DNA from: a virus
IMG/VR virus record: IMGVR_UViG_3300009506_000014
Coordinates: 1 to 64,000 of that record
DNA: 64,000 nucleotides
Reading direction: 5' to 3' (one strand)
Shown here: positions 1 to 64,000 of the stretch, piece after piece
Numbering within the stretch: position 1 is the first letter of the stretch
Layout: each line of letters opens with the position of its first letter
Made by a program: the position numbers and the translations under genes
Notes under the pieces: generated by a model
The model's input: only the letters and a program-made list of their open reading frames with translations
What the model was told of the DNA's origin: nothing
Database searches by the model: none

Positions 1-240
1 GAGTCACCAAGTATAAGTCCAAGTGCTTCGGAGTCACCAAGTATAAGTCCAAGTGCTTCGGAGTCACCAAGTATAAGTCCAAGTGCATCTGAGTCACCTT
101 CAGTGTCTCCTTCGGCTTCGGAGTCACCAAGTGTGAGTCCGAGTGTGTCTGAATCTCCAAGTATCTCACCGTCAGCTTCGGAGTCACCCTCGATATCACC
201 AAGTGTGTCTGAATCTCCGAGCTTAAGTCCAAGTTCATCT
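1..240 (+). repeat. Eight 30-bp coding tandem repeats
   Basis: Units start at 1, 31, 61, 91, 121, 151, 181 and 211. The first two are identical, the third differs only near its end, and the later ones diverge mainly at synonymous positions. Every unit begins with GAGTCACC or a close variant and keeps the frame. The near-identity of the first units indicates recent unit duplication, so copy number may vary or be mis-assembled. Confidence 0.9.
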
Positions 241-333
241 GCGTCACCCTCATTGCCATTTTTAATTGTTATTTTAGTGGAGAGAGGATTTTTGCGTGGG
301 GCGTCACGTGGTTTAATGAGAGGGGCTGCTTAA
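1..333 (+). CDS. Ser/Pro-rich decapeptide-repeat protein (5' end missing)
   Basis: The reading frame is open from the first base, so the N-terminus lies before the window. The visible part is eight 10-residue repeats of the type ESPSISPSAS, then a short hydrophobic and Arg/Gly-rich tail (LPFLIVILVERG and onward). It ends one base into the next gene's ATG. Such repeats usually form extended, exposed linkers or fibres and are typical targets for O-glycosylation. Its place beside the tail genes suggests a virion surface or fibre protein, but that is inference. I recognise no enzymatic domain. A glycosyltransferase cassette lies 12 kb downstream on the same strand. Confidence 0.7.
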   Translation, partial: ESPSISPSASESPSISPSASESPSISPSASESPSVSPSASESPSVSPSVSESPSISPSASESPSISPSVSESPSLSPSSSASPSLPFLIVILVERGFLRGASRGLMRGAA

Positions 334-1379
334 TGAGTTTATTTCAAAGACAATATAATGATGAGTGCAAAATAGTATTTCCATTAGTCACAGCAGGGGA
401 TACCGATTTTGATAAAACACCTGTAACATTTGAAGTGGGTGACATACAAATATCAAAAGATGGTGGAGCATTTGCCAACACTGTGAATTTGCCTACTTAT
501 TTGGGAAGTGGATTATATGTGCTTGTCCTTACAGCTATAGAAAGAATATGTGCTTTCTCGACTGTCACTATTATAGACCAATCTGGCTCTAAGTGGGAAG
601 ACCAAGCTTTGATGATACAAACTGCTCCAGTGACAGCTTTAATAAAAACCATTACATTTCCATTGATAGAGTATGGACAGTCATCATATAATCAAAATCC
701 AGCAACATTTGAAGTGGGTGACATACAAATATCAAAAGATGGTGGAGCATTTGCCAACACTGTGAATTTGCCTACTTATATTGGCAATGGTGTTTACAAA
801 CTTGTCCTCACCACTGAAGAGCGTAATTGTGAGTGGAATGTCATTGCTATCATAGACCAATCTGCTCCACAGTGGGAAGACCAAGCTGTCACAATAGAGC
901 CTATGACAATCGTTGCTTCATATCCAACTACAAGTGACGCCTTTGCTCATACCCCTGCTCAGATATTGGCAACATATTTACAGACATTGGGTTCTGTCAC
1001 TGCTCCAAGTGTCGGGGGAAGCTGGCCTATATTTGTAAGTTCATTACCGGATGGTAAGGATGTCCCGGCGAATGCTGCATGTCTCTTTGATACAGCCCCG
1101 GTGAAAGAGGGACGTTTAATGGCAGGGGCGGTCATTTTGAAATATGGAGTGGAGTTATTTTTGAGAAGTAGTGACTTATCTACAGGATGGCAGAAAATAA
1201 ATGCTTTAGCTCTTGACATAGATGCCATTAAGAGAACGCAGGTCACAGTGGAGTCGAATGATTACAGAATAAATAATGTTGTAAGGATAGGCAGTATTGC
1301 TTGTCTTGGTCAAGAAGAAGAGACACGGCGGTATGTCTTCAGTTTGAATCTGTTAGTAACAATGAAAGAATTAGTTTAA
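333..1379 (+). CDS. Tail completion/terminator-like protein with duplicated N-terminal domain
   Basis: 348 aa. Residues about 20-105 and 113-198 are two copies of one beta-rich domain (shared core VTFEVGDIQISKDGG / ATFEVGDIQISKDGG). The C-terminal part, from about 205, resembles phage tail completion proteins, with an N-terminal helix and then short strands (ILKYGVELFLRS). The position directly before the major tail protein fits a head-tail or tail-terminator role. The doubled domain may be an Ig-like or carbohydrate-binding decoration. Start is the ATG overlapping the previous stop. Function is inferred from gene order and weak similarity. Confidence 0.55.
   Translation: MSLFQRQYNDECKIVFPLVTAGDTDFDKTPVTFEVGDIQISKDGGAFANTVNLPTYLGSGLYVLVLTAIERICAFSTVTIIDQSGSKWEDQALMIQTAPVTALIKTITFPLIEYGQSSYNQNPATFEVGDIQISKDGGAFANTVNLPTYIGNGVYKLVLTTEERNCEWNVIAIIDQSAPQWEDQAVTIEPMTIVASYPTTSDAFAHTPAQILATYLQTLGSVTAPSVGGSWPIFVSSLPDGKDVPANAACLFDTAPVKEGRLMAGAVILKYGVELFLRSSDLSTGWQKINALALDIDAIKRTQVTVESNDYRINNVVRIGSIACLGQEEETRRYVFSLNLLVTMKELV
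425..779 (+). repeat. Exact 76-bp direct duplication within a gene
   Basis: Positions 425-500 and 704-779 are identical over 76 bp, offset by 279 bp (93 codons). The flanking domain sequence has diverged, so the exact block points to recent gene conversion or strong constraint at DNA level. Confidence 0.9.
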
Positions 1380-1394
1380 TGAAAGGAAATGTCT

Positions 1395-1838
1395 ATGGCA
1401 AGTGAAAGAATTGATGATGGTTTTTCTACGACTATCGCCTTCGCTGCTTTGGCAAGTGGGACGTCACTTCTCTTTTGGGAAAAAGAAGTGACTCCCCCCG
1501 GTGTTCAGGGTGGTGGTGAGAACGACACTACAACCATGAGGAACAGTGTGTGGAGAACCAAAGCTCCGAAGCAATTGAAAACCATGTCGCCGATGTCCTT
1601 TGTAGCAAGTTATGACCCATCTGTGTATGACCAGATATTGACATTGATTCAGGTTAATACACAAATAACAGTGACATTTGCCGATGGCTCGACACTGGTA
1701 TTTTGGGGATGGCTTGACGAGTTCACACCTGGGCCGTCAACTGAAGGTGAACAACCTACAGCGACATGTACAATTATTCCGAGCAATCAGAATAGTTCCA
1801 AGGTGGAGACAGCCCCGGTGTTGACCCCGGCTGCATAG
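1395..1838 (+). CDS. Major tail (tube) protein
   Basis: 147 aa from this start. A GAAAGGA site at 1381-1387 is 7 nt upstream; the in-frame ATG at 1389 would be too close to it. The protein is small, Thr/Ser-rich and beta-rich, with a conserved-looking FWGWLDEFTPG segment, and lies between the tail completion gene and the tail chaperones, the standard place for the tube subunit. No second tail protein or sheath is present, consistent with a non-contractile tail. A complex stem-loop follows, perhaps to set transcript levels for this abundant product. Assignment rests on size, composition and order. Confidence 0.6.
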   Translation: MASERIDDGFSTTIAFAALASGTSLLFWEKEVTPPGVQGGGENDTTTMRNSVWRTKAPKQLKTMSPMSFVASYDPSVYDQILTLIQVNTQITVTFADGSTLVFWGWLDEFTPGPSTEGEQPTATCTIIPSNQNSSKVETAPVLTPAA

Positions 1839-1858
1839 TCACGTGAAAAACCGGACAA

Positions 1859-1933
1859 CGCTGATTTTAGCCCTGAAAATGCTCAGGGCGGTATCAAACA
1901 CCCTTCAGGGTGTTTTCGGGGCTGAATCAGCGG
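1859..1933 (+). promoter_or_regulatory. Multibranched stem-loop after the major tail gene
   Basis: Outer arms CGCTGATT and AATCAGCG pair perfectly. Inside are hairpins CCCTGA/TCAGGG (1871-1888) and AACACCC/GGGTGTT (1897-1914). An alternative AGCCC/GGGCT extension of the outer stem competes with the first hairpin. There is no U-run, so it may be an attenuator, RNA-processing site or 3' stabiliser rather than a simple terminator. Confidence 0.55.
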
Positions 1934-1989
1934 CGTATTAGCTGGAATCGTAATGAATAGAGCAGAATAAAATGGAAAGGAATGTCAAA

Positions 1990-2442
1990 ATGAGTAAAAA
2001 CAATGGAATAATGGAATTTTCTCTTGTATTAGAGGAAAGAAAAGTCAAGATGTCCGACAAAAATGGTGACGTTAGGGTTTACACAATCCGAGAGCTTGAT
2101 GGTCTAAAGCGTGACAAATATATGAACAAGATGAAAGAAGTCACGATTGTTGAAAAAGGTGAAGTCATTGGATTTAAGACTTTTGAAGGACTTCAATCTT
2201 CTCTTTTATCAGCATGTTTCTATGATGAAGATGACAAGCTTGTTAGTGAAGCCATCATTCAAGCATTTCCATCAAGAGTTTTGGGCCAACTGTACGAGAT
2301 AGCTCAAAAGCTGAGCGGTCTTGAAATAAAAGAACAAAAAGTCAAGTGCCCGGAGTGTGGACATAAGTTTATTCCTAAGAAAAAGGATAAAGAAGAAGGT
2401 AAGGATAAAGAAGAAGGTGACGATGAATCAAAAAACGATTGA
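1990..2442 (+). CDS. Tail assembly chaperone (G-like)
   Basis: 150 aa. ATG 1990 is preferred over ATG 1972 because GGAAAGGA lies just upstream. It is a small helical protein with a charged C-terminus holding one CPEC pair and a Lys/Glu-rich stretch ending ESKND. Its position between the major tail and tape-measure genes, with a second short frame downstream, is the classical G/GT arrangement of long-tailed phages, where both products coat the tape measure during assembly. The last codons contain a canonical slippery heptamer. Confidence 0.75.
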   Translation: MSKNNGIMEFSLVLEERKVKMSDKNGDVRVYTIRELDGLKRDKYMNKMKEVTIVEKGEVIGFKTFEGLQSSLLSACFYDEDDKLVSEAIIQAFPSRVLGQLYEIAQKLSGLEIKEQKVKCPECGHKFIPKKKDKEEGKDKEEGDDESKND

Positions 2443-2479
2443 CAGGGGAACGCTATCAGTGGTTTCGATTGGCTGATAG
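2430..2479 (+). promoter_or_regulatory. -1 ribosomal frameshift signal A AAA AAC plus hairpin
   Basis: The heptamer A AAA AAC at 2430-2436 is in the correct zero-frame phase (tcA AAA AAC GAT TGA). The -1 frame enters the downstream open frame, reading R-L-T-G-E-R. A perfect 7-bp hairpin CTATCAG/CTGATAG (2453-2459 with 2473-2479) lies 16 nt beyond, a little farther than usual but plausible as a stimulator. Confidence 0.85.
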
Positions 2480-2777
2480 ATTAAAGTGCCCCGTCCAGTT
2501 GTTACAGTTTTATACGTCATCGAAAGATTTTAACGATTGGCAAGTTTATATGGACATGGAAGTTAATGACTTCCATCGTGAAGACCATTATCTTGCACAG
2601 ATAGCAGCTTGTGTATTGAATGCAATACCAAGCAAGAATAAAAAGGTAATTGGAATTGATGACATGCTCATTAAGTTTGTAAAAGAAGAAAAAGAAAAGA
2701 AGCTCAAAGGCAGGGACAAAATGAATGCTGCCAAGCGTTTCTTTATAATGGGTGTGGGATTGAAATCTAAAGGATGA
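2436..2777 (+). CDS. GT frameshift extension of the tail chaperone (GpT-like)
   Basis: The -1 frame continues to 2777 and would give a fusion of about 262 aa with the upstream gene. The segment resembles the GpT family: WFRLADRLKCPVQLL, then DFNDWQVY and HREDHYLAQIA, matching the usual E-W and R-x-D pattern. No ATG opens the frame; the only independent start is TTG 2439 with no good ribosome site, which favours frameshifting. The fusion should recruit tail subunits to the tape measure. The tape-measure gene begins 4 nt after the stop. Confidence 0.8.
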   Translation, partial: RLTGERYQWFRLADRLKCPVQLLQFYTSSKDFNDWQVYMDMEVNDFHREDHYLAQIAACVLNAIPSKNKKVIGIDDMLIKFVKEEKEKKLKGRDKMNAAKRFFIMGVGLKSKG

Positions 2778-2781
2778 CATA

Positions 2782-5514
2782 ATGTTTGGATTAAGCCTTG
2801 GTAATTTGTGGGTGCATCTTGGAATGGATGCGTCACAGTATGAAGCTCAAATGAAAAAGTTTGAGAAGTCACTTCAAACGTCTGCCCGGCGTATGGAGTC
2901 ATTCGGCAGAAGCATGACTATGAAGGTGACCGCTCCTATAATTGGTCTTGGTGCAGCCGGTGTCGCTTCGTTTGCAAAGTTTGACGATGCAATGACAAAG
3001 TCAACTGCTATAATGATGGACATCACACCAAGGATGCGAAAAGAAATGGAGAAGACAGCAAGGCAGATATCCGGGAATTCTGTCAAGTCAGCAACCGAGC
3101 TTGCAAAAGCTTATTTCTATCTCGCTTCGGCGGGACTTAATGCACAGCAAAGTCTCGAAGCTCTACCAGTAGTGGAAGCGTTTGCAGTGGCAGGAGCATT
3201 CGATATGTCACGAGCTACAGACTTATTGACAGATGCTCAATCGGCTTTGGGATTGACAGTAAAAGATTCAGCACAGAACATGAAGAACATGACAAAGGTT
3301 GGGGACGCTCTTATTGCTGCCAATACTCTTGCCAATGCAACGACCGAACAATTTTCGGCAGCATTGACAACTGAAGCAGGTGCAGCAATGAAGCAATATA
3401 ATATTGACTTGAATGAGGGTGTCTCTATCCTTGCTGCTTATGCTGACCAAGGTATAAAAGCTGAACATGCTGGCTCATTATTCGGCAGGATGTTACGATT
3501 GACAATCAAGGGATTTAATGACAATCGACAGGCATGGAGACAGTTTGGTGTGACAATTGAAGACACAGAAAAGAAAAGACTACGACCGCTCGCTGATATT
3601 ATCAGGGAAATGACAGTTAGATTAAAAGACCTGTCACCTACTCAGAAAGCAGCCACACTTGAAATGCTTGGTTTTCAGGCAAGGTCACAACAAGCAATTC
3701 TGCCATTATTGGGATTGGGTGACAGAATAGCCGAGTATCAGGAGAAGCTTGAAGGTCTTCAGGGTGTCATGGCAAAACTCCGAGAGCTTCAGATGCAATC
3801 CTTTTTATCAAAGATGAAAGCGGTATGGAATCAGGTTGTCAATATGGCTGAGTCAATAGGCCGTCTTCTTGCTCCGCGTGTAGAGAAGTTTGGGACACTC
3901 CTTAGTTGGATAACAGAACAATGGGAAAAGATGAGTGAACCTACGCAAAGACTTATTGTTGACATGGCGTTGCTTGCCGCTTCCATTGGCCCTATGGCTC
4001 TTGTGATGAGCAAATTGACATTAGGAGCGTTTGCATTAGCCAAGGGACTTATGGCTTCAGCCGGGGCTGCTGGTATTTTACAAGTGACTCTTGGAAGTGT
4101 AGTAGCTGCTATTGCTGGATATAAAATAGGGACATACCTTGAAGACCAGTTTAAGTGGATATCGTTTGCCGGGACTTTTGCTATAGAATTAATAATGAAA
4201 TCTTGGCTATCAATGAAGTACACGTTTCAATCTGTCATTCTACATATCAAAATAAGTTGGGGCAAGTTTGTTGCATGGTTGAAGGACACAACAGCCGACG
4301 CCATCTTGAAAATATCTGATGGTTTGGAAAGATTGGAAAAGGTGACAGGTAAGGATTTAGGACATGGCCCTCTTCTTATAATGGCTCATGGTATGAAGCA
4401 GGAAGCAGCTTCGGCAAAAGCACAGGTAGAGGATGTGACAAAGGATTTGGAGAATATGAAAAAAGATATGGAAGAGCAAGTCTCTACTTACTCAAAGGCT
4501 TTTGATGAGGCGTATATAGAAATAGACCAAAAGTTTCTAAATAAAAAGAACCAACAAAGTAAAATGGAAGTCCCACAACTTGTTGGGGTGAAAGAAGCAT
4601 TGGAGAAACAGAGAAAAGCCCTTGAAGACCAATTGCGGTTGATGGCTGAGCAAGGGAAAATATTAAGTGACAATCAACAGGCTGTTCAGGATATGCTTGA
4701 TACATTGGATGCCGAAAAAGAATTGATAGGCAAAACGAATGACGAACGTAAAAGAGCAGTAAAGCTTATCGAATTCAAAAAGGCTGTATCAAAGTTATAT
4801 GCTGAAGATACGAAAGAATATTATGATATGGTGACTCAATATGAGCAAAAACTTTTGGAGATAGGAGAGCTTCAAAGAAAAGCTGATAGATGGGAGTCAC
4901 TTAAGCGGTGGGCTGAGGAAGCCGCCGATGTCTATGGCAATATGATGGACTTGGCGGCACAGACGCTTGAAAATCTGTCCGATGAGCTTACAGATTTCTT
5001 TATGACAGGACAGGCTAATTGGAGAGAGTTTGGACGTGTGGCTCTGAGGGAATTGACAAAGATATTTATAAAGATGGCAATGATTAAAATGCTTGAAGGG
5101 GCTATGGGTGCAGGTAGTTGGTTAGGTTCGTTGATGGGCAAAGGTGGGACACAGCAAGTAGGTGTCCCTATGGGCACATACCAGAACACAACCTATGCAG
5201 CTTTGGGCAGGGCATTCAGTCAGGGTCGTGTTGTCCCTATGGCTCTTGGTGGCATATTCGATTCACCAGCGTTTGTCCCTATGGCGAATGATAGATATGC
5301 TCATGTTGCTGAGAAAAAACCTGAAGCGTTTGTCCCGCTCGAAAGGAATTCCCAAGGGAAGCTCAGTGTCAATACAACTGGGGCAAATCCGCCACCAGTT
5401 GTCAATGTTAAGAATTATAATATCTTTGACAAATCAGAAATTGTAGGAGCAATGGACTCCCGCGAAGGTGAACATGTCATTCTCAATGTATTGAAAAGGA
5501 CAGGAGTAATATAA
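2782..5514 (+). CDS. Tail tape measure protein
   Basis: 910 aa, the longest gene here, as expected for a ruler of tail length. The N-terminus through VTAPIIGLGAAG resembles TP901-type tape measures. Long helical stretches follow, with Ala/Gly-rich hydrophobic segments at about 393-450, coiled coil at about 520-700, and a Gly-rich C-terminus ending near a conserved PEAFVPLERNSQGKLSV. It is translated after the G/GT pair and its stop overlaps the next ATG (TAATG). It should sit inside the tail tube and leave with the DNA. Confidence 0.93.
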   Translation: MFGLSLGNLWVHLGMDASQYEAQMKKFEKSLQTSARRMESFGRSMTMKVTAPIIGLGAAGVASFAKFDDAMTKSTAIMMDITPRMRKEMEKTARQISGNSVKSATELAKAYFYLASAGLNAQQSLEALPVVEAFAVAGAFDMSRATDLLTDAQSALGLTVKDSAQNMKNMTKVGDALIAANTLANATTEQFSAALTTEAGAAMKQYNIDLNEGVSILAAYADQGIKAEHAGSLFGRMLRLTIKGFNDNRQAWRQFGVTIEDTEKKRLRPLADIIREMTVRLKDLSPTQKAATLEMLGFQARSQQAILPLLGLGDRIAEYQEKLEGLQGVMAKLRELQMQSFLSKMKAVWNQVVNMAESIGRLLAPRVEKFGTLLSWITEQWEKMSEPTQRLIVDMALLAASIGPMALVMSKLTLGAFALAKGLMASAGAAGILQVTLGSVVAAIAGYKIGTYLEDQFKWISFAGTFAIELIMKSWLSMKYTFQSVILHIKISWGKFVAWLKDTTADAILKISDGLERLEKVTGKDLGHGPLLIMAHGMKQEAASAKAQVEDVTKDLENMKKDMEEQVSTYSKAFDEAYIEIDQKFLNKKNQQSKMEVPQLVGVKEALEKQRKALEDQLRLMAEQGKILSDNQQAVQDMLDTLDAEKELIGKTNDERKRAVKLIEFKKAVSKLYAEDTKEYYDMVTQYEQKLLEIGELQRKADRWESLKRWAEEAADVYGNMMDLAAQTLENLSDELTDFFMTGQANWREFGRVALRELTKIFIKMAMIKMLEGAMGAGSWLGSLMGKGGTQQVGVPMGTYQNTTYAALGRAFSQGRVVPMALGGIFDSPAFVPMANDRYAHVAEKKPEAFVPLERNSQGKLSVNTTGANPPPVVNVKNYNIFDKSEIVGAMDSREGEHVILNVLKRTGVI

Positions 5515-6527
5515 TGGCTTATGAAATAGGAACAGCAAGTGACTATAAAGATTTGCTGAATCGTCTGAGATTGTTTTTAGTTGACCCAACGAGAGCAGTT
5601 GCTTCAGCAGGGACAGGTATTGATGAAATTGACCCTATGCCCTCAAACGAAGTTTGGACAGTTAAAAGCTTCGATACCAACTATGACAGTGACAATGGTT
5701 ACGAATTAATTCTTCAGGGACAAGGTGTTAATAACAGTGAAGAGATTTATGTTGGTATTCAAACATATTACAATTCAGGTGACGATTATTATAATTGGCG
5801 TTTGCAAGGCTATACAGGTTATTCAGCTTTGGCAGATTTTGACACACAGCCGGGGGCAATGACAGATGCCCCTAATTATAATCCAAAAGTGTGTCTCTGG
5901 AATAGCACAATTCCTTACTGGTTTATTGGTAATGGACGGCGGTTTGCAATGATAGCGAAAGTCTCCACTGTTTATGAATGTCTCTATATGGGATTTTTGC
6001 TGCCTTATGGAATACCAAATCAAATTCCTTATCCACTTGCTATAGGTGGCTCTTCGGTTGGTTATGAATCTGATGCTAAAAGATGGTCAGGACTTGCTTA
6101 TGAGCATAGGAATTATTATGATACGTCACATGATGGTGGAAGCAGGTCTTGTTTCCGTATTCTTAATAATGCCACTTGGCTTGATGTCTATAACTATTTG
6201 AACACTGACATAGCTGGTTCTTCCGTCAGTCCAGTGGGAACGTGGCCTTATTATCATAGTCCCTATACAACGACAGGGTATCCTTGGAATGTGTGGTGGG
6301 AATTAATACAGCAAAATATTGATGGTAGCTATCCTCTGTTCCCGGTTGTCATTCATGGTTCGTCACCTGAGATAAATATTTACGGAGAGTTACAAGGAAT
6401 TTATGCTTTACCGGGACATGGTTTGGCTGCTGAGGATGTAATACAGATTGATGGTGTCAATTATGTAGTGGCACAGAATGTCCACAGGACGGACACGCAC
6501 GTATATATGGCAATGAAATTGGAGTAA
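5514..6527 (+). CDS. Tail protein, paralogue 1
   Basis: 337 aa. The N-terminus (GTASDYKDLLNRLRLFLV) matches that of the next gene (GTSTGPKDLLDKLRLFLI), a signature common in proteins encoded just after phage tape measures. The rest is rich in Tyr, Trp, Gly and Asn, as in beta-structured virion proteins. No catalytic motif seen. It overlaps the tape-measure stop and lies 5 nt before its paralogue. Probably a distal-tail or tail-tip component; exact role unknown. Confidence 0.65.
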   Translation: MAYEIGTASDYKDLLNRLRLFLVDPTRAVASAGTGIDEIDPMPSNEVWTVKSFDTNYDSDNGYELILQGQGVNNSEEIYVGIQTYYNSGDDYYNWRLQGYTGYSALADFDTQPGAMTDAPNYNPKVCLWNSTIPYWFIGNGRRFAMIAKVSTVYECLYMGFLLPYGIPNQIPYPLAIGGSSVGYESDAKRWSGLAYEHRNYYDTSHDGGSRSCFRILNNATWLDVYNYLNTDIAGSSVSPVGTWPYYHSPYTTTGYPWNVWWELIQQNIDGSYPLFPVVIHGSSPEINIYGELQGIYALPGHGLAAEDVIQIDGVNYVVAQNVHRTDTHVYMAMKLE

Positions 6528-6532
6528 ATAAA

Positions 6533-7612
6533 ATGTCTTATCAAACAGGAACGTCAACAGGCCCGAAGGATTTGTTGGATAAACTCAGGTTGTTTTTAAT
6601 AGCCGATGGCTGGACAGTTAATATGTGGGCAGATGATGACTCTTCGTATGAATCTGGTTGGTCTGGTATAGATGGTGACGGCAAAAGACTTCATGTTCAA
6701 ATGGTTGCTGGTTCTGGTGGCCCTACGATGTATTTCAATTTTCGGGCTGTCACAAGAGGTATTGTTTTTGATGACTATCACACAACATCTGTTCAAGTTG
6801 GGGGTAAATATTATTCTGAGATTACCGGGATTGGAATGTATGGTTCAACTGGTTATAATGGTGGTGAGAATTGGGACAACCAACCGGGACATCCTACGAA
6901 TGGAAGTAGTCAATGTTGGGGTTGTGCCATAACAGAATTATCAACAACCGCCATTCCAGCTTATTACTTCTTCAGTGACGGATATACAGTTGTAGTTGTT
7001 GTTGAATATGAGAGTGGTAAATATCAATGGCTGTGTTTTGGCTGTCTTGAAAAAGCCGGGGCGTATACAGGGGGACAGTTCTTCTTTGGTTCTCTTAGCT
7101 CTGCTGAAGCAACTTATGATATACTTTATGATAGTCCGAATGGGATAGGTATAGGATTCTTGTCACATTATTACACGGCGTCATTATGGAGAGGTCATGG
7201 TGCTGTATATGTTGACATGGATTCATCGGCAGGATGGAGAGCTTTGGGATATGAAGGAAGTGAAGCAACAGGATTTCAAGAGACATTGAGAGTGCCGGGA
7301 TTTTCACCAAGTTATGTAGGTTTGACATCTGGTTATTATAGAAATACTCTTTTGACGAGTATGCTTGTAAGGTCACCAAACTTTTATAATTCTCTTTCTC
7401 CATTTTCCCGGATATATATTTTGGGTAAGAGGTCAAACAATAATTATTCTGTATTAGGACAGCCAAAGAGTCTCCGCATGATTAATCCACAATATTATGA
7501 TGCGGCTGAGGAAGAAGTATTAGGTAGTGACACATGGATGATATTTCCACAACATGATAAAGATAATGATGTAGATGCAAGACAGGGGTTTGCAGTTAAA
7601 AAGGTGACATAA
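6533..7612 (+). CDS. Tail protein, paralogue 2
   Basis: 359 aa, sharing the N-terminal domain of the preceding protein and the same Tyr/Gly/Trp-rich character. The two look like a tandem duplication that diverged in the C-terminal two thirds, perhaps to bind different partners or receptors. Its stop overlaps the ATG of the next tail gene. Role inferred from position only. Confidence 0.65.
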   Translation: MSYQTGTSTGPKDLLDKLRLFLIADGWTVNMWADDDSSYESGWSGIDGDGKRLHVQMVAGSGGPTMYFNFRAVTRGIVFDDYHTTSVQVGGKYYSEITGIGMYGSTGYNGGENWDNQPGHPTNGSSQCWGCAITELSTTAIPAYYFFSDGYTVVVVVEYESGKYQWLCFGCLEKAGAYTGGQFFFGSLSSAEATYDILYDSPNGIGIGFLSHYYTASLWRGHGAVYVDMDSSAGWRALGYEGSEATGFQETLRVPGFSPSYVGLTSGYYRNTLLTSMLVRSPNFYNSLSPFSRIYILGKRSNNNYSVLGQPKSLRMINPQYYDAAEEEVLGSDTWMIFPQHDKDNDVDARQGFAVKKVT

Positions 7613-9294
7613 TGGCAACCTATAATGGAACAGGTGATAATGATTTTTTATGGCCGGATGATGTCCCGGCGTGCTCTGATAGTATCCTTGATAACTCACC
7701 AACATCATTGACATTCAGTGTTCTTGATATAGATGAGATATCGGCGGTTATATCGGGGACAAAGGTAAGTAATCTTCCTGTCACTGAAAGGGAAATGCCA
7801 CAAGAAGGTAGTGAGAGGGGAAGTTTTAGGGATGATTATTATTACCGAATACATGTTGACCCGTTGGTAATTGCGTTTGGTGCTATATTGTCACCTGAGA
7901 ATAGAGAAGTCATTGTATGGAATGCTTGGTTCTCACAAAAGTCATGTACGTCAATTGATGAATCAAATCCTACTGAGTATCAATTGACGGGGGACTCAGC
8001 CCCATTCAATCTTGATGCTCTTGAATTAATAACATACGATATAGATGTCACTGAGGAAGGTTCGTCGGAATTCACAGCAACAATAACTTTTGATTTTGGC
8101 ACAGAGACACCAACAATTACTTTGTCCGGGACACGAGTGATTACTTTCGTTTGGTATCCACTTTTAGCGGTGACAGAAACATTGGAATGGTTGACACAGA
8201 TTATAAAAGGTAAGAGTGGTAAGGAGCAGAGGATTTCAATTCGCAGGATACCGAGACAGGGATTTGAAGTCCCTGTATATTTTGATGATGAGCAGACACA
8301 AGCCAAGTTTGAAGCTGCTTTATTTACATGGCAAAAGAGAATGTGGGGTGTCCCGGTATGGGCTGAGGCTGTAGAGCATTCAGGGACAATTAGTGCTGGT
8401 TCTACTTCGATAACTGTTGACACAACCTTTGCTGATTTTCGTGATGACAGTTTGGCAATTATATATGTGGATGAGGACAATTATGAAGTTGTCAAGATAT
8501 CCACAAAGACGGATAGTTCATTGACTCTTGAAGTTGAAACACAAACTACATTTACTGGTGACAAACTTATAATTCCGCTCAGAGTCGCCAATATGATTAA
8601 GCCAGTGACTATGAGACAGCATCCTGATGGTTTTGCTTATATGGAATGTGATTTTCTTGTCACTATAAATGAGCTTCTTACTGGCTTTGTAGCAGATGAG
8701 ACATATAATGGATTGACAGTTCTGACTGAAGCGACATACGTTGAGCCTGCTGTTGATTATCAATCTGATGCTGACATTCAATTTTCAGACAGTGGTTCTG
8801 GCCCGTTCGATGTATTTTCTGATAGTGACTTTAATGTCTTTACACAGTCACATTTATTTAAGAATTGGACAAAAGAAGAGTGTTGGAATTTCAGATTATT
8901 TTTGCATCATCTATATGGAAGGCAAGTTGCTGTATATAGCCCAACCTTTAAGAAGGACATGGAATTGACACAGACTATAGGAGCAAGTGACGTTAATTTT
9001 AACATTGCTAATATTGGACTCGCTAATAATATGGGTGTCAATAATTTGAGAAAGCACATTGCTTTTATATACCCGGATGGGACAAAGTATTACCGAGAGA
9101 TTACCGGGATTGTGGAATCAGGAAGTGAAGAGATAGTCACCATTAATAGTTCTTTTGGATTTGAAATTAAGGTTGGTGACTGTGAGATTAGTTTCTTAGA
9201 TAAGTATAGACTTGCGAATGACAAGGTTTCTATTAAATGGATAGAGCCTAATCATAATGAATGTCTCTTAAATTTTGTGAGAATTGAAGAATGA
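7612..9294 (+). CDS. Distal tail/baseplate-type structural protein
   Basis: 560 aa, largely beta-rich. A segment at about 205-255 (ISIRRIPRQGFEVPVYF, then FEAALFTWQKRMWGVPVW) is the kind of repeat found in phage distal-tail proteins, and an FRLFLHHLYGRQVAVYSP segment near 430 resembles it, suggesting two related modules. It lies between the paralogous tail proteins and the BR0599-type protein, overlapping the latter by 4 bp. Likely part of the tail tip that joins tube and receptor-binding hub. Confidence 0.6.
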   Translation: MATYNGTGDNDFLWPDDVPACSDSILDNSPTSLTFSVLDIDEISAVISGTKVSNLPVTEREMPQEGSERGSFRDDYYYRIHVDPLVIAFGAILSPENREVIVWNAWFSQKSCTSIDESNPTEYQLTGDSAPFNLDALELITYDIDVTEEGSSEFTATITFDFGTETPTITLSGTRVITFVWYPLLAVTETLEWLTQIIKGKSGKEQRISIRRIPRQGFEVPVYFDDEQTQAKFEAALFTWQKRMWGVPVWAEAVEHSGTISAGSTSITVDTTFADFRDDSLAIIYVDEDNYEVVKISTKTDSSLTLEVETQTTFTGDKLIIPLRVANMIKPVTMRQHPDGFAYMECDFLVTINELLTGFVADETYNGLTVLTEATYVEPAVDYQSDADIQFSDSGSGPFDVFSDSDFNVFTQSHLFKNWTKEECWNFRLFLHHLYGRQVAVYSPTFKKDMELTQTIGASDVNFNIANIGLANNMGVNNLRKHIAFIYPDGTKYYREITGIVESGSEEIVTINSSFGFEIKVGDCEISFLDKYRLANDKVSIKWIEPNHNECLLNFVRIEE

Positions 9295-10145
9295 GTTATG
9301 ACAGTGACGAAAAATCAGTAGCATCAGGGCAACCTGTGGAGCTTTATTTGATATCGGCAGAAACGGGACAGACATGGAGATATAATACGTCACCAGAAGG
9401 AGTGATAATAAACTATGCAAGTCACGATTACATCCCGGAGAATATTGAGAGACAACAATACAAAATATCTGAAAAGAGTTTTCTTAATGACCTTGAAATT
9501 ATTTTTGGCAGAGATAATGAATTCATTTTGCAGTTTGTCTCCGCTCCAATTGAGGGACGTGTGAATCTGACTGTTATAAGAGGTCATGGCTCTAACTATG
9601 TGACATTCTGGCGTGGACAGATGATATCAATAACATTCGACACGAACGGAAAAGGGAAGTGTAAATTCAGTCCAAATATTTCTTCGATGCCGAGAATAGG
9701 AAAAAGAAGAAGAGTGTCACGTTTATGCAATCATGTTCTTTTCAAAGCCGGGTGCAATTTGAATGACTCTGCTTATAGAGTTCCTGGGACATTGAGTAAT
9801 ATAGACGGACTTGATTTGACATCTTCAGTTTTTAGTGGATATTCAGACGGCTATTTCCAAGGTGGTAAAATATACATAGGGACAGCAAAGAGATTAATAA
9901 CAGCACATACAACAGATACTATAACTATTGATAGGGCTTTCCCTGATGATGTTGTTGCTGGAAGTAACTTTGATGCCTATCCCGGATGTCCTCATACACC
10001 AACTGCTTGTATTGCATACGGGAATATTATAAACTATGGGGGTAATCAACATTTACCCCTTGTCAATCTGTTTGAGAATAGTATTGACTCAATGTCTGGT
10101 TCAAATGAAATAACTGTCATTATGGATGGTATTATTAGAGGATGA
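9291..10145 (+). CDS. BR0599/DUF2163-family tail tip protein
   Basis: 284 aa. The second half carries the cysteine-bearing pattern of the phage BR0599/DUF2163 family: RLCNHVLFKAGC near 143-155 and YPGCPHTPTAC then GNIINYGGNQHLP near 225-255. In other tailed phages and gene transfer agents this family sits beside the central hub protein. Start ATG overlaps the previous stop (ATGA). It probably forms part of the tail tip. Confidence 0.75.
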   Translation: MSYDSDEKSVASGQPVELYLISAETGQTWRYNTSPEGVIINYASHDYIPENIERQQYKISEKSFLNDLEIIFGRDNEFILQFVSAPIEGRVNLTVIRGHGSNYVTFWRGQMISITFDTNGKGKCKFSPNISSMPRIGKRRRVSRLCNHVLFKAGCNLNDSAYRVPGTLSNIDGLDLTSSVFSGYSDGYFQGGKIYIGTAKRLITAHTTDTITIDRAFPDDVVAGSNFDAYPGCPHTPTACIAYGNIINYGGNQHLPLVNLFENSIDSMSGSNEITVIMDGIIRG

Positions 10146-10152
10146 CATTAAA

Positions 10153-12651
10153 ATGATTGTAGAAATACTTCTTTATATTTCGTTGGCAATTATAACGGCT
10201 TATGCTGCCGACCGGATAAGTAAAAAGGGCAGGCATGAAATGGATATTGAACCGGGTGACTTACAGCTTCCAACAACTGTAGAAGGGACAACCTATACAA
10301 TCATATTCGGAATGATGTATATAGAGAATGCTATCGTTGATTGGTGGGGTGACAAGGAAGTTACACCAATAAGAAAGAAGGTTGGAGAGGAAATTGATTG
10401 GAAATGGGGTTTGCCGGGACATGGCTCACCTACAAACTCTGTGTATCAAACAATAGGTCACAAATATAAATTGGGTGTTAATTTTCATGTGACAGAGGGT
10501 GTCACAGATGGAATCAAACAAATCAGGGTGGGCAAAAAACTTATTTGGCCTGACCCGGATAGTAAGACCACGCTACAAGCAGATGGAGCAACAACGATAT
10601 CAATTAATGAGCCTAATATATTTGGTGGTGACGAATCTGAAGGTGGGATAGTGGGGACAGTGAGGGTGCAGTATGGATATGCTTCTCAATCCGTTAATTC
10701 TTATAGGGCTTCAATTCTTGGCTCTAATATATCTGCCGACAGGGGTGTGACTTCTGTAACTCTTGAAAAGGTCTATTTAGGAACGAGTCCTTATATAAAT
10801 CCTTGGAGTTTTCTTGTCAAGCGAACGGATGTACTAACAGATGGAAGTCCCCAATGGTATTCATCAAAAGCAGATATAAACAATAACTTGAATCCTGCCC
10901 ATATTATAAGGGAGTGCATGACAAATACTCAGTGGGGTTTGGGACAGCCTGAGTCACTATTTGATGACACACTTTGGGAATCTGTTGCTGATGCTCTTTA
11001 TACTGAAGGGTTTGGACTTTCGCTTAAATGGGAATCTGATAAGGCAACAGTTGAAGATTTTGTTTTAGATGTCCTACGTCACATTGATGCTGTTTTATAT
11101 CAGGATATGACAACGGGCGAATTTATCCTTAAGCTCATTAGGGATGATTATGATGCTGGGACACTTACAACTTATGATAATGATGACATTGTTGCTGTCA
11201 ATGATTTTGCAAGGGGTGTATATGGTGAAGTAGCTGACGAAGTATGGGTTGACTATTGGAATGTTCTTGACCATAAGAAGGAGTCACTTCCCGACCAGAA
11301 CGTAGCATTAATTGATATGCAGGGGGGTAAGGTTGCTCCATTATACAGAAGATATTTTGGAGTGACGAATGCCACACTTGCTGCAAAGTTGGCTGCTCGT
11401 GACAGACAGCAGATAGGAGCTTTTAATGCTACCTTCAAATTAATAGGGAAAAGAACAATGTATGACTTGTATCCGGGTGATGTTTTCAAGATGACATGGG
11501 ATGTCCTTGGAATACAAACAATGATTATTCGTGTTCTATCTGTCAATTATGGAAATATAAGGGATGGTCACATTGAATTTGTTTGTGCTGAAGATGTCTT
11601 TGGTATGAAGGATGCTTTATTTGATAATCCACCAACAACCGGGTGGAGTGACCCTAATAATGAGCCTGATGATGTTACAGTTTATAAACTGTTAGAGACT
11701 CCATATTTTGAGCTTGTTCGTTTTATAGGTGTTGATGGAGTGGCAGCTTTAGATAATGACACTGGCTTTCTATCTATACAAGCACTTGACCCGACAGGTG
11801 ACTCCTTTGATTACGAATTAAAACTCAGGGATAGTCCTGCCGGTTCTTTTTATGAGGATGGAAGGGGTTACTTTTGTCCCACAGCTACAATATCTGCCGA
11901 TATGCCATTGAATGCACAGGATGTAGTTGTCACTTTAGAGAATGTGGTTGATTTGTATTCTGTTGATGTTGACACTTATGCCGTTATTGAAAATGAAGTT
12001 GTGAAGGTTAAATCTATTACTGTGAGTTCAAATCAAGTGACTCTTGCTCGTGGTTGTCTTGATACTGTCCCCGAATATCATTCAGGGCCAAACTCTGCCG
12101 GGGCTGGTGCTGCAAGAATTTGGTTTATGAATATGGTTAATAGGATTGGCAATACAGAATATACTACAAGTGACCAACCGGGTGTCAAGCTATTACCAAG
12201 AACAATCTTAGGTACATTGGCTATAGGTGACGCAACAGCTTATAGTGCTTCGGCTTTTAATAGCAGGATGATAAGACCTTACCCACCGGGGGACTTCAAA
12301 GTAAATGGTTCAAGTTATCCTTCCAGCTTTTCAGGGCAACCTACTTTGACTTGGAAGCATAGGGACAGAACATTGCAAGTGAGTGATATCATTGAGCATT
12401 CAAATACGACTATAGGCCCGGAAGCAGGGACAACATATACATTGAGAATCAATGATGAAAACGATGCACTTGTTAGAACAGAGACAGGACTGACAGGCGA
12501 AACATATACCTATCAGGAAGCTGATGAAATTAGTGACTGTGGTATAGGTTCGGGACAGCCATTGAATTCAAAGCTTCGATTCAGATTGAAAGCGGTGCGT
12601 GGTGGATATGACAGTTGGCAAGAATATGATATTTGGGTGAATCGTGCTTAA
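10153..12651 (+). CDS. Central tail hub / host-specificity (J-like) protein
   Basis: 832 aa from ATG 10153, chosen because GAGG lies 11 nt upstream and the start falls after the previous stop; an in-frame ATG at 10126 would overlap by 20 bp. The N-terminus is a hydrophobic stretch (MIVEILLYISLAIITAYAA). It is followed by a hub domain with YTIIFG, WWGDKEVTPIRKK and IKQIRVGKKLIWPD, a layout seen in phage tail proteins related to the lambda J hub. The C-terminal third is beta-rich, perhaps fibronectin-like, and may contact the receptor. It is the last clear structural gene before the modification cassette. Confidence 0.7.
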   Translation: MIVEILLYISLAIITAYAADRISKKGRHEMDIEPGDLQLPTTVEGTTYTIIFGMMYIENAIVDWWGDKEVTPIRKKVGEEIDWKWGLPGHGSPTNSVYQTIGHKYKLGVNFHVTEGVTDGIKQIRVGKKLIWPDPDSKTTLQADGATTISINEPNIFGGDESEGGIVGTVRVQYGYASQSVNSYRASILGSNISADRGVTSVTLEKVYLGTSPYINPWSFLVKRTDVLTDGSPQWYSSKADINNNLNPAHIIRECMTNTQWGLGQPESLFDDTLWESVADALYTEGFGLSLKWESDKATVEDFVLDVLRHIDAVLYQDMTTGEFILKLIRDDYDAGTLTTYDNDDIVAVNDFARGVYGEVADEVWVDYWNVLDHKKESLPDQNVALIDMQGGKVAPLYRRYFGVTNATLAAKLAARDRQQIGAFNATFKLIGKRTMYDLYPGDVFKMTWDVLGIQTMIIRVLSVNYGNIRDGHIEFVCAEDVFGMKDALFDNPPTTGWSDPNNEPDDVTVYKLLETPYFELVRFIGVDGVAALDNDTGFLSIQALDPTGDSFDYELKLRDSPAGSFYEDGRGYFCPTATISADMPLNAQDVVVTLENVVDLYSVDVDTYAVIENEVVKVKSITVSSNQVTLARGCLDTVPEYHSGPNSAGAGAARIWFMNMVNRIGNTEYTTSDQPGVKLLPRTILGTLAIGDATAYSASAFNSRMIRPYPPGDFKVNGSSYPSSFSGQPTLTWKHRDRTLQVSDIIEHSNTTIGPEAGTTYTLRINDENDALVRTETGLTGETYTYQEADEISDCGIGSGQPLNSKLRFRLKAVRGGYDSWQEYDIWVNRA

Positions 12652-13309
12652 GAGCAGCATATTTATAGTTGGGGGTGGGACAAGTCTAAAAGGATTTGAC
12701 TTTCAACGATTGAAAGACGTTAATACCATAGTGACAAATTGTGCTATCTTTGATGTTCCTGAAGCAAACTATTTCATTACTGTCGATTATACTTTTATTA
12801 GTAAGGTGAGGTCACGCTTAGTTGATTTTCACAGATTGAATGTGTCCAAAATATTTGTTGCAAACTTGGGACATCCTGATTTAGCAGAAGCAAAAGGAGC
12901 GGTGCATGATATTCGTTGTGGTTTGGTATATGACCTTTGTGACTATGATATAATAATCAAGTCACGTTATCAGGAAGGTATTGGGACAACATTTAGGGAA
13001 TTCAAGACTGGTGACAATTCAGGATTTTGTGCCCTGCAACTGGCTGTCCTTTTGGGATATACGAATATATATCTGCTTGGTATTGATTTAGTAGTGACCA
13101 GAAATACCCATTATCACAATGAATATATCAGAATGCCCACAGGCCAAAAACAATTTGTTGAAAAGCTTTGTCACTATGATAAACTTTTCAGAATAGGTAT
13201 AGAGCAGCTTAAAAAGAAAAGACCGGAATGCAATGTTGTCTCTTGTTCAGATATAAGCAGTCTCAATGACATCATCGCATATATACCATTGGAGAAAGTA
13301 TTATGTTGA
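12644..13309 (+). CDS. DUF115/GT42-like Rossmann protein
   Basis: 221 aa, GTG start overlapping the hub gene's stop. The N-terminus (IFIVGGGTSLKGFDF) and the later SGFCALQLAVLLGY with IYLLGIDL match the fold of DUF115/MptE-like proteins and GT42 sialyltransferases: a nucleotide-binding glycine loop, then a conserved S-G and G-I-D. These families move sugars or pterin phosphates. First gene of a nine-gene cassette; I infer a glycosyl- or sugar-nucleotide-linked activity, substrate unknown. Confidence 0.55.
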   Translation: MLKSSIFIVGGGTSLKGFDFQRLKDVNTIVTNCAIFDVPEANYFITVDYTFISKVRSRLVDFHRLNVSKIFVANLGHPDLAEAKGAVHDIRCGLVYDLCDYDIIIKSRYQEGIGTTFREFKTGDNSGFCALQLAVLLGYTNIYLLGIDLVVTRNTHYHNEYIRMPTGQKQFVEKLCHYDKLFRIGIEQLKKKRPECNVVSCSDISSLNDIIAYIPLEKVLC

Positions 13310-14223
13310 TTGGTCACTACAGAAAAGGAATGGGAAAGGCTTCCAAGTGTTGTGCTGTCCATAGTCAAGTATTTAATACTAAGATGTATGGGACATTTAA
13401 TATTGAAATTCCCGGATTCAAAATAATGAATCATGCAGCATCATTATTCTATCCGAATGGAGACAATTGGCAGAAGCGGTATTGGTTTGTTAAAATGTCA
13501 CATAAACAGGTCGGTACTTGTTTTGGTTGGGCTATCAGAGACAAGACAAGTAAACAAAGAATTAATACGCTTGAAGTATTGACAAAGAGAATGCTTCCTG
13601 ATTCTATGAAGGAAGGAGAAATAATCGTAGAGCTTCCAAGAAAATGGAGTCACTATGATATTGAGGATTGGGTGAGGGACAAATACTGGTTTCAGGGATT
13701 TGATTTTGCCCCGGTAAAAAGAGCAGATAGTAAAAGTTTATGGTGTACGATTGACGCGATTGATTGGGCGGGACTTGATGTTCTTGATTATGGGTGTCAT
13801 TATGGTTACATGTCTTTTGAAGCAAGTAAAAAAGGAGCTTGTGTTTTGGGGATTGACAACAATAAGGATTCTCTTTCTATGGCAGAAACTATCCGTGACC
13901 ATATAGTACATCAGGATGTCACTTTTATGAATAGGAAATTACTTGGCAAAAAGTCTTTTGATGTTGTTTTATATCTGAGTGTTCACCATCAGATTGACCC
14001 CAACTATAAAAGATTGTCACAAGCTATAAAAGAGTTTAAGGATGTAGCTCGGAAATATATCTTTCTTGAATTGATTGTCCCACCAATGTTTCCAAAGGAT
14101 AGAGGGATGACAGAGCAGGACATTGATTTTATGATTGCATCGCTTGGTGGATTTGCATTGCGAAAATACAAGCACAATGTTCGGGGACAACGGAAAGTGT
14201 ATATGATTGAGGTTGAGCAATGA
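13303..14223 (+). CDS. SAM-dependent methyltransferase
   Basis: 306 aa. A class I methyltransferase domain begins near residue 160: motif I VLDYGCHYGYMSFEA, acidic strand-2 end GIDNN, then FDVVLYLSVHH. The N-terminal 150 residues (SLFYPNGDNW, VGTCFGWAIRD) are unfamiliar and could hold the substrate. It overlaps genes on both sides by a few bases, so it is co-translated with glycosyltransferases, suggesting methylation of a sugar or lipid-like acceptor rather than DNA. Substrate unknown. Confidence 0.7.
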   Translation: MLIGHYRKGMGKASKCCAVHSQVFNTKMYGTFNIEIPGFKIMNHAASLFYPNGDNWQKRYWFVKMSHKQVGTCFGWAIRDKTSKQRINTLEVLTKRMLPDSMKEGEIIVELPRKWSHYDIEDWVRDKYWFQGFDFAPVKRADSKSLWCTIDAIDWAGLDVLDYGCHYGYMSFEASKKGACVLGIDNNKDSLSMAETIRDHIVHQDVTFMNRKLLGKKSFDVVLYLSVHHQIDPNYKRLSQAIKEFKDVARKYIFLELIVPPMFPKDRGMTEQDIDFMIASLGGFALRKYKHNVRGQRKVYMIEVEQ

Positions 14224-14921
14224 AAAGTCCAAAAGTTAGTATATTGATACCTGTGTTTAATAGAGTGACTCTACTCCCGGATTGTATTGAGAGCATAAGG
14301 AGACAGACTTTCTCTGCTATTGAGATTGTCATTTATGATGATGGCTCTACTGATGGGACAGGTGATTTAATACACAAGCTGGCATTGGAAGATGACAGGA
14401 TTCGATACACTATCAACAGTGCCAATATGGGTGTGTCAAACGCTCGTAATTTTCTTCTTGATTTAGCAGTTTGTGACATTGCTTGTTGGCAGGATTCTGA
14501 TGACATGAGCAATATATACAGGATAGAAAAACAATTTTCTGTAATGGAAAAGACGGATAAGATATGTGTCTCTACATGTCACACTAAACTTTTCTCACAT
14601 AATAAAAACGAATGCTTCAGGTATCCGGGTGTATTTGATGGTGATAGAGGGAATTCTCTTGGCTCGATAATGTTCAGAACCAAGGAAGCAGTTAGGTTTA
14701 TAGAGGATGTCAATATGGGTGGAGAGGATGTTGATTGGAAGAGGGACATGAAGAAATCAGGGATTGAATTTTTTAACCTGCCTGAAAGACTGTATTATGT
14801 GCGATTGACAAATAGGGACAGAATAGGATGTTTGAAATTGAAACATAAGAAAGAGAGGATGAAGTCAAATGAGCGGCGAAGAAAGAGACAAGCCCGTAAT
14901 CTCAATATGTATGACATTTAA
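14220..14921 (+). CDS. GT2 family glycosyltransferase
   Basis: 233 aa with a GT-A fold: VSILIPVFNRVTLLPDCIES, acidic IVIYDDGSTDGTGDLI near 36-52, NMGVSNARN and the metal-binding DSDD near residue 93. It uses a nucleotide sugar to glycosylate an unknown acceptor. ATG overlaps the previous stop (ATGA). Length is slightly short for GT2, but the catalytic part is complete. Confidence 0.88.
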   Translation: MKSPKVSILIPVFNRVTLLPDCIESIRRQTFSAIEIVIYDDGSTDGTGDLIHKLALEDDRIRYTINSANMGVSNARNFLLDLAVCDIACWQDSDDMSNIYRIEKQFSVMEKTDKICVSTCHTKLFSHNKNECFRYPGVFDGDRGNSLGSIMFRTKEAVRFIEDVNMGGEDVDWKRDMKKSGIEFFNLPERLYYVRLTNRDRIGCLKLKHKKERMKSNERRRKRQARNLNMYDI

Positions 14922-15675
14922 GAATAGGGCTGACTATCTTGACAAATATTTTACTTGGCTTATTCGGCAGGGCTTTGATTTGAAAGTAGTTCAAATATGT
15001 ATCGCCGATGGTGGTTCAAGTGACCATTGGAAAGCTGTGGTTCACAAGTGGTATAAATTTTTTCATTCCATAAAAACAGCATTCTGTGACAGGGATGCTC
15101 TGCCATTCAAGGTGGCAAGCAATTGTCCTGCTACCGATAGGAATGCTATGATTGTGAATATGGCTGATGCCGAGAAGATTATTGTCACTGACCCGGAAGT
15201 ATTATTTACAAGCAGTCGCCAACTGGATTGGATTTATAGTAATCTCATTGATAGGGACTTGATGATATACCATCCCTGTCATCGTGTTCAGACAGATGCA
15301 ACACCATTGAATTATCTTAGCAAGAAAGAAAAAGGAAAGACCATAAGTTATGGCGGCTTTTGTCTCTGCTTCTTTAGAAAAGCATTCATTGACAATGGGG
15401 GCTTTGACGAGAGATACGCTTTAGGCTTTGCAGGTGAGGACTCATATTTTATTTGGTGGTGGTCGAAGAACCGAAGAGCGAAGTCATCGAAGTATCCTGT
15501 CATTCATCTGTGGCATCCGTCACCATCTGCTCGTGCTTCTTATAAGAAGCTCAGGAGAGAATACACATTGCCACTACATGAGAGATTGAAAAAGGAAAAT
15601 GCTTTTCCTAATAAGGGGACTGATAAATGGTTTAGGCCGGAGACAATTAAAGAGGTAGAAATATGGCAACTTTGA
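14869..15675 (+). CDS. GT-A glycosyltransferase (GT2/GT27-like)
   Basis: 268 aa, starting 53 bp inside the preceding gene in another frame. It opens with ISICMTFKNRADYLDKY, has IADGGSSD near 45, and a C-terminal GGFDERYALGFAGEDSYF block typical of the galactosyltransferase C-terminal domain (Glyco_transf_7C) that binds the donor sugar. The long overlap indicates translational coupling. Donor and acceptor unknown. Confidence 0.8.
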   Translation: MSGEERDKPVISICMTFKNRADYLDKYFTWLIRQGFDLKVVQICIADGGSSDHWKAVVHKWYKFFHSIKTAFCDRDALPFKVASNCPATDRNAMIVNMADAEKIIVTDPEVLFTSSRQLDWIYSNLIDRDLMIYHPCHRVQTDATPLNYLSKKEKGKTISYGGFCLCFFRKAFIDNGGFDERYALGFAGEDSYFIWWWSKNRRAKSSKYPVIHLWHPSPSARASYKKLRREYTLPLHERLKKENAFPNKGTDKWFRPETIKEVEIWQL

Positions 15676-16427
15676 CAGCACATTGTATGATAAGAAATGA
15701 GCCGTTTGTATATTATGCAGTAAAGTCAATATATAAATACGTTGACATCATTCTTTTATACGATACTGGCTCTGATGATGAGCATACTATTGAGGATATA
15801 TACAAGCTTCTTGATGAAGATGACCAAAAGAAAATAAGATTCAAAGTCCATGAGATAGAGACAGATGAAACTAAATGGAAAGTGGGACAAGCAAGAGCAA
15901 CAGCAAAAAATAATGAGGGTAAAAAGGGCAAGTGGTGGGTACGTAGGAAAATGATTGAAGATACGAAGACAGAGTATTTTATGATACTTGATGGTGACGA
16001 AGTTTATTATGAAGATACTATAAAGGAAATTGTCAACGTTGTTATTCCCCATTGGAGTAAAAATAAACTTTGTGGCTTTGTGACTCTTAATTGGTTCATG
16101 GATTTGGAGCATGTTTTCAAACAATCAAAGAGTGGTCGTTTCTTTGTCACTGATAAAATTGGAATGACAGAGAGTTCGCCTAATGAATGTCACACAGTAA
16201 AGGCCACAGGAAGTAGGATAATTCTGAGTTCGGATTGTTCGTTTTTAATAAACAAAGGGACTCCTTATGCTCATTTTGAAAAAATGTTAAAACCTTGGAG
16301 AAGGATTGTAAGTCACAATGATATAAAATTGTTTAACGGGCAGTTGCCAAAAGTTATGCAGAAAAATCCATTTTACTTTGTGAGGTACTTAAATGAATGT
16401 CTCCACAAACAGCTTATTAGTAAATAG
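15663..16427 (+). CDS. GT-A family glycosyltransferase
   Basis: 254 aa. Features are an N-terminal LTAHCMIRNEPFVYYAVKSI, the acidic LLYDTGSDDEHT and a clear DXD in YFMILDGDEVYYED near 104-117. This is the third consecutive predicted glycosyltransferase. The start overlaps the upstream stop by 13 bp. It could build a short glycan together with its neighbours. Confidence 0.8.
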   Translation: MATLTAHCMIRNEPFVYYAVKSIYKYVDIILLYDTGSDDEHTIEDIYKLLDEDDQKKIRFKVHEIETDETKWKVGQARATAKNNEGKKGKWWVRRKMIEDTKTEYFMILDGDEVYYEDTIKEIVNVVIPHWSKNKLCGFVTLNWFMDLEHVFKQSKSGRFFVTDKIGMTESSPNECHTVKATGSRIILSSDCSFLINKGTPYAHFEKMLKPWRRIVSHNDIKLFNGQLPKVMQKNPFYFVRYLNECLHKQLISK

Positions 16428-17394
16428 GTCACCACTAACATGTAAGTTTCTGATGGCTGGATGTCCCATATCTCAGATGCCTACACATGTCCCTATATTT
16501 AATAATCCCTGTGCAGATTTTGATAAGTCAGCCTATAATCTGATAAGGGCATCTTCAGTGTCAAAGGGCGGTAATACTCAGAAAGAATTGGCTGAGCTAT
16601 ATAATGCAATAAAGACAAGTGGAAGGATTGACGCTTTGAAGGGATGGGACTTAGGTAGCAATACCTATGAAGTATGGGGAGGTCACCATCGGGCTGTGAT
16701 TGCTTATGTGCTTGGTATAAAGGAAGTGCCGTTTGTGAGAATACCTTTTGATGTCACAGTTTCGATGTCAGTTGATAAGATAAAAGAAATCCGAAAGATA
16801 TATGATGTTGTGAAGACCAAAGAAAGAATCAAGCCCGGTGTCTCTTACAATCCGTTCCCCGGAATGAAAGCCATAAGGAATTCAAAGGGCAGACTTCAGA
16901 TGATATACCGAGACATAATAAATTGTCGTGGTGATAGACTTCTTGACTTAGGTTGTAATGACGGGTATTTTGGTGTGGGATTATCCAAACATAATTTTGA
17001 TGTGACTTTTGTTGATAGAAGCAAAGTGTTTTTGGATGTTGCTCGTGCAAAGATGAAGGCTCTTAATAAGGATGCTGGATTCTTTCATGCCCGTATCGAA
17101 GATATAATAGAAAATATTAGTGACTTTGATGTTGTCATTTATATGGATGTATTTTATCATACTGTCATTGAGAAGGGTATTAGTATAGCTTTAGGACATT
17201 TAACACACTTGATGAACACAACGAAAGAAAGATTGATTTTTTCTCCGGGGCGATGGGATAAACTTGAAAAGGCTGGAGTGACACAGAAGGATTTATTCAA
17301 TGCAATAAGAGGTTCAAAGGCAAAACAAATACTTTATTTGGGAAAGGATAGTGACGATGGGTACGGAAGAGAAATCTACAGCATCCACTATTGA
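16393..17394 (+). CDS. ParB-like domain fused to methyltransferase
   Basis: 333 aa. Residues about 45-125 look like a ParB/Srx-type domain, with the signature EVWGGHHRAVIAYVLGIKEVPF resembling the G-G-H-R-R-A and E-V-P pattern of ParB N-terminal domains. From about 180 a class I methyltransferase follows (LLDLGCNDGYFGVGL, VTFVDRS, FDVVIYMDVFYHT). ParB-type domains bind or hydrolyse nucleotides, so the fusion may act on a nucleotide-sugar or nucleic acid. The start has GAGG upstream and overlaps the previous gene by 35 bp. Confidence 0.65.
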   Translation: MNVSTNSLLVNRSPLTCKFLMAGCPISQMPTHVPIFNNPCADFDKSAYNLIRASSVSKGGNTQKELAELYNAIKTSGRIDALKGWDLGSNTYEVWGGHHRAVIAYVLGIKEVPFVRIPFDVTVSMSVDKIKEIRKIYDVVKTKERIKPGVSYNPFPGMKAIRNSKGRLQMIYRDIINCRGDRLLDLGCNDGYFGVGLSKHNFDVTFVDRSKVFLDVARAKMKALNKDAGFFHARIEDIIENISDFDVVIYMDVFYHTVIEKGISIALGHLTHLMNTTKERLIFSPGRWDKLEKAGVTQKDLFNAIRGSKAKQILYLGKDSDDGYGREIYSIHY

Positions 17395-17929
17395 TTGGTC
17401 GATTGCAAAATTAATAGAGCTTGCGTCGCAATATGATTCGGTAATGGACATTGGTTGTGGGACAGGAAATACTCTGAAGAAAATCAAGGCAAGGCATCGT
17501 TTTGGTATTGATGCCTGTCAAGCTGCCATTACAAAAGCAAGGGAAGGTACATTTATCCATCTTGATGACTTGACATTTTATTGTTTTGATTTGAAGGGAC
17601 TTAGAAAAGTCTGGAAAAGAAAAGTTGATTGTATTATAGGTATTGACATTATAGAACACTTTGAACCGGAGGATGCTTTATGTCTTCTTAAAGACTGTGA
17701 ACAGATAGCAACAAAGTGCTTGATGTTCTTTGTCCCGGTAGGCAATCACCCACAAACAAAAGATGACAGAGGATTTAATAACCATTTTTATCAAACGCAT
17801 CGTAGCACTTGGTATCCGCAGGATATGGTGGGACTCGGTTATGAAGTGAGACATTATCCTAATTGGCATAAGAATGTCAAACCACCAAAAGAGAAAGGAG
17901 CAATGTGGTGTCGGAAAATATTGGAATAG
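17357..17929 (+). CDS. SAM-dependent methyltransferase
   Basis: 190 aa from ATG 17357; a GTG at 17351 is an alternative start. It is compact class I: motif I VMDIGCGTGNTLKKI near 30-44, GIDACQAAI, and CIIGIDIIEHFEPEDAL, with NNHFYQTHRSTWYP near the C-terminus as in methyltransferases that act on glycans or small molecules. Overlaps genes on both sides. Substrate unknown. Confidence 0.8.
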   Translation: MGTEEKSTASTIDWSIAKLIELASQYDSVMDIGCGTGNTLKKIKARHRFGIDACQAAITKAREGTFIHLDDLTFYCFDLKGLRKVWKRKVDCIIGIDIIEHFEPEDALCLLKDCEQIATKCLMFFVPVGNHPQTKDDRGFNNHFYQTHRSTWYPQDMVGLGYEVRHYPNWHKNVKPPKEKGAMWCRKILE

Positions 17930-19041
17930 ATATACAGAGCAGTGACTTCCATCCGTTCAACAGTCAAAAGATATTGACACACGGTTATCGTATGGAAGCG
18001 ATAGTTAATGAGCAGTATTTACCCCCGGTCGTACTGAATCTTGATGTTAGCGGTAGATGTCAGTATCGGTGTGACCATTGTCACCATAGGAGAAAACAAA
18101 TACACGATAAACAATTGCCTGATTTGCCTGAGCGTTTAGCAAAGACACTTCCTTATTTTTTACGAAATTGGAATGTTAATGGTCACCGGGTTCTTGGTTG
18201 TTGTATTGTAGGTAGTCAAGGTGATGCTCTTTTATATCCGGGCCTGCCTGATTTGTTGAGGGAGCTTCATTTTTCAGGGACAGAGATAGGGCTTGTCACC
18301 AACGGCTTTGGTTTCAATGGAGAGCTTTTGCATCATGCTGCTTTCTATACTAAATTTATTGGCTTTAGTATGGACGCTGCATCAACAAATACATACAAAG
18401 AAATAAAACATTCGTCACTATCTGCTTATCCGATTGTTTGTGGTAATATACAAAAGCTTGTGGGTATTATCCGAAGTCATCATTTAAGAAATGATGTTTG
18501 TTGGAAAATGCTTGTATTGCCTAAGTCACACAAAGAGATTTATCAAGGATGTGAAAAAGCCAAGGAGCTTGGATGTCGTTATGTTCAAATACGCCCGGCT
18601 GAGTTGGAAGATAAGGAGCGTGACTTGATAGATATTGAATGTGTAGAGAAGCAAATAAAAAATGCTATCCGTGACTTTGAAGAGCCGGGCAAGTTTGAGA
18701 TAGTAGGAGTACGTCACAAGTTTGACAAGGATTACAAGAAGCTCCTGCCAAAGTATTGCCATCTTACACCATTAACTGTGACAGTGACAAGTGATGGCAA
18801 GGCTTACGCTTGTGTTGATAGAAGGTGTGACAGTTCTACTCTACTTGCTGATTGTGGTTTGTATGGATGGGCAAGTCTGAGGGACGTTTGGGGTTCGGCA
18901 AAACATGTCAATATAGTCCACCGATTTATAAACCAGTGTGGTGCTGGCCCTAATTGTGACATCCGTTGTTCAAACTACGGATATGATAAATATTTCAGAA
19001 ACTATTTTGTTAATGACAATGTTGATAGGAATATGATATGA
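17905..19041 (+). CDS. Radical SAM enzyme
   Basis: 378 aa; GAAAGGAG lies 4 nt before this GTG and 7 nt before a second in-frame GTG at 17908. The radical SAM cluster motif CxxxCxxC is at C52, C56 and C59 (RCQYRCDHC). GSQGDALLYPG and GLVTNGFG follow, as in the barrel. The C-terminal part has extra cysteines (YACVDRRC, QCGAGPNCDIRC), suggesting a SPASM/Twitch-type auxiliary cluster, common in enzymes that modify peptides or sugars. In this cassette it could perform C-C or C-S chemistry on a sugar or virion peptide. Confidence 0.85.
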   Translation: MVSENIGIDIQSSDFHPFNSQKILTHGYRMEAIVNEQYLPPVVLNLDVSGRCQYRCDHCHHRRKQIHDKQLPDLPERLAKTLPYFLRNWNVNGHRVLGCCIVGSQGDALLYPGLPDLLRELHFSGTEIGLVTNGFGFNGELLHHAAFYTKFIGFSMDAASTNTYKEIKHSSLSAYPIVCGNIQKLVGIIRSHHLRNDVCWKMLVLPKSHKEIYQGCEKAKELGCRYVQIRPAELEDKERDLIDIECVEKQIKNAIRDFEEPGKFEIVGVRHKFDKDYKKLLPKYCHLTPLTVTVTSDGKAYACVDRRCDSSTLLADCGLYGWASLRDVWGSAKHVNIVHRFINQCGAGPNCDIRCSNYGYDKYFRNYFVNDNVDRNMI

Positions 19042-19631
19042 GTTCGTTTATAGTAGTAGCTTATTTTACCGTAGGGACTTTGTATGAAGCAAGAGCGAAG
19101 ATACTGGAAAGGTCACTTGAAAGAAACAGAGTCCCTTATCATATTGAGGGTGTCCCAAACTTAGGCTCGTGGTTGAAGAACACAAACTTCAAACCAACTT
19201 TCATCAAGTCAATGCTTCAGAAGTTTGATGAAAATATTGTATATGTTGACGTTGATGCTGAATTCCTTCAGCATCCAATTCTGTTTGAAGAGCTTGGCAA
19301 TGACTCAGATTGTAATATTGCTGTCCATCTTTTCGATAGAAGCTGTTATGTCAATTCGGTCGGAGGCTTTGAAGTATTGAGTGGGACAATATTCCTGCGT
19401 AATTGTGATTGGGTAAAAGGTATTGTGAATGAATGGGAAGCAAGATGTCAAAAACATCTACATGGTGAGGTTGACCAAAAGTCACTTGAGCATGTTCTCC
19501 GGGGACGCTTTACTGAATTACCGGGGGAATACTGCAAGATATTTGACAGAGAACCGGAAGTCACTGAGCCTGTGATTGTTCATTATCAGGCATCAAGAGA
19601 AGTAAGGAGAAAAAGAGGTAGGTTAATATAG
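19038..19631 (+). CDS. GT-A type nucleotide-sugar transferase
   Basis: 197 aa. YEARAKILERSLERN at the start, then FKPTFIKSMLQKF, the DXD-type IVYVDVDAEFLQHP near 66-79 and VLSGTIFLRN resemble short GT-A transferases of the GT77/GT8-like type. Last gene of the cassette and of the rightward block; a strong terminator follows within 15 bp. Confidence 0.65.
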   Translation: MSSFIVVAYFTVGTLYEARAKILERSLERNRVPYHIEGVPNLGSWLKNTNFKPTFIKSMLQKFDENIVYVDVDAEFLQHPILFEELGNDSDCNIAVHLFDRSCYVNSVGGFEVLSGTIFLRNCDWVKGIVNEWEARCQKHLHGEVDQKSLEHVLRGRFTELPGEYCKIFDREPEVTEPVIVHYQASREVRRKRGRLI

Positions 19632-19641
19632 GCTGCTCTTA

Positions 19642-19712
19642 GGGACGTCCCTGAGTCCTTTCCGCTGGTATGGTGTATGCCAGTCTCTTTGTTCAGGGGC
19701 GTCCCGTTTTTT
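19642..19712. terminator. Terminator between convergent gene blocks
   Basis: GGGACGTCCCTGA (19642-19654) pairs with TCAGGGGCGTCCC (19693-19705) with one G-U, followed by GTTTTTT. A smaller CTGG/CCAG hairpin sits in the loop. It lies between the rightward late block and the leftward early block; the T-run suits rightward transcripts. Confidence 0.75.
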
Positions 19713-19728
19713 AGAACAGGAAGGATAA

Positions 19729-20717
19729 GGGTAACAGACTAATTATGGGTAACACCAGTTTCAAGGTTCTTATATAACTTCATTCCATACATTCCATAAG
19801 TCACGTAACAATCTTTTTTCCATATATCGCTGTGCCCGTCTATGGGCTTTCATAGATTTGTATGTCTTTTCTTTTTTACCTTGCTCAATCCATTCTTTTT
19901 TTAGTCTCTTGTTTTCAAATTCCTTTCGTTTATCATATATCTTTTTGTACCTGCCTGTCTTGCCATTTGTCTTCAATAGTGTGTCACCAATCGTCCATAG
20001 AACAGAGCGTCTCCGTTTGTTGTATCCGTGTTCAATCCACTCTTCAGCTTTAGCATTTTTAGTAAGTCCACCTTGTCGTACACCGTCAAGAACAGCAACA
20101 CCAAATCGTTTCCACAACTTAGCAGGATTTTCGTAGCCGGACAAGTCACCAGCCTCACCAATGATAATAGCGAGTCCAAGTAATCCACGACCTCTTTCAT
20201 CAGTCCACCAATTTGATATTGGTAGTTTTGCTGCATCTTGTGACATTTGTTTTTCTAAGGTCAGTCTATATTCAATTAATGAATTTAATCCCTCACTTGT
20301 CACCAATATGAAGTCACCAACAATTTCATATAGAATCTTAGCTTGTTTTTTATCACCTATTATTTTTGCTATTTGATTTTTGTCTCCACCATTCTTAACA
20401 GCTTTGAAAATCTTCTCAGCATCACTCCATTTCTTTTTCCGTTCCTTTTCATCTTGCCATGAGTTATATCCTATTTGATTGGAAACAAACGATAGACAAC
20501 CGTTTCGCTGTCTGTTCATTTGCTTAATGACATTGGTTCTGGTTTTTTGTTGTTTTATTAATAATTGAATGACTTTTTCTCTGGATTTCATTTTGATTCT
20601 CCTTGTAGATAAGATTAGGGTAACACTATATGTATGGTGACAGTCTCCTTTTGGGTAACACAAACTCAGGCTATGGTCTATTTATTTTTCAAAGAACAAC
20701 CACTTGGTGGGTAACAC
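19729..20717. repeat. Five GGGTAACA(C/G) repeats flanking the IS110-like gene
   Basis: Copies lie at 19729-19737 (ending CAG), 19747-19755, 20618-20626, 20653-20661 and 20709-20717, all in the same orientation (GTGTTACCC when read with the gene). The copies at 19747 and 20709 also share a downstream AGGTTCTTAT. I found none elsewhere by eye. They may be protein-binding sites or remnants of element ends. Confidence 0.6.
19770..20591 (-). CDS. IS110-type C-terminal domain protein lacking the DEDD nuclease half
   Basis: 273 aa from ATG 20591, which has AAGGAG upstream; a longer frame to 20663 lacks support. The centre (GRGLLGLAIIIGEAGDLSGY, LWKRFGVAVL, YNKRRRSVLWTIGD) matches the C-terminal helix-hairpin-helix region of IS110/IS116/IS902 transposases. 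The N-terminal half shows no RuvC-like DEDD motif and is basic and helical instead, and the tail is very Lys/Arg-rich. It may be a domesticated DNA-binding protein rather than an active transposase. It is the most downstream gene of the leftward block. Confidence 0.6.
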   Translation of the reverse strand: MKSREKVIQLLIKQQKTRTNVIKQMNRQRNGCLSFVSNQIGYNSWQDEKERKKKWSDAEKIFKAVKNGGDKNQIAKIIGDKKQAKILYEIVGDFILVTSEGLNSLIEYRLTLEKQMSQDAAKLPISNWWTDERGRGLLGLAIIIGEAGDLSGYENPAKLWKRFGVAVLDGVRQGGLTKNAKAEEWIEHGYNKRRRSVLWTIGDTLLKTNGKTGRYKKIYDKRKEFENKRLKKEWIEQGKKEKTYKSMKAHRRAQRYMEKRLLRDLWNVWNEVI

Positions 20718-20731
20718 GAGTCATCAGGTTC

Positions 20732-21274
20732 TTATGCAATTGAATTCATTGCTTTATATTTATTGACTATACTTATAAAAGTGACAGACTTTATGCATTG
20801 TCGTACAGTCTTTTTGTTTGATGTCATTAAGTTACAAACATCGGTGAATATATTGGCTTGTTCAATATATCCTTTTCCTGTATTTCTTAACCTTGTAGCT
20901 TCTCTGGCAACTTCATCACGTGTGCAGTCACCTATCTTCTTGTCACCACAATCATACTCATCAAAGATTGTCTTTTTCAATCTTCGACGGAACGCCAATT
21001 CAGTCTGTTGTGTGACATTAGATTGTGTTGGATTAGCACCTTTGGCTCTTATACAATCTCTGTTCAGTTGTTTCTTTGTCTCGTGTCTGGAAGCGTATAG
21101 ATATTGGAAGCAAAAGACTTCAATTGCATTTTCTAATAATGCTTCCTTAATATTGTTATTTTCCATGACTTTGTTTCTTACATACTCTTTTTGGTCATCT
21201 ATTGTTGCATTTGTCATGGCAATAGCTTCATTAATCCACTTCTTGATTTTCTTTTCAGCTTTCTTATCAGTCAT
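20732..21274 (-). CDS. Conserved phage protein of unknown function
   Basis: 180 aa, mostly helical and charged, with NRDCIRAKGANPTQSNVTQQ in the middle and a C-terminal helix bundle. Start ATG overlaps the upstream Rad50 C-half gene by 4 bp, so it is translated with the recombination operon. I recognise no family. Codon use resembles its neighbours. Confidence 0.6.
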   Translation of the reverse strand: MTDKKAEKKIKKWINEAIAMTNATIDDQKEYVRNKVMENNNIKEALLENAIEVFCFQYLYASRHETKKQLNRDCIRAKGANPTQSNVTQQTELAFRRRLKKTIFDEYDCGDKKIGDCTRDEVAREATRLRNTGKGYIEQANIFTDVCNLMTSNKKTVRQCIKSVTFISIVNKYKAMNSIA

Positions 21275-21852
21275 AATCTCACAACCTTTCCGGTGACTAA
21301 TTCTTTTATATGTGTCACCATAATAATTTGAACATTGAATTGTTCCGATACTTTTTCAAGCATCATTCTGACATTATCCCGGTACTCTTCAGAGACAAAC
21401 TTAAAAGGTTCATCCATAACAAGGAGTCTCCGGGGACTTGGTTTAAGCATAAGCAAGCAAGCCAAACGCAAAGCGAACGCAGCAACATCGACAACACCAC
21501 CGCCTGAAGCTTTCATAGGATTGACAACAAGACCATCACGCTCAAAGATAAACTTGGCATCTGTCTTATGTCGCTTCCTCAGAAACAGAATCCTGAAGGT
21601 ATAAGGATTGTCAAAGACTGATTTGATACATGCTGTCACTACATTTGTTACTTTAGTATGCACTGTCTCTTGGATGCCTTGAATAACAATCTGTGCGTGT
21701 CTCTGAGCAGCTTGTATGTCTTCTATTTCCTGCTCAATTTGCCTAAGCTCTTTAATAGAGCTATTACGTTGCTTGGCTATAGATTCTATCTCACCAAGTT
21801 TTTTATTTATAGCTGTTCGATATCCACTTGTCCCGGATTGATACTCTGGCAT
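21271..21852 (-). CDS. sbcC: SbcC/Rad50-like ATPase, C-terminal half
   Basis: 193 aa. A short coiled coil (residues 10-65) precedes the ABC signature region ASGGGVVDVAAFALRLA (near 113-130), Walker B with catalytic Glu RLLVMDEPFKFVSEEYRD, and the H-loop IIMVTH. Walker A and the zinc hook are absent here but present in the gene at 23452-24492, so the Rad50/gp46-type ATPase is divided in two polypeptides that must assemble. Partner nuclease is the SbcD-like gene between them. Role: double-strand end processing. Confidence 0.85.
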   Translation of the reverse strand: MPEYQSGTSGYRTAINKKLGEIESIAKQRNSSIKELRQIEQEIEDIQAAQRHAQIVIQGIQETVHTKVTNVVTACIKSVFDNPYTFRILFLRKRHKTDAKFIFERDGLVVNPMKASGGGVVDVAAFALRLACLLMLKPSPRRLLVMDEPFKFVSEEYRDNVRMMLEKVSEQFNVQIIMVTHIKELVTGKVVRL

Positions 21853-22085
21853 AACTTGTCCTCATCTTCGTTTTGAAATAGCTGTCTCTTGATATCAAAT
21901 CTACAATGTACCTTTGTGCCCCCGTTTGTCTCTCTGCCAACAAAAGCTACTGGCAATGAGTTTAGCCACATTTCTGTCCTGAGTATGATTTCGTCAAGGT
22001 TCTTTTCCAAAAAAGCTTTTGATTCATTGGAGACAATTTTTATTTTAACAATTGACACTACTTTAACTTCCTTGCACGTTGACAT
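21807..22085 (-). CDS. Small protein in the Rad50 operon
   Basis: 92 aa from ATG 22085, which has AAGGAG upstream and sits one base after the previous stop; a longer frame to 22229 runs through the upstream gene in another frame and is unlikely. The sequence begins MSTCKEVKVVSIVKIKIVS and has a FVGRETNGGTKVHCRFD beta-like segment. Overlaps the Rad50 C-half start by 46 bp. Family not recognised; perhaps an accessory subunit. Confidence 0.6.
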   Translation of the reverse strand: MSTCKEVKVVSIVKIKIVSNESKAFLEKNLDEIILRTEMWLNSLPVAFVGRETNGGTKVHCRFDIKRQLFQNEDEDKLCQSINPGQVDIEQL

Positions 22086-22086
22086 T

Positions 22087-22365
22087 TTACTGCTCCTTAC
22101 TTTCTTCCCATTTTTCCCATTCATCTTCAAAGTCACTTTTTCTTTTTTCATACTTCTTTTTTTGTTGTCTTTCTTTTTTGAGAATGACTTCATATTTCTT
22201 TTGTGCCTCTTCAATAGAGTCACAACCAAATTTCTCCTTCAAGGTAGTTTCAACTTGTGACATAGCTGCTTCGGCTTTGTCGGCAATGCGTGTCATCTTC
22301 TGAGCTTTCTTTTTTAGCTCTGCAAACTCTTCTATGTCTCTATTTCTCTTCTTTGTTTTTGTCAT
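22087..22365 (-). CDS. Coiled-coil protein in the Rad50 operon
   Basis: 92 aa, almost entirely charged heptads (ELKKKAQKMTRIADKAEAA and a Lys/Glu-rich second half), a long coiled coil. It lies between the TatA-like gene and the Rad50 C-half and could supply part of the coiled-coil arm missing from the short split ATPase halves. That is inference from composition and place. Overlaps the TatA-like gene by 26 bp. Confidence 0.65.
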   Translation of the reverse strand: MTKTKKRNRDIEEFAELKKKAQKMTRIADKAEAAMSQVETTLKEKFGCDSIEEAQKKYEVILKKERQQKKKYEKRKSDFEDEWEKWEESKEQ

Positions 22366-22507
22366 TGTCTATGCTCTCTTTGAATCCTTTTCTGAATTCC
22401 TTTATCGTTTTGGTTGTCCCACTTATTACTTTCGGAAGCTGTCTCCCAAAGACCAAAATACCGATTAAGCAAATCACTGCTATTTCAGCAAAACCAAAAT
22501 TAAACAT
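22340..22507 (-). CDS. tatA: TatA/TatE-like twin-arginine translocase component
   Basis: 55 aa, missing from simple long-ORF lists because of its length. It starts MFNFGFAEIAVICLIGILVF: a short N-out transmembrane helix with an early Glu. The family hallmarks follow: F-G at the hinge (VFGRQLP), L-P, and an amphipathic helix ending IKEFRKGFKES, then a charged tail. This matches TatA_B_E end to end. AAGGA is 7 nt before the ATG; it overlaps the SbcD stop by 8 bp and the coiled-coil gene by 26 bp, so it is embedded in the operon. In bacteria TatA oligomers form the export path for folded RR-signal proteins. Four such signals occur at 54630-57794. A holin-like role is an alternative. Confidence 0.85.
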   Translation of the reverse strand: MFNFGFAEIAVICLIGILVFGRQLPKVISGTTKTIKEFRKGFKESIDNDKNKEEK

Positions 22508-23474
22508 TGTCACGTTCCTTTTCTGCTGCTTTGAATAAAAGCTCTCTTGTCCTTTTGTTTACTTTTACGTTTTTCTTTCTCAGATAATTTTTAAGAATCA
22601 ATTCAAAGTCAATGTCCTGACCTTCCATACTTTTTAATTCTTTGCTTAGCTCTGAAATGTCAATCTCAGGATTCTCTTCAAGTGCCTTTGCTGTTTTCGT
22701 TTCAAGATAGACATCGTTCTTTATGGGTATCCTGATAACTGTCACTTCTCCGTCCGGGTGAAGTAATCCCACTTGTGGTCTGTAGTCTAAATCGGTTGTT
22801 CTTCTTCTCATCAATGTCCCACAATTGAACACAGTCGTGTCTCCAATCTTGGTAAGAAAGCCCTTGTGATTGTCTCCAAACACCATGACATCATAACCAA
22901 AGAGCTTATTGTCAATCATATTCTTTTTTGCTATGTAGTTTATGTTTGTTTTCCTTGCTGCTGTTTTGTATCTGTGTTTACCATGCCAGATGAATTGGTG
23001 ACATAAAGCAATATTTGCTGGCCCAACCGTTGTCTCTTTTTTTGGTGGTTTTATTTTTTCACCATAAGCAAAGGAGTATAAATTAAAATGTTTAAGCAGT
23101 TGTGTATCTACTACACATTCCAAATCTTTGATAGTGTCACTCAAGACAAGTGAATAGTATGCACTCTTTTCCATTTCATCAGGGTTATGATTTGGTGTAT
23201 CATGCTGTCCCGGTATGCAATACATATCAACTGGCAGATATGTCATTGCAAAGTTTATTAGCTCCGGGCAGCAATTCCAGTAGTTAAGTATGTCACCAGC
23301 AGCCAGTATAGGGCATTTGAAAAATCTTCTTGTCTCTTGCAGCCAGTAAAGAACCTGTCTCATTGCATTATACCAATCTGGCTCTTTACTTCTCAATACA
23401 GGTGGATTATGTGACAGGTGTATATCGGCACACAGTATTGCATCTACTTTTTTATTGACATGTGTTCTTTTCAT
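22500..23474 (-). CDS. sbcD: SbcD/Mre11-like nuclease (gp47-type)
   Basis: 324 aa calcineurin-type phosphoesterase. Motifs in order: CADIHLSHN (D-x-H), AAGDILNYWN (G-D), PGQHDTPNHN (G-N-H-D variant with Gln), ALCHQFIWHG, and VFGDNHKG followed by FNCGTLMRR. These give the two-metal site of Mre11/SbcD/T4 gp47. It overlaps the Rad50 N-half by 23 bp and the TatA-like gene by 8 bp. Together with the split ATPase it should trim DNA ends during recombination-dependent replication. Confidence 0.9.
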   Translation of the reverse strand: MKRTHVNKKVDAILCADIHLSHNPPVLRSKEPDWYNAMRQVLYWLQETRRFFKCPILAAGDILNYWNCCPELINFAMTYLPVDMYCIPGQHDTPNHNPDEMEKSAYYSLVLSDTIKDLECVVDTQLLKHFNLYSFAYGEKIKPPKKETTVGPANIALCHQFIWHGKHRYKTAARKTNINYIAKKNMIDNKLFGYDVMVFGDNHKGFLTKIGDTTVFNCGTLMRRRTTDLDYRPQVGLLHPDGEVTVIRIPIKNDVYLETKTAKALEENPEIDISELSKELKSMEGQDIDFELILKNYLRKKNVKVNKRTRELLFKAAEKERDNV

Positions 23475-24492
23475 TTTGTCTTTTTCCGCATAAGGGACAT
23501 TTCTTGCCTATTGCTTTTCTCAATTGCTTCTCAATCCTCTCGGCTCTTTGTCTGTGCTTGGTTATTTTCCATAAATATTCCCGGTGTAACTTAATGAGTC
23601 TTTCAAGCTCTGTTCTTTTGTTCCTCAGCCTATCATACGTGACAAAGTCTTTCTCAATATCTGAAATGTCCGGGGGTTTATTATTTATGATTCTCCTGAG
23701 TCCCTCGGACTTTTTTATGAGATTTTCAAGCTCTTGCCGGGATTCCCTCAAATCAAGCCACATCTGCCCACTGAGTACCGCCAAACGAGCTATTTCCCGG
23801 CCCGTACAGGCCCGAACGCTGAGCTTTTGGTATGATATAGCCTTATTTATAGTCTCTTTGATTCTACGGCATTTTAAGGCCGTTCTCTGAAAACGCTTTT
23901 CAAGTGTTTCAAGTGTTGACAATTTAACATCAAACTCGTGAACAAACTGTCCGAGTTCCAATTGCTCTGTAAAATCTTGAATATCTTTTTCTACCTCAGC
24001 TTTTTTGTCACGTTCCTTTCTGAGCCATGTATCAAGGTTGCTGAGTGTGTTGTCCATGACTTCAAGATTAATAAGCTTGTTTAACTCCCGGCTTGCCATC
24101 CCCGGCGTTTTGCAAAACCAAAAAGGATTGTCATGTTGAAACTGGAAGTTTATGTCATCTACGTTGAAGAGTTTCTTTATCTTGTCCGGGACTTTCTCTT
24201 TCTTGAAAGCCTTATAGGGTTTCCCCTTATCAAGTATATAGATGTTTTTGCTCTCACCCTTTTTCCGCATGACAGAATGACCATCTAAGAACAAACGCAT
24301 CTGAGCCAGCTTCGATTTGTTATGAACAAATTCTTCAAGTGTCACAGTTGGATTTGTCATCAACCAATAGAGTGCCCAAATAAAAGTGCTTTTACCTTTG
24401 TCGGTAGAACCTACAATAGTAGTCACCCTATCAAAATCCACATCAAGGCTTTTGAATTTTAGAATACCTCTGATTTGTGCTTTTGTCAACAT
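23452..24492 (-). CDS. sbcC: SbcC/Rad50-like ATPase, N-terminal half with zinc hook
   Basis: 346 aa. Walker A TIVGSTDKGKSTFIWAL (28-36), Q-loop-like DINFQFQHDNPFW, then coiled coil at about 160-325, ending with a CPLC zinc hook at C332/C335 and a stop 11 residues later. An intact Rad50 would continue down the returning coil to the Walker B lobe; here that lobe is a separate gene at 21271-21852. First gene of its operon, with an unusually long leader upstream. Confidence 0.87.
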   Translation of the reverse strand: MLTKAQIRGILKFKSLDVDFDRVTTIVGSTDKGKSTFIWALYWLMTNPTVTLEEFVHNKSKLAQMRLFLDGHSVMRKKGESKNIYILDKGKPYKAFKKEKVPDKIKKLFNVDDINFQFQHDNPFWFCKTPGMASRELNKLINLEVMDNTLSNLDTWLRKERDKKAEVEKDIQDFTEQLELGQFVHEFDVKLSTLETLEKRFQRTALKCRRIKETINKAISYQKLSVRACTGREIARLAVLSGQMWLDLRESRQELENLIKKSEGLRRIINNKPPDISDIEKDFVTYDRLRNKRTELERLIKLHREYLWKITKHRQRAERIEKQLRKAIGKKCPLCGKRQNEKNTCQ

Positions 24493-24788
24493 GGCTGCTC
24501 TTTTTAATAATGGGGCAGCAACAACGAGTCACCGCCCCTGATAATAGGTTTCCTAATAACTCATAAAAAAATCTTCATCAATTTATCAGTATATTCTATT
24601 GTCTCTCAATTTAGGTTTGTGAATTCATCAGACAAATCCAGAAAAATAATTAAATGTCAACATAGCATGTATTAGAAGGTAATTATAAAGGTTCAAATAA
24701 ATGTCACGGAGTCCCAACAACATCCCTGCTCTACAACGATTGGAACTCCGTAACCAGCAAAAGGACACACAAAGGAGAATATATAATT
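24493..24788. other. AT-rich intergenic region ahead of the recombination operon
   Basis: 296 bp without a convincing gene. On the minus strand it would be the leader of the Rad50 N-half. It contains an ACGGAGT/ACTCCGT inverted repeat (about 24708-24755), a GGGGC/GCCCC pair near 24515-24540 and a TTGACA read leftward near 24657, but no good -10 partner. Probably holds a promoter; I cannot fix it. Confidence 0.4.
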
Positions 24789-24965
24789 TCACTTGCCAGA
24801 AAAACGCCGATGAATAAGTCCCCTGCCATCGAGTATTCTTGCTGCATCCTGAATATTTTGTTTTGTTGTTTCCCATTTCTTCTCTGCTTGTGACCTTTTG
24901 TTTATATTAGCTATAGATTTTTTTATCAATTGCTTATGAGTCAGTTTCTTCTTTTTCATTGGCAT
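24789..24965 (-). CDS. Small basic protein
   Basis: 58 aa from ATG 24965; the frame continues upstream to 25031 but that part overlaps the better-supported gene above it. Lys-rich start (MPMKKKKLTHKQLIKKS), then a helical segment ending DGRGLIHRRFSGK. No family recognised. Overlaps its neighbour by 32 bp. Confidence 0.5.
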   Translation of the reverse strand: MPMKKKKLTHKQLIKKSIANINKRSQAEKKWETTKQNIQDAARILDGRGLIHRRFSGK

Positions 24966-25188
24966 TCTCCCTTGGTGTCCATTCTCCACAGCCCCCCGGA
25001 AAGATAGGCGGAAACTTTGCGTCAATACCACCAGCCCCGTTGTTCATGCTTGGATTATAAATAAGCTGTAATGGAAAACGGCGACAGTGTGGCTTCGGGT
25101 CACGCATCCATACGTACAAACAATCGGGACATTCTCTGTCTGTTTTTTCTTCTGTTCTTCTTACTGTTTTCATTGTTGGTGTTCCCAT
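24934..25188 (-). CDS. Small Cys-rich zinc-binding phage protein
   Basis: 84 aa. Cysteines in RECPDCLYVW, PHCRRFPLQL and FPGGCGEWTP form a C-x2-C ... C ... C set, with the Arg-Arg-x-Pro, Phe-Pro and C-G-E-W spacing of a common small phage protein family thought to bind zinc. No function is known to me. It lies in a run of small early genes. Confidence 0.65.
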   Translation of the reverse strand: MGTPTMKTVRRTEEKTDRECPDCLYVWMRDPKPHCRRFPLQLIYNPSMNNGAGGIDAKFPPIFPGGCGEWTPRENANEKEETDS

Positions 25189-25192
25189 GTCA

Positions 25193-25462
25193 TCATTCCT
25201 TTCTTTTCTTTCTTGGGATAAGTCTGCCTTTTATAGTTTTCTTCAACATTTTCCATTTAATACCTAACTCAGCCAAGTTGCTGTCACCATATAAATATTT
25301 TCTTATCTTATCCCGGTATTCGACTTCCTTTAATGCATAGTCAATATATCCGAGATTATCAAACCTACCATGTCTCGCCATTATCTCACAACGAGTCCAT
25401 CGCTTCAAGAGCTTCAGGATATGCTTGGCCTGTTTTTTATTTATGTTTTTCTTTGTAATCAT
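25193..25462 (-). CDS. Hypothetical phage protein
   Basis: 89 aa, basic, with HILKLLKRWTRCEIMARHG and YIDYALKEVEYRDKIRKYLYG suggesting two helical hairpins. No known domain. Separated by 4 nt from the downstream zinc-binding gene and co-oriented with the nuclease genes. Confidence 0.55.
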   Translation of the reverse strand: MITKKNINKKQAKHILKLLKRWTRCEIMARHGRFDNLGYIDYALKEVEYRDKIRKYLYGDSNLAELGIKWKMLKKTIKGRLIPRKKRKE

Positions 25463-25514
25463 CTTCTAACTGTTTCATCCATATTTCAATGTCACATATC
25501 AAGTCTTCTGTCAT
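25437..25514 (-). CDS. Possible 25-residue peptide
   Basis: An ATG at 25514 overlaps the stop of the nuclease gene (ATGA) and runs 25 codons (MTEDLICDIEIWMKQLEDDY and five more), overlapping the next gene's start. Position and amphipathic character are compatible with a real micro-gene, but it is too short to be sure. Confidence 0.3.
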   Translation of the reverse strand: MTEDLICDIEIWMKQLEDDYKEKHK

Positions 25515-26119
25515 TCTTTGAAAACATCCGGGCTTAATTCAAACAGACTTGTTAATGTTGTGACAAATACTTTGTAAAATTTTGTCTCTGTCTTATTATA
25601 GAAATTGAAAGCACCATAAGGCTCAGGATTTCCTCTGAGTCGTGACAATATATGTTCTATCTTTTTTGTTCGTTTAATGAAGATGACCGCATCCTTGCGG
25701 TCACGCCGGAATATAATCATCCATGCCGGTGTATTTGCAGCCGTACTCGACTTGGCAGCTTGTTCTATGAATTCTTCTATTTGGGATGGCCCTTGTGTCT
25801 CTGGTTTATCGAACAAATCCTGCATTGAAAAGTCACTATAGCCGCATTTAAGCTCGATTGTGAAACAGTCAAGAAGTGGTTGTCCTATTGGGTCATTGGC
25901 CTGAATGTCACCATACTGACCGAAGGTTCTCTTTTTCCTTTTGGTTCTTGCTGTGGCTGTGGCTCCTGAGCCTGCGGAACGCCAGAATACATCGTCATGT
26001 ACTTCCTCATCCTTTCCTGTCCACCATTGGCTGAGCTTCTTGCAGATGTCTCTTTCAAATCTCATTCCTTTGACTCGGCCTTTTATGGATTTTCTTCTTG
26101 TTCTTTTTTTCTTGCTCAT
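25511..26119 (-). CDS. PD-(D/E)XK nuclease, Holliday-junction-resolvase-like
   Basis: 202 aa. KGMRFERDICKKLSQWW gives the early Glu, FGQYGDIQA the catalytic Asp and FTIELKCGYSDFSM the E-x-K, the order seen in PD-(D/E)XK resolvase-like nucleases. A basic N-terminus precedes them. Sited between FEN-type exonuclease and small genes within the recombination block, it likely resolves branched DNA before packaging. Overlaps the exonuclease stop by 4 bp. Confidence 0.75.
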   Translation of the reverse strand: MSKKKRTRRKSIKGRVKGMRFERDICKKLSQWWTGKDEEVHDDVFWRSAGSGATATARTKRKKRTFGQYGDIQANDPIGQPLLDCFTIELKCGYSDFSMQDLFDKPETQGPSQIEEFIEQAAKSSTAANTPAWMIIFRRDRKDAVIFIKRTKKIEHILSRLRGNPEPYGAFNFYNKTETKFYKVFVTTLTSLFELSPDVFKE

Positions 26120-26943
26120 GTTATTAGTGACTTCATATTAAGTGACTTAATCACTTTTCTGAATCCTTCCTTGGAAAATTTATCATGTCTTAATTTGAAT
26201 TTCTTAACACCGGGATAGGGAAGTCTCACAAGGTTTAAGTTACGAGTCATTATCTTGCCCGATTTCAGATATCTCTTGTATGCTTTTGATTCCTTGTCAA
26301 TCTCACGCTTTATAATCTTTAATGCTCTGACCTCTCCAATTCCTTCAATCCCTTTTATGTTATCAGTGGGACATCCTGCCAATGCTTTAACAACTATCCA
26401 TTCCAAGGGTTTGATTCCATACTTCGTTATAAATGATTGATAGGTAATAAATTTATTATTGACAGGTGAGAACATTCTTACCTGTGGACATAGCAATTGA
26501 TATAAGTCTTTGTCACAGGATACAATCAGTGCATCTTCATCTTTCTTCAGGTTTAAGCAGATAGAAGCAATTAAGTCATCGGCTTCATATCCCGGCTGCA
26601 CAAGGACATTTTTATAGCCCATGTCTTTAAGATACTTTGTTCTGAGTCTTTTGATTTGAAGTCTGAATTCCTTTTTCTCTTTTCTTTCTTCAGGTGATAA
26701 CTCCCCATTGTCACGGTTGGCTTTATAGTCCGGGTAGATTTTTTTTCGTTTGCTTGATTTAGAATCAAAGCAGAAAACAAAATCATCCTGTCTTATCTTA
26801 TACTGAAAATCTTTTATGAATCTTAAGAATCCATAGATGACTCCAGTTGGTGTTCCACCATAGCTTAGGTGACCAGTGCTATGCCTTGCTCGATGACATA
26901 GGTAATTACAATCAAGAACAATCCATGTTTTTCTTGTTACCAT
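26116..26943 (-). CDS. 5'-3' exonuclease / flap endonuclease
   Basis: 275 aa, FEN/T5-exonuclease type. Seen in order: WIVLDCNYLCHRA (first metal Asp), FCFDSKSSKRKKIYPDYK, GYEADDLIAS, IVSCDKDLYQLL, and the helix-hairpin-helix IKGIEGIGEVRALKII. It removes RNA primers and 5' flaps. The family A polymerase in this genome lacks such a domain, so this is the separate partner. Confidence 0.92.
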   Translation of the reverse strand: MVTRKTWIVLDCNYLCHRARHSTGHLSYGGTPTGVIYGFLRFIKDFQYKIRQDDFVFCFDSKSSKRKKIYPDYKANRDNGELSPEERKEKKEFRLQIKRLRTKYLKDMGYKNVLVQPGYEADDLIASICLNLKKDEDALIVSCDKDLYQLLCPQVRMFSPVNNKFITYQSFITKYGIKPLEWIVVKALAGCPTDNIKGIEGIGEVRALKIIKREIDKESKAYKRYLKSGKIMTRNLNLVRLPYPGVKKFKLRHDKFSKEGFRKVIKSLNMKSLIT

Positions 26944-27320
26944 CTTATTATCACTTCCAATCCTATATATTTTCTATACATACGATTTACATTGTTGACT
27001 TGTTGTACTGTGTATTTTCTCTTCTTTGTCATGGCATGGATGAAAGCAAGCTCGGTCGCTCCAAGTCTTTTTTTATGCTCATCAAATATTTCCTGTGCCC
27101 TCATGTGACATTTCATTTGTGTCATTTTGGCCTGTGCTGCTTTTGGGGAATGTTCCTGTTTTATTTTTTTGCACTGTGGACAGCCGGGGTCATCATTTTC
27201 TTTTCCTCTCCATCCATATCTCCTGCCACAATCAGGACATTTTTTATCCCAAAAGCCATAACCTGTCATGTCATTTGTATCTTGGTTTTCTTTTGATTTC
27301 GCAAGCTTCTTCGATTTCAT
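26937..27320 (-). CDS. Zinc-ribbon protein
   Basis: 127 aa. Two Cys pairs (KKCPDCGRRYGW and PGCPQCKKI) form a zinc ribbon near 28-51; the C-terminal half is helical and basic (VNRMYRKYIGLEVIIRW). It overlaps the recombinase gene by 50 bp and the exonuclease by 7 bp. Could be a DNA-binding accessory of replication; function unknown. Confidence 0.6.
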   Translation of the reverse strand: MKSKKLAKSKENQDTNDMTGYGFWDKKCPDCGRRYGWRGKENDDPGCPQCKKIKQEHSPKAAQAKMTQMKCHMRAQEIFDEHKKRLGATELAFIHAMTKKRKYTVQQVNNVNRMYRKYIGLEVIIRW

Positions 27321-28386
27321 TCCAAACTCCTTCAGTTATTTTTTGTAGTTTTCTTTCGTGTCCCTTCTTTTCAATATAATCAACCAAAGCCTTCATTGTC
27401 ATTTTCTTTTTGAATTCCTTGGCTTTAATTTTCTGCCCGGACATCTTCCAATGCTTTTCATCAATAAGAAATTCTATCATAGATGTTACGTCATCAATTC
27501 CGTAGGATGGAAATATAGGGACAGATACTCTTCTATCCTTTCCTGTCACTCGTGTTCTTTTGACATCAATCTGTACCTGTGTTCCAACTGAACGCTTTTT
27601 GCCCCTTATCTGTTTTTTTATTTTGCCTTGGGGTGATGTCCATATTTCTATAGTGGCATAGTATTTCAAAGCCCATCCCCCGGAACGTGTCTTTTTTGCA
27701 AACGATAGTTTGTTGATATTGTCACGTGTTTGATTAATAACAATAAGGATAGAGCCAGATTTGCGAAGGGGTGTAAGAAGTCTCCGCAAATTTGCCGAAT
27801 TGATTTTAGCCTTACCATCGCCATAAGAGCCGGTGACATCCTTTCCTTTCTGATAGGCATCCTTACGCTCTTCAAACTTATCAGTTTCCTGCTCCGATGT
27901 CAAGGAGTCCATTGAATCCAGAATATAGATAAATGGTTGTTCCTCTTTTAAGGCCGTGTCAACATGATAGTAAAAGGTTTCAATCGAATCTGAGAAAACA
28001 GCTTCCCCATCACCATCATAGCTCGGTGGCTCTATCCTATCTTTGACAGCTTTACCGAAAAACTTCTCAATGTCCATCAATGCCCCATCTTCAGCGTTGT
28101 CATATATCATCCGGTAATTGTCAAAGTATTTGTTGATACCTGCTTCAGCAAGGCATGTCAAAGCCAAGAAAGTTTTGCCACTATCAGAGTCACCAACAAG
28201 AAAGTAATACTTGCCCTTTCCGTATCCAAAGCGTGACTTTCCTGTGCAAGCAAGATTTAACATAGTGCTGCCTGTACTCAAAAACCGTGTTGACATCCGT
28301 GTGTGTTTCGGTTTATTTCTTTTGAGTATCTTTTCTATGTCTCTTTCTGTTATGTCGGTTTTTCTTTTTTTCTTTTTCTTTGACAT
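27271..28386 (-). CDS. RecA/UvsX-like recombinase
   Basis: 371 aa from ATG 28386; GGAG lies upstream, and a GTG at 28392 is the alternative. Walker A is LVGDSDSGKTFLAL, the catalytic-Glu strand MIYDNAEDGAL, Walker B FIYILDSMDSL, and the loop-2 region ILIVINQTRDN. A basic C-terminus follows. RecA-fold ATPase, likely the strand-exchange protein for recombination-dependent replication together with the SSB and UvsY-like genes beside it. Its start lies inside the putative frameshift extension of the SSB gene. Confidence 0.87.
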   Translation of the reverse strand: MSKKKKKRKTDITERDIEKILKRNKPKHTRMSTRFLSTGSTMLNLACTGKSRFGYGKGKYYFLVGDSDSGKTFLALTCLAEAGINKYFDNYRMIYDNAEDGALMDIEKFFGKAVKDRIEPPSYDGDGEAVFSDSIETFYYHVDTALKEEQPFIYILDSMDSLTSEQETDKFEERKDAYQKGKDVTGSYGDGKAKINSANLRRLLTPLRKSGSILIVINQTRDNINKLSFAKKTRSGGWALKYYATIEIWTSPQGKIKKQIRGKKRSVGTQVQIDVKRTRVTGKDRRVSVPIFPSYGIDDVTSMIEFLIDEKHWKMSGQKIKAKEFKKKMTMKALVDYIEKKGHERKLQKITEGVWNEIEEACEIKRKPRYK

Positions 28387-28495
28387 CGTCACAGTAACTC
28401 CAATCTGGACAATCCATACATTGCTTTAGCTTATCAGTATCAACACCAAAAATACCGTCACGTGGGCACACATCACCAAATGACAGTGTTTCTAC
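28313..28495 (-). CDS. Cys-rich 60-residue -1 frameshift extension of the SSB gene
   Basis: The SSB frame ends GGA AAA AAG TAG. The A AAA AAG heptamer (28501-28495, minus strand) is a canonical -1 slippery site, and slipping reads on as VETLSFGDVCPRDGIFGV then DTDKLKQCMDCPDWSYCDDV, a C ... C-x2-C-x4-C zinc-type pattern, before a Lys/Arg tail. This frame has no ATG of its own before the cysteines. I infer two SSB forms, short and long with a metal-binding tail; a sequencing indel is the main alternative. Confidence 0.6.
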   Translation of the reverse strand, partial: VETLSFGDVCPRDGIFGVDTDKLKQCMDCPDWSYCDDVKEKEKKKNRHNRKRHRKDTQKK

Positions 28496-29817
28496 TTTTT
28501 TCCTTTCTTGCTCTTACCCCCTTTCTTTTTCTTATCCGATTTCTTGCTGGATGACTTCTTGTCCTTGGACTTCTTATTGCCTTTTCTCTTGTTCGACTTA
28601 TCAGGGATATCATCGTCGTCGTCATCCGGTTCAAAATCGTCGTCGTCATCGTTGTCATCATCATCGTCGTCGTCATCGTTGTCATCATCATCGTCATCGG
28701 CGTCATTGTCATCATCGTCGTCGTCATCATCATCATCATCGTCGTCGTCATCGTCATCGTCTTTTTTCTTCTTTGACTTTGATGACTTCTTTGATTTCGA
28801 TTTCTTCTTGTCATCATCATCGTCATCGTCATCATCGTCATCATCGTCATCATCGTTGTCGTCATCATCATCATCGGCGTCATTGTCATCATCGTCGTCG
28901 TCATCATCATCATCGGCGTCATCGTCATCATCATCATCATCGGCGTCATCGTCATCGTCTTTTTTCTTCTTTGACTTTGATGACTTCTTTGATTTCGATT
29001 TCTTCTTGTCATCATCATCGTCATCGTCATCATCATCGTCATCATTATCTTGACTTTCAACGATTTCAAGGAATTCCTTTTTCAATTCCTTGTAGTCTGG
29101 TTCGATGAGAAGAGCATCAAGGTCGTGAGCCATTTCAAGCATTTCTTCCTCATCATAAGGTTCTTTGCGTGACTTGAAGTTGATATCGGTGACTTCCAAG
29201 AATGGCTGTCTACCAATTTTCTTTTCTTCAAGCAGGAGTTTCAAAGTAGAGCCATTTTCGGCATCGGCAAATTCCCGAAAGTTGTCATCTTCATCAGCAT
29301 TAGATATACGACTTGCCAAGAGCTTCCCAAAATTGTGATAGGAAATATCCCAAACGTGACATGGACGCCGTTTGGTTTTCTTATCGGGCTTGTCGGCATG
29401 GTCAACAACATTCCACAACTGACGATGTTTTGTGTATAGTGACTTGAAGAATTCATCATCGGCATCCGGGTCACGTGCCATTTTGTCACGATGGTCGCAA
29501 ATTGGACACTTCCCTTTTTCAAAACTTTGCCTTGCACAGACTACGTATTTCTTATTGTTTACAGGGCCGATGACATGCACCCAATAAGAACGCACACAGG
29601 CTTTGTCCCCCTTTTCCCCGTCCGGGTTATATCCCTTGATAATATAACTCAGGATGTCAATTCTTACTTTGCCTTCCTTCGGGTCAAACATTTTGACACC
29701 TTCAGGCAGAGCAAGCGTTGTACTCTGTGCCCCGGAGAGACATCTATCAACCATACGGTCAACAAATGATGCAGAGCTTTTTTTCTTTTTCTTTTTGTCT
29801 TTACTCTTTTTCGACAT
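28492..29817 (-). CDS. ssDNA-binding protein (gp32-like) with long Asp-rich tail
   Basis: 441 aa. The N-terminal 250 residues hold a Lys-rich start, a beta-rich core with a Cys set (VVCARQSFEKGKCPICDHRDK) and RRPCHVWDISYHNFGKLL, resembling T4 gp32-like phage SSBs. From about 255 the protein is a low-complexity chain of Asp with two copies of a Ser/Lys block (KKKSKSKKSSKSKKKK). Acidic tails of SSBs recruit polymerase, helicase and recombination proteins and regulate DNA binding; this one is exceptionally long. It ends in a slippery site. AAAGGAG precedes the start. Confidence 0.8.
   Translation of the reverse strand: MSKKSKDKKKKKKSSASFVDRMVDRCLSGAQSTTLALPEGVKMFDPKEGKVRIDILSYIIKGYNPDGEKGDKACVRSYWVHVIGPVNNKKYVVCARQSFEKGKCPICDHRDKMARDPDADDEFFKSLYTKHRQLWNVVDHADKPDKKTKRRPCHVWDISYHNFGKLLASRISNADEDDNFREFADAENGSTLKLLLEEKKIGRQPFLEVTDINFKSRKEPYDEEEMLEMAHDLDALLIEPDYKELKKEFLEIVESQDNDDDDDDDDDDDDKKKSKSKKSSKSKKKKDDDDDADDDDDDDDADDDDDDDDDDNDADDDDDDNDDDDDDDDDDDDDDDKKKSKSKKSSKSKKKKDDDDDDDDDDDDDDDDDDNDADDDDDDNDDDDDDDDNDDDDDFEPDDDDDDIPDKSNKRKGNKKSKDKKSSSKKSDKKKKGGKSKKGKK
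28612..29047. repeat. Low-complexity GAT/GAC array with duplicated Ser/Lys block
   Basis: About 430 bp made mostly of CATCATCGTC-type triplets (Asp codons on the minus strand), with a near-identical 50-bp Ser/Lys-coding block at about 28760-28810 and 28959-29009. The structure implies slippage and unequal exchange; length is likely to vary between isolates. Confidence 0.9.
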
Positions 29818-29834
29818 ACTTTACTCCTTTCGTG

Positions 29835-29951
29835 TCATTGACAATTCTTTTTTATAAATGCGTCTGCTTTGTATAGGGCAATCTTGCCCCACTTCACACA
29901 GAAGTAAACAGCAAACGGTGACATTATAAATATTAAAACTATTTTAAGCAT
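29835..29951 (-). CDS. 38-residue membrane protein
   Basis: Starts MLKIVLIFIMSPFAVYFCV, a single hydrophobic helix, then a short basic tail (KADAFIKKNCQ). The ATG overlaps the preceding stop by 8 bp and the stop falls 17 nt before the SSB start, filling the gap exactly. Small phage membrane peptides often modulate host envelope or lysis, but nothing identifies its role. Confidence 0.55.
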   Translation of the reverse strand: MLKIVLIFIMSPFAVYFCVKWGKIALYKADAFIKKNCQ

Positions 29952-30456
29952 TTTTCTTTTTTCGTTTCTTGGCTTTGAAAGCTCTGCTTGCCAATGTCTC
30001 GTCAACAAGTTTGCTCATATCCCCCGGTGTATAAGGGACAGAATAATAAGATTGACCATGCAACTTGATGGCATTCTCAATCATATCTTTACGTTGGTAT
30101 AGGGCACTGATAGCAATAGATAACATCCTATATATACTTGCTGCCTTGTGGTAATCATCCAATGCCTCTTGGTATAAGGGACGCAATTGAACAGCATGAG
30201 AAACAGTTGTATCAGTGACTTTATCAATGCCATACCTCTCAGGGTCTTTCCTTATCTTTGTTGACAGTTTAGCTTCCACCTTTTTCAACTGAGCCTTGGC
30301 ATCATTCATGTCATCCTCTGCTGCTCTTTGCTGTGACGCATAGTGCAGGAACAGTTTTGGCTGGACAATGCACTCATCGACTAATTCGTTAGGGTCGATT
30401 TCAAGCAACGGCCTAAGCTCTTTTTCTGATTTCATTGTAATTTTAGTTTTCTTCAT
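29944..30456 (-). CDS. UvsY-like recombination mediator (tentative)
   Basis: 170 aa, all helical: LFLHYASQQRAAEDDMNDAK, then KIRKDPERYGIDKVTDTTV, and ALYQRKDMIENAIKLHGQ. This order (helix, short loop with K-x-T/S-D/E, then a terminal helix pair) recalls T4 UvsY, and the gene sits directly before SSB and RecA. Similarity is at pattern level only, so the name is an inference. Confidence 0.5.
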   Translation of the reverse strand: MKKTKITMKSEKELRPLLEIDPNELVDECIVQPKLFLHYASQQRAAEDDMNDAKAQLKKVEAKLSTKIRKDPERYGIDKVTDTTVSHAVQLRPLYQEALDDYHKAASIYRMLSIAISALYQRKDMIENAIKLHGQSYYSVPYTPGDMSKLVDETLASRAFKAKKRKKKNA

Positions 30457-30510
30457 TATTTATTCCTTTTTATTATTATAGCAGTAACTACCAAAATAGT
30501 GACCAACAAA

Positions 30511-31467
30511 TTATTCGTTATTGAATATTATACGAAAACATGCTGCCGAAAGCCCTGCATTGCTTGAATAAAAGAAAGTGTCCGAAAATTCATCAATTAC
30601 TTTGTAAGCTCTTTTAACAACTTGGGGACGTTTTGGATTCAATAGAATTTTGTTTGCGTATGATAGAGCTATCTGTCTTAGTATCTCTACCTCTTCCTTT
30701 GTGATATCACTAAGCATAGAAGCAACCTTTTTCCATGTCACTATAGGTTTGGATTTGTTGTCATCAAATACCAGTGTTCTCACAATGTCAATAGCTGCCG
30801 CCCGAACATGCTCTTCCTCTATGGCTTCCATCATTTCATCCTCTGTCTCCAAGTCTTTAACTTGATTCAAAATGACAAGAGCCTGCCTTGGTGAGCCGTC
30901 CGACGCCTCAATGATTTTGTTGATTAGTCTGTCAGCATTCTTGAATTTAAGTGACGCTTTATATATCATCTTATTAATCACCTTGAACATATCAGAGTCA
31001 CTCAATGGTTTGACAATAAGCTCAGTGCTTCTCGTGATTATAGCTCTGTCCATCTTTTCTTTGTGTGTTGTGCAAAGCATAAAGTAAACATGCTCCGGGG
31101 TATCTTCAAGTAGTTTGAAAGCTGCACTCTGAGCGTCACCAGTGAGCTTGTGACACTCATCAATTACAAATACTCGGATATCACCTTTGAATGGAGCTTG
31201 TTCAACTTTGGATTCGATAGCCCTGATGTCATTGACTCCCCTTTTACTTGCTGCATTAATTTCTTCGTAGTCAATAGCAGCACAGCCGAGTTTCTTCGAT
31301 ACAATCCTTGCCAGTGTTGTCTTGCCACAACCCGAAGGCCCGGTAAAAAGAATGGTATGAGGGACTTGATTTTTCTTCACCATTGCTTTTAGCTTCTTGA
31401 CAGTTTGTGGCTGTCCAATGACATCCGAGAATTTCTTTGGTCTGTATTTTTTGTAAAGCTCCTTCAT
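30511..31467 (-). CDS. Clamp loader AAA+ ATPase
   Basis: 318 aa, RFC small subunit/DnaX-like. YKKYRPKKFSDVIGQP is the standard N-terminal box; Walker A FTGPSGCGKTTLA, Walker B VFVIDECHKLT, and sensor 1/SRC-like ITRSTELIV follow. It loads the DnaN-like clamp encoded 3.5 kb upstream. Only one loader subunit gene is seen, as in phages using homo-oligomeric loaders or host partners. Confidence 0.92.
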   Translation of the reverse strand: MKELYKKYRPKKFSDVIGQPQTVKKLKAMVKKNQVPHTILFTGPSGCGKTTLARIVSKKLGCAAIDYEEINAASKRGVNDIRAIESKVEQAPFKGDIRVFVIDECHKLTGDAQSAAFKLLEDTPEHVYFMLCTTHKEKMDRAIITRSTELIVKPLSDSDMFKVINKMIYKASLKFKNADRLINKIIEASDGSPRQALVILNQVKDLETEDEMMEAIEEEHVRAAAIDIVRTLVFDDNKSKPIVTWKKVASMLSDITKEEVEILRQIALSYANKILLNPKRPQVVKRAYKVIDEFSDTFFYSSNAGLSAACFRIIFNNE

Positions 31468-31560
31468 GTTATCTCCTTATAATAAAAGTGAAATATAGTG
31501 ACAGTATTTGAAGACAATGAAAAAGAAAATCCTTTTTCAAACTAAAGAAGTATCTTTTAA

Positions 31561-32955
31561 TCATATTTTAATCTCCTTTTTGTGATACCATGACATTCCG
31601 GGTGGTGACGCTTCGGCTTCAATTTCCAATGGTGTGATTATGAACCCCCAATGCTTTTGCAAGTCAACGACCATTATCTGATAGGCAAGCTCTAAGAAAT
31701 CCTTCAGTTCCTTTTTGAGTATGTCTCCAACTATACTATCATGTATCTGTCCTATTAATAATGACTTCATTTTATATTTACGCATCATCTTTTCAAGCCT
31801 GATTAGCGACCATAAGAGACAATGAAAACATACTGATTGAACCGGGGTATTAATGACTTGGTTTCTATCGAAGTAACCGTGAACAGTAAAACCGCTCAGG
31901 ATGTCAATAGCACAGGTCTTCAAATATCTTTCATAGTGACTATCTTTCCACTGGTTATAAACCTTAAACTTTTTATTCCAAAAATGGTCTTCAACTTTCT
32001 CAATGTGATGTTCAAAGTCTTCGTAACTATCAATTCCTTTTTTCTTCAGATGCTTTCTTAGTGACTTGCCGTTTCGGGTGTGTAGCTTTAATTTTGTTAT
32101 GTTTTCCCACAGAGCCGATGCACAATTGCCAAAATAGTCACCATAGAATTGAGGGAATACAAAATTATTCTTGCCACAATATCTTATAATCCCTGCTCTC
32201 TTTTTATCATCCTTGTCATTTTCTATGGGAATTAGCTCTTCTTTCGGCAGCTTGAAACATTGCTGTGCCATGTCACGATGCAAGTCTTTTCTTTTATCAT
32301 ATAGATAGTCAATCATAACAGGGTCTTTATGATACCATGTCGCTCCATTGACTTCTATACCACCATAATCAAGCTCTACAATCTGTCTCTTACTCGACCG
32401 GGGGACAAAGCATTGCCTTATAAGCTCATTCATCATCGGGATTCTTATAGGCATGTTTTGAAAGTTTGGATGGTCACTACTACTTCGATGAGTAATGACA
32501 AGGTGAAGATTGAAAAAAGGATGAATAAAACCGTTTGTCACTTCACGTCTTATTCCCTTCAAATATGTATTGCAAGCCTTCTTTAATTTTTCAAGCTTCA
32601 GGAACATCTTGACATAAGGCTCACGGATTTGCATCAAGGCATGTTCATCGGTTTTTACTCTATCAGTCTTTGTCAATTCCTTTGCTTCATATCCCATAAT
32701 ATCAAAAAGAATATGTGCAAGTTGGGGACGTGAGCCTAATTTTAATCTTCGACCATAATACTTTTCAAGTTTATGATAGACTTCCAGCTTTTTCATCTTG
32801 GTTGTCAACTTCTGCATTTTAAGCTCAGTGCTATCAATTGCATCTTCAAGGTATCTTGTGTCAATACATATACCGTTTGCTTCAATGCGTGACAAGGTCT
32901 TTGAGCCTTCAAGCATTAATTTCCGAGCATCTTGTGTTGTGGCTTTTATTATCAT
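31561..32955 (-). CDS. polA: Family A DNA polymerase, polymerase domain only
   Basis: 464 aa. SSSDHPNFQNMPIR precedes motif A (QIVELDYGGIEVNGATW), motif B (RYCGKNNFVFPQFYGDYF) and motif C (IGQIHDSIVGDI). Motif C reads H-D-S where H-D-E is usual. No 3'-5' exonuclease domain is present; a matching one is fused to a uracil-DNA glycosylase at 33737-34987. The protein is therefore a Klenow-like core needing separate proofreading and 5' nuclease partners. Start overlaps the methyltransferase stop by 4 bp. Confidence 0.92.
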   Translation of the reverse strand: MIIKATTQDARKLMLEGSKTLSRIEANGICIDTRYLEDAIDSTELKMQKLTTKMKKLEVYHKLEKYYGRRLKLGSRPQLAHILFDIMGYEAKELTKTDRVKTDEHALMQIREPYVKMFLKLEKLKKACNTYLKGIRREVTNGFIHPFFNLHLVITHRSSSDHPNFQNMPIRIPMMNELIRQCFVPRSSKRQIVELDYGGIEVNGATWYHKDPVMIDYLYDKRKDLHRDMAQQCFKLPKEELIPIENDKDDKKRAGIIRYCGKNNFVFPQFYGDYFGNCASALWENITKLKLHTRNGKSLRKHLKKKGIDSYEDFEHHIEKVEDHFWNKKFKVYNQWKDSHYERYLKTCAIDILSGFTVHGYFDRNQVINTPVQSVCFHCLLWSLIRLEKMMRKYKMKSLLIGQIHDSIVGDILKKELKDFLELAYQIMVVDLQKHWGFIITPLEIEAEASPPGMSWYHKKEIKI

Positions 32956-33524
32956 ATATCTATAAGTTTGAATTTTTCTCTTGTTGACTTTGAAAAAGGA
33001 TTACAATGTTTATGGTAGAATGTAGCGACACGTGGTGGGTGATTTGTTCTTATTCCTATAAAGACTCTTTTTACCACATCATAAGTTTTTGGATTTGGAT
33101 TGGGCATCATAAGTTTATGATATATTATAAAAAGTCCCCCCGGTCTTAAAAACACATCAGCCTCTTTCGTCCACTTACTATATTTTAATTTTGGTGTCCC
33201 GTAGACATCCTTTGATTCTTTATTACTATATGGCGGGTCGGCAAGTATAATATCAAAACTTTCTTTTCTCTTTTTTAGATGTCTTGATAATTCGTGTATG
33301 TCGCAACATAGTTTTGGTTTAACAAGTGGTCTTATATCAACTCGATATCCTATCTTACACATACCACAAAAGAGACTCAAAACTTTTGCATTTCTATCCC
33401 TTAATATATTTCTTGCTAATCTGATAAGTCTCTCTTCAGCATATAAAGGCATTCCACCTTTATATGAATCTTTTTTTGGTCTCGGCAATACCCAAGCGAT
33501 ATTTTTACATTTTAAGTTTATCAT
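32952..33524 (-). CDS. DNA N6-adenine methyltransferase-like protein
   Basis: 190 aa. Motif I-like VLSLFCGMCKIGYRVDI and catalytic motif IV ILADPPYSNKESKDVYG fit amino-methyltransferases of the D-P-P-Y class. It lies between the polymerase and glycosylase genes, fitting modification of newly made phage DNA, perhaps against restriction. The target-recognition region is not obvious, and an RNA substrate cannot be excluded. Confidence 0.75.
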   Translation of the reverse strand: MINLKCKNIAWVLPRPKKDSYKGGMPLYAEERLIRLARNILRDRNAKVLSLFCGMCKIGYRVDIRPLVKPKLCCDIHELSRHLKKRKESFDIILADPPYSNKESKDVYGTPKLKYSKWTKEADVFLRPGGLFIIYHKLMMPNPNPKTYDVVKRVFIGIRTNHPPRVATFYHKHCNPFSKSTREKFKLIDI

Positions 33525-33527
33525 CTA

Positions 33528-33764
33528 TTATTTATCAACTCGGCATTCTTTAAGAAGAGTAAATATATATCTGCATAAGGTGAAAATATCATTACATGTC
33601 ATTGTTTTAGTTGCAAATTTTTTATTCTTCACAAGCTTATAAAGTATCGCTGTACTCCTGAATAAGCTTTCTGTCTCATCTTCTATTTTCTTGCAAAGCT
33701 CTTCAAACTCTTCCGGTGACATATTATCGGTATCAATTACTTTTCTAATCTTCTCTGTCGCCAT
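33528..33764 (-). CDS. Hypothetical protein
   Basis: 78 aa, acidic N-terminus (DTDNMSPEEFEELCKKIEDE) then a helical segment with several Lys. Overlaps the glycosylase-exonuclease gene by 28 bp and ends 4 nt before the methyltransferase start. No family recognised. Confidence 0.55.
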   Translation of the reverse strand: MATEKIRKVIDTDNMSPEEFEELCKKIEDETESLFRSTAILYKLVKNKKFATKTMTCNDIFTLCRYIFTLLKECRVDK

Positions 33765-34987
33765 CGTTCAAATCTCTCCAATTCATCCTCTTGAAATTTT
33801 TGTACTTCGGAAGTCACTCTACTATCGAGTCCACCATATAACAGTAAATCCCTCATATCCAATTCATGTATCCTGTTATATGGTGACTTTCCTTTTTGTT
33901 TCAGATAAGGTGCTATATGCTCATCGTATATTGGCAAGCCTAACTTTGTGAATGCCTGAAAGTTTAATGATGTCACACCGGGTCTGCTATCAAGTATATG
34001 TGCTGTCACCATAGTATCCCAATACCAGTTGTTAGCATCCTTACCAAAAGCGTATCTTGTCCATCGTGACTCAAACTTTATGTTTTGGGCAATCTTTCTG
34101 GCTCTGTTTCTTACCATCTTGAAAAAAGGCTCTTTGACAATATCAGCAAACGGGAAGCTTATTGTCTCCAAGTTGTTCACGCAGACGGAGCAGGTGACTA
34201 TCTCGGCCTTTTCCCTTTCAGGTTTGAGGCAGTTTGATTCATAATCATAAGTAATCTTGTTTCTCTTGTTGTCAAAGTCTTTGGCGATAACTTTCAAAAG
34301 TCTCGCTGCCTTTGACGGATTTGTCAATATCTCAATCTGGCTTTTATAGTCCGGGACTTCCCGGAATGGTTTTGATTTAAGCCTTATTGCTCTTTTGATG
34401 TCACGCACAAACAATCTATTCAATGCCTTGTTGCCCTGCCTGAGTAAATAAGCAGGGTGATAGGTGGGACATATCCAAGCATTCAATCTTTGGCATGGTA
34501 TTTGGAAACTGGCCCATTGACCTATCTTTAAGTCACGCTCTCTGTCTTTGTAGAGCATTCCTATTAATGATTCTACAGCTACACCCCCAAGTAATATGAT
34601 GACATTCGGTTTGAATGTCATGATTTCTTTTACAATATTTGGTCTGCAAGCTTCTATCTGTTCTGTTTTGGGTTTATCGTTAAATGGTGGTCTGCAAGTC
34701 ACGGCATTTGTTCTTCGACAATCTCGGTCGAAGTCAACGCCATGATTGTCAAGAACATATCTGAGCATTTGTCCTGATTCACCTACAAGCTCCAAGCCCT
34801 GCTCATCCTCTTCTTTGCCCGGAGCTTCAGCAATAAAAAGAATCTTCTTTTGTCCCTTGCCATGTGGTTTCATGCATGGTGACAAACATTTCTTATAGAG
34901 CTTACAGAGTCCGCACTTGGCTACCCTGTTCTCCTGTAGCTTGTCACTCATACCCATTTCGGATTTTGAAAAGAAAGCTTTTCTCAT
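33737..34987 (-). CDS. Uracil-DNA glycosylase fused to 3'-5' exonuclease domain
   Basis: 416 aa. Residues 20-210 are a family 4-type UDG: iron-sulfur Cys in KCGLCKLYKKCLSPC (C25, C28, C34, C38), LFIAEAPGKEEDEQG, TCRPPFNDKP and the HPA-type ICPTYHPAYLLRQ. Residues 240-410 are a DnaQ/PolA-like exonuclease: ITYDYESNCLKP (D-x-E), AQNIKFESRW, WDTMVTAHILD and LLLYGGLDSRVT (Y-x3-D-like). The exonuclease should serve the polymerase encoded two genes away. The fusion links uracil removal to proofreading. ATG overlaps the clamp stop (ATGA). Confidence 0.88.
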   Translation of the reverse strand: MRKAFFSKSEMGMSDKLQENRVAKCGLCKLYKKCLSPCMKPHGKGQKKILFIAEAPGKEEDEQGLELVGESGQMLRYVLDNHGVDFDRDCRRTNAVTCRPPFNDKPKTEQIEACRPNIVKEIMTFKPNVIILLGGVAVESLIGMLYKDRERDLKIGQWASFQIPCQRLNAWICPTYHPAYLLRQGNKALNRLFVRDIKRAIRLKSKPFREVPDYKSQIEILTNPSKAARLLKVIAKDFDNKRNKITYDYESNCLKPEREKAEIVTCSVCVNNLETISFPFADIVKEPFFKMVRNRARKIAQNIKFESRWTRYAFGKDANNWYWDTMVTAHILDSRPGVTSLNFQAFTKLGLPIYDEHIAPYLKQKGKSPYNRIHELDMRDLLLYGGLDSRVTSEVQKFQEDELERFERWRQRRLEK

Positions 34988-36009
34988 TTCTTTTTCTTCT
35001 TGACTAAGTGCAGGGCTGAGACATATACAAAATTCTCGCCTGTCACTTTTATTAATCTTTTTGTTACCTCACAACTATCAAATCTTTCAACAATCTGACT
35101 CAATTGTGCAGGATGTATTTTGAATTTTATTGTGTCACCTTTGTAGCTTGCCTTTTTTGCTTCCTTGTATATGCCCCGGTCACCTTTACCTGTAACGATA
35201 ACCTTGCCCATTTCAAGTGTCACAAAGATTTTATTATCCTTTTCATCCAGTTTATCCGAAGCAAAAATCTCTGCACGTTCGGCTGTCTCTTTGATTCCTT
35301 TCGGCAGGATTGTGACTTTGCCCCTCTCTTTCAAGACCTCATCTATCTCCGGGAATGTCTCTTTATATCTCCGGCATGAGAACACAAGCCCTGTCTGGTT
35401 TTTGAATGACACCCATGTATCTGTAATGCCAATGTGTGTCATGTTCAGGGTCACAACAAACTTAACTGCTTCACGCTTAACACTCACATTCTCTTTTATT
35501 TTTGTGGACACTTCATACCTTGCAGCTTCATATCCGTCACAAGCTTCTATATGCTCAGGTGTAATATGAATAATGGTTGCTGTCCCTACAGCGTTCTTTG
35601 CTGTTGTTGCACACTGCTGGACAAGATTTAATCCATCAATGAAATTACCATCAAGCTTGTGCCACTTTGTTGCCACATCAAGATTTTCTTCGATGGGAAG
35701 CAGGAGCTTCCGGGTGACTCTAATACTGCATCTTTTGTTCCTGCCTTTTATCACAAGCTTCTTTTTATCCTCAATGTCAATATCAAGCTCGTCTTCTGTC
35801 AACTTTCTGAGAATGCTCAGAAACAACCGGGCCGGGACAGCAGCTTTGATATCAAGGCTACATTTCATAACACATGCAATCTCTTCGTTGTATGTCATCA
35901 CCATGCCATCCTTAAATACAAAACAGGTGGACTGTTCCACATCATCACGTTCTGCCAATCCAGCAAAAACAGAATCAAGCTCTTTTAATAAATCTTCACG
36001 TTTCACCAT
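34984..36009 (-). CDS. dnaN: DNA sliding clamp (beta subunit-like)
   Basis: 341 aa, near the usual beta-clamp length. Three-domain beta-clamp features include KAAVPARLFLSILRKL, ATIIHITPEHIEACDGYEAA and KVTILPKGIKETAERAEIFA, with a basic C-terminus. It tethers the family A polymerase. A strong hairpin lies immediately upstream. Confidence 0.88.
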   Translation of the reverse strand: MVKREDLLKELDSVFAGLAERDDVEQSTCFVFKDGMVMTYNEEIACVMKCSLDIKAAVPARLFLSILRKLTEDELDIDIEDKKKLVIKGRNKRCSIRVTRKLLLPIEENLDVATKWHKLDGNFIDGLNLVQQCATTAKNAVGTATIIHITPEHIEACDGYEAARYEVSTKIKENVSVKREAVKFVVTLNMTHIGITDTWVSFKNQTGLVFSCRRYKETFPEIDEVLKERGKVTILPKGIKETAERAEIFASDKLDEKDNKIFVTLEMGKVIVTGKGDRGIYKEAKKASYKGDTIKFKIHPAQLSQIVERFDSCEVTKRLIKVTGENFVYVSALHLVKKKKK

Positions 36010-36032
36010 GTCACTATTCCTTTATAAAAAGT

Positions 36033-36119
36033 GTTGGCTCTGCGTCTTGGAGAGGGTGATGAAAAGCCTTTTGCACAGCAAGCCATAGCGAACAAAAGGG
36101 TATGTCACGCAGAGCCAAC
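36033..36119. promoter_or_regulatory. Long perfect hairpin between clamp and wHTH genes
   Basis: GTTGGCTCTGCGT (36033-36045) and ACGCAGAGCCAAC (36107-36119) pair over 13 bp, with an inner CTTTTG/CAAAAG stem. No U-run follows on either strand. It sits in the leader of the clamp gene, so attenuation, RNase processing or mRNA protection are possible. Confidence 0.65.
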
Positions 36120-36132
36120 GAGAAACAAAATG

Positions 36133-36768
36133 TCACGATTTGAATTGTTTTTTGCCTTTCTTGGTAAACTCAAATCGTCCCTTGGCTGTCTTCCTTGCAC
36201 GCCCGGCAGCAATGAGCTTATTCAGATAGTGGTAATAAGAGCCTGTCTCCATGCCAAGGGCTTTGAGAATATATTTGTAGGACAGGGGCTTTTTTGCTTT
36301 AGCCAAGGTAACATTAATCTTATGATAATTTGTTGTCATCTTTTCGCCAAAAGCATCTGTCTCTACCTTCGATTTCTTCTTGGGTGGTGACTTCTTGGTC
36401 TTGGTTTTGGTTTTTTCTTTCTTTGACTTTTTGGTTTTTTCTTTCTTCTCTGCCATTTCTTCTTGTCCTTTCTTTAATTGCTTATCAAATTCTTTTTGTT
36501 CGGCTTTGTCTTTTTCAAACTCGGCCTTTGGAATACGTAATTTAATCTTAGTGACATTATCCTCATCTGCATTGTCAAAGATTTCCTGAATTACTTCATC
36601 AAGCTCTTCATCCCCTGTCCCTGTCTCTTTGCCAAGCCACTGCGGAAGCTTTGCAAGTTTTCTTTTCAGTTTCTTGTTGCTCCAATTTGCCGCATCTTTT
36701 ATATGCAACGCTTCAAAGATACGCAAGGCAATTTTTTTCTTTACTCTAACAATTTGCTGCTCAGCCAT
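36133..36768 (-). CDS. Lys-rich protein with C-terminal winged helix
   Basis: 211 aa from the second ATG (MAEQQIVRVKK). The N-terminal 80 residues are helical (IFEALHIKDAANWSNKKLKRK). A Lys/Glu-rich linker with KKSKKEKTKTKTKKSPPKK follows, then a winged-helix-like domain (LSYKYILKALGMETGSYYHY). Likely DNA binding, perhaps transcriptional or replication-associated. A longer start at 36783 exists. Confidence 0.6.
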   Translation of the reverse strand: MAEQQIVRVKKKIALRIFEALHIKDAANWSNKKLKRKLAKLPQWLGKETGTGDEELDEVIQEIFDNADEDNVTKIKLRIPKAEFEKDKAEQKEFDKQLKKGQEEMAEKKEKTKKSKKEKTKTKTKKSPPKKKSKVETDAFGEKMTTNYHKINVTLAKAKKPLSYKYILKALGMETGSYYHYLNKLIAAGRARKTAKGRFEFTKKGKKQFKS

Positions 36769-36868
36769 AATTAACACCTTCACTTTCTTTTAACTTAATT
36801 TGCTTGTATCTGGACATTAAACTCATTATATTATAGTCGGCTGTCCAAGAAACGTGACCAAAATAATT

Positions 36869-37054
36869 TTATCTGCCAAGGAAATTTTTCAGCTTGGTTG
36901 CTATCTTCATCACACTGTCAATCTGTGTATTCCATCTTGTGTTCATAGCAACGGCTTTAATAAGGGGAAGTGACCTTCCTTCTGTCACTAACTCTTCAAC
37001 AAATTCCCGAACGGTACGCCTATGGATATTGGCTTTTTCCTTTTTTGGTATCAC
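36869..37054 (-). CDS. Small hypothetical protein
   Basis: 61 aa from GTG 37054, which overlaps the upstream stop as GTGA and has AAGGGA upstream; the frame extends to 37111 but that part lies inside the membrane-protein gene. Sequence includes RRTVREFVEELVTEGRSLPL. No family recognised. Confidence 0.5.
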   Translation of the reverse strand: MIPKKEKANIHRRTVREFVEELVTEGRSLPLIKAVAMNTRWNTQIDSVMKIATKLKNFLGR

Positions 37055-37479
37055 TTTGTTGTCCCTTCCATATATTTCTTTGCTTGCAGATTCATCCAAA
37101 CACGCTCCCACTTATCCCTTGTCTCTGTGCCATACTTCCCATCCGCCTCAATTGGATTCTCAGGTTCAAGCTCGTTAAGCTTTTTCTGAATGTCAATCAG
37201 GTTTGGGAATTCAAGAAACACTGCCCTCATATCTTTTACGTATGTCACTTTGGCATTACTTATTGCTACAAGAGCAAAAGCAAGAGCTATAAACAACACC
37301 ATAAGAAGACAAACGATTTCTCCTCTTGTCACTTTTCCTTTACCATAGAATTTTTTGTAGATTCTGCTTTGTCCTTCTTTTCTTAATTTTGCAAACATCT
37401 TATCTGCTTCCATAAAAAGTTTGTCCCCCTCTTGAAACAACTTGTCTACCTCATTAAATAATTCTTTGTCACTGCTCAT
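37051..37479 (-). CDS. Membrane-anchored peptidoglycan-binding-like protein
   Basis: 142 aa. A charged N-terminal helix (1-50) precedes one transmembrane segment (GEIVCLLMVLFIALAFALVA, about 53-72). The C-terminal region IDIQKKLNELEPENP with ADGKYGTETRDKW matches the pattern of peptidoglycan-binding domain 1 (Q-x2-L ... D-G-x-Y/F-G-x-x-T). The N-in topology would place it in the periplasm. It may relate to lysis, adsorption blocking or envelope anchoring of replication. No catalytic lysin domain. Confidence 0.55.
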   Translation of the reverse strand: MSSDKELFNEVDKLFQEGDKLFMEADKMFAKLRKEGQSRIYKKFYGKGKVTRGEIVCLLMVLFIALAFALVAISNAKVTYVKDMRAVFLEFPNLIDIQKKLNELEPENPIEADGKYGTETRDKWERVWMNLQAKKYMEGTTK

Positions 37480-38891
37480 TTTGTTTCCCTTTCAAAAAGA
37501 CAACTTTTCACAGCCGGATTTCCCACAGTGAGACATCCGGCGACATGGACACAAGCCATAGGGTCGAAGTCTTCCTCTCTCAATACTACCCAATTCAGCC
37601 TGTAAAGTCCAAGTCTTTTTTCCTGCTTTGTTCTATTGATTCCAACCATACCTGTGACATGGGCAAGCTTTCTCTTATCGTTGCTGAAGTGTTTCATGCC
37701 TATGGTCTTTGAAGTGTAGCTTGCTGCATCGGATTGTGTAGCGGTCACAACCAAGCAGTGTAGCTCCTGTGACATCCTACGCATCTGTTTCCAAGTTTCA
37801 TCTATTCTGTCCCGGCCATCGAACCCATAATAATTCATATCAAGAATATCGGCGTAGTCAATAATTATAATATCAGGATGCCAACCATTATTAATCCAGC
37901 CTTGTGACATACTCTTAATCTGATTCACATTGATAGATGAGTTAGGGTGTGTTGATACTTTGAGATAGCTATGCTCTGTCCCCATCTTCCTCTTTTGTAT
38001 GGTCTGCATAGCCTTCCAAGCTTTACGCCATGACAAATATTTTTTACTTATCCGCTCTTCGTGTTTAACCTTGGCTATGCCTTTGCGTGACTCTGGTTGC
38101 TTTATCCTTATGGGATACTCATAGGTTTTCGGCTTGATAGGTTTCTTTGCACTTCGGATGCAGAACCGCTTGACCAATTGACGTTCAGACAGGTCACCCA
38201 CTTCAAAGAACGCCACTCTTCTTTTCTGAAGCATTGCCCTGTATGCAAGGTCAATCAACCACCAAGTCTTTCCTCTTTTCTCCGGGCCTAAGAAAGAAAT
38301 AAAACCGTCACGCTCCAAGGCATGTCCGAAAAACTTTCCAAGTGCCCCCGGATACTGCACAAGGATTTCACTTTGATATTCAAACGCTTCCCGGATGACA
38401 TCGGGATTCTGAAAAAGGTCTATCCCCCTGCCCATTCCGATATCAATTGTTCGGTAAGCTTCTATCTTTTGAATTGCTGTGTCAACTTCCCCATCACTTA
38501 TATCATCTTCGATGTCATCAATCATTCGGCTGAGCTTGACTGAATTGAAGTAATGCCTTGCAATATCAAGAGCATAATCGGCATTGATGTTTTCCTGTAG
38601 CTCTTCGTACTCGTCACTTAACTCACTCAGGAAGCTTGCCAAGTGCTTAATCAAATCCTTATCTTTTTTCTTCAAGCTCCAACGCTCAAATATCTCTTCG
38701 ATTTTTGAGCCGGGGGCTTCATTGTATTTGTTGTAATAACGAACACACCATTGACATATCAGGTTAGCTGCGGTACTCTGAAATAAGTCACGGCTGTAAT
38801 ACGTTGCGATGTTTGACAATACATACTTATCAACAATCATCGCAATTAATACTTTTCTTTCTTTATTGTCAACTTTCTTTTTTATCTTCAT
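37476..38891 (-). CDS. DnaB-like replicative helicase
   Basis: 471 aa. A helical N-terminal domain (primase- or loader-interacting) is followed by a RecA-type helicase core: Walker A FLGPEKRGKTWWLIDLA, FFEVGDLSERQLVKR, Walker B IIIIDYADILDM, and VVTATQSDAAS. This is the DnaB/T4 gp41 layout. The primase and initiator genes lie upstream in the same operon. Overlaps the membrane-protein start by 4 bp. Confidence 0.87.
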   Translation of the reverse strand: MKIKKKVDNKERKVLIAMIVDKYVLSNIATYYSRDLFQSTAANLICQWCVRYYNKYNEAPGSKIEEIFERWSLKKKDKDLIKHLASFLSELSDEYEELQENINADYALDIARHYFNSVKLSRMIDDIEDDISDGEVDTAIQKIEAYRTIDIGMGRGIDLFQNPDVIREAFEYQSEILVQYPGALGKFFGHALERDGFISFLGPEKRGKTWWLIDLAYRAMLQKRRVAFFEVGDLSERQLVKRFCIRSAKKPIKPKTYEYPIRIKQPESRKGIAKVKHEERISKKYLSWRKAWKAMQTIQKRKMGTEHSYLKVSTHPNSSINVNQIKSMSQGWINNGWHPDIIIIDYADILDMNYYGFDGRDRIDETWKQMRRMSQELHCLVVTATQSDAASYTSKTIGMKHFSNDKRKLAHVTGMVGINRTKQEKRLGLYRLNWVVLREEDFDPMACVHVAGCLTVGNPAVKSCLFERETK

Positions 38892-38899
38892 AAATACCC

Positions 38900-39007
38900 C
38901 TATAAATACCCCTGTTTTTTAACATCCCTGTAAATAGCCATTAAACCTATACCCAAATATCCTAAAATGAGCCAATTCCAGCCCCACAGAGCCACGAACG
39001 GACTCAT
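38900..39007 (-). CDS. 35-residue membrane protein
   Basis: From ATG 39007: MSPFVALWGWNWLILGYLG followed by IGLMAIYRDVKKQGYL, one transmembrane helix and a positive tail. It starts inside the end of the initiator gene and ends 8 nt before the helicase start. A longer frame to 39181 overlaps the initiator and is unlikely. Function unknown. Confidence 0.45.
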   Translation of the reverse strand: MSPFVALWGWNWLILGYLGIGLMAIYRDVKKQGYL

Positions 39008-39044
39008 TTTAGTACAATGGTAGCCCCTGCCTGATTTTCGGGCC

Positions 39045-40274
39045 TCAGACGGCCTTGTGGAGCTTTTTTTGGTATTGCTTCCAGAGCATTCCATCCCCGG
39101 AATAATCTTCGGATATTTCGGCACATTGTTTTTTGAAATAATCACAATCCACTTTCCATATATATGTTGACAGGTTTCCACTCCATGATTCCCAATTGAT
39201 AATCCGCTTGTGGATATCTGTCAAGTATTGAATTATATATTCCTGCGGTTCATGTAAAGAATCTTCAAGGTGACTGGCAAACATCCGGGTCTGTTTCTTC
39301 AGCTTGTCCTGTAGCTCTGAGTTTGCTTTCAGAAATGCCCGGTAATTCTTAAGAGACTTGGCAACCACTTCAGGCAATTGGCTTGAAGCTCCTTTGGGCC
39401 AAGATAGGTCATCAACTTCTTTCAAGACTATTCTTGCTGTTTTTGTCAACTTGATTTTCTTGACACTTCTTTTCTCTTTGTCGATTCGCATTACATTCTC
39501 AATCATCAGAAACTTGTCCCGGAATGAGATTGCCGAAAAGACATTGGGCACATATCTCTTACCATAATTTTTACACAGCCAGTTCAGGACAGTTTTTATT
39601 CTATCCTTATCAGCACCATCGTCACGGTGAAGCTTCCTGAATTGGCGATGCCACATTTTAATATCTGAGCTTTTGCCGGGACTGATTTTTAACTTGTTGG
39701 CGATGTTGATTCTCTTGTGTAGTCTATTGGCACACTTCCTGTAAAATTTTTCGTTGGACGTCATCACTCTCTCTGTGTCCAACCCTGATGGATTGGACGT
39801 AAGCATTTGTTTATTATTACTATAAGCATTTAAGATACCAGATACCCCTTTGGGTAGTGTATGGCGAATGGGGTATCTGGATTTTTTATGTGAAGAATGC
39901 TGATTTATGTCCTTTGGGACGCGTTTTTGCTCTAATTTTCCAGATACCCCTTTGGGTAGTGTATGGACATAATATTTTACCTTAATATAGTGTCCAATTA
40001 TCCTGTTTTCCGTATCTCTTTTTTTGACATTTTTGATTAGCCCTATATCAATTAATTTCTGCTTGTATTTAGTCACAGTGTCTTTCTTCCATTGCAGTGC
40101 GTTTGAGACATAAGAAGTAGTCACTTTTGGTTGGTTTGTTCTCTGCCAAATAGCAGTATAGTAATAGAAGATATAAAGAGCAATCAAGCGGTCGGGCCTG
40201 TCTTCTTTAAGCAGTATATCCATTGTGGCCTTTGGCAATACAATCGGTCTAAATTCTATGTCATCCGTGACCAT
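39045..40274 (-). CDS. Replication initiator-like winged-helix protein
   Basis: 409 aa. The N-terminal region (LIALYIFYYYTAIWQRTNQP, then VSNALQWKKDTVTKYKQKLID) is a winged helix-turn-helix as in phage replisome organisers. The middle is low in structure and contains DNA repeats. The C-terminal half is helical and basic. Together with adjacent helicase and primase genes this resembles lambda O/P-type or DnaD-type initiation proteins. Assignment is by pattern and neighbourhood. Confidence 0.6.
   Translation of the reverse strand: MVTDDIEFRPIVLPKATMDILLKEDRPDRLIALYIFYYYTAIWQRTNQPKVTTSYVSNALQWKKDTVTKYKQKLIDIGLIKNVKKRDTENRIIGHYIKVKYYVHTLPKGVSGKLEQKRVPKDINQHSSHKKSRYPIRHTLPKGVSGILNAYSNNKQMLTSNPSGLDTERVMTSNEKFYRKCANRLHKRINIANKLKISPGKSSDIKMWHRQFRKLHRDDGADKDRIKTVLNWLCKNYGKRYVPNVFSAISFRDKFLMIENVMRIDKEKRSVKKIKLTKTARIVLKEVDDLSWPKGASSQLPEVVAKSLKNYRAFLKANSELQDKLKKQTRMFASHLEDSLHEPQEYIIQYLTDIHKRIINWESWSGNLSTYIWKVDCDYFKKQCAEISEDYSGDGMLWKQYQKKLHKAV
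39838..39966. repeat. Intragenic repeats, candidate replication origin
   Basis: A 27-bp sequence beginning CCAGATACCCCTTTGGGTAG occurs exactly at 39838-39864 and 39940-39966. An inverted 11-bp copy, GGGGTATCTGG, lies at 39870-39880. Each unit has an internal dyad TACCC-CTTT-GGGTA. Iterons inside an initiator gene are the layout of the lambda origin. Confidence 0.6.
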
Positions 40275-40283
40275 GAATAACTC

Positions 40284-40709
40284 CTAAATACCTAAATTTT
40301 CTGTCTCTATCACTGGTGGATATGTTGGATTTTCAATACATAGATTTATCATCCAATCAATATTATTCATTCTGTATTTTGGTAATTCATTGATACTAAA
40401 AATAGCAGTAATCTGTTTTGTGTCTTTTTTTGTCAGGATAGAAAATGTCTGTAATGAAGTTGAAAAGATAAAAACAGTACCTCCGGGACAAATCATAGTC
40501 ATTTGGTGTTTCCAATTAAAATATTTTCCAAATCCTATTTCCTCTTCTGATTCTCTTTTCATTGCTTCATGTGGTGTCTCTTCTTCTTCAATGTGACCAC
40601 CAATACCATTCCATCGGTTTTGCATCCAAGGGCATGATGCTTGTTGAAGTAAAACTTTTTTATTGTTTTTATCAAATAAAAATCCTAATACGTAATGCTC
40701 TCTTCTCAT
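40284..40709 (-). CDS. Nudix hydrolase
   Basis: 141 aa from ATG 40709 with AAAGGAG upstream. The Nudix box reads GGHIEEEETPHEAMKRES followed by EEEIGF, matching G-x5-E-x7-R-E-x2-E-E-x-G. Such enzymes cleave nucleoside diphosphates linked to other groups, such as 8-oxo-dGTP, ADP-ribose or NAD derivatives. MutT-like length; substrate cannot be told. Sits between primase-side and initiator genes. Confidence 0.9.
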   Translation of the reverse strand: MRREHYVLGFLFDKNNKKVLLQQASCPWMQNRWNGIGGHIEEEETPHEAMKRESEEEIGFGKYFNWKHQMTMICPGGTVFIFSTSLQTFSILTKKDTKQITAIFSINELPKYRMNNIDWMINLCIENPTYPPVIETENLGI

Positions 40710-40735
40710 GGTGACTCCTTTCAATTTATAGATTC

Positions 40736-41083
40736 CTAATGTACTAAGAATCTTGCATTTTCTATATTATGCTCTATGGCATATTTGGCAAACTCCATCA
40801 AAGTTTTTATTGCCCTCTTGACATTACCCTCAGTTGGATTCCAGTAATCACTTCTATCAACATCGTCAATCAATGTATCATATACCATCTTTAATATTGT
40901 GTGACCTTGCTGTGCTGTCAATCCATTAAGCTGTTTGAAATCAAAATGAATAGCATAATTATATGTCACATTAAGCTCAGCCATTTTATGACCACCAACT
41001 ACCTGTGTCCCACCTTCCTGTCTAATTACATCTGTCTCAATTACTTTTTCCGTATTATTGACTAAGCGTATCCACCAACTCAT
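40736..41083 (-). CDS. Conserved phage protein (GG-T, NVTYNY family)
   Basis: 115 aa. The EGGTQVVGGHKMAELNVTYN segment is characteristic of a common small phage protein found near replication genes, followed by helical LTAQQGHTILKMVYDTLID. I know no established activity. RBS and spacing to the primase gene (16 nt) indicate an operon member. Confidence 0.6.
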   Translation of the reverse strand: MSWWIRLVNNTEKVIETDVIRQEGGTQVVGGHKMAELNVTYNYAIHFDFKQLNGLTAQQGHTILKMVYDTLIDDVDRSDYWNPTEGNVKRAIKTLMEFAKYAIEHNIENARFLVH

Positions 41084-41099
41084 GTCATTCTCCTTCCTC

Positions 41100-41978
41100 T
41101 TATAAGTGAAGTAATTTTTTTATTCTGTTTATTTCTTTGTGACTTGCAGAGCCTAAGTCTTTTGAGTCAAGTTCTATGTTATATGTTTCCCCCCGTCTTT
41201 CACTAAGCATACCAAAGAGCTTTGCAGCCATTTTCTGACTTTCTCTGTCACTATCAAAACATATAGCTCTGATAGGATAGTGTGTCATTCGGTTTACCTG
41301 TCCAATCGTCAAGGCAATACCAAAAGTAGCAACAGCCCCCGGCCCGAAACGCCATACATCAATCGGCCCTTCAGTTATGAGTATAGCGTGACGTGCTGCA
41401 TCTTCATTGTAAAGTAAGGTCTTGTGCCTTATCAATTCCTGTTCAGGCTTTGCACTGATATACCGTGACCAATTATCTTCAAGGATGGAACGGCTTGTCC
41501 ATGATACGATTACACCCTGTGATATTATGGGAATGAATAAACTCTGTGACGTTTTCTCATTTGTTTTCTTGATACCCTGAACCTCATACAATTCAGATAT
41601 TATCTTTGGCTTCAGGTCACGTGACCTGATATAATCCTTATGTGATTTTCTTAGGGGGCAAACACCTTTAGGATATAAAAGCTTTGTCCCGGTAAGCTTT
41701 TGTTCAGGTATCCGCCTCACTTTGTCAAGTTGTTTAATCATCGCATAGCATTCCCTCGGTGACATTTGGGTGTGGGCAACCAAGGCATCTACAATAGAGT
41801 GCCTGCCACAATGCCAGCAATGAACAAAGTGACCACTAATTGAATATCCCATGTGATACTTCTTTGTTCCAAGCCCACAAAAGGGACAATCGAATTGAAT
41901 CCATCCCGGCGTTGTATGATGGTGACCTTCCGGGGCTGTTTCAATATTAATTTGGGTTAGTAGTTCCTTGAAATTCAT
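41100..41978 (-). CDS. DNA primase (zinc finger plus Toprim)
   Basis: 292 aa. CHC2-like zinc finger: FDCPFCGLGTKKYHMGY then HFVHCWHCGRHS (residues about 32-62). A Toprim-type core follows: AILITEGPIDVWRFGP with the catalytic Glu and ICFDSDRESQKMAAKLF with D-x-D. It is short compared with DnaG, lacking a helicase-interaction domain. It makes RNA primers for the DnaB-like helicase fork. Confidence 0.85.
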   Translation of the reverse strand: MNFKELLTQINIETAPEGHHHTTPGWIQFDCPFCGLGTKKYHMGYSISGHFVHCWHCGRHSIVDALVAHTQMSPRECYAMIKQLDKVRRIPEQKLTGTKLLYPKGVCPLRKSHKDYIRSRDLKPKIISELYEVQGIKKTNEKTSQSLFIPIISQGVIVSWTSRSILEDNWSRYISAKPEQELIRHKTLLYNEDAARHAILITEGPIDVWRFGPGAVATFGIALTIGQVNRMTHYPIRAICFDSDRESQKMAAKLFGMLSERRGETYNIELDSKDLGSASHKEINRIKKLLHL

Positions 41979-42270
41979 TTTTAATCCTTGTCAATGTATG
42001 TATTCTGCTTTCACTATTCTCTCTCTCTTCTATAAGCAAGGCAAGTATTAATTTCAAGGTTTCTATGTCCCCGGATGCCGATGCTTGAAATGTACTTTGT
42101 TTGACATTTATAACAACTGAGCAGCAATCCTCTATAAGAGCATAGGCGTCCTCTTTTAAGGGACAGCGTCTTGCCAAACCTAAAGTCTGGTTTTTCATTA
42201 TGTTTATTTCATTCAGTATGTCTCTTACTAATTCATTAATCAATTTTTTCTGTTTATCATTCGAGTACAT
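41947..42270 (-). CDS. Small helical protein
   Basis: 107 aa, helical (LINELVRDILNEINIMKNQT, then LKLILALLIEERENSESRIH). AGGAGAAACAAAATG precedes the start, the same leader as several other early genes. Overlaps the primase start by 32 bp. No family recognised. Confidence 0.55.
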   Translation of the reverse strand: MYSNDKQKKLINELVRDILNEINIMKNQTLGLARRCPLKEDAYALIEDCCSVVINVKQSTFQASASGDIETLKLILALLIEERENSESRIHTLTRIKNEFQGTTNPN

Positions 42271-43256
42271 TTTGTTTCTCCTGTCACTTTTATTTTTTTT
42301 TCTATTCTCTTCTTGGTTATCTTAACCAAGTCACTTTGTTTTAAGGGTAGTTGTGTATCCTCTTCAGGAATGCCGATGAATTTGAGTACATCTTTTATCT
42401 TCAATGTCTCCATGCAGTATTTGTAGAGTTTTGGATGGGTGAATTTCATAAGGTCAAATCTATTAGGTCGATTTTCCAAGTGAATTCCAAAACAACAGAA
42501 AATACATCCAGTATGATTGACACCTGTGTCATATACTGAACAATAAGGGACATTAAATTCTTTTATATAATCAAGAATATCTTCACTTCTCCAAAAGGCT
42601 AATGGTGTGCATCTTGGTATGGGTAGGTGACTTTGATAACATCCATTCTCCATATATTCTTTCATTCTTTTATTGCTGTCACAAGCCATAGTTCCTACAT
42701 AACTTGCTCGTTTTGTTTCTTTATAGAATTTTAGAACAGGAGCAATCTTAAGAACGTGACAGCACCGCTCTGAAATTTTGAACGGAGAATCAATCATATA
42801 TCTCCATTTTTCGGGAAGCTTACCAAACGAACCACGTTCGTCACCATATAGTGTTTTGTTCCTGTGTTTTTCGCTTGTGCCGGGACTCTTTAAGCGTCTG
42901 AGAAGGCTCGCCACCATTTTGCTTATAACAGGGTAGCCATGTTTTTCAATAACTTGTTTGAATGACATCTTTGGACGAAGAGTAATTACATTATCAATAG
43001 TCTTTACAAACTTTGTTATTTCAGGATATTCTAAACCAGTGTTGACAAATACTGCTGGGACATCTGGAAATAATTCTCTCACAAGGTTTAGTAAAACAGT
43101 TGAATCCCTTCCACCTGAGAATGCAACATATACATTGCCATTATATTTTTTATACCAATGTATAATACGATTGTGACTCATTTTGATTTTCAATTCCAAT
43201 GGATAATTCTGACGCTGACGCAAAGTATCATTATTGACTTTCAATTCCTTAGCCAT
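42240..43256 (-). CDS. PAPS reductase/DndC-like PP-loop protein
   Basis: 338 aa. The PP-loop VYVAFSGGRDSTVLLNL binds ATP. ERCCHVLKIAPVLKF and the late Cys cluster HTGCIFCCFGIHLE follow, as in PAPS reductase-like and DndC-like phage proteins. Possible roles are sulfur or nucleotide modification, including DNA phosphorothioation, but no Dnd partners are seen. Overlaps the next gene by 31 bp. Confidence 0.8.
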   Translation of the reverse strand: MAKELKVNNDTLRQRQNYPLELKIKMSHNRIIHWYKKYNGNVYVAFSGGRDSTVLLNLVRELFPDVPAVFVNTGLEYPEITKFVKTIDNVITLRPKMSFKQVIEKHGYPVISKMVASLLRRLKSPGTSEKHRNKTLYGDERGSFGKLPEKWRYMIDSPFKISERCCHVLKIAPVLKFYKETKRASYVGTMACDSNKRMKEYMENGCYQSHLPIPRCTPLAFWRSEDILDYIKEFNVPYCSVYDTGVNHTGCIFCCFGIHLENRPNRFDLMKFTHPKLYKYCMETLKIKDVLKFIGIPEEDTQLPLKQSDLVKITKKRIEKKIKVTGETKCTRMINRKN

Positions 43257-43298
43257 ATAAAGCTCCTTCTTTTTATAATGTCCATCCTTGTTTTGTCT

Positions 43299-43460
43299 CT
43301 ATCCTTCAGAGCAGCTATTCATAAAATTCTCAATGACTTCTTTCATTGATTTGTTTCGTTTTGCACAGTGGGCTTTGAAATGATTTTTGACTTCCGTTTT
43401 AACACCCCGGATATAGATTGTGCTTGTTCTGTGTCTCTTAGGTATCTTTGTTCTTCGCAT
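43299..43460 (-). CDS. Ribbon-helix-helix-like regulator
   Basis: 53 aa. The beta-strand STIYIRGVKTEVKNHFK with helices AKRNKSMKEVIENFM fits a MetJ/Arc fold, typical of small phage repressors. GAAAGGGA precedes the ATG, which lies 2 nt after the SNF2 gene's stop. It may control the leftward operon. Confidence 0.65.
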   Translation of the reverse strand: MRRTKIPKRHRTSTIYIRGVKTEVKNHFKAHCAKRNKSMKEVIENFMNSCSEG

Positions 43461-43462
43461 TG

Positions 43463-44842
43463 TTATGTCCCTTTCAGTATTTCTTCTTCAAGTTTATTCC
43501 ATAGATTGAATTGCTGTGACTTTCTGATTTGTTTGCCATCCATTATGGCTTGGATGATTTTTTGTTTTTTATGTAAGAGCTTGCAGAGCTTGACTTCGAT
43601 TGTATCGAATGCAACAAGATAGAAGATGTCAACATTATAATTCTGTGTGATTCTGTGAATCCGGTCTTCAGCTTGAAGATGGTGTCCCGGAACGAAGTCA
43701 AGCTCAGCGAATGCAAGATTGTTGGAGCGTGTCAAGGTTATTACTGTCCCGGCGGCTTTAATATTGCCAAAGAAATATTTGGTCTTTTTGTCACTTTGGA
43801 ATTGGTCAACAATCTTTTTGCGTTTCTTCGATGGAGTAGAGCCATCAAGCAGAACGGCATTCTTTTTGAAGTGACGGTATAAAGGTTGCAACATGACTTT
43901 TCTATGTATGCCAAAAATGACAAGTTTCTCATTTGGATTTTGTTCACTGAATTGCTCAATCCATTTTATGATTGACTTCAACTTTCCTTTGGCTGTGAGT
44001 CTCCGTAGATATCCAAGCTGTGTAATCTTTTCGGCCTTCTTCGCTCTTCTTGCTTTATCGGGTGACTCTGATTTTAGCCAACTAATGAAGTCTCTTGCTG
44101 CTTTGTTATAGGTTGCTCTGTTGTCGATGTCAAGCGGAATAACGTGACGTACTTTTGGTGGTAGCTCGTGAAGCACTTCTGTTTTTGTACGGCGTATGCC
44201 TACGTATTGAGTAAAGAGCCTGTGGAGTTTCTTGGTGTGTGATGCACCTGAGTAATCCCATCCCCAAGGTTTAAGTCTCGGCTTGCAGAATTCCCAAGCA
44301 AAGGAATTGAAACTTGGGAACAGGTCGGGACGTACCAAGTTAAAAGCGGTAAATAATTCTGAAGGTCGATTGACCATAGGTGTCCCGCTGGTTGGTAGTA
44401 TGTTATCATAATCGTGGTGATTGACAAGTCTGCGTACCGCTCGTGTTCTGCCTGTCCCTCTATTCTTGATGTATTGGCATTCATCGAGAATAAGTGACTT
44501 AACATTTTTGAGCTTCTTCAATTCAACAGTCCAATATTTGAGTATATCGTAATTGATAATTAAAAGGTCAGGTATGTATGTCAATAGGTTCTTAAGTCTC
44601 TCTGGTTTTCTTCCATAGAAAATCTGTGAAGTTAGTTTGGCGTGGTCACGGCCTACGCTTTCCCATACATGCTTTGCTGTAGCAGGACACACCACTAAAG
44701 CAGGAAGTTCTTTTGGATGTCTTTTGAGCCAGTCGATAACTTCGACAGTCTTGCCCAAACCCATGTCGTCACCGATAAGGGCTGTACCTTGAAAATGAGT
44801 AATACACCGAACACATTTTTTTTGGAAATCATATAATTTCAT
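43463..44842 (-). CDS. SNF2-family helicase
   Basis: 459 aa. Motif I LIGDDMGLGKTVEVIDWL, Ia VVCPATAKHVW, motif II LILDECQYIKNRGTGRTRA (D-E-x-H variant with Gln), motif III LPTSGTPMVNR, motifs V-VI RSNNLAFAELDF and AEDRIHRITQ. This is a compact phage-type SNF2 translocase lacking extra domains. It could remodel host proteins on DNA or help replication or transcription switching. Confidence 0.9.
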   Translation of the reverse strand: MKLYDFQKKCVRCITHFQGTALIGDDMGLGKTVEVIDWLKRHPKELPALVVCPATAKHVWESVGRDHAKLTSQIFYGRKPERLKNLLTYIPDLLIINYDILKYWTVELKKLKNVKSLILDECQYIKNRGTGRTRAVRRLVNHHDYDNILPTSGTPMVNRPSELFTAFNLVRPDLFPSFNSFAWEFCKPRLKPWGWDYSGASHTKKLHRLFTQYVGIRRTKTEVLHELPPKVRHVIPLDIDNRATYNKAARDFISWLKSESPDKARRAKKAEKITQLGYLRRLTAKGKLKSIIKWIEQFSEQNPNEKLVIFGIHRKVMLQPLYRHFKKNAVLLDGSTPSKKRKKIVDQFQSDKKTKYFFGNIKAAGTVITLTRSNNLAFAELDFVPGHHLQAEDRIHRITQNYNVDIFYLVAFDTIEVKLCKLLHKKQKIIQAIMDGKQIRKSQQFNLWNKLEEEILKGT

Positions 44843-45341
44843 TTGTCACCGTCTTACTTAACGAGTCCATGTTTTTATTGATTTTGCGTCTGCCCCATCC
44901 TTGGGCAAGTAAGTGTGACCTAATTCCGGTCTTTGAAAGTGTTTTTATATCCCCCGGTGTTTCAAGTATAAGTTGGATAATCGTTTTACAGTCATTGTTC
45001 AATTCATCCATCAATTCCATTATACGACTGTGCTTTGTTGTTGTCTTTCTTTCTTGTGTGTGTATAAGCTCTAATTCCTTCCGCTTCTTTTCTTTTCGAT
45101 ATAGGTCACGTAGAGCTTGTGTGACACATCTGTGAAGATAAGTTGTGAATGCCCCTCTTTTGGGATTGTATTTATTTGACTTAATGACTTTGAAAAAAGT
45201 TAGGTTGGCTTCGGCTATTAAATCATCAATGTCAATGTCGCCCGGAATAAATGACCAAGCTATCTGTTTTAGCATTGATTCATAATTGTGATATAATGTT
45301 AAAGTTTTAGTTTGTGACTTCATATCTTTCTGCTCCATCAA
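44829..45341 (-). CDS. Sigma-factor-like transcription regulator
   Basis: 170 aa. Region 2-like DIDDLIAEANLTFFKVI, then YNPKRGAFTTYLHRCVTQALRDLYR matches sigma-70 region 2.1-2.4; the C-terminal helix set may be region 4-like. Phages use such small sigma factors to direct host polymerase to late genes. Overlaps the SNF2 gene by 14 bp and has a 142-bp AT-rich leader. Confidence 0.75.
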   Translation of the reverse strand: MMEQKDMKSQTKTLTLYHNYESMLKQIAWSFIPGDIDIDDLIAEANLTFFKVIKSNKYNPKRGAFTTYLHRCVTQALRDLYRKEKKRKELELIHTQERKTTTKHSRIMELMDELNNDCKTIIQLILETPGDIKTLSKTGIRSHLLAQGWGRRKINKNMDSLSKTVTNEII

Positions 45342-45483
45342 AAATAATATAAGGCTTAGAAATATGTACTATGTTATATTGTTTAGCTTTGTATGCAAGA
45401 GAAAAATTTTGGATTTGAAGTTTTTTTAATTCGTTTGCTCAAAAGATTTTAAGAAATCCAAACAAAGTGACAGCTTAATTTTT

Positions 45484-46227
45484 TTATTGAGGGACATTAA
45501 TCGGCATAAGCTGTCCAAACCTAAAAAGGTTATCCATCTGAAGCATTGGATTTCGATTTCTGATTTGATAAGCATATAGACAACAAAGTTGATAGGCGGA
45601 AAACATACCGCCCCGGTTTTCTTTTTCACAAGCTTTGTATATATCTCTTATGTCATTCCAAGTAATGAGTCTTGGTATAGTGGATGCGTGTAATAATATA
45701 GTTTCTATTCTATTTGAGATATCTGTATCGTAGAATTTACGAGAAGTATCAAAGACACGTGACAGCATAATTCTTATGGTGTTCACTCTGTCATTTATTT
45801 CTTCTTTAGTATCCTGTCCTTTAGTGTGTTTCATCTTTTCAAGTCTATAGAATACCAAGCCCAAGCCTTCAGGTAGGCAGAGACTAACATCATCTGTGGT
45901 TCTTACACCAACATAGAAAGATGTACTTCTCTTCATGGAATTGTTTGTTGTCAATCCCAATGAGAAATGTTCACTTGGTCGTGACGCTCGTTTTGCAGCA
46001 AATGACCAAGAGCCTGTGAAGCTTTGTCCTGTATCATCAACACAAAATACCGTATCCAATACTGCCCAATTTATGTCATTAATACAATCTGTGACAGTTT
46101 GGGCAAGTTTTGAATGCTTAATGCCCTGCCAATACTTTCCGGCGTTTGTTGGTTTTGTAAGTTTGATTGATTGAAGGTCGCTGATATTGTCAAAGACCTT
46201 ATATTTTTTTGATTCAATAAATAACAT
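45484..46227 (-). CDS. DUF932-like phage/plasmid protein
   Basis: 247 aa. KYWQGIKHSKLAQTVTDCI, then GLTTNNSMKRSTSFYVGVRT and later KMKHTKGQ reproduce the order of DUF932 proteins of phages and plasmids, whose activity is unknown. The preceding intergenic region is highly structured, suggesting separate control. Confidence 0.5.
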   Translation of the reverse strand: MLFIESKKYKVFDNISDLQSIKLTKPTNAGKYWQGIKHSKLAQTVTDCINDINWAVLDTVFCVDDTGQSFTGSWSFAAKRASRPSEHFSLGLTTNNSMKRSTSFYVGVRTTDDVSLCLPEGLGLVFYRLEKMKHTKGQDTKEEINDRVNTIRIMLSRVFDTSRKFYDTDISNRIETILLHASTIPRLITWNDIRDIYKACEKENRGGMFSAYQLCCLYAYQIRNRNPMLQMDNLFRFGQLMPINVPQ

Positions 46228-46250
46228 GATTGACTCCTTAAATAAAAATG

Positions 46251-46368
46251 GGGTGGGACTAATTATGCTTTGTGACCTGTTAGCGAGATTAAGTAACTAA
46301 GCGGATACTTCGGATTGAAGCGTAGAAGGTTACAGGTCACTTCACATAAGAAGGGGGATGTCCCACCC
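46251..46368. promoter_or_regulatory. Nested stem structure in an intergenic region
   Basis: GGGTGGGAC (46251-46259) pairs with GTCCCACCC (46360-46368), and inside GTGACCTGT (46272-46280) pairs with ACAGGTCAC (46332-46340), with a further GTAAC/GTTAC stem. About 118 nt in all. It lies in the leader of the DUF932 gene and after the small gene at 46381. Could be a regulatory RNA. Confidence 0.65.
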
Positions 46369-46380
46369 GGTTGAAATGCT

Positions 46381-46632
46381 TTATGATTTTTGTCTTCTTA
46401 ATTCTGTGACGTAGGCTTGAGACACAATGGTGAATTTGGAAGCGGAGACATCAACAAGCTCTCCTGTGTCCCATAATCTGATAATGTATCTGATGAAATT
46501 ATCATTGGTAAGAAGCACCCCGGCAATCTCTCCAGTGACCATATCTTCACCGGCAATCTCTCCAGTGACCATATCTTCACCTTTGAAAAGGACATTCTCA
46601 CCTAACAGTTTCGTTTGGATTGATTGTGACAT
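46381..46632 (-). CDS. Small protein with tandem 10-residue duplication
   Basis: 83 aa from ATG 46632 (MSQSIQTKLL) with AGGAG upstream; a start at 46701 would extend into the upstream gene. It contains two copies of GEDMVTGEIA encoded by a perfect 30-bp tandem repeat, then a beta-rich C-terminal half. Function unknown. Confidence 0.6.
   Translation of the reverse strand: MSQSIQTKLLGENVLFKGEDMVTGEIAGEDMVTGEIAGVLLTNDNFIRYIIRLWDTGELVDVSASKFTIVSQAYVTELRRQKS
46521..46580. repeat. Perfect 30-bp tandem duplication
   Basis: 46521-46550 and 46551-46580 are identical and in frame. Perfect identity indicates a very recent duplication. Confidence 0.95.
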
Positions 46633-46855
46633 TTTTTCTCCTTTTCTTTTCTCTTTGCTTTGCGGCATGTTCAGCTTTAAGAGCTTGCCAATATAAAGCA
46701 TCGGTTGTCAATACGTATTCTTTTTTACAGCCCTTTGCACGAAAAGCTATTATATTGGGACGCCTTAGAGTGACAATCACGTTCCTGAGCTTCCCTGCTT
46801 CACGCACAAATCCATAGGTAATGCGTGTGACGTCATTCCTCAGAGCGGTCGCCAT
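46598..46855 (-). CDS. Small basic protein
   Basis: 85 aa from ATG 46855 with GGAAAGGA upstream. Includes VIVTLRRPNIIAFRAKGCKK and an Ala/Lys/Arg-rich helix near the C-terminus. Overlaps neighbours by 35 bp and 23 bp. Possibly nucleic-acid-binding given its charge; not recognised. Confidence 0.55.
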   Translation of the reverse strand: MATALRNDVTRITYGFVREAGKLRNVIVTLRRPNIIAFRAKGCKKEYVLTTDALYWQALKAEHAAKQREKKRRKNVTINPNETVR

Positions 46856-47138
46856 CTTCATCCTTTCCAATGAGTTTGTAAATTAATGTTGCTGCATAGT
46901 CACCGTAATTCTTTTTAATAAAATCATGCAGACTTAGTATCTGTTCCGGGTTAATCCACTTATCAAAAGCTACAATGTCAAAACCTGTCAGATTTCCAGT
47001 CCAGAAGTCACTTAATGGTCTTTTGAAGTATCGTTGGAATGATTCGTGACAGGTTAAATATCTGTGACGTTCCCGGTATGCAAAGTCAACAACTGTTTTA
47101 CAATCTTTAAGTTTTTTAGGCTTGCTTAATTTAGCCAT
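46833..47138 (-). CDS. Hypothetical phage protein
   Basis: 101 aa from ATG 47138 (MAKLSKPKKLKDC); AAAGG lies upstream. Aromatic-rich centre (HESFQRYFKRPLSDFWTGN) and an acidic C-terminus. Overlaps the next gene's start. No known domain. Confidence 0.55.
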   Translation of the reverse strand: MAKLSKPKKLKDCKTVVDFAYRERHRYLTCHESFQRYFKRPLSDFWTGNLTGFDIVAFDKWINPEQILSLHDFIKKNYGDYAATLIYKLIGKDEDGDRSEE

Positions 47139-47421
47139 AGGTGACACCTTTCTGCCCAAGTAGTTTTTGGGCTAATGAGATTTTTATATTTGGTGGAAGT
47201 GACGCAAAATCATAACACCTACCTTTGGCATAGGCACGTGCTGATATACAACAGCCGTCACCGATAGGAACAATTCCTGCTAATGCACAGGAAGCTGTCC
47301 CGGCCTTGAATGATAGACCGGGACAGATATTATGCTTACCATATTGAGCTATGCCTATAGGGCACATTGCACTAAGGCAGCAATAGCCACAGCGACAGCA
47401 TGGGAATGGATAGGTGGTCAT
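47131..47421 (-). CDS. Cysteine-rich (YkgJ-like) metal-binding protein
   Basis: 96 aa with about ten Cys: FPCCRCGYCCLSAMCPIG, then HNICPGLSF, SCALAG, GDGCCISA and RCYDF. The pattern recalls YkgJ-type zinc or iron-sulfur proteins. It may bind a metal cluster; role unknown. Preceded by GAAAGGGACATA. Confidence 0.6.
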   Translation of the reverse strand: MTTYPFPCCRCGYCCLSAMCPIGIAQYGKHNICPGLSFKAGTASCALAGIVPIGDGCCISARAYAKGRCYDFASLPPNIKISLAQKLLGQKGVTYG

Positions 47422-47472
47422 TATGTCCCTTTCTATATGGGGTTAGGCTGGTAGCCTGAGTCACTAATAATT

Positions 47473-48129
47473 CTAAGATTCGCACAAAGGTTTTCGATAT
47501 TGTAAAGGTACATGATTTTTAATCCATGTTTTAAGCTGTTTGAAATGCTCTTGCTGTCTGTGTTTAATGTCCCAGTCTATTGTGTCGCGTGCGGCCTCTA
47601 ATAGTCCAGATTCTTTATGGTCATAGCCATAAAAGCCCCAACAGCTATCGCCCTCGTTTCCATCTGGACATTCTATTGTATACCCATAAACCGAACCGGA
47701 TAAATAATCGTTGTAAAGCTGGACATTGTTTTCAGCCGATTCGATAAGTCTTTGACGGATTTTCTTAGTGAAGTAAGACTTGCCGTAAAATTCTTTTAAC
47801 CATTGCCGGTCTATTAAAATATATCCCACTTGTCCAGAATCCCAGGGACAATTAAAAGGATATTCACGGCCAAGACTTAAAGCAATGCCAGAATGGTCAT
47901 ACATGAACAAAGGCAATAAAATACTATTTGTCTCTTTGGCATATTTTTGACATTCTTCGGGTGAACCGTGACCATTGCCGAATCGTTTGGAATTGCCAAG
48001 GTCATAGCGTGTATGCCAACAGCAAAATTCATGGTTGCCGTCCCATTCTGTTAAGGGATTGCAAGGACTCATATCTGGATGAATATTGATTGTGTAGTTT
48101 TTGTATTCGATTGTTTCGTATGTTTCCAT
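47473..48129 (-). CDS. Conserved phage/mobile-element protein
   Basis: 218 aa. The SGIALSLGREYPFNCPWDSG, then GYILIDRQWLKEFYGK and SGSVYGYTIE segments belong to a family I recognise from phages and conjugative elements but for which I know no activity. Trp/Cys-rich soluble protein. Stands alone between short gaps. Confidence 0.55.
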   Translation of the reverse strand: METYETIEYKNYTINIHPDMSPCNPLTEWDGNHEFCCWHTRYDLGNSKRFGNGHGSPEECQKYAKETNSILLPLFMYDHSGIALSLGREYPFNCPWDSGQVGYILIDRQWLKEFYGKSYFTKKIRQRLIESAENNVQLYNDYLSGSVYGYTIECPDGNEGDSCWGFYGYDHKESGLLEAARDTIDWDIKHRQQEHFKQLKTWIKNHVPLQYRKPLCES

Positions 48130-48163
48130 GATTTATCGTACCTTTCTGTCACTATAGTTGTGA

Positions 48164-48361
48164 CTATTTTCGTTTGGCTCTTCTCATACATATATATGTA
48201 ATGGTTTGTCTATACACTCTTACTCCGGCGAATGTTCTTGCAAATCTCATGGCTGCTTCCTCACAGGTATAAACATTGTCACCGGACATATAATGGTAAT
48301 CGGAAAAATGTTCCATGACATCTTCAAATGTGACTATTGTTAGTTTAAGTGGTTCGTTCAT
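48164..48361 (-). CDS. Small hypothetical protein
   Basis: 65 aa (MNEPLKLTIVTFEDVMEHFS start, YTCEEAAMRFARTFAGVRVY later). Two hairpins lie in its 188-bp leader. No known domain. Confidence 0.5.
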   Translation of the reverse strand: MNEPLKLTIVTFEDVMEHFSDYHYMSGDNVYTCEEAAMRFARTFAGVRVYRQTITYICMRRAKRK

Positions 48362-48394
48362 TTTATTATCCTCTCATGTAAATAGATATAAGAA

Positions 48395-48532
48395 ACAGTC
48401 AACACAATAAGGCATTGTGACTGTCTCCGCTCAAAAAATATCGGATGGGTGACTACTCTTTCATTGAAACTCAGGGGGAGTATCAGCCCCAAGGACGTAA
48501 ATTTCAACTACTCAATCCGTTGCACCCATCCG
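48395..48532. promoter_or_regulatory. Two stem structures in the gap 48362-48549
   Basis: First, ACAGT-CACAAT (48395-48408, bulged) with ATTGTGACTGT. Second, CGGATGGGTG (48442-48451) with CACCCATCCG (48523-48532), a perfect 10-bp outer stem enclosing GGGG/CCCC and TTTCA/TGAAA elements. The gap has no gene. The second resembles other large intergenic stems at 36033 and 46251. Confidence 0.55.
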
Positions 48533-48549
48533 TGTCACCTTTCTTGATT

Positions 48550-49908
48550 TTATGCTGCTAATATGCTTGTGTTGTTTGCATCAAACATTACTGTTTTACC
48601 AAACGGTAATTTTCTATCTTTCGTTTTGGTCACCCAAAGAACCGGATAGCTCGGTTCGCGTTCCGGGAATGTTCCGTATGTATCGGTGAAGTATATTAGA
48701 CAGGCCGGGGTGAGTCCCCTCTTCTGTACTCTTTCAAATACAGGTCTGAAATCTGTCCCACCATATATTTGTTTTGGATTCGGTTTGATGGGAAGGTCTG
48801 AGGTTCTGTATGTCTCTTCGTTTGTTATTTGGTCGTCACAATATATCAGTTGTACCGTTGTATCGTAGGCTGATAATATCTGTGACACTTCCTTCAGGAA
48901 TATGGCAAGTTGAATCTCATCAATACTTCCCGAAGTATCTACTGCAATGACTATCTCAGGTAACTCATCCGAACAAATACCGGGGACATATAAACCCCTT
49001 TGTAAATAGTTTCGGTCAGGGACTTCCCACATATAGTCATTACGTGCATTCGTTTCTACGAAGTCCCTCAGTATCACATACCAAGGCAAAGGTGGATTTT
49101 GAATCTCTTCAACAGCCCGGTCTAAACTTGGGAATGCTTGACCTTTTTTCTGAGCAGCTTTATAAGCCATCGTGACAGCTTGCTGCCATTGAGCAAGCTG
49201 CTCTTTTAGGTCACTCTCATCAAGGATGTCAGCATCTTCAACACCACCACAACCACCGGGGTCGGGACAGGTATTGGTATCATCATCACACATGCCGGAA
49301 TCGGAGTCACCATCTTGCTCGTCTTGGTCTTCATCTTCATCTTCAGGTTCTCCGTCACCTTCTTCTTGTTCTTCTTCGTCTTCTTGTTCTTCAGGTTCTC
49401 CGTTATCCTGACCGCTGCCGGACTGTGACTCGTCTGAGCTTTCCTGCTCTTCTTGTTCTTGTTCTTTTTGCTCTTGCTCTTCCTGTTGTTTGCGTTCCAA
49501 GTCACTGTATATCTCTTCTGCTGTCATTCCTCGGTACATTGAATCATACAAACAACCTTCAATGAGCTTGAAGCCAGCGTCACTGAGTATCGGATTAATG
49601 GCATAATCGGTAGCCATATTCCAGAGATATGTATCCCGGCCATTCCTTCTCAGGTGAGTCCCCATAGCACAGTGCATTACTTCATGGGCAAGAACAAACT
49701 GCACCCTATCATCATCAAGTGACTCAATGAATCTCGGATTGTATTTAATACGCTTGCCATTAACGCAAGCTGTTTCGATTGAGACATCTTCGAGAAGTTC
49801 TAATCTCATGGCAAGATGTCCCCAAAAGCAATGGTCGAGAACAAGTCCCAACCTTTGCTGAATAATTCTCAACATCTGTTTGGTTTGTTTTTGTGTTGTA
49901 GGTGACAT
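48550..49908 (-). CDS. VWA protein with metallopeptidase-like domain (DUF2201-type)
   Basis: 452 aa from ATG 49908 (MSPTTQKQTKQML), preceded by AGGAGAAATAAAATG. The N-terminal domain has VLAHEVMHCAMGTHLRR (H-E-x-x-H). An acidic Glu/Gln/Asp-rich linker covers about 145-225, and the C-terminal VWA-like domain has VIAVDTSGSIDEIQ (MIDAS D-x-S-x-S) and GGTDFRPVF. This is the DUF2201 arrangement that accompanies MoxR ATPases. It likely acts with the next two upstream genes as a chaperone or metal-insertion machine. Confidence 0.85.
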   Translation of the reverse strand: MSPTTQKQTKQMLRIIQQRLGLVLDHCFWGHLAMRLELLEDVSIETACVNGKRIKYNPRFIESLDDDRVQFVLAHEVMHCAMGTHLRRNGRDTYLWNMATDYAINPILSDAGFKLIEGCLYDSMYRGMTAEEIYSDLERKQQEEQEQKEQEQEEQESSDESQSGSGQDNGEPEEQEDEEEQEEGDGEPEDEDEDQDEQDGDSDSGMCDDDTNTCPDPGGCGGVEDADILDESDLKEQLAQWQQAVTMAYKAAQKKGQAFPSLDRAVEEIQNPPLPWYVILRDFVETNARNDYMWEVPDRNYLQRGLYVPGICSDELPEIVIAVDTSGSIDEIQLAIFLKEVSQILSAYDTTVQLIYCDDQITNEETYRTSDLPIKPNPKQIYGGTDFRPVFERVQKRGLTPACLIYFTDTYGTFPEREPSYPVLWVTKTKDRKLPFGKTVMFDANNTSILAA

Positions 49909-49922
49909 TTTATTTCTCCTTT

Positions 49923-50969
49923 TTATGCAGCACCCTTGAAGAGCATTTTCGGGTGGTCGGTGACCCACTTGATGTAGGCTTTGGTTTCTCTTACTTTGGG
50001 ACAGGCAGTGTCAATACCTGCAACGAAAACTGCTGCGAAGTCAATCTCCATACGCTCAAGGTACTTGAAGATATTCTCGGCGTTTGCTTTGGTTGCTTTG
50101 CTGAGCAGAGTTGTGACTATTGCCCACTTTGCATCGGGGCTGCTTGGGACAGGTTCTTTAGTCGGGTTCTTCAGGATGTTTTCAAGATTTGGCAGTGACC
50201 TGTAAACTTTAAGGAAGCCACAGAATGCTACGGCTGCTGCGTGACCTACTGCACCTTCTATCACTGAGAATTTATCAACGCCAAGTTTCAACCAGTCACT
50301 TACTGCTTCCCATTGCCTTGGTGACGGATGGTTTACAATATCCATTGTCCCTTCCTCAGTGGCAAGTAGTTCAGGCATCCAGTTTATGAAGCTGATAACT
50401 TCCATTGCAATGTCATGCTCATAAGCCCATACTACCCAATCCTCTTTTTTAACGGCAAGCTCAATAATCGTTTTGAACCGTGACTTCACTGGCTCAATCA
50501 TCCCGGAGACATGAGCAAAGTCTTGTTTGCGATTCGTACAAGCAATGAACACTACATGGGGACTGATGTTTTTGCCGTTGCTTCTTATCAACTGCATAAG
50601 TGACGCTTGGGTTGCTGGCGGAGCTTGGCCCATGTCATCAATAAAGTATATGGTAAGCTTCTTTGCATCCTGAGCAGCTTCGAGATTTCCGAAGGGGACA
50701 AATCTGGCTTTGACTTTGCCCTTTTCATTTATGATAGCCCCAAGTCCCTTGTAATCAATTGGGCTATCGTGGACGGGTGTGGATATGATAATGTCACATT
50801 TCAGGGCTTTGCGTACAGCTAAAACGACATCTGTTTTACCAATGCCGGGCATCCCGGTAATCAGTACAGACATCTTGTTGGGGACAGCAATCATTAAAAG
50901 ATTGAAAAGCTCTTGTGGGGACATTGTTGATGTTGTATCGGTACTTGAATTTGAATAGTTAGGTGACAT
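49923..50969 (-). CDS. MoxR-type AAA+ ATPase
   Basis: 348 aa. Walker A LITGMPGIGKTDVVLAV, Walker B IYFIDDMGQAPPATQASLM, sensor 1 VVFIACTNRKQD and arginine-finger region EPVKSRFKTIIEL. MoxR ATPases pair with VWA proteins to remodel or activate targets; the VWA gene is immediately downstream. Starts at AGGAGAAACAAAATGTCACC. Confidence 0.88.
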   Translation of the reverse strand: MSPNYSNSSTDTTSTMSPQELFNLLMIAVPNKMSVLITGMPGIGKTDVVLAVRKALKCDIIISTPVHDSPIDYKGLGAIINEKGKVKARFVPFGNLEAAQDAKKLTIYFIDDMGQAPPATQASLMQLIRSNGKNISPHVVFIACTNRKQDFAHVSGMIEPVKSRFKTIIELAVKKEDWVVWAYEHDIAMEVISFINWMPELLATEEGTMDIVNHPSPRQWEAVSDWLKLGVDKFSVIEGAVGHAAAVAFCGFLKVYRSLPNLENILKNPTKEPVPSSPDAKWAIVTTLLSKATKANAENIFKYLERMEIDFAAVFVAGIDTACPKVRETKAYIKWVTDHPKMLFKGAA

Positions 50970-51029
50970 TTTGTTTCTCCTTTAGGATAGTGTGACAGGA
51001 ATCATCCCGTCACACGGTTGTTGGTTTGA

Positions 51030-51911
51030 TTAAAGTTCGATACCTGAAGAATTGATTTTCTTCATAATTTCTTTTGCTGATTTGACAGCCTTGGCTCTGT
51101 CACTTTTACTCTCTCTCAAATCTATCGGTTTGAGATTTGCAAGCTTGGCAATGACTTCGGTTCTGATTTTATCAAGGTTATCGTCACCGATGAAATCCAT
51201 CTTGGGGACTAACTTGCAGAAATCGGCAAGGTTGGTAATCAAAGAGTCACGGAATATGGCTTTGGGGTCACTCAAGGTCTTTTCAACCTTGCCAATTAAA
51301 TCAGCCAGTTGATTCCAAAGGTCACTCATGGCTTTCTGTGTCGCTGCATTGATGCTGGCTTCAACTTTTGCTTTAATCTCTTCGGCTTCTTCAGAGCCAA
51401 CATCGACTCTGAAGTCATTGACATCGGGCATCGGGTAGATATCCTGATGTACTGCAAATTTGTCACGAAGTTCAGAGACACTTGGAATGTAGCCTTCATA
51501 ATCTTTCCAAAGTGACCCAAAATCTTTTTTTCGGTTTTCAATGATAGTTGGAAATCTTTTCAAAAATGCTTCGACCGCTTTGTTGTAGTCATTGACAACT
51601 GAATTCATTTTTTCTCGGTATTCCATAAACATCTTACTTGGCAGAATCCGAACACCGCCATCCATCCAAGGCAGTGTTAAGTTTGTCCACGTGTATCGAA
51701 TTCGTGTCCTCAACTCAGCGACAGGTTTAAGCTCGGTCTGAGGGATGAGCTTATCAATCCAGTGACCAACATCATTAGTTGCATTCTTAGCTATCACGAC
51801 TTCCCTTGTGACCTTCTTGTTCTTCTTTGCTCCGCTCCAATAGCTTACTCTGATATGTGTAAGCATTGCACGTTCACTTAATCTACTTGATTTTTTTGTT
51901 TTAGGTGACAT
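51030..51911 (-). CDS. DUF3150-like protein of the MoxR/VWA module
   Basis: 293 aa, helical. The Arg/Tyr/Trp-rich RIRYTWTNLTLPWMDGGVRI, VEAFLKRFPTIIENRKKDFG and YIPSVSELRDKFAV segments fit DUF3150, which often accompanies MoxR-like ATPases in phages and plasmids. Probably an adaptor. Same leader as the other two genes of the module. Confidence 0.65.
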   Translation of the reverse strand: MSPKTKKSSRLSERAMLTHIRVSYWSGAKKNKKVTREVVIAKNATNDVGHWIDKLIPQTELKPVAELRTRIRYTWTNLTLPWMDGGVRILPSKMFMEYREKMNSVVNDYNKAVEAFLKRFPTIIENRKKDFGSLWKDYEGYIPSVSELRDKFAVHQDIYPMPDVNDFRVDVGSEEAEEIKAKVEASINAATQKAMSDLWNQLADLIGKVEKTLSDPKAIFRDSLITNLADFCKLVPKMDFIGDDNLDKIRTEVIAKLANLKPIDLRESKSDRAKAVKSAKEIMKKINSSGIEL

Positions 51912-51990
51912 TTTGTTTCTCCTTTTAAGGAATGGGACAGACAGGATTATCTGTCCCGGTTAATGTTGTTAGGTGACAATTTTATGTTTG

Positions 51991-52356
51991 TTACTGATGT
52001 GCCCCGCAGTAGTCACAGACTTTAACACCATAGCCAACAAACTCATCACATCGTTTGCAGTTATATTGTATCCATCCACAGTGGTGACATGTTTCTTCTG
52101 TAACATCAATGTGTCTCTCACAATGGGCACACCGATGAGTTTCCAGTGCAAGGTTGTGTAATTCATTTTCATTGAATCTTACATACTCATAAAGTCCCCG
52201 TTTGGTGGAGACTTCAACTCGGTCGGGACGTCGTTTCCAAGTTTTGGGCTTGCCGATGACTTTGTACTTGGCAGGTGACCCATCGGCGTTTTCTAATATC
52301 AGGTGATAAAGGATTTGTCCATACTTCAAATTTTTGGCTTGTTCTAAAGTAATCAT
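51991..52356 (-). CDS. Zinc-ribbon phage protein
   Basis: 121 aa. An N-terminal domain (MITLEQAKNLKYGQILYH, KPKTWKRRPDRVEVSTKRGL) is common in phage early proteins. The C-terminus has four Cys pairs: HRCAHCERH, ETCHHCGW, YNCKRCDEF, KVCDYCGAH, likely two zinc ribbons. Starts with the GGAGAAACAAAATG leader. Confidence 0.6.
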   Translation of the reverse strand: MITLEQAKNLKYGQILYHLILENADGSPAKYKVIGKPKTWKRRPDRVEVSTKRGLYEYVRFNENELHNLALETHRCAHCERHIDVTEETCHHCGWIQYNCKRCDEFVGYGVKVCDYCGAHQ

Positions 52357-52395
52357 TTTGTTTCTCCGTGACTAAGGGTTGGTATTGACATTTGT

Positions 52396-52692
52396 TTATT
52401 TGATTGTAACTTTGTGACCTTTGTTGAATGTGTAAGTTAGTGTGCCCGGCTTGTGACCCTCGACAGTGTTGATTGTGCATTGCACCGTAAACTTTTTGAC
52501 ACAGTGAAATTTCTTATCGACAGTAACCTTCGGGTTGTGTAATTCTGTACACCAGTGACAGTTTCCAGCGAGTCCCCGTCTAATCCAGCCGATTGCTGAA
52601 TTAATCCAGAAAGCATCAACTTTGTTGTGACGTAGGAAATCCGTTATCTTTTCGATATTTGACATTTTATCAATTTGTTTTTTAGGTGACAT
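52396..52692 (-). CDS. Hypothetical protein, first gene of the leftward block
   Basis: 98 aa from ATG 52692 (MSPKKQIDKMSNIEK), with AGGAGAAACAAAATG upstream; the frame extends to 52752 without support. KITDFLRHNKVDAFWINSAI suggests a helical domain; a Cys pair (CHWC) follows and the C-terminus is beta-rich. Being first after the divergent region, it is likely among the earliest expressed genes. Confidence 0.6.
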   Translation of the reverse strand: MSPKKQIDKMSNIEKITDFLRHNKVDAFWINSAIGWIRRGLAGNCHWCTELHNPKVTVDKKFHCVKKFTVQCTINTVEGHKPGTLTYTFNKGHKVTIK

Positions 52693-52791
52693 TTTGTTTC
52701 TCCTGAAAATTGGTGGTTGGTAATCTAATAAGGAACGCACACATGCACGCACGCATTATGCACGCACGCACACGCGAGACGTGACATTTAA

Positions 52792-52831
52792 GCCCTTGTA
52801 TCGGAGTCGAACCGATGAGCCGTTCAAGGGC
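52792..52831 (-). ncRNA. tRNA-like acceptor/T-arm minihelix
   Basis: Read leftward, GCCCTTG and CAAGGGC form a perfect 7-bp acceptor-like stem, and inside it ATCGG-TTCGACT-CCGAT is a textbook T-arm with T-loop. No D-arm or anticodon arm lies between. The 340 bp farther upstream (to about 53130) are richer in C and G than the genome and hold several small hairpins, for example CGCTC-GCAG-GAGCG and CTGC-GAT-GCAG. It may be the 3' end of a larger structured RNA (tmRNA-like or ornate phage RNA) or an RNase P substrate. Confidence 0.5.
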
Positions 52832-53165
52832 ATTGAATATTTTGTGGTGACTTTCGCTTTGTCGGATTTTAGCATCCGTTTTAACTTGCCGCCCTGCATC
52901 GCAGTGACGACCAACGAGTATTGCTTCAGGGGCTATCGACTATCATCAGCATAGCTTGACGCTTGGTACTTGTGGGACATCCGATTATCGCAACCGTATG
53001 TGCTTCAACGCTCCTGCGAGCGTGACCTTCTGCATCCGTTTCAGTGACTTCTATTTTTTACTCCGGCATTCCAATTTTCGATTTTGGCCCTGAGCTTGAA
53101 AACCACCTTCCCGGCTTCGTTTTGCATCATATTATTAACTTTTCAATAACATCTTATTTATACAT

Positions 53166-53209
53166 ATTATCGTCTAAATAAGACTAAAAATCAAGTAAAA
53201 TCTTGTCAA
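53166..53209 (-). promoter_or_regulatory. Candidate leftward promoter(s)
   Basis: Read leftward: TTGATT (53194-53189), 17 nt, GATAAT (53171-53166). A TTGACA (53209-53204) overlaps just upstream, with a poorer -10. They would start transcription near 53160 through the structured region into the early genes. Confidence 0.45.
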
Positions 53210-53231
53210 TATTATAAAATAGTTGAAAATC

Positions 53232-53522
53232 GCTGTTTTTGGCCTAAAAACCGGGCTTTTTGGCATAAAAAAATATTGGACAAATTAATACAACGGATGT
53301 TATATGCTTGCAATCGTGACTCGTTTGTGATATACTATTAAAAATAATCGTTGTTTTTAGGCTAAAAACACGGTTTTTCGGGTATCCACCCCCGAAAAGT
53401 GCCCTGAAAATGCGGTTTTTTGTGTCATTCTTAGTCACAATACCCCATTTTTGGCCTGAAAATGCGGTTTTTGGCGTCACAAGTCCTGTTTTTGGGCTGA
53501 AAATGAAGATTTTAGGCGTCAC
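53232..53522 (+). repeat. Five iteron-like repeats
   Basis: Units at 53232-53264, 53349-53382, 53401-53427, 53447-53480 and 53487-53522 share TTTTTGGCCTGAAAA followed by TGCGGTTTTTGG, often ending GGCGTCAC. All have the same orientation, and the core is a near-palindrome. Suggests an initiator- or terminase-binding region (origin, enhancer or pac-like site). Confidence 0.65.
53308..53336 (+). promoter_or_regulatory. Candidate rightward promoter
   Basis: TTGCAA (53308-53313), 17-nt spacer, TATACT (53331-53336) with an extended -10 TG at 53328-53329. Would drive the small-terminase operon starting at 53567, with iteron-like units both upstream and downstream. Confidence 0.55.
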
Positions 53523-53566
53523 AAATAGAAAAGTCACGTATCAGCATATATGGAGATAGGCTGAAT

Positions 53567-54343
53567 ATGGCAAAAAAGAAATGGAGTGACAAGTTAGTAA
53601 TCAAGGCGTATGAGTACGCATACGCGGGACTTCGCAACGGTCAAATCGCAAGGACATTTGGCATCAGTAAAAACCGTTTTGCCGATTGGAAAAAGCTTCA
53701 TCCTCTTTTTGCTTATGCTCTGAAACGGGCAAGAAAAAAACGTGACAAGGAGAACGGCGAGTCAATGAGTTTTCGTGACTATGTATATCAGCAACTTCCT
53801 GACAATATACAGAAAGTATGGGATGAAGTCACGGAGCTTGATGAAGCGGAATCCGGTCAAGCTGCCATTGAAGCTCTTTTGTCACAACACGGAAAACGAG
53901 TCAGACAAAATATATTTGTTCATGCTATGGTGTCATCAAATTTCTCGCTGAGCCAGTCACTTAAAAGGGCCAATATAAGTAAAGCAACTTTGGACTATTG
54001 GAAAAAGAATGAGCCTGAGTTTGCTGTCCTCATCGAAGAGCTAAACTGGCATAAAAAGAATTTCTTTGAAGACCACTTGGCGACATTGGTTGCTGGTGGT
54101 GATTCTGCCGCTACGATATTCGCTAACCGTTCTTTCAATGCAGACCGGGGCTATGGAGATAAGCAAAGAGTTGATGTCAATGTGAATGCACAGATTGAAA
54201 CGTCAACACCATTATCGCTTGAAGAGCTTGACTTGCCCCCGGAGCTATTGAAACAGATTTTAGACCATATACGTCATAAAAAGATTATCGAATCCAAGGT
54301 AGTCACGGAAAAGAAAAAACTATTGGAAGCAGGAGCGGCATAA
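53567..54343 (+). CDS. terS: Small terminase subunit
   Basis: 258 aa. Two helix-turn-helix-like segments: the N-terminal YAGLRNGQIARTFGISKNRF and a related one near 130-145 (SQSLKRANISKATLDYWKK). Then a helical oligomerisation part and SADRGYGDKQ-like FNADRGYGDKQRVDVNV, common in phage small terminases. It should recognise the packaging site and activate the large subunit encoded two genes later. Confidence 0.8.
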   Translation: MAKKKWSDKLVIKAYEYAYAGLRNGQIARTFGISKNRFADWKKLHPLFAYALKRARKKRDKENGESMSFRDYVYQQLPDNIQKVWDEVTELDEAESGQAAIEALLSQHGKRVRQNIFVHAMVSSNFSLSQSLKRANISKATLDYWKKNEPEFAVLIEELNWHKKNFFEDHLATLVAGGDSAATIFANRSFNADRGYGDKQRVDVNVNAQIETSTPLSLEELDLPPELLKQILDHIRHKKIIESKVVTEKKKLLEAGAA

Positions 54344-54360
54344 TTATAAGGAGTCACGAA

Positions 54361-54633
54361 ATGTTCAGGACAATTAAAAGATGGCTCGGCATAAAACGGC
54401 CTGAGTATTATATCAGGATTGTAACTGCTATGGTCACGATTGAAGTCAAAGCAGAAAGTAAAAACGACTTGGATTATTTGGTCACGGAGCATCTGGACAA
54501 GCTGGTTCTAAAAGCAAAGGAAGTTGCTCAGGATGTCATTGCCGAACAAAAAAGCGTATGTGCAAAAGAAGTTAATAAAAGTATGATGTTGTCAACACCA
54601 ATAAGAAGTGGAATTACTACGGGCAGAGCATGA
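54361..54633 (+). CDS. Hypothetical protein between terminase genes
   Basis: 90 aa. N-terminus MFRTIKRWLGIKRPEYYIRI, then a short beta/alpha segment. Overlaps the large terminase ATG by 4 bp, so translation is coupled. No family recognised. Confidence 0.6.
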   Translation: MFRTIKRWLGIKRPEYYIRIVTAMVTIEVKAESKNDLDYLVTEHLDKLVLKAKEVAQDVIAEQKSVCAKEVNKSMMLSTPIRSGITTGRA

Positions 54634-56186
54634 AAGATAAAATGACACGTAGGGATTTACTTAAAGCCGGGGCTATGGCTGCCATTGGAGTGGGTGTCTC
54701 GTCACTTTCAGAGGAAGATAAGGCTTTAAGCAGTAGTCTTTCCGTCACGGAGATAGATGCAATCCGAGCCTATACGAGACAGTCCTTTTACGGCTTCGTC
54801 CAAGAATTTTGGGATACTGTCATTCCTGAAAGTCCCGTATGGAATTGGCATATTGAATACTTGTGTAATGAATTGCAGTTTATTGCCGAACGTGTGTTTG
54901 AGGGACTTCCAAAGCTTTACGACCTTGTTATTAATATAAGTCCCGGTAGTACCAAGTCAACGATATGCAGCATCATGTTTCCTGCATGGGTGTGGACAAG
55001 AATGGCGTCAGCCCGAATTATTTGTGCATCGTATGCTTACAACCTTGCAATGGATTTGTCTCGTAAGAATCGTGACGTTGTATTATCTGAAAGGTATCAA
55101 GCGTGTTTTCCTGAATTACAACTACGTGACGACCAATCGGCAAAGAGCTATTTCATTAATCGGCTTGGCGGTTCAAGATATTCGGTTGGTGTTGGTGGCT
55201 CTGTGACAGGTCTGCACGCTCATTTTCTTTTTGTTGATGACCCATTAGACCCAAATGAAGCTGTCTCTGAAGCGGATTTGAAAACAGCAAACCGATGGAT
55301 GAAAGAGACACTACCCACGAGAAAAGTCAACAAGCTGATTACGCCTACAATTTTAATCATGCAGAGACTCCATCAGGATGACCCTGCACAGAATATGATT
55401 GACAGGGCTGAAGAGGGTGGAGCTAAAGTAAGGCATATATGTCTCCCCGGCGAATTGACAGAGGATGTCAAGCCAAAAGAGTTAAGAGCCAAATATGTTG
55501 ACGGCTTGATGGATGTAAACAGGTTAGACCGACAAGTGCTGAAAGAAATGTATGTCGCCTTGGGTGAGTATGGATATGCAGGGCAGATATTACAACGTCC
55601 TGTCCCGTTAGGCGGTGGTATGTTCAAGACCGACAAAATCAGAATAGTCGATGCTCCCCCTTGTAAAGTCATAAGATGTATTCGATATTGGGACAAAGCA
55701 GCGTCACACAACAAAGGGGCTTTTACAGTTGGGGCTTTATTATGTGAAGATGAAAAGGGATGCACAGGGATACTTGACATACAAAGGGGACAATGGGGTT
55801 CATACGAAAGAGAGTCACATATCTTGTCTACTGCACAGTTGGACGGGAAAAAAATTAGGATATGGATAGAGCAGGAGCCGGGCAGTGGTGGCAAGGACTC
55901 GGCAGAATATACAATAGGAAGTCTCCGGGGCTTCAGGGTGTTTGCTGAGAAAGTAGGGGCTTCAGAGGGCAGTAAGCAATTAAGAGCAGAACCGCTTGCG
56001 TCACAGGTCAATGCAGGAAATGTTTGGATGATACGAAGTGACTGGAATAAGGAATATATCAGTGAGTTGTCATTCTTTCCATTCTCAAAATACAAAGACC
56101 AAGTTGATGCGTCATCGGGTGCTTTTAACAAGTTGACAAAGAAACGAACAAGAATTGGTGGATATGGTAGAAGAAAAGGAACATGA
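54630..56186 (+). CDS. terL: Large terminase subunit with twin-arginine N-terminus
   Basis: 518 aa. ATPase: Walker A-like NISPGSTKSTICSIMF, Walker B HFLFVDDPLDPNEA, coupling MQRLHQDDPA. Nuclease: IRYWDKAASHNKGAF, IWIEQEPGSGGKDSA, KYKDQVDASSGAF. Unusually, the N-terminus reads MTRRDLLKAGAMAAIGVGVS, an R-R-x-L-L-K motif plus hydrophobic stretch as in Tat signal peptides; terminases are cytoplasmic. The 4-bp overlap supports this start. An internal ATG at 54675 (residue 16) would remove the motif. Confidence 0.93.
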   Translation: MKDKMTRRDLLKAGAMAAIGVGVSSLSEEDKALSSSLSVTEIDAIRAYTRQSFYGFVQEFWDTVIPESPVWNWHIEYLCNELQFIAERVFEGLPKLYDLVINISPGSTKSTICSIMFPAWVWTRMASARIICASYAYNLAMDLSRKNRDVVLSERYQACFPELQLRDDQSAKSYFINRLGGSRYSVGVGGSVTGLHAHFLFVDDPLDPNEAVSEADLKTANRWMKETLPTRKVNKLITPTILIMQRLHQDDPAQNMIDRAEEGGAKVRHICLPGELTEDVKPKELRAKYVDGLMDVNRLDRQVLKEMYVALGEYGYAGQILQRPVPLGGGMFKTDKIRIVDAPPCKVIRCIRYWDKAASHNKGAFTVGALLCEDEKGCTGILDIQRGQWGSYERESHILSTAQLDGKKIRIWIEQEPGSGGKDSAEYTIGSLRGFRVFAEKVGASEGSKQLRAEPLASQVNAGNVWMIRSDWNKEYISELSFFPFSKYKDQVDASSGAFNKLTKKRTRIGGYGRRKGT

Positions 56187-56187
56187 C

Positions 56188-56388
56188 ATGGCAAAAACAA
56201 TGGAGCAGAAAAATAATGTCCCGGACATTGGGGAAGTGCTTTACACCATTTTGGCAAATCAAGTGACAATTTTGGATTTATTAAAATGCTTCCATCGTCA
56301 CGATATAAATGGTATGAGTGAAATAAGTCAGCAGTTAATAAAGATGGACAGAACATCAAGAGACTTATTGAAAAGAATGCAATTATGA
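56188..56388 (+). CDS. Small helical protein
   Basis: 66 aa from ATG 56188, just after the terminase stop, with AAAAGGA upstream; the frame opens earlier at 56155 inside terL. Sequence DIGEVLYTILANQVTILDLL is a helix of mixed hydrophobicity, followed by a basic tail. Overlaps the next ATG by 4 bp. Function unknown. Confidence 0.6.
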   Translation: MAKTMEQKNNVPDIGEVLYTILANQVTILDLLKCFHRHDINGMSEISQQLIKMDRTSRDLLKRMQL

Positions 56389-56942
56389 AAAATGACAAGA
56401 TAAAACGAAGAAGTTTTTTGCAAGGTCTTGCAGCCATTGTGACAACTGGGACTTTGGTAAAAAAGACCGAAGGCAAAGTGACAGAGCAGACGAAGACGAA
56501 AGAAATATTGCCGCCACCTTCATTTGCCCCAACTTACAGAGAAAATAAACCAGCGGAACACACAGAGCTTATGCCACCTATATGTATAAGTAGATGTGAG
56601 TTAAATGAGGGAGAGACGAGGTTGACATTCCGGGCTGGGGGACAGGAGTATTATATCTATCCTGATAAGATAGAAATGACATATCATTCATATTCAAGAC
56701 AAGTGACTCCAGATTATTGTGTTGTCAATTCTCCGGGATATATGGGGACAATGATAGTAAAAGGTTGGTTTGGTGGTGGTAGTCCCGGTGTGTGTATTGA
56801 AGATATGATAGGGAGAAGTGGTGACCTTGTTATTCGCAAGCTGGAAGAAGGTCACGAGTTTATTTGTAAAGCTTCGTTGGTTGAAGTTAGGATAGAAATT
56901 AGTCGATTAGTCACGGAGTTAATATTTTATATATATCAATAG
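56385..56942 (+). CDS. Tat-signal-bearing protein of unknown function (1)
   Basis: 185 aa. The N-terminus MKNDKIKRRSFLQGLAAIV has the twin-arginine consensus R-R-S-F-L followed by a moderately hydrophobic h-region and Lys after it (avoiding Sec). After a Pro-rich linker (PPPSFAP) lies a beta-rich domain with several Cys. I infer export or membrane attachment in the host. ATGA overlap with the preceding gene. Confidence 0.7.
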   Translation: MKNDKIKRRSFLQGLAAIVTTGTLVKKTEGKVTEQTKTKEILPPPSFAPTYRENKPAEHTELMPPICISRCELNEGETRLTFRAGGQEYYIYPDKIEMTYHSYSRQVTPDYCVVNSPGYMGTMIVKGWFGGGSPGVCIEDMIGRSGDLVIRKLEEGHEFICKASLVEVRIEISRLVTELIFYIYQ

Positions 56943-56956
56943 GAAAGGACATTAGT

Positions 56957-57256
56957 ATGGAAAAGAAAATTGAACGGCGTGGATTTCTAAAGGGACTTAC
57001 CGGGGTGATAGCTGGAATTACAGTCGGTGCAAAAGCCGCATCTGTCACACCAACAAAAGAGCCTACAATTAGAAGTCCCGAACCAGCAGAAGAGTTTGAT
57101 GATGACATTTGGAATAAACTTGCAGAAGAGTTTGATGATGACAGTTGGATTAAACTTGATGAAGCAATTATTAAACATGGACGTGAACTGCTACAAAGAG
57201 TGATGGCCGGAAAGAGTCACAGTCGTTTCAAATCAAGAATACCAAAAAGGAGATAA
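56957..57256 (+). CDS. Tat-signal-bearing protein of unknown function (2)
   Basis: 99 aa. MEKKIERRGFLKGLTGVI is followed by AGITVGAKAAS: R-R-x-F-L-K, h-region and an A-x-A signal-peptidase site. The remainder is short, with a duplicated EEFDDD(I/S)W(N/I)KL segment and a basic C-terminus. GAAAGGACATT lies before the ATG. Function unknown. Confidence 0.7.
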   Translation: MEKKIERRGFLKGLTGVIAGITVGAKAASVTPTKEPTIRSPEPAEEFDDDIWNKLAEEFDDDSWIKLDEAIIKHGRELLQRVMAGKSHSRFKSRIPKRR

Positions 57257-57260
57257 ATAT

Positions 57261-57794
57261 ATGCTGACAAGAAGAAGTTTATTTAGAAGAGCCGGGGAAG
57301 CCATAGCCTATGTGACAGGCTGGTTATATATGACAAGCGGAGCAAAGCCGAAAAAGGAAAAAGCAGCAGAGCTTCCACAGTACAAAAGTTTTATCAGTAA
57401 CAAAATTTATGTCCCACCATTTGAAGTGACTGATAAAGATATTGTGGATTGTTTGGTCTATGCCAATTATCAGTTTAATCAATGGCTTAATTGTGGATTT
57501 GACAAACGTCATGAAATGCCTGTTCTTTATATGTCACAAAGATTCTATGACAATATGTGCCTATTGTACATTTCCAGATGGCCCAACCGGGCTATTTCAG
57601 ATAGTCACGTTATGGAATGCAGACATGAAGGTAATTTATGGGGACTTCAACAGGTTTTCAATTTGGATATAGAGATTGTCCCGGATGGTGTGATTGATTG
57701 GGGTGATGGCCCGGAATATAGTTGTTTCCTTACTTGTATTTCCTGTGAAGGGACAGCACAATCAAGAAATATGAAATATAAGAAAATAGATTAG
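57261..57794 (+). CDS. Tat-signal-bearing protein of unknown function (3)
   Basis: 177 aa. MLTRRSLFRRAGEAIAYVTG has R-R-S-L-F, then a hydrophobic stretch with Trp. The body is mixed, with a Cys-containing C-terminus (YSCFLTCISCEG). It is the third consecutive gene with such a signal and lies 10 nt before the portal gene. Alternative: a plain membrane anchor. Confidence 0.65.
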   Translation: MLTRRSLFRRAGEAIAYVTGWLYMTSGAKPKKEKAAELPQYKSFISNKIYVPPFEVTDKDIVDCLVYANYQFNQWLNCGFDKRHEMPVLYMSQRFYDNMCLLYISRWPNRAISDSHVMECRHEGNLWGLQQVFNLDIEIVPDGVIDWGDGPEYSCFLTCISCEGTAQSRNMKYKKID

Positions 57795-57804
57795 GAGTCA
57801 CGAT

Positions 57805-59409
57805 ATGGCAAAAAAGAAGAAAAAGGGTAAAGTCACGGCTAATACGGATGCCGAAGTTACTGTCATTAAGCCAGAGGATGTAGTAGCCAACAGTGTCCCG
57901 GCTGAAGTGCTTCAGGCAAGAGAAAGACGTATAGCATTCAATCAGATGATGGCAATGCAGTTGGCAGGAGTTACTGGCAATACGGCATTGATGAGCAGAC
58001 AAGCTTTACTGAGTGCATTGAATACAGAACGTGACTATAACTTCGAGTGCGGATATCCTGACGTATTAATGACAAAGCATTATACGGAAATGTTTGGGCG
58101 TGAAGGTATAGGCAAACGAGTTGTCACGGTTTATCCCGAAGAGTGCTGGTCACAACATCCTGAAATCAACGAGAATGAAGATGAAAGTGACGAGACAGAA
58201 TTCGAGAAGGCAGTAAAAGACCTTGTCAAAGATTTGAGACTTTGGGAATATTTGGAACGAATTGACATCTTGAGCGGTGTCGGTCGTTTTGGTGTCCTTT
58301 TGCTCGGTATTGATGACGGGATGCCACTTGATAAGCCACTTCCCGGTGTCAATGACATAACAGGTGAAATCACTCCGCAGGGTGAAAGAAAGCTCTTGTA
58401 TCTCAGGCCGTTTGATGAGGGTTGTGTACGTGTTGACAGGAAGGTGATTGATACTACGTCACCAAGGTTTGGGTATCCGATGATGTATGATATAACCTTC
58501 CGTGACTATGATACTGTTAGCGGTATTGTAGAGACACATCTGAAAGTTCACTGGTCACGAGTGATTCACATTGCGGATAACAAGGAAGTCTCTGAGATTT
58601 ACGGTGTCCCGCGTATGAAGCCTGTGTATAACAGACTTGTTGACGTTCGGAAGCTTCTTGCTGGCTCAGGTGAAATGTTCTGGAAGGGTGGATTTCCCGG
58701 TTATGCAATGGAGATAAACCCGGACATTCAAGACCCTGAAATAGATGTTGACTCTGTGAAAGAAGAGTTTCGGAATTATTCTGAGGGACTTCAGAGATAT
58801 CTGGCTATTGAGGGTGTGAGTGTCAAGAGCTTGCAACCACAGGTAGCAGACCCGGTTGGTCACTTTACCACACAGGTCAAGGCTATAGCAATGACAATCG
58901 GTGTCCCGTACAGAATCTTCATGGGTTCTGAGGAAGCCAAGCTTGCCAGTAGTGAGGATAAGTCAACATGGAATGAACGCAAGAAAAGACGGCGAGAGAA
59001 TTATTTGTCACCTTGCGTTGTCCGGGCGACACTTGATAGATTGCAGCAAATCGGCGTATTAAAGGAAGCCGAATATGAAGTCAATTGGCCTGACCCGGAG
59101 ACACCAAACGATGACGACATTGCCAGTGTTGCTCAAAAGGTGTCGGATGCCCTGAGCAAGTACACAGCAAACGATGTGGAGACAGTGATGCCACCACTGG
59201 AATTCTTCACTAAGGTTCTGAAGATGTCACAGGAAGAAGCTGAAGCGGTAGAGGAAGCCCGGCAGAAACATAATGAAGAGCTTGACCAAGAACGAGAGGA
59301 TGACTTGGCACAAAGAGAGCAGGATGTCTCTATTCGTGAAGAGACATCACGTAAGAACGAGTTGAAAAACAAGATGCAAGATAACAGTTGGACTAAGGAT
59401 GGGGAATGA
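57805..59409 (+). CDS. Portal protein (DUF1073-like)
   Basis: 534 aa, typical portal length. YDITFRDY, VHWSRVIHIAD, RKLLAGSGEMFWKGGFPGYA and FMGSEEAKLASSEDKSTWNE are landmarks of DUF1073-type phage portals. The C-terminus is a long Glu/Gln-rich coiled coil. It forms the dodecameric DNA gate; terminase upstream and head morphogenesis gene downstream fit. Confidence 0.9.
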   Translation: MAKKKKKGKVTANTDAEVTVIKPEDVVANSVPAEVLQARERRIAFNQMMAMQLAGVTGNTALMSRQALLSALNTERDYNFECGYPDVLMTKHYTEMFGREGIGKRVVTVYPEECWSQHPEINENEDESDETEFEKAVKDLVKDLRLWEYLERIDILSGVGRFGVLLLGIDDGMPLDKPLPGVNDITGEITPQGERKLLYLRPFDEGCVRVDRKVIDTTSPRFGYPMMYDITFRDYDTVSGIVETHLKVHWSRVIHIADNKEVSEIYGVPRMKPVYNRLVDVRKLLAGSGEMFWKGGFPGYAMEINPDIQDPEIDVDSVKEEFRNYSEGLQRYLAIEGVSVKSLQPQVADPVGHFTTQVKAIAMTIGVPYRIFMGSEEAKLASSEDKSTWNERKKRRRENYLSPCVVRATLDRLQQIGVLKEAEYEVNWPDPETPNDDDIASVAQKVSDALSKYTANDVETVMPPLEFFTKVLKMSQEEAEAVEEARQKHNEELDQEREDDLAQREQDVSIREETSRKNELKNKMQDNSWTKDGE

Positions 59410-59412
59410 CAC

Positions 59413-60258
59413 ATGGCAAATTATGACCCGTCACGAACAGCAGGACTTCGCCGCAGGTTTGTAGGCCAGATGAACAAACGCTTCCAGAAAGTCAATCGGG
59501 AAATCAGGGAATTTCTTGTCAAGGATGATGCGTTTGGATTGACAGCCCCGGATAGTCCCTTGATTATCCAACAACAAGTCCCCTATCGTCAATACCAGTT
59601 CTTGACAAATCCGCAGAAAACGGCAGCATTCCGAAAGTGGCTACAGGATAGAATCAATGCCGGGATTCTAAGTGTTGACGTGAAGGGTAAGCCTTGGACA
59701 GCCGAATATATTGACTCTGCATACAGGAAGGGAATGACACGAGCATTTATTGACACACTTCCCCCGGCTAAAGCTGGCTCTTATGATTTTTTCATGGGTA
59801 GTAAAAAAGAGTTTTTGCGTCAAGCATTTATGCAACCGGAAATGCTGAGTAAAATTGAATTATTGTCAACACGTGCTTTTGAGAATCTTAAGGACATCAC
59901 TACTTCTATGTCGGCACAATTAAACAGGATTCTTAGCGATGGATTGTCACATGGTCATTCCCCGGAGAAGATAAGCAGGGCAATGGCTAAACAGATAGGC
60001 AAGCTGTCACGGACAAGAGCAAGAGTATTGGCCCGTACTGAGATTATTAATGCTCATGCTGAGGGACAGCTTGATGGATTTGAGAAATTAGGAATAAAGA
60101 AAACACAATTAAGAGCAGAGTGGTCAACGGCAGGGGATGACATTGTATGTCCTCAGTGTGGGGCTATGGAAGGTGAGACTTTCTCCATTGATAAGGCAAG
60201 GGGACTTATTCCTTTACATCCGAATTGTCGTTGTGCATGGATACCATATACAAAATAA
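59413..60258 (+). CDS. Minor head/morphogenesis protein (SPP1 gp7/Mu F-like)
   Basis: 281 aa. The C-terminal RTRARVLARTEIINAHAEGQ, VCPQCGAMEGETFSI and LHPNCRCAWIP form the conserved head-morphogenesis domain. It starts 3 nt after the portal stop and ends before two tiny genes and a terminator. Probably attaches inside the portal vertex. Confidence 0.88.
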   Translation: MANYDPSRTAGLRRRFVGQMNKRFQKVNREIREFLVKDDAFGLTAPDSPLIIQQQVPYRQYQFLTNPQKTAAFRKWLQDRINAGILSVDVKGKPWTAEYIDSAYRKGMTRAFIDTLPPAKAGSYDFFMGSKKEFLRQAFMQPEMLSKIELLSTRAFENLKDITTSMSAQLNRILSDGLSHGHSPEKISRAMAKQIGKLSRTRARVLARTEIINAHAEGQLDGFEKLGIKKTQLRAEWSTAGDDIVCPQCGAMEGETFSIDKARGLIPLHPNCRCAWIPYTK

Positions 60259-60270
60259 AGAAAGGAAAGA

Positions 60271-60414
60271 ATGGTAATGGTAAGAGCAAGAGAACAAAAG
60301 CCAATTACAGTAAGCTGTCCCTTGGGCATTAAGCGTAAATGTCTCGGCAGCAGGAAATATAAACGATTTGTAAAGAATGCAATCTTGATAAGACCTAAAA
60401 GAAAGGCGGTGTGA
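60271..60414 (+). CDS. Small basic protein
   Basis: 47 aa (MVMVRAREQKPITVSCPLGI start, then KRKCLGSRKYKRFVKNAIL). AAAGGAAAGA directly precedes ATG 60271; ATG 60277 gives better spacing. Very basic with a C ... C pair. Too small for family assignment. Confidence 0.5.
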   Translation: MVMVRAREQKPITVSCPLGIKRKCLGSRKYKRFVKNAILIRPKRKAV

Positions 60415-60415
60415 C

Positions 60416-60490
60416 ATGGGATGTGGTGGAAGTAAAGGTGGCGGTGGGCGTCGTAAAGGTGGTCGTCGCAAAGGTGGCAAGCGAAAATGA
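60416..60490 (+). CDS. 24-residue Gly/Arg/Lys-rich peptide
   Basis: MGCGGSKGGGGRRKGG followed by RRKGGKRK. Begins 1 nt after the previous stop with AAAGG upstream, and ends before the terminator. It may be a DNA- or virion-binding peptide; the low-complexity composition calls for caution. Confidence 0.45.
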   Translation: MGCGGSKGGGGRRKGGRRKGGKRK

Positions 60491-60504
60491 GTATTTCTTA
60501 ATCG

Positions 60505-60566
60505 AACCTTGTCACGGATTGTTTGATTTCTAATTTGAAGGGGCAATTGCTGTGACAAGGTTTTTT
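60505..60566 (+). terminator. Rho-independent terminator
   Basis: AACCTTGTCAC (60505-60515) pairs with GTGACAAGGTT (60552-60562), followed by a T-run to 60566. Eleven perfect pairs. Placed after the portal/head operon. Confidence 0.8.
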
Positions 60567-60579
60567 ACAGAAAGGACAG

Positions 60580-60843
60580 ATGATGTCAAAGAAGAAAAAG
60601 AGCAATAGGAAACAATCCGATGATGTGTATGTTTATCTCAGAGCCAAAGGCTCAAATACTGTCATCAGCAAGAAAAAGGTGACAGGAATGAATCCCAAGC
60701 AGATTGAACATGCTATGGTTGACTTGATGAGAAATCAAACCGTAGAAGTGCCGAGCTACGTGGATGACACTGAGGCTTTTGAGCTTTTGGGAATGGGTGA
60801 CGTGAAGCGTAGGGAAGGGCCAAGAATTATATTACCGGGATAA
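60580..60843 (+). CDS. Small paralogous protein A
   Basis: 87 aa. The core VYVYLRAKGSNTVISKKKVT, then KQIEHAMVDLMRN and VDDTE parallels the next gene (IYIRKCSDRSIVNEIDVTSK, LQIEMLLRNALMN, VDDSE), implying duplication. AGAAAGGA precedes. Function unknown. Confidence 0.55.
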   Translation: MMSKKKKSNRKQSDDVYVYLRAKGSNTVISKKKVTGMNPKQIEHAMVDLMRNQTVEVPSYVDDTEAFELLGMGDVKRREGPRIILPG

Positions 60844-60846
60844 TGT

Positions 60847-61035
60847 ATGAAAATATATATAAGAAAATGTAGTGACAGGTCGATTGTTAATGAGATAGAT
60901 GTGACAAGTAAGACCGAATTACAGATTGAAATGTTGTTGCGTAATGCCTTAATGAATATTGACAGTACAGAGCAATTTGTTGATGATTCAGAGGTACATA
61001 AGAAAAAAATTGAGGAAAATAAAAATTTTTTTTAG
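60847..61035 (+). CDS. Small paralogous protein B
   Basis: 62 aa, three nt after protein A, which it resembles in order and motifs. It lacks the C-terminal extension of A and ends KKKIEENKNFF. Function unknown. Confidence 0.5.
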   Translation: MKIYIRKCSDRSIVNEIDVTSKTELQIEMLLRNALMNIDSTEQFVDDSEVHKKKIEENKNFF

Positions 61036-61041
61036 GTGACT

Positions 61042-61248
61042 ATGTCTCGGCGTAAAATCAGCACAGAACAGCTTCATTATGCAGCTTCCTTGATTGTAAA
61101 GGCAATGGATGAAGGGCTTTACGGCGAAATTAAGTTTAAGTTTGAGGATGGAATAATTCAGCGTGGATGGTACACCGATGTGTCCATTCCCCCAAAGGTA
61201 ACAAAAAAAGTTGAAATTCCATTTGACATAGCGGATATTGTTCAATAA
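61042..61248 (+). CDS. Small hypothetical protein
   Basis: 68 aa from ATG 61042 (MSRRKISTEQLHYAASLIV); AGGTGACT lies just upstream, and GTG 61036 is an alternative. Mixed alpha/beta. Ends 25 bp before a terminator. Confidence 0.5.
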   Translation: MSRRKISTEQLHYAASLIVKAMDEGLYGEIKFKFEDGIIQRGWYTDVSIPPKVTKKVEIPFDIADIVQ

Positions 61249-61272
61249 TATTCTATGCGTGAAGTATCTGGC

Positions 61273-61308
61273 AAAGGAGCTTCCCCGTTGGGCGGAAGTT
61301 CCTTTTTT
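61273..61308 (+). terminator. Rho-independent terminator
   Basis: AAAGGAGCTTCC (61273-61284) pairs with GGAAGTTCCTTT (61294-61305) with one G-U, followed by T's to 61308. Lies between the small genes and the protease gene, which argues for the protease start at 61348 rather than 61255. Confidence 0.8.
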
Positions 61309-61347
61309 ATTTCCCCCGAAAACTGTTCAGTGACAAAGGATTGGATT

Positions 61348-62916
61348 ATGAGCAAGAAATCTAAGAAATCAAAGATAGTGACTAATGAGGTTAATACCAA
61401 GAAAAAGGGTATCCCTCAACTCTTAGTCAGTAACCTTATGCCCACAGATGTAAGGCACGCCGAATTGGAAGGTCGTGACCATATTGTTGTCCCTATGATT
61501 ATGCTTGTTGAGGGTGTCCATGAGGGCAGTGGTGGCCCATTGCTTTATACCGCCAATGAAATGTCAAAGACTCCTATTTCATGGAATCATAAACCTATTG
61601 TTGTCTATCATCCACAGGCCAATGGGGAATTCATTTCAGCAGCAGACCCGGATATACTGTCACGCCGAAAGATAGGTGTTGTGCTTAATACTCGGTATGA
61701 AGAGACAGAGCATGGGCCGGGACTCAAAGCTGAAGCATGGCTTGAACCGGACAGGATAAAAATGATTGATGAGCGGATAGGGACAGCACTTGAAAATGGG
61801 CAGATGGTCGAATTGTCAACAGGTTTGTATGTTGATATTGAGCCAGTAGAAGGGGACTGGAAGGGTGAACATTACGATGCAGTCACTTCCAATCACAGAC
61901 CAGACCACTTGGCTATATTACCGGATGTCAAGGGTGCTTGCTCTATAGACGATGGGGCGGGACTTCTGAGGGTGAATGCTAAAAATAAGTCACTGCGTAT
62001 TGGCAGGCTTTGGGCTGATATGTATTTTGAAAAAATGCAAGCAGCCGGGATTGACACAGATAAACTTCATGCTCTTGAAATGTCACACGACAATATAAGG
62101 TCACTTATTCAGTCGGCCTTGTTTGAACGCAATGACATGTTCTGGATTGAAGAGGTTTATGATAACTTTGTCATTTATGAAGATGGTGGCAAGTTATTTA
62201 TGCTCGGCTATTCAGAAAAGGATGGACAGATTCAACTGGATGACATACCTGAAGAGGTCGTTCGTGTCATCGAGTATCGTACTACGGCAGGAACATACGT
62301 AGGTAATAAGTTAGAGACATTTATACGAAAGGAAATTAATATGGACAAGAAGCAGATTGTTGATGCTCTGATTTCCAACGAAAGTACCCAATGGACAGAA
62401 GACCACAGGGACTTTTTGATGGGACTTGATGAAGAGAAATTGAAACTCTTTAGTCCCGTTGCGAATGAAGAGCAAGATGCTGATGACTCTGCTACTGACA
62501 ATGCTGATGATAGTGCCGATAATTCCCAAGGGGATGACAAACAGGTGGAGAAACCGGCGGCTAATCAGCAAAAGACTGTCGAGCAGTTCATCAACAACGA
62601 TGTCCCGGCTGAATACAGGGACATGTTGAGGTCGGGACTACAAGCCCACAAAAACGCCAAGGCAACACTGATTACAAAGATTATGACTAATCAGAATAAC
62701 ACCTTCAGTAAGCAGCATCTTGAAATGAAGGATTTGGCGGAGTTGACGGCACTGGCGAAGCTGGCCGAAGTCCCGGAGCAGAGTCACACGGTTCAGAATC
62801 ACATACCGCTCTATATCGGACAGGGTGCAATTGCCAATGAGTCCGCATCTGGTGACGGTGTTGATGAAGAGCCGCTCGGCCTCCCTCAGATGAATTGGAG
62901 TCAACAGGATAACTAA
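61348..62916 (+). CDS. Prohead maturation protease/scaffold (DUF2213-like)
   Basis: 522 aa from ATG 61348. Residues to about 225 hold the protease-like region: ISWNHKPIVVYHP, MVELSTGLYVDIE and DHLAILPDVKGACSIDDGAG, the H ... S layout of DUF2213/S78-type phage head proteases. The C-terminal third is acidic and Gln/Asp-rich (DDSATDNADDSADNSQGDD), like an internal scaffold released on maturation. The position before the decoration and capsid genes fits. Confidence 0.78.
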   Translation: MSKKSKKSKIVTNEVNTKKKGIPQLLVSNLMPTDVRHAELEGRDHIVVPMIMLVEGVHEGSGGPLLYTANEMSKTPISWNHKPIVVYHPQANGEFISAADPDILSRRKIGVVLNTRYEETEHGPGLKAEAWLEPDRIKMIDERIGTALENGQMVELSTGLYVDIEPVEGDWKGEHYDAVTSNHRPDHLAILPDVKGACSIDDGAGLLRVNAKNKSLRIGRLWADMYFEKMQAAGIDTDKLHALEMSHDNIRSLIQSALFERNDMFWIEEVYDNFVIYEDGGKLFMLGYSEKDGQIQLDDIPEEVVRVIEYRTTAGTYVGNKLETFIRKEINMDKKQIVDALISNESTQWTEDHRDFLMGLDEEKLKLFSPVANEEQDADDSATDNADDSADNSQGDDKQVEKPAANQQKTVEQFINNDVPAEYRDMLRSGLQAHKNAKATLITKIMTNQNNTFSKQHLEMKDLAELTALAKLAEVPEQSHTVQNHIPLYIGQGAIANESASGDGVDEEPLGLPQMNWSQQDN

Positions 62917-62986
62917 CCTGTAGATGATGAAGAGATAACTGTTTGTGACATAAAGATAAAAGTATAATTAACGAAAGGAAAAAATT

Positions 62987-63439
62987 ATGGCGAACCGAAT
63001 TCATTCCAAAGGTGATTGGAGACATGAGGAAGCCAGTGCTGGTGCAGCCGGTATCTATCCGGGAATGCTTGTCATGCTTAATAGTGCCGGGGCAGTTGTT
63101 GTGCATGACACCGAAGGCGGCAATGCTGAATGTGCTATTGTTATGGAAGATGCTCTTCAGGGCAAAACGGTGGATGACGTTTATACCAGTGGTGAGATTG
63201 TCTTCTATGGAATTCCTGTCACTGGGGCTGTCTTCAATGTATTGCTCGAAGCCGGGCAAACTGCTGTCATTGGCTCTAAGTTGATTAGTGCTGGTAATGG
63301 CAAGTTCAAAGTTGATACTGATGTTTCCAGTGGTGTCACAATTGGTGGCAGGGGACGTATGCTTGTCACTGAAGAGGCTTTGGACTTATCGGCATCGGGT
63401 TCTTCAGACACCCTTATCGCTGCACGAGTCATTGTGTAA
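62987..63439 (+). CDS. Capsid decoration / head protein (DUF2190-like)
   Basis: 150 aa, Gly/Val/Ala-rich beta protein, with AAGIYPGMLVMLNSAGAVVV, FYGIPVTGAVFNVLL and GRGRMLVTEEALD. The order protease, small beta protein, capsid is standard for decoration proteins in tailed phages. AACGAAAGGA precedes the ATG. Confidence 0.6.
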   Translation: MANRIHSKGDWRHEEASAGAAGIYPGMLVMLNSAGAVVVHDTEGGNAECAIVMEDALQGKTVDDVYTSGEIVFYGIPVTGAVFNVLLEAGQTAVIGSKLISAGNGKFKVDTDVSSGVTIGGRGRMLVTEEALDLSASGSSDTLIAARVIV

Positions 63440-63524
63440 TTAGGCGATTGTTAAATTGAATGTCATTAGCTTCCTTTGCCAGATGCGAATGATAAAAATT
63501 TGAAATCAATGAAAGGGAATAAAA

Positions 63525-64000
63525 ATGGAACAAAGTTTTATACTCAATGGCATTGCCAACGGGACAGTCGCCCAAAAATTACTTGCGGTGAATGGTGACC
63601 CAAGAGCCTTGCGTCCATTTGTGGGCAGGGATGGGAGGTCACGCATCGACGTTAATATCGCTGGTAAGGAAAGAACGATTGTCACCAATGCCACAGCCAC
63701 GCTTCGCAAGGAAGATTGGATTCACCTTGACGAAATGATTGTCAAGGTAGCACGGGCAAGACTCAGGGCGGTTAGTGATATCGTGGGTGCTGGCTTGACA
63801 TATAACATGCCGAATGGCATGGCTCATACGGTTCTGCAAACTGAGCGTATGGGTGACATCAATGATGCTTCTATCAGCATGGATGGGCTGAGACAAGGCC
63901 CGGATGACAGGCCGGAATTCGATATTCAGAATTTACCGTTGCCTATCATCCATAAGGACTTTCAATTCAGCCTTCGGCAGATATTGGCGTCACGCAATGG
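63525..64000 (+). CDS. Major capsid protein (3' end outside window)
   Basis: 158 codons are visible: MEQSFILNGIANGTVAQKLL at the start, then RSRIDVNIAG, GLTYNMPNGMAHTVLQTE, PDDRPEFDIQNLPLPIIHKD and FSLRQILASRNG at the edge. The latter motifs are those of an HK97-fold major capsid protein group related to encapsulins. GAAAGGGA is 8 nt upstream. Directly follows the decoration gene. Confidence 0.8.
   Translation, partial: MEQSFILNGIANGTVAQKLLAVNGDPRALRPFVGRDGRSRIDVNIAGKERTIVTNATATLRKEDWIHLDEMIVKVARARLRAVSDIVGAGLTYNMPNGMAHTVLQTERMGDINDASISMDGLRQGPDDRPEFDIQNLPLPIIHKDFQFSLRQILASRN

Follow-up and report, generated by a model that had tools for sequence, protein, structure and literature searches.

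In marine circular viruses, TatC was annotated by DRAM-v, as displayed in a figure of that study (PMC10564846). Those viruses resemble the one described here in having a component of the twin-arginine (Tat) system in a viral genome, and differ from it in that the component is TatC there and TatA here; the portion of that paper dealing with the annotation describes no Tat substrates. For the releasin gp25 of phage Mu it was suggested, speculatively, that the protein hijacks part of Tat to release the endolysin (PMC9239132). The idea of a phage exploiting Tat via a twin-arginine motif is the same, whereas gp25 is a membrane protein of reversed topology with an internal motif, and here the signals are N-terminal and occur together with TatA. 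Finally, Klebsiella phages were found to depend on tatC, and the authors infer an indirect role (PMC13412088); phage success is tied to the host Tat system in that case as in the one proposed here, but no Tat signals were found in their phage proteins. A literature search covering 5.39 million papers in an open library yielded no mention of a terminase with a Tat signal or of a TatA encoded by a phage.

The window analyzed here, 64,000 nucleotides long, comes from a 77,155-bp IMG/VR virus record, and contains both a series of Tat-like leaders near the terminase genes and a TatA-like gene. If the interpretation proposed below is true, the same phage provides a subunit of the Tat pore and marks late proteins of its own, the terminase among them, for Tat. 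This would offer a concrete, testable case in which to study the dependence of some phages on host tatC, and packaging tied to the membrane would become a possibility. Leaving TerL aside, the small Tat-tagged genes of the terminase cluster offer a way into a class of exported phage proteins that is as yet unstudied.

Tat-like leaders in the terminase region

The genes around the terminase form a plus-strand series consisting of TerS (start at 53567), a 90-aa ORF (54361), TerL (54630), a 66-aa ORF (56188) and the small genes g2 (56385), g3 (56957), and g4 (57261), followed by the portal gene (57805) and a MuF-like gene (59413). The large subunit was assigned by PHROG 38 (E 7.7e-76) and TIGR01630 (46.1 vs. 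a cut-off of 41.65), and its body retains the motifs conserved among its relatives in the alignment. The sequence-only reading had reported twin-arginine starts in TerL, g2, g3, and g4, which read RRx[FL][LF]; their coordinates and sequences are as it gave them, and the RRx[FL]x motif is present near the N-terminus in four of four. The features are listed in Table 1.

Table 1. Features of the terminase region and of the TatA locus
Feature	Coordinates	Strand	Evidence
TerL leader, Tat-like (MKDKMTRRDLLKAGAMAAIGVGVSS)	54630..54704	+	PF10518, TIGR01409, ATGA overlap with ORF 54361-54633
Terminase large subunit (TerL), 518 aa (MKDKMTRRDLLKAGAMAAIGVGVSSLSEED)	54630..56186	+	PHROG 38, alignment with relatives
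66-aa ORF without Tat motif, between TerL and g2	56188..56388	+	ATGA overlap with g2
g2 (MKNDKIKRRSFLQGLAAIVTTGTLVKKTEG): Tat-like leader (KRRSFLQGLAAIVTTGTLVKK) and orphan body of ~150 aa	56385..56942	+	PF10518
g3 (MEKKIERRGFLKGLTGVIAGITVGAKAAS): Tat-like leader (ERRGFLKGLTGVIAGITVGAKAAS, AxA) and ~70-aa body	56957..57256	+	PF10518, TIGR01409, Shine-Dalgarno
g4 (MLTRRSLFRRAGEAIAYVTGWLYMTSGAKP): weaker RRSLF leader (TRRSLFRRAGEAIAYVTGWLYMTSGA) and orphan body	57261..57794	+	Motif only, Shine-Dalgarno
Phage TatA, 55 aa (MFNFGFAEIAVICLIGILVFGRQLPKVISGTTKTIKEFRKGFKES...)	22340..22507	-	PF02416, TIGR01411, hallmark residues, overlaps with neighbours
SbcD-like metallophosphoesterase, upstream neighbour of TatA	22500..23474	-	PF12850 (E 7.5e-5), synteny in G022
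92-aa ORF downstream of TatA	22087..22365	-	Homologue directly after SbcD in G022

Over the whole 77,155-bp record, the Pfam TAT_signal profile PF10518 matches at TerL, g3, and g2 only. TerL has E 1.5e-5 and 22.5 bits (22.8 with its neighbours vs. a cut-off of 22.7, and 18.1 by hmmscan), and the matches of g3 (E 6e-4) and g2 (E 7.9e-4) are both below the cut-off. With the NCBIfam model TIGR01409 (cut-off 16.7), the scores are 16.3 for TerL, 16.5 for g3, and 12.1 for g2; g4 has no match to either profile and is counted by its motif alone. These curated profiles thus accept TerL marginally, with g2 and g3 below the cut-offs and g4 unmatched. The claim that the terminase starts with a Tat-like leader is supported by the PF10518 match and by the ATGA overlap at its start.

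A weakly hydrophobic stretch after the motif, which had been described for all four genes, is present in TerL, g2, and g3, all of which pass a 12-residue core test; in g4 the stretch is interrupted by Glu and the test fails. None of the four proteins has a 19-residue stretch of transmembrane grade in a hydrophobicity scan that does flag TatA and a Sec-type lipoprotein, and a Lys follows the hydrophobic core in g2, g3, and g4. The lack of a transmembrane-grade stretch and a Lys after the core are both characteristic of Tat signals as opposed to Sec signals. An AKAAS ending had been noted before for one of the leaders; by eye, g3 has an AxA that may be a signal peptidase site (AKA-A), and SGA in g4 is a possible site.

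The leaders share with bacterial Tat signals (PF10518, TIGR01409) the RRx[FL]L motif, the weakly hydrophobic core, the basic residue after it in g2-g4, and the AxA of g3, but they are found on phage late proteins, one of which is the packaging motor; they score at about the curated cut-offs or below, and TerL and g2 have no clear cleavage site. On paper, this anatomy points to Tat signals and away from membrane anchors or signals of the Sec type. We take TerL, g2, and g3 to carry candidates for real twin-arginine-type signals, and the weaker leader of g4 probably belongs to the same type.

The explanation that we favour, and to which we give about even chances, is that the Tat-type leaders direct late proteins to the Tat translocase of the host, which the phage TatA supplements. 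The signals would be maintained at the protein level on otherwise unrelated late phage proteins and would be recognised by the host TatBC receptor during infection, and g2-g4 would be exported to, or retained on, the outer side of the cytoplasmic membrane. Full export of TerL is unlikely, since packaging needs this protein in the cytoplasm; its leader would most likely provide membrane contact or be an inessential fused leader. The phage TatA would be made from the replication/recombination operon, join the host translocase, and raise or alter its capacity.

The bodies of g2, g3, and g4 have no detectable mutual similarity, in agreement with the sequence-only reading. The g3 body contains acidic repeats and a basic tail, and the predicted structures of the g2 and g4 bodies have a mean pLDDT of 35. 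No relatives of g2 or g4 were found in viral contigs or phages, and there was no PDB sequence match for g4 or TerL. A lysis cassette at the Tat cluster was considered and rejected; the membrane and lipoprotein genes of the phage sit instead at 65.8-67.6 kb, and a Pfam search there and around the cassette of locus L200 gave no match.

Start sites, chance, and ancestry of the leaders

The first codon of TerL and the stop codon of the ORF before it overlap as ATGA (54630-54633), and the g2 start (56385) overlaps the end of the 66-aa ORF in the same way. These overlaps support the upstream starts of both genes. Shine-Dalgarno sites are used by many genes of this phage, including TerS, portal, MuF, and g4, where the site is strong, and one is also present before g3; neither the TerL start at 54630 nor the in-frame alternatives at 54642, 54675, and 54690 are preceded by a good one. 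A coupled start at 54630 would be the simplest reading of these signals. A start at 54675, which had been named as an outcome that would speak against the leader, is unlikely in view of the ATGA at 54630 and of later starts that have no better ribosome site.

Related loci contributed 2,726 distinct ORFs, of which 18 have the RRx[FL][LIMFV] motif near the N-terminus (0.66%, a background rate that counts true leaders too), and the chance that four of five consecutive genes carry the motif is about 1e-6 per genome. A stricter scan of 197 loci, requiring the motif and a hydrophobic stretch, detected ten cases with RR (8 distinct), compared to three with KK, five with RK, and one with KR. Since these control motifs also occur, single weak cases mean little, whereas the cluster does count. 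The clustering of the leaders is not due to chance.

It is highly improbable, in our estimate, that RR-rich starts merely resemble Tat signals and that TerL begins at 54675 or later. The marginal individual scores, the occurrence of control motifs, the lack of a strong Shine-Dalgarno site at 54630, and the TerLs of relatives, which begin nearer to the conserved region, would agree with such an artefact. The probability of the cluster, the three Pfam matches at E <= 8e-4, the ATGA overlaps of TerL and g2, and the ribosome sites of the later starts, which are no better, argue against it.

At the protein level, the leaders are similar to each other (z 6.6 for TerL and g3, z 7.4 for g2 and g3), and between the linkers of g2 and g3 there is a marginal similarity (p about 0.02). 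Identical codons are used at only 0-2 of the 4-7 shared leader residues, which suggests conservation or convergence at the protein level and speaks against recent copying of a single DNA module; a recent DNA duplication as the origin of the leaders was rejected on these grounds.

Terminase-linked leaders in related viruses

Tat leaders linked to the terminase recur in related viruses, albeit sporadically (L139, L200, L202, L014/L035, and L015). A search of 80 related records (2.48 Mb) with PF10518 produced matches in four records. The absence of any match at E <= 1 in the first 50 of these records indicates that the trait is rare. The match in G070 was taken as a chance one (11.7 bits over 9 positions, on the strand opposite to TerL). 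The remaining four, two in L139 and one each in L200 and L202, are located within 3 kb upstream of TerL, a distance from a terminase within which at most 23% of the searched bases lie.

In L139, whose TerL is 58% identical, three small genes with RR leaders (RRTFM, RRTFI, and RRSFM starts) precede TerS and TerL. The leader of the first has an AxA-like site, and in the second the RR motif is followed by hardly any hydrophobic stretch, pointing to decay or a different role. The peptides found upstream of TerL in L200 (35 aa, MKRRDFLKSIAGTLAAPLGLSLISPLSLLAASKNP) and L202 (49 aa) are nearly stand-alone Tat peptides; the gene whose end each of them overlaps is homologous in the two loci and encodes a small, very hydrophobic protein. 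In L014/L035, a gene upstream of TerS encodes a matrixin protease (Pfam E 2.4e-32) that has a Tat-type start MVTRRTFINLSAAALVGMGLVPASD with an AxA-like site and is plausibly an exported enzyme. Finally, the TerL of L015 starts with MKRKKQKITRRKFIKKAVITIPTTSALADM, and its leader RRKFIKKAVITIPTTSALA ends in AxA right before the usual TerL start; none of the Tat profiles reports a match to this leader. The other listed N-termini of related TerLs are without such a leader, and no further Tat leader or TatA was found in the loci related by RecA or capsid (L229-L258).

These loci bear on the possibility that the leaders serve membrane docking and not export, tethering TerL and its partners to the Tat receptor or to TatA on the inner side of the membrane, where packaging or head assembly would take place. 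A TerL leader in two divergent phages (the window and L015), the missing clear cleavage site in the leaders of TerL and g2, and the head and packaging genes in the neighbourhood (TerS, portal, and MuF) are consistent with docking, and membrane-bound prohead initiation, known in T4, provides a precedent. Nevertheless, we regard it as quite unlikely: the AxA-like sites in g3, in the first L139 gene, in L014/L035, and in L015 are as in cleaved export signals, nearly all related TerLs do without a leader, and the stand-alone peptides of L200 and L202 carry nothing to dock.

The same almost bare peptides could suggest that the leaders are decoys, which occupy the host Tat receptor and block Tat export by the host, with hindrance of superinfection or of cell separation as a conceivable purpose. 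The dose of such decoys would rise with several leaders in a row, and some Klebsiella phages are affected by tatC (PMC13412088). However, a Tat-blocking phage would not obviously bring its own TatA, and the leaders of the window sit on sizeable bodies; this role is very improbable.

The phage TatA and its relation to the leaders

The phage TatA-like gene mentioned in the sequence-only reading is confirmed by PF02416 (31.5 bits, above the cut-off of 21, E 1e-7) and by retained hallmark residues. Its score with TIGR01411 (tatAE) is 37.3 bits (E 1.5e-9), below the cut-off of 53.9, so that the protein, encoded at 22343-22507, belongs to the TatA/B/E superfamily and is named TatA for its best-scoring model and its size, not as a certified tatAE subfamily member. 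Conserved residues in the alignment are G5, E8, F20, G21, P25, and F38, comprising the polar residue 8, the FG hinge, the Pro, and the Phe in the amphipathic helix. Like TatA/TatE proteins (PF02416, TIGR01411), the 55-aa phage protein has Glu8, the FG hinge, LP, and an amphipathic helix with EFRKG, and it matches solved TatA chains by sequence. In contrast to them, it is phage-encoded, falls below the tatAE cut-off, is one residue shorter after FG, carries GTTK where a glycine-rich GxGK is usual, and has no accompanying TatC.

The tatA gene is inserted between the SbcD-like gene and the neighbouring ORF, overlapping the end of the former with its start and the latter with its end. In G022, a syntenic relative, SbcD and a homologue of the 92-aa ORF are adjacent, without TatA between them.

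The proposal of a "dedicated" Tat system is not supported in that form. No TatC was detected above the cut-off in the 77-kb record (13.5 vs. 25.1 bits), and TatA lies 32 kb from the leaders, on the opposite strand and among recombination genes. Moreover, none of the 80 related virus records yielded a TatA, not even those in which Tat leaders occur, several of the latter being short fragments. Thus, TatA and the leaders need not be linked. A local TatA profile found no further TatA in the scanned loci, tblastn with three TatA queries found none in 50,697 phage records at that sensitivity, and no TatA relatives were found in viral contigs.

Two unconnected phenomena might be present: g2-g4 would be ordinary envelope proteins that depend on host Tat, for example exclusion or lysis accessories, TatA would be an unrelated gene acquired from a host, and the TerL leader would be a functionless fused or read-in leader. 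The distance and strand of TatA, its absence from relatives with Tat leaders, the sporadic distribution of the leaders, which most related TerLs lack, and the Tat-tagged matrixin of L014/L035, which resembles a normal exported enzyme, agree with this alternative. It appears somewhat unlikely, as TatA overlaps its neighbours translationally and retains its hallmark residues, and as TatA and three Tat matches, each rare in the family, coincide in one record.

Returning to the favoured explanation of Tat-directed late proteins supplemented by the phage TatA, we infer Tat recognition, export, the fate of TerL, and the cooperation of TatA with the leaders, the last solely from their co-occurrence in one record. 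That the phage TatA and the host TatBC together handle Tat-tagged late proteins including the packaging motor, with either membrane-tied packaging or head assembly, or else export of folded proteins, as the outcome, we consider unlikely. As for the host, the similarity of the phage TatA to 18 genomes with TerL relatives is at most 45%, without clear affinity, and the contigs with TerL relatives are spread across many phyla.

Leader-like starts in related loci

Two relatives, L200 and L202, carry near stand-alone Tat peptides upstream of TerL, and in both the following body lies out of frame with the leader. The GTG start of the next ORF in L200 overlaps the TGA stop of the bare Tat peptide, and the LRING end is similar in L202. 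Gene coupling, frameshifting and decay are each conceivable readings of such an arrangement. In the related locus L191, one gene opens with a Tat-like sequence (MNRKGFIKRVLSAMAALLVPVGLVKSA) in which RK takes the place of RR. The motif HPNCRC is common to a Tat-tagged protein of L139, another relative, and the MuF-like protein of the window.

Coordinates of the features
Locus	Position	Feature
L200	3375-3584	ORF next after bare Tat peptide
L191	4271	Gene of about 82 codons, RK start
L139	1150-1401	83-aa Tat-tagged protein, HPNCRC near C-terminal end
Window	59413-60258	MuF-like protein, HPNCRC near end
Window	12644-19631	Glycosyltransferase, methyltransferase and radical SAM genes in series after tail genes
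Window	48550-50969	AAA ATPase gene adjoining VWA/DUF2201 metallopeptidase-like gene; pair kept in related loci L001 and L022
Record	1-100; 77,000-77,155	30-bp repeats coding SPSASESPSVSPS

Composition and ends of the record

In the whole record (the window plus L057), GTCAC/GTGAC is enriched (547 observed vs 274 expected), as are GTCCC and GTCTC. GTCAG falls short of expectation (63 vs 206), and hardly any CCWGG sites are present (3 vs 54). A primase site or restriction avoidance is a possible cause of these skewed counts. Since both ends fall within 30-bp repeats, the virus record may be circular, or cut inside one repeat gene.
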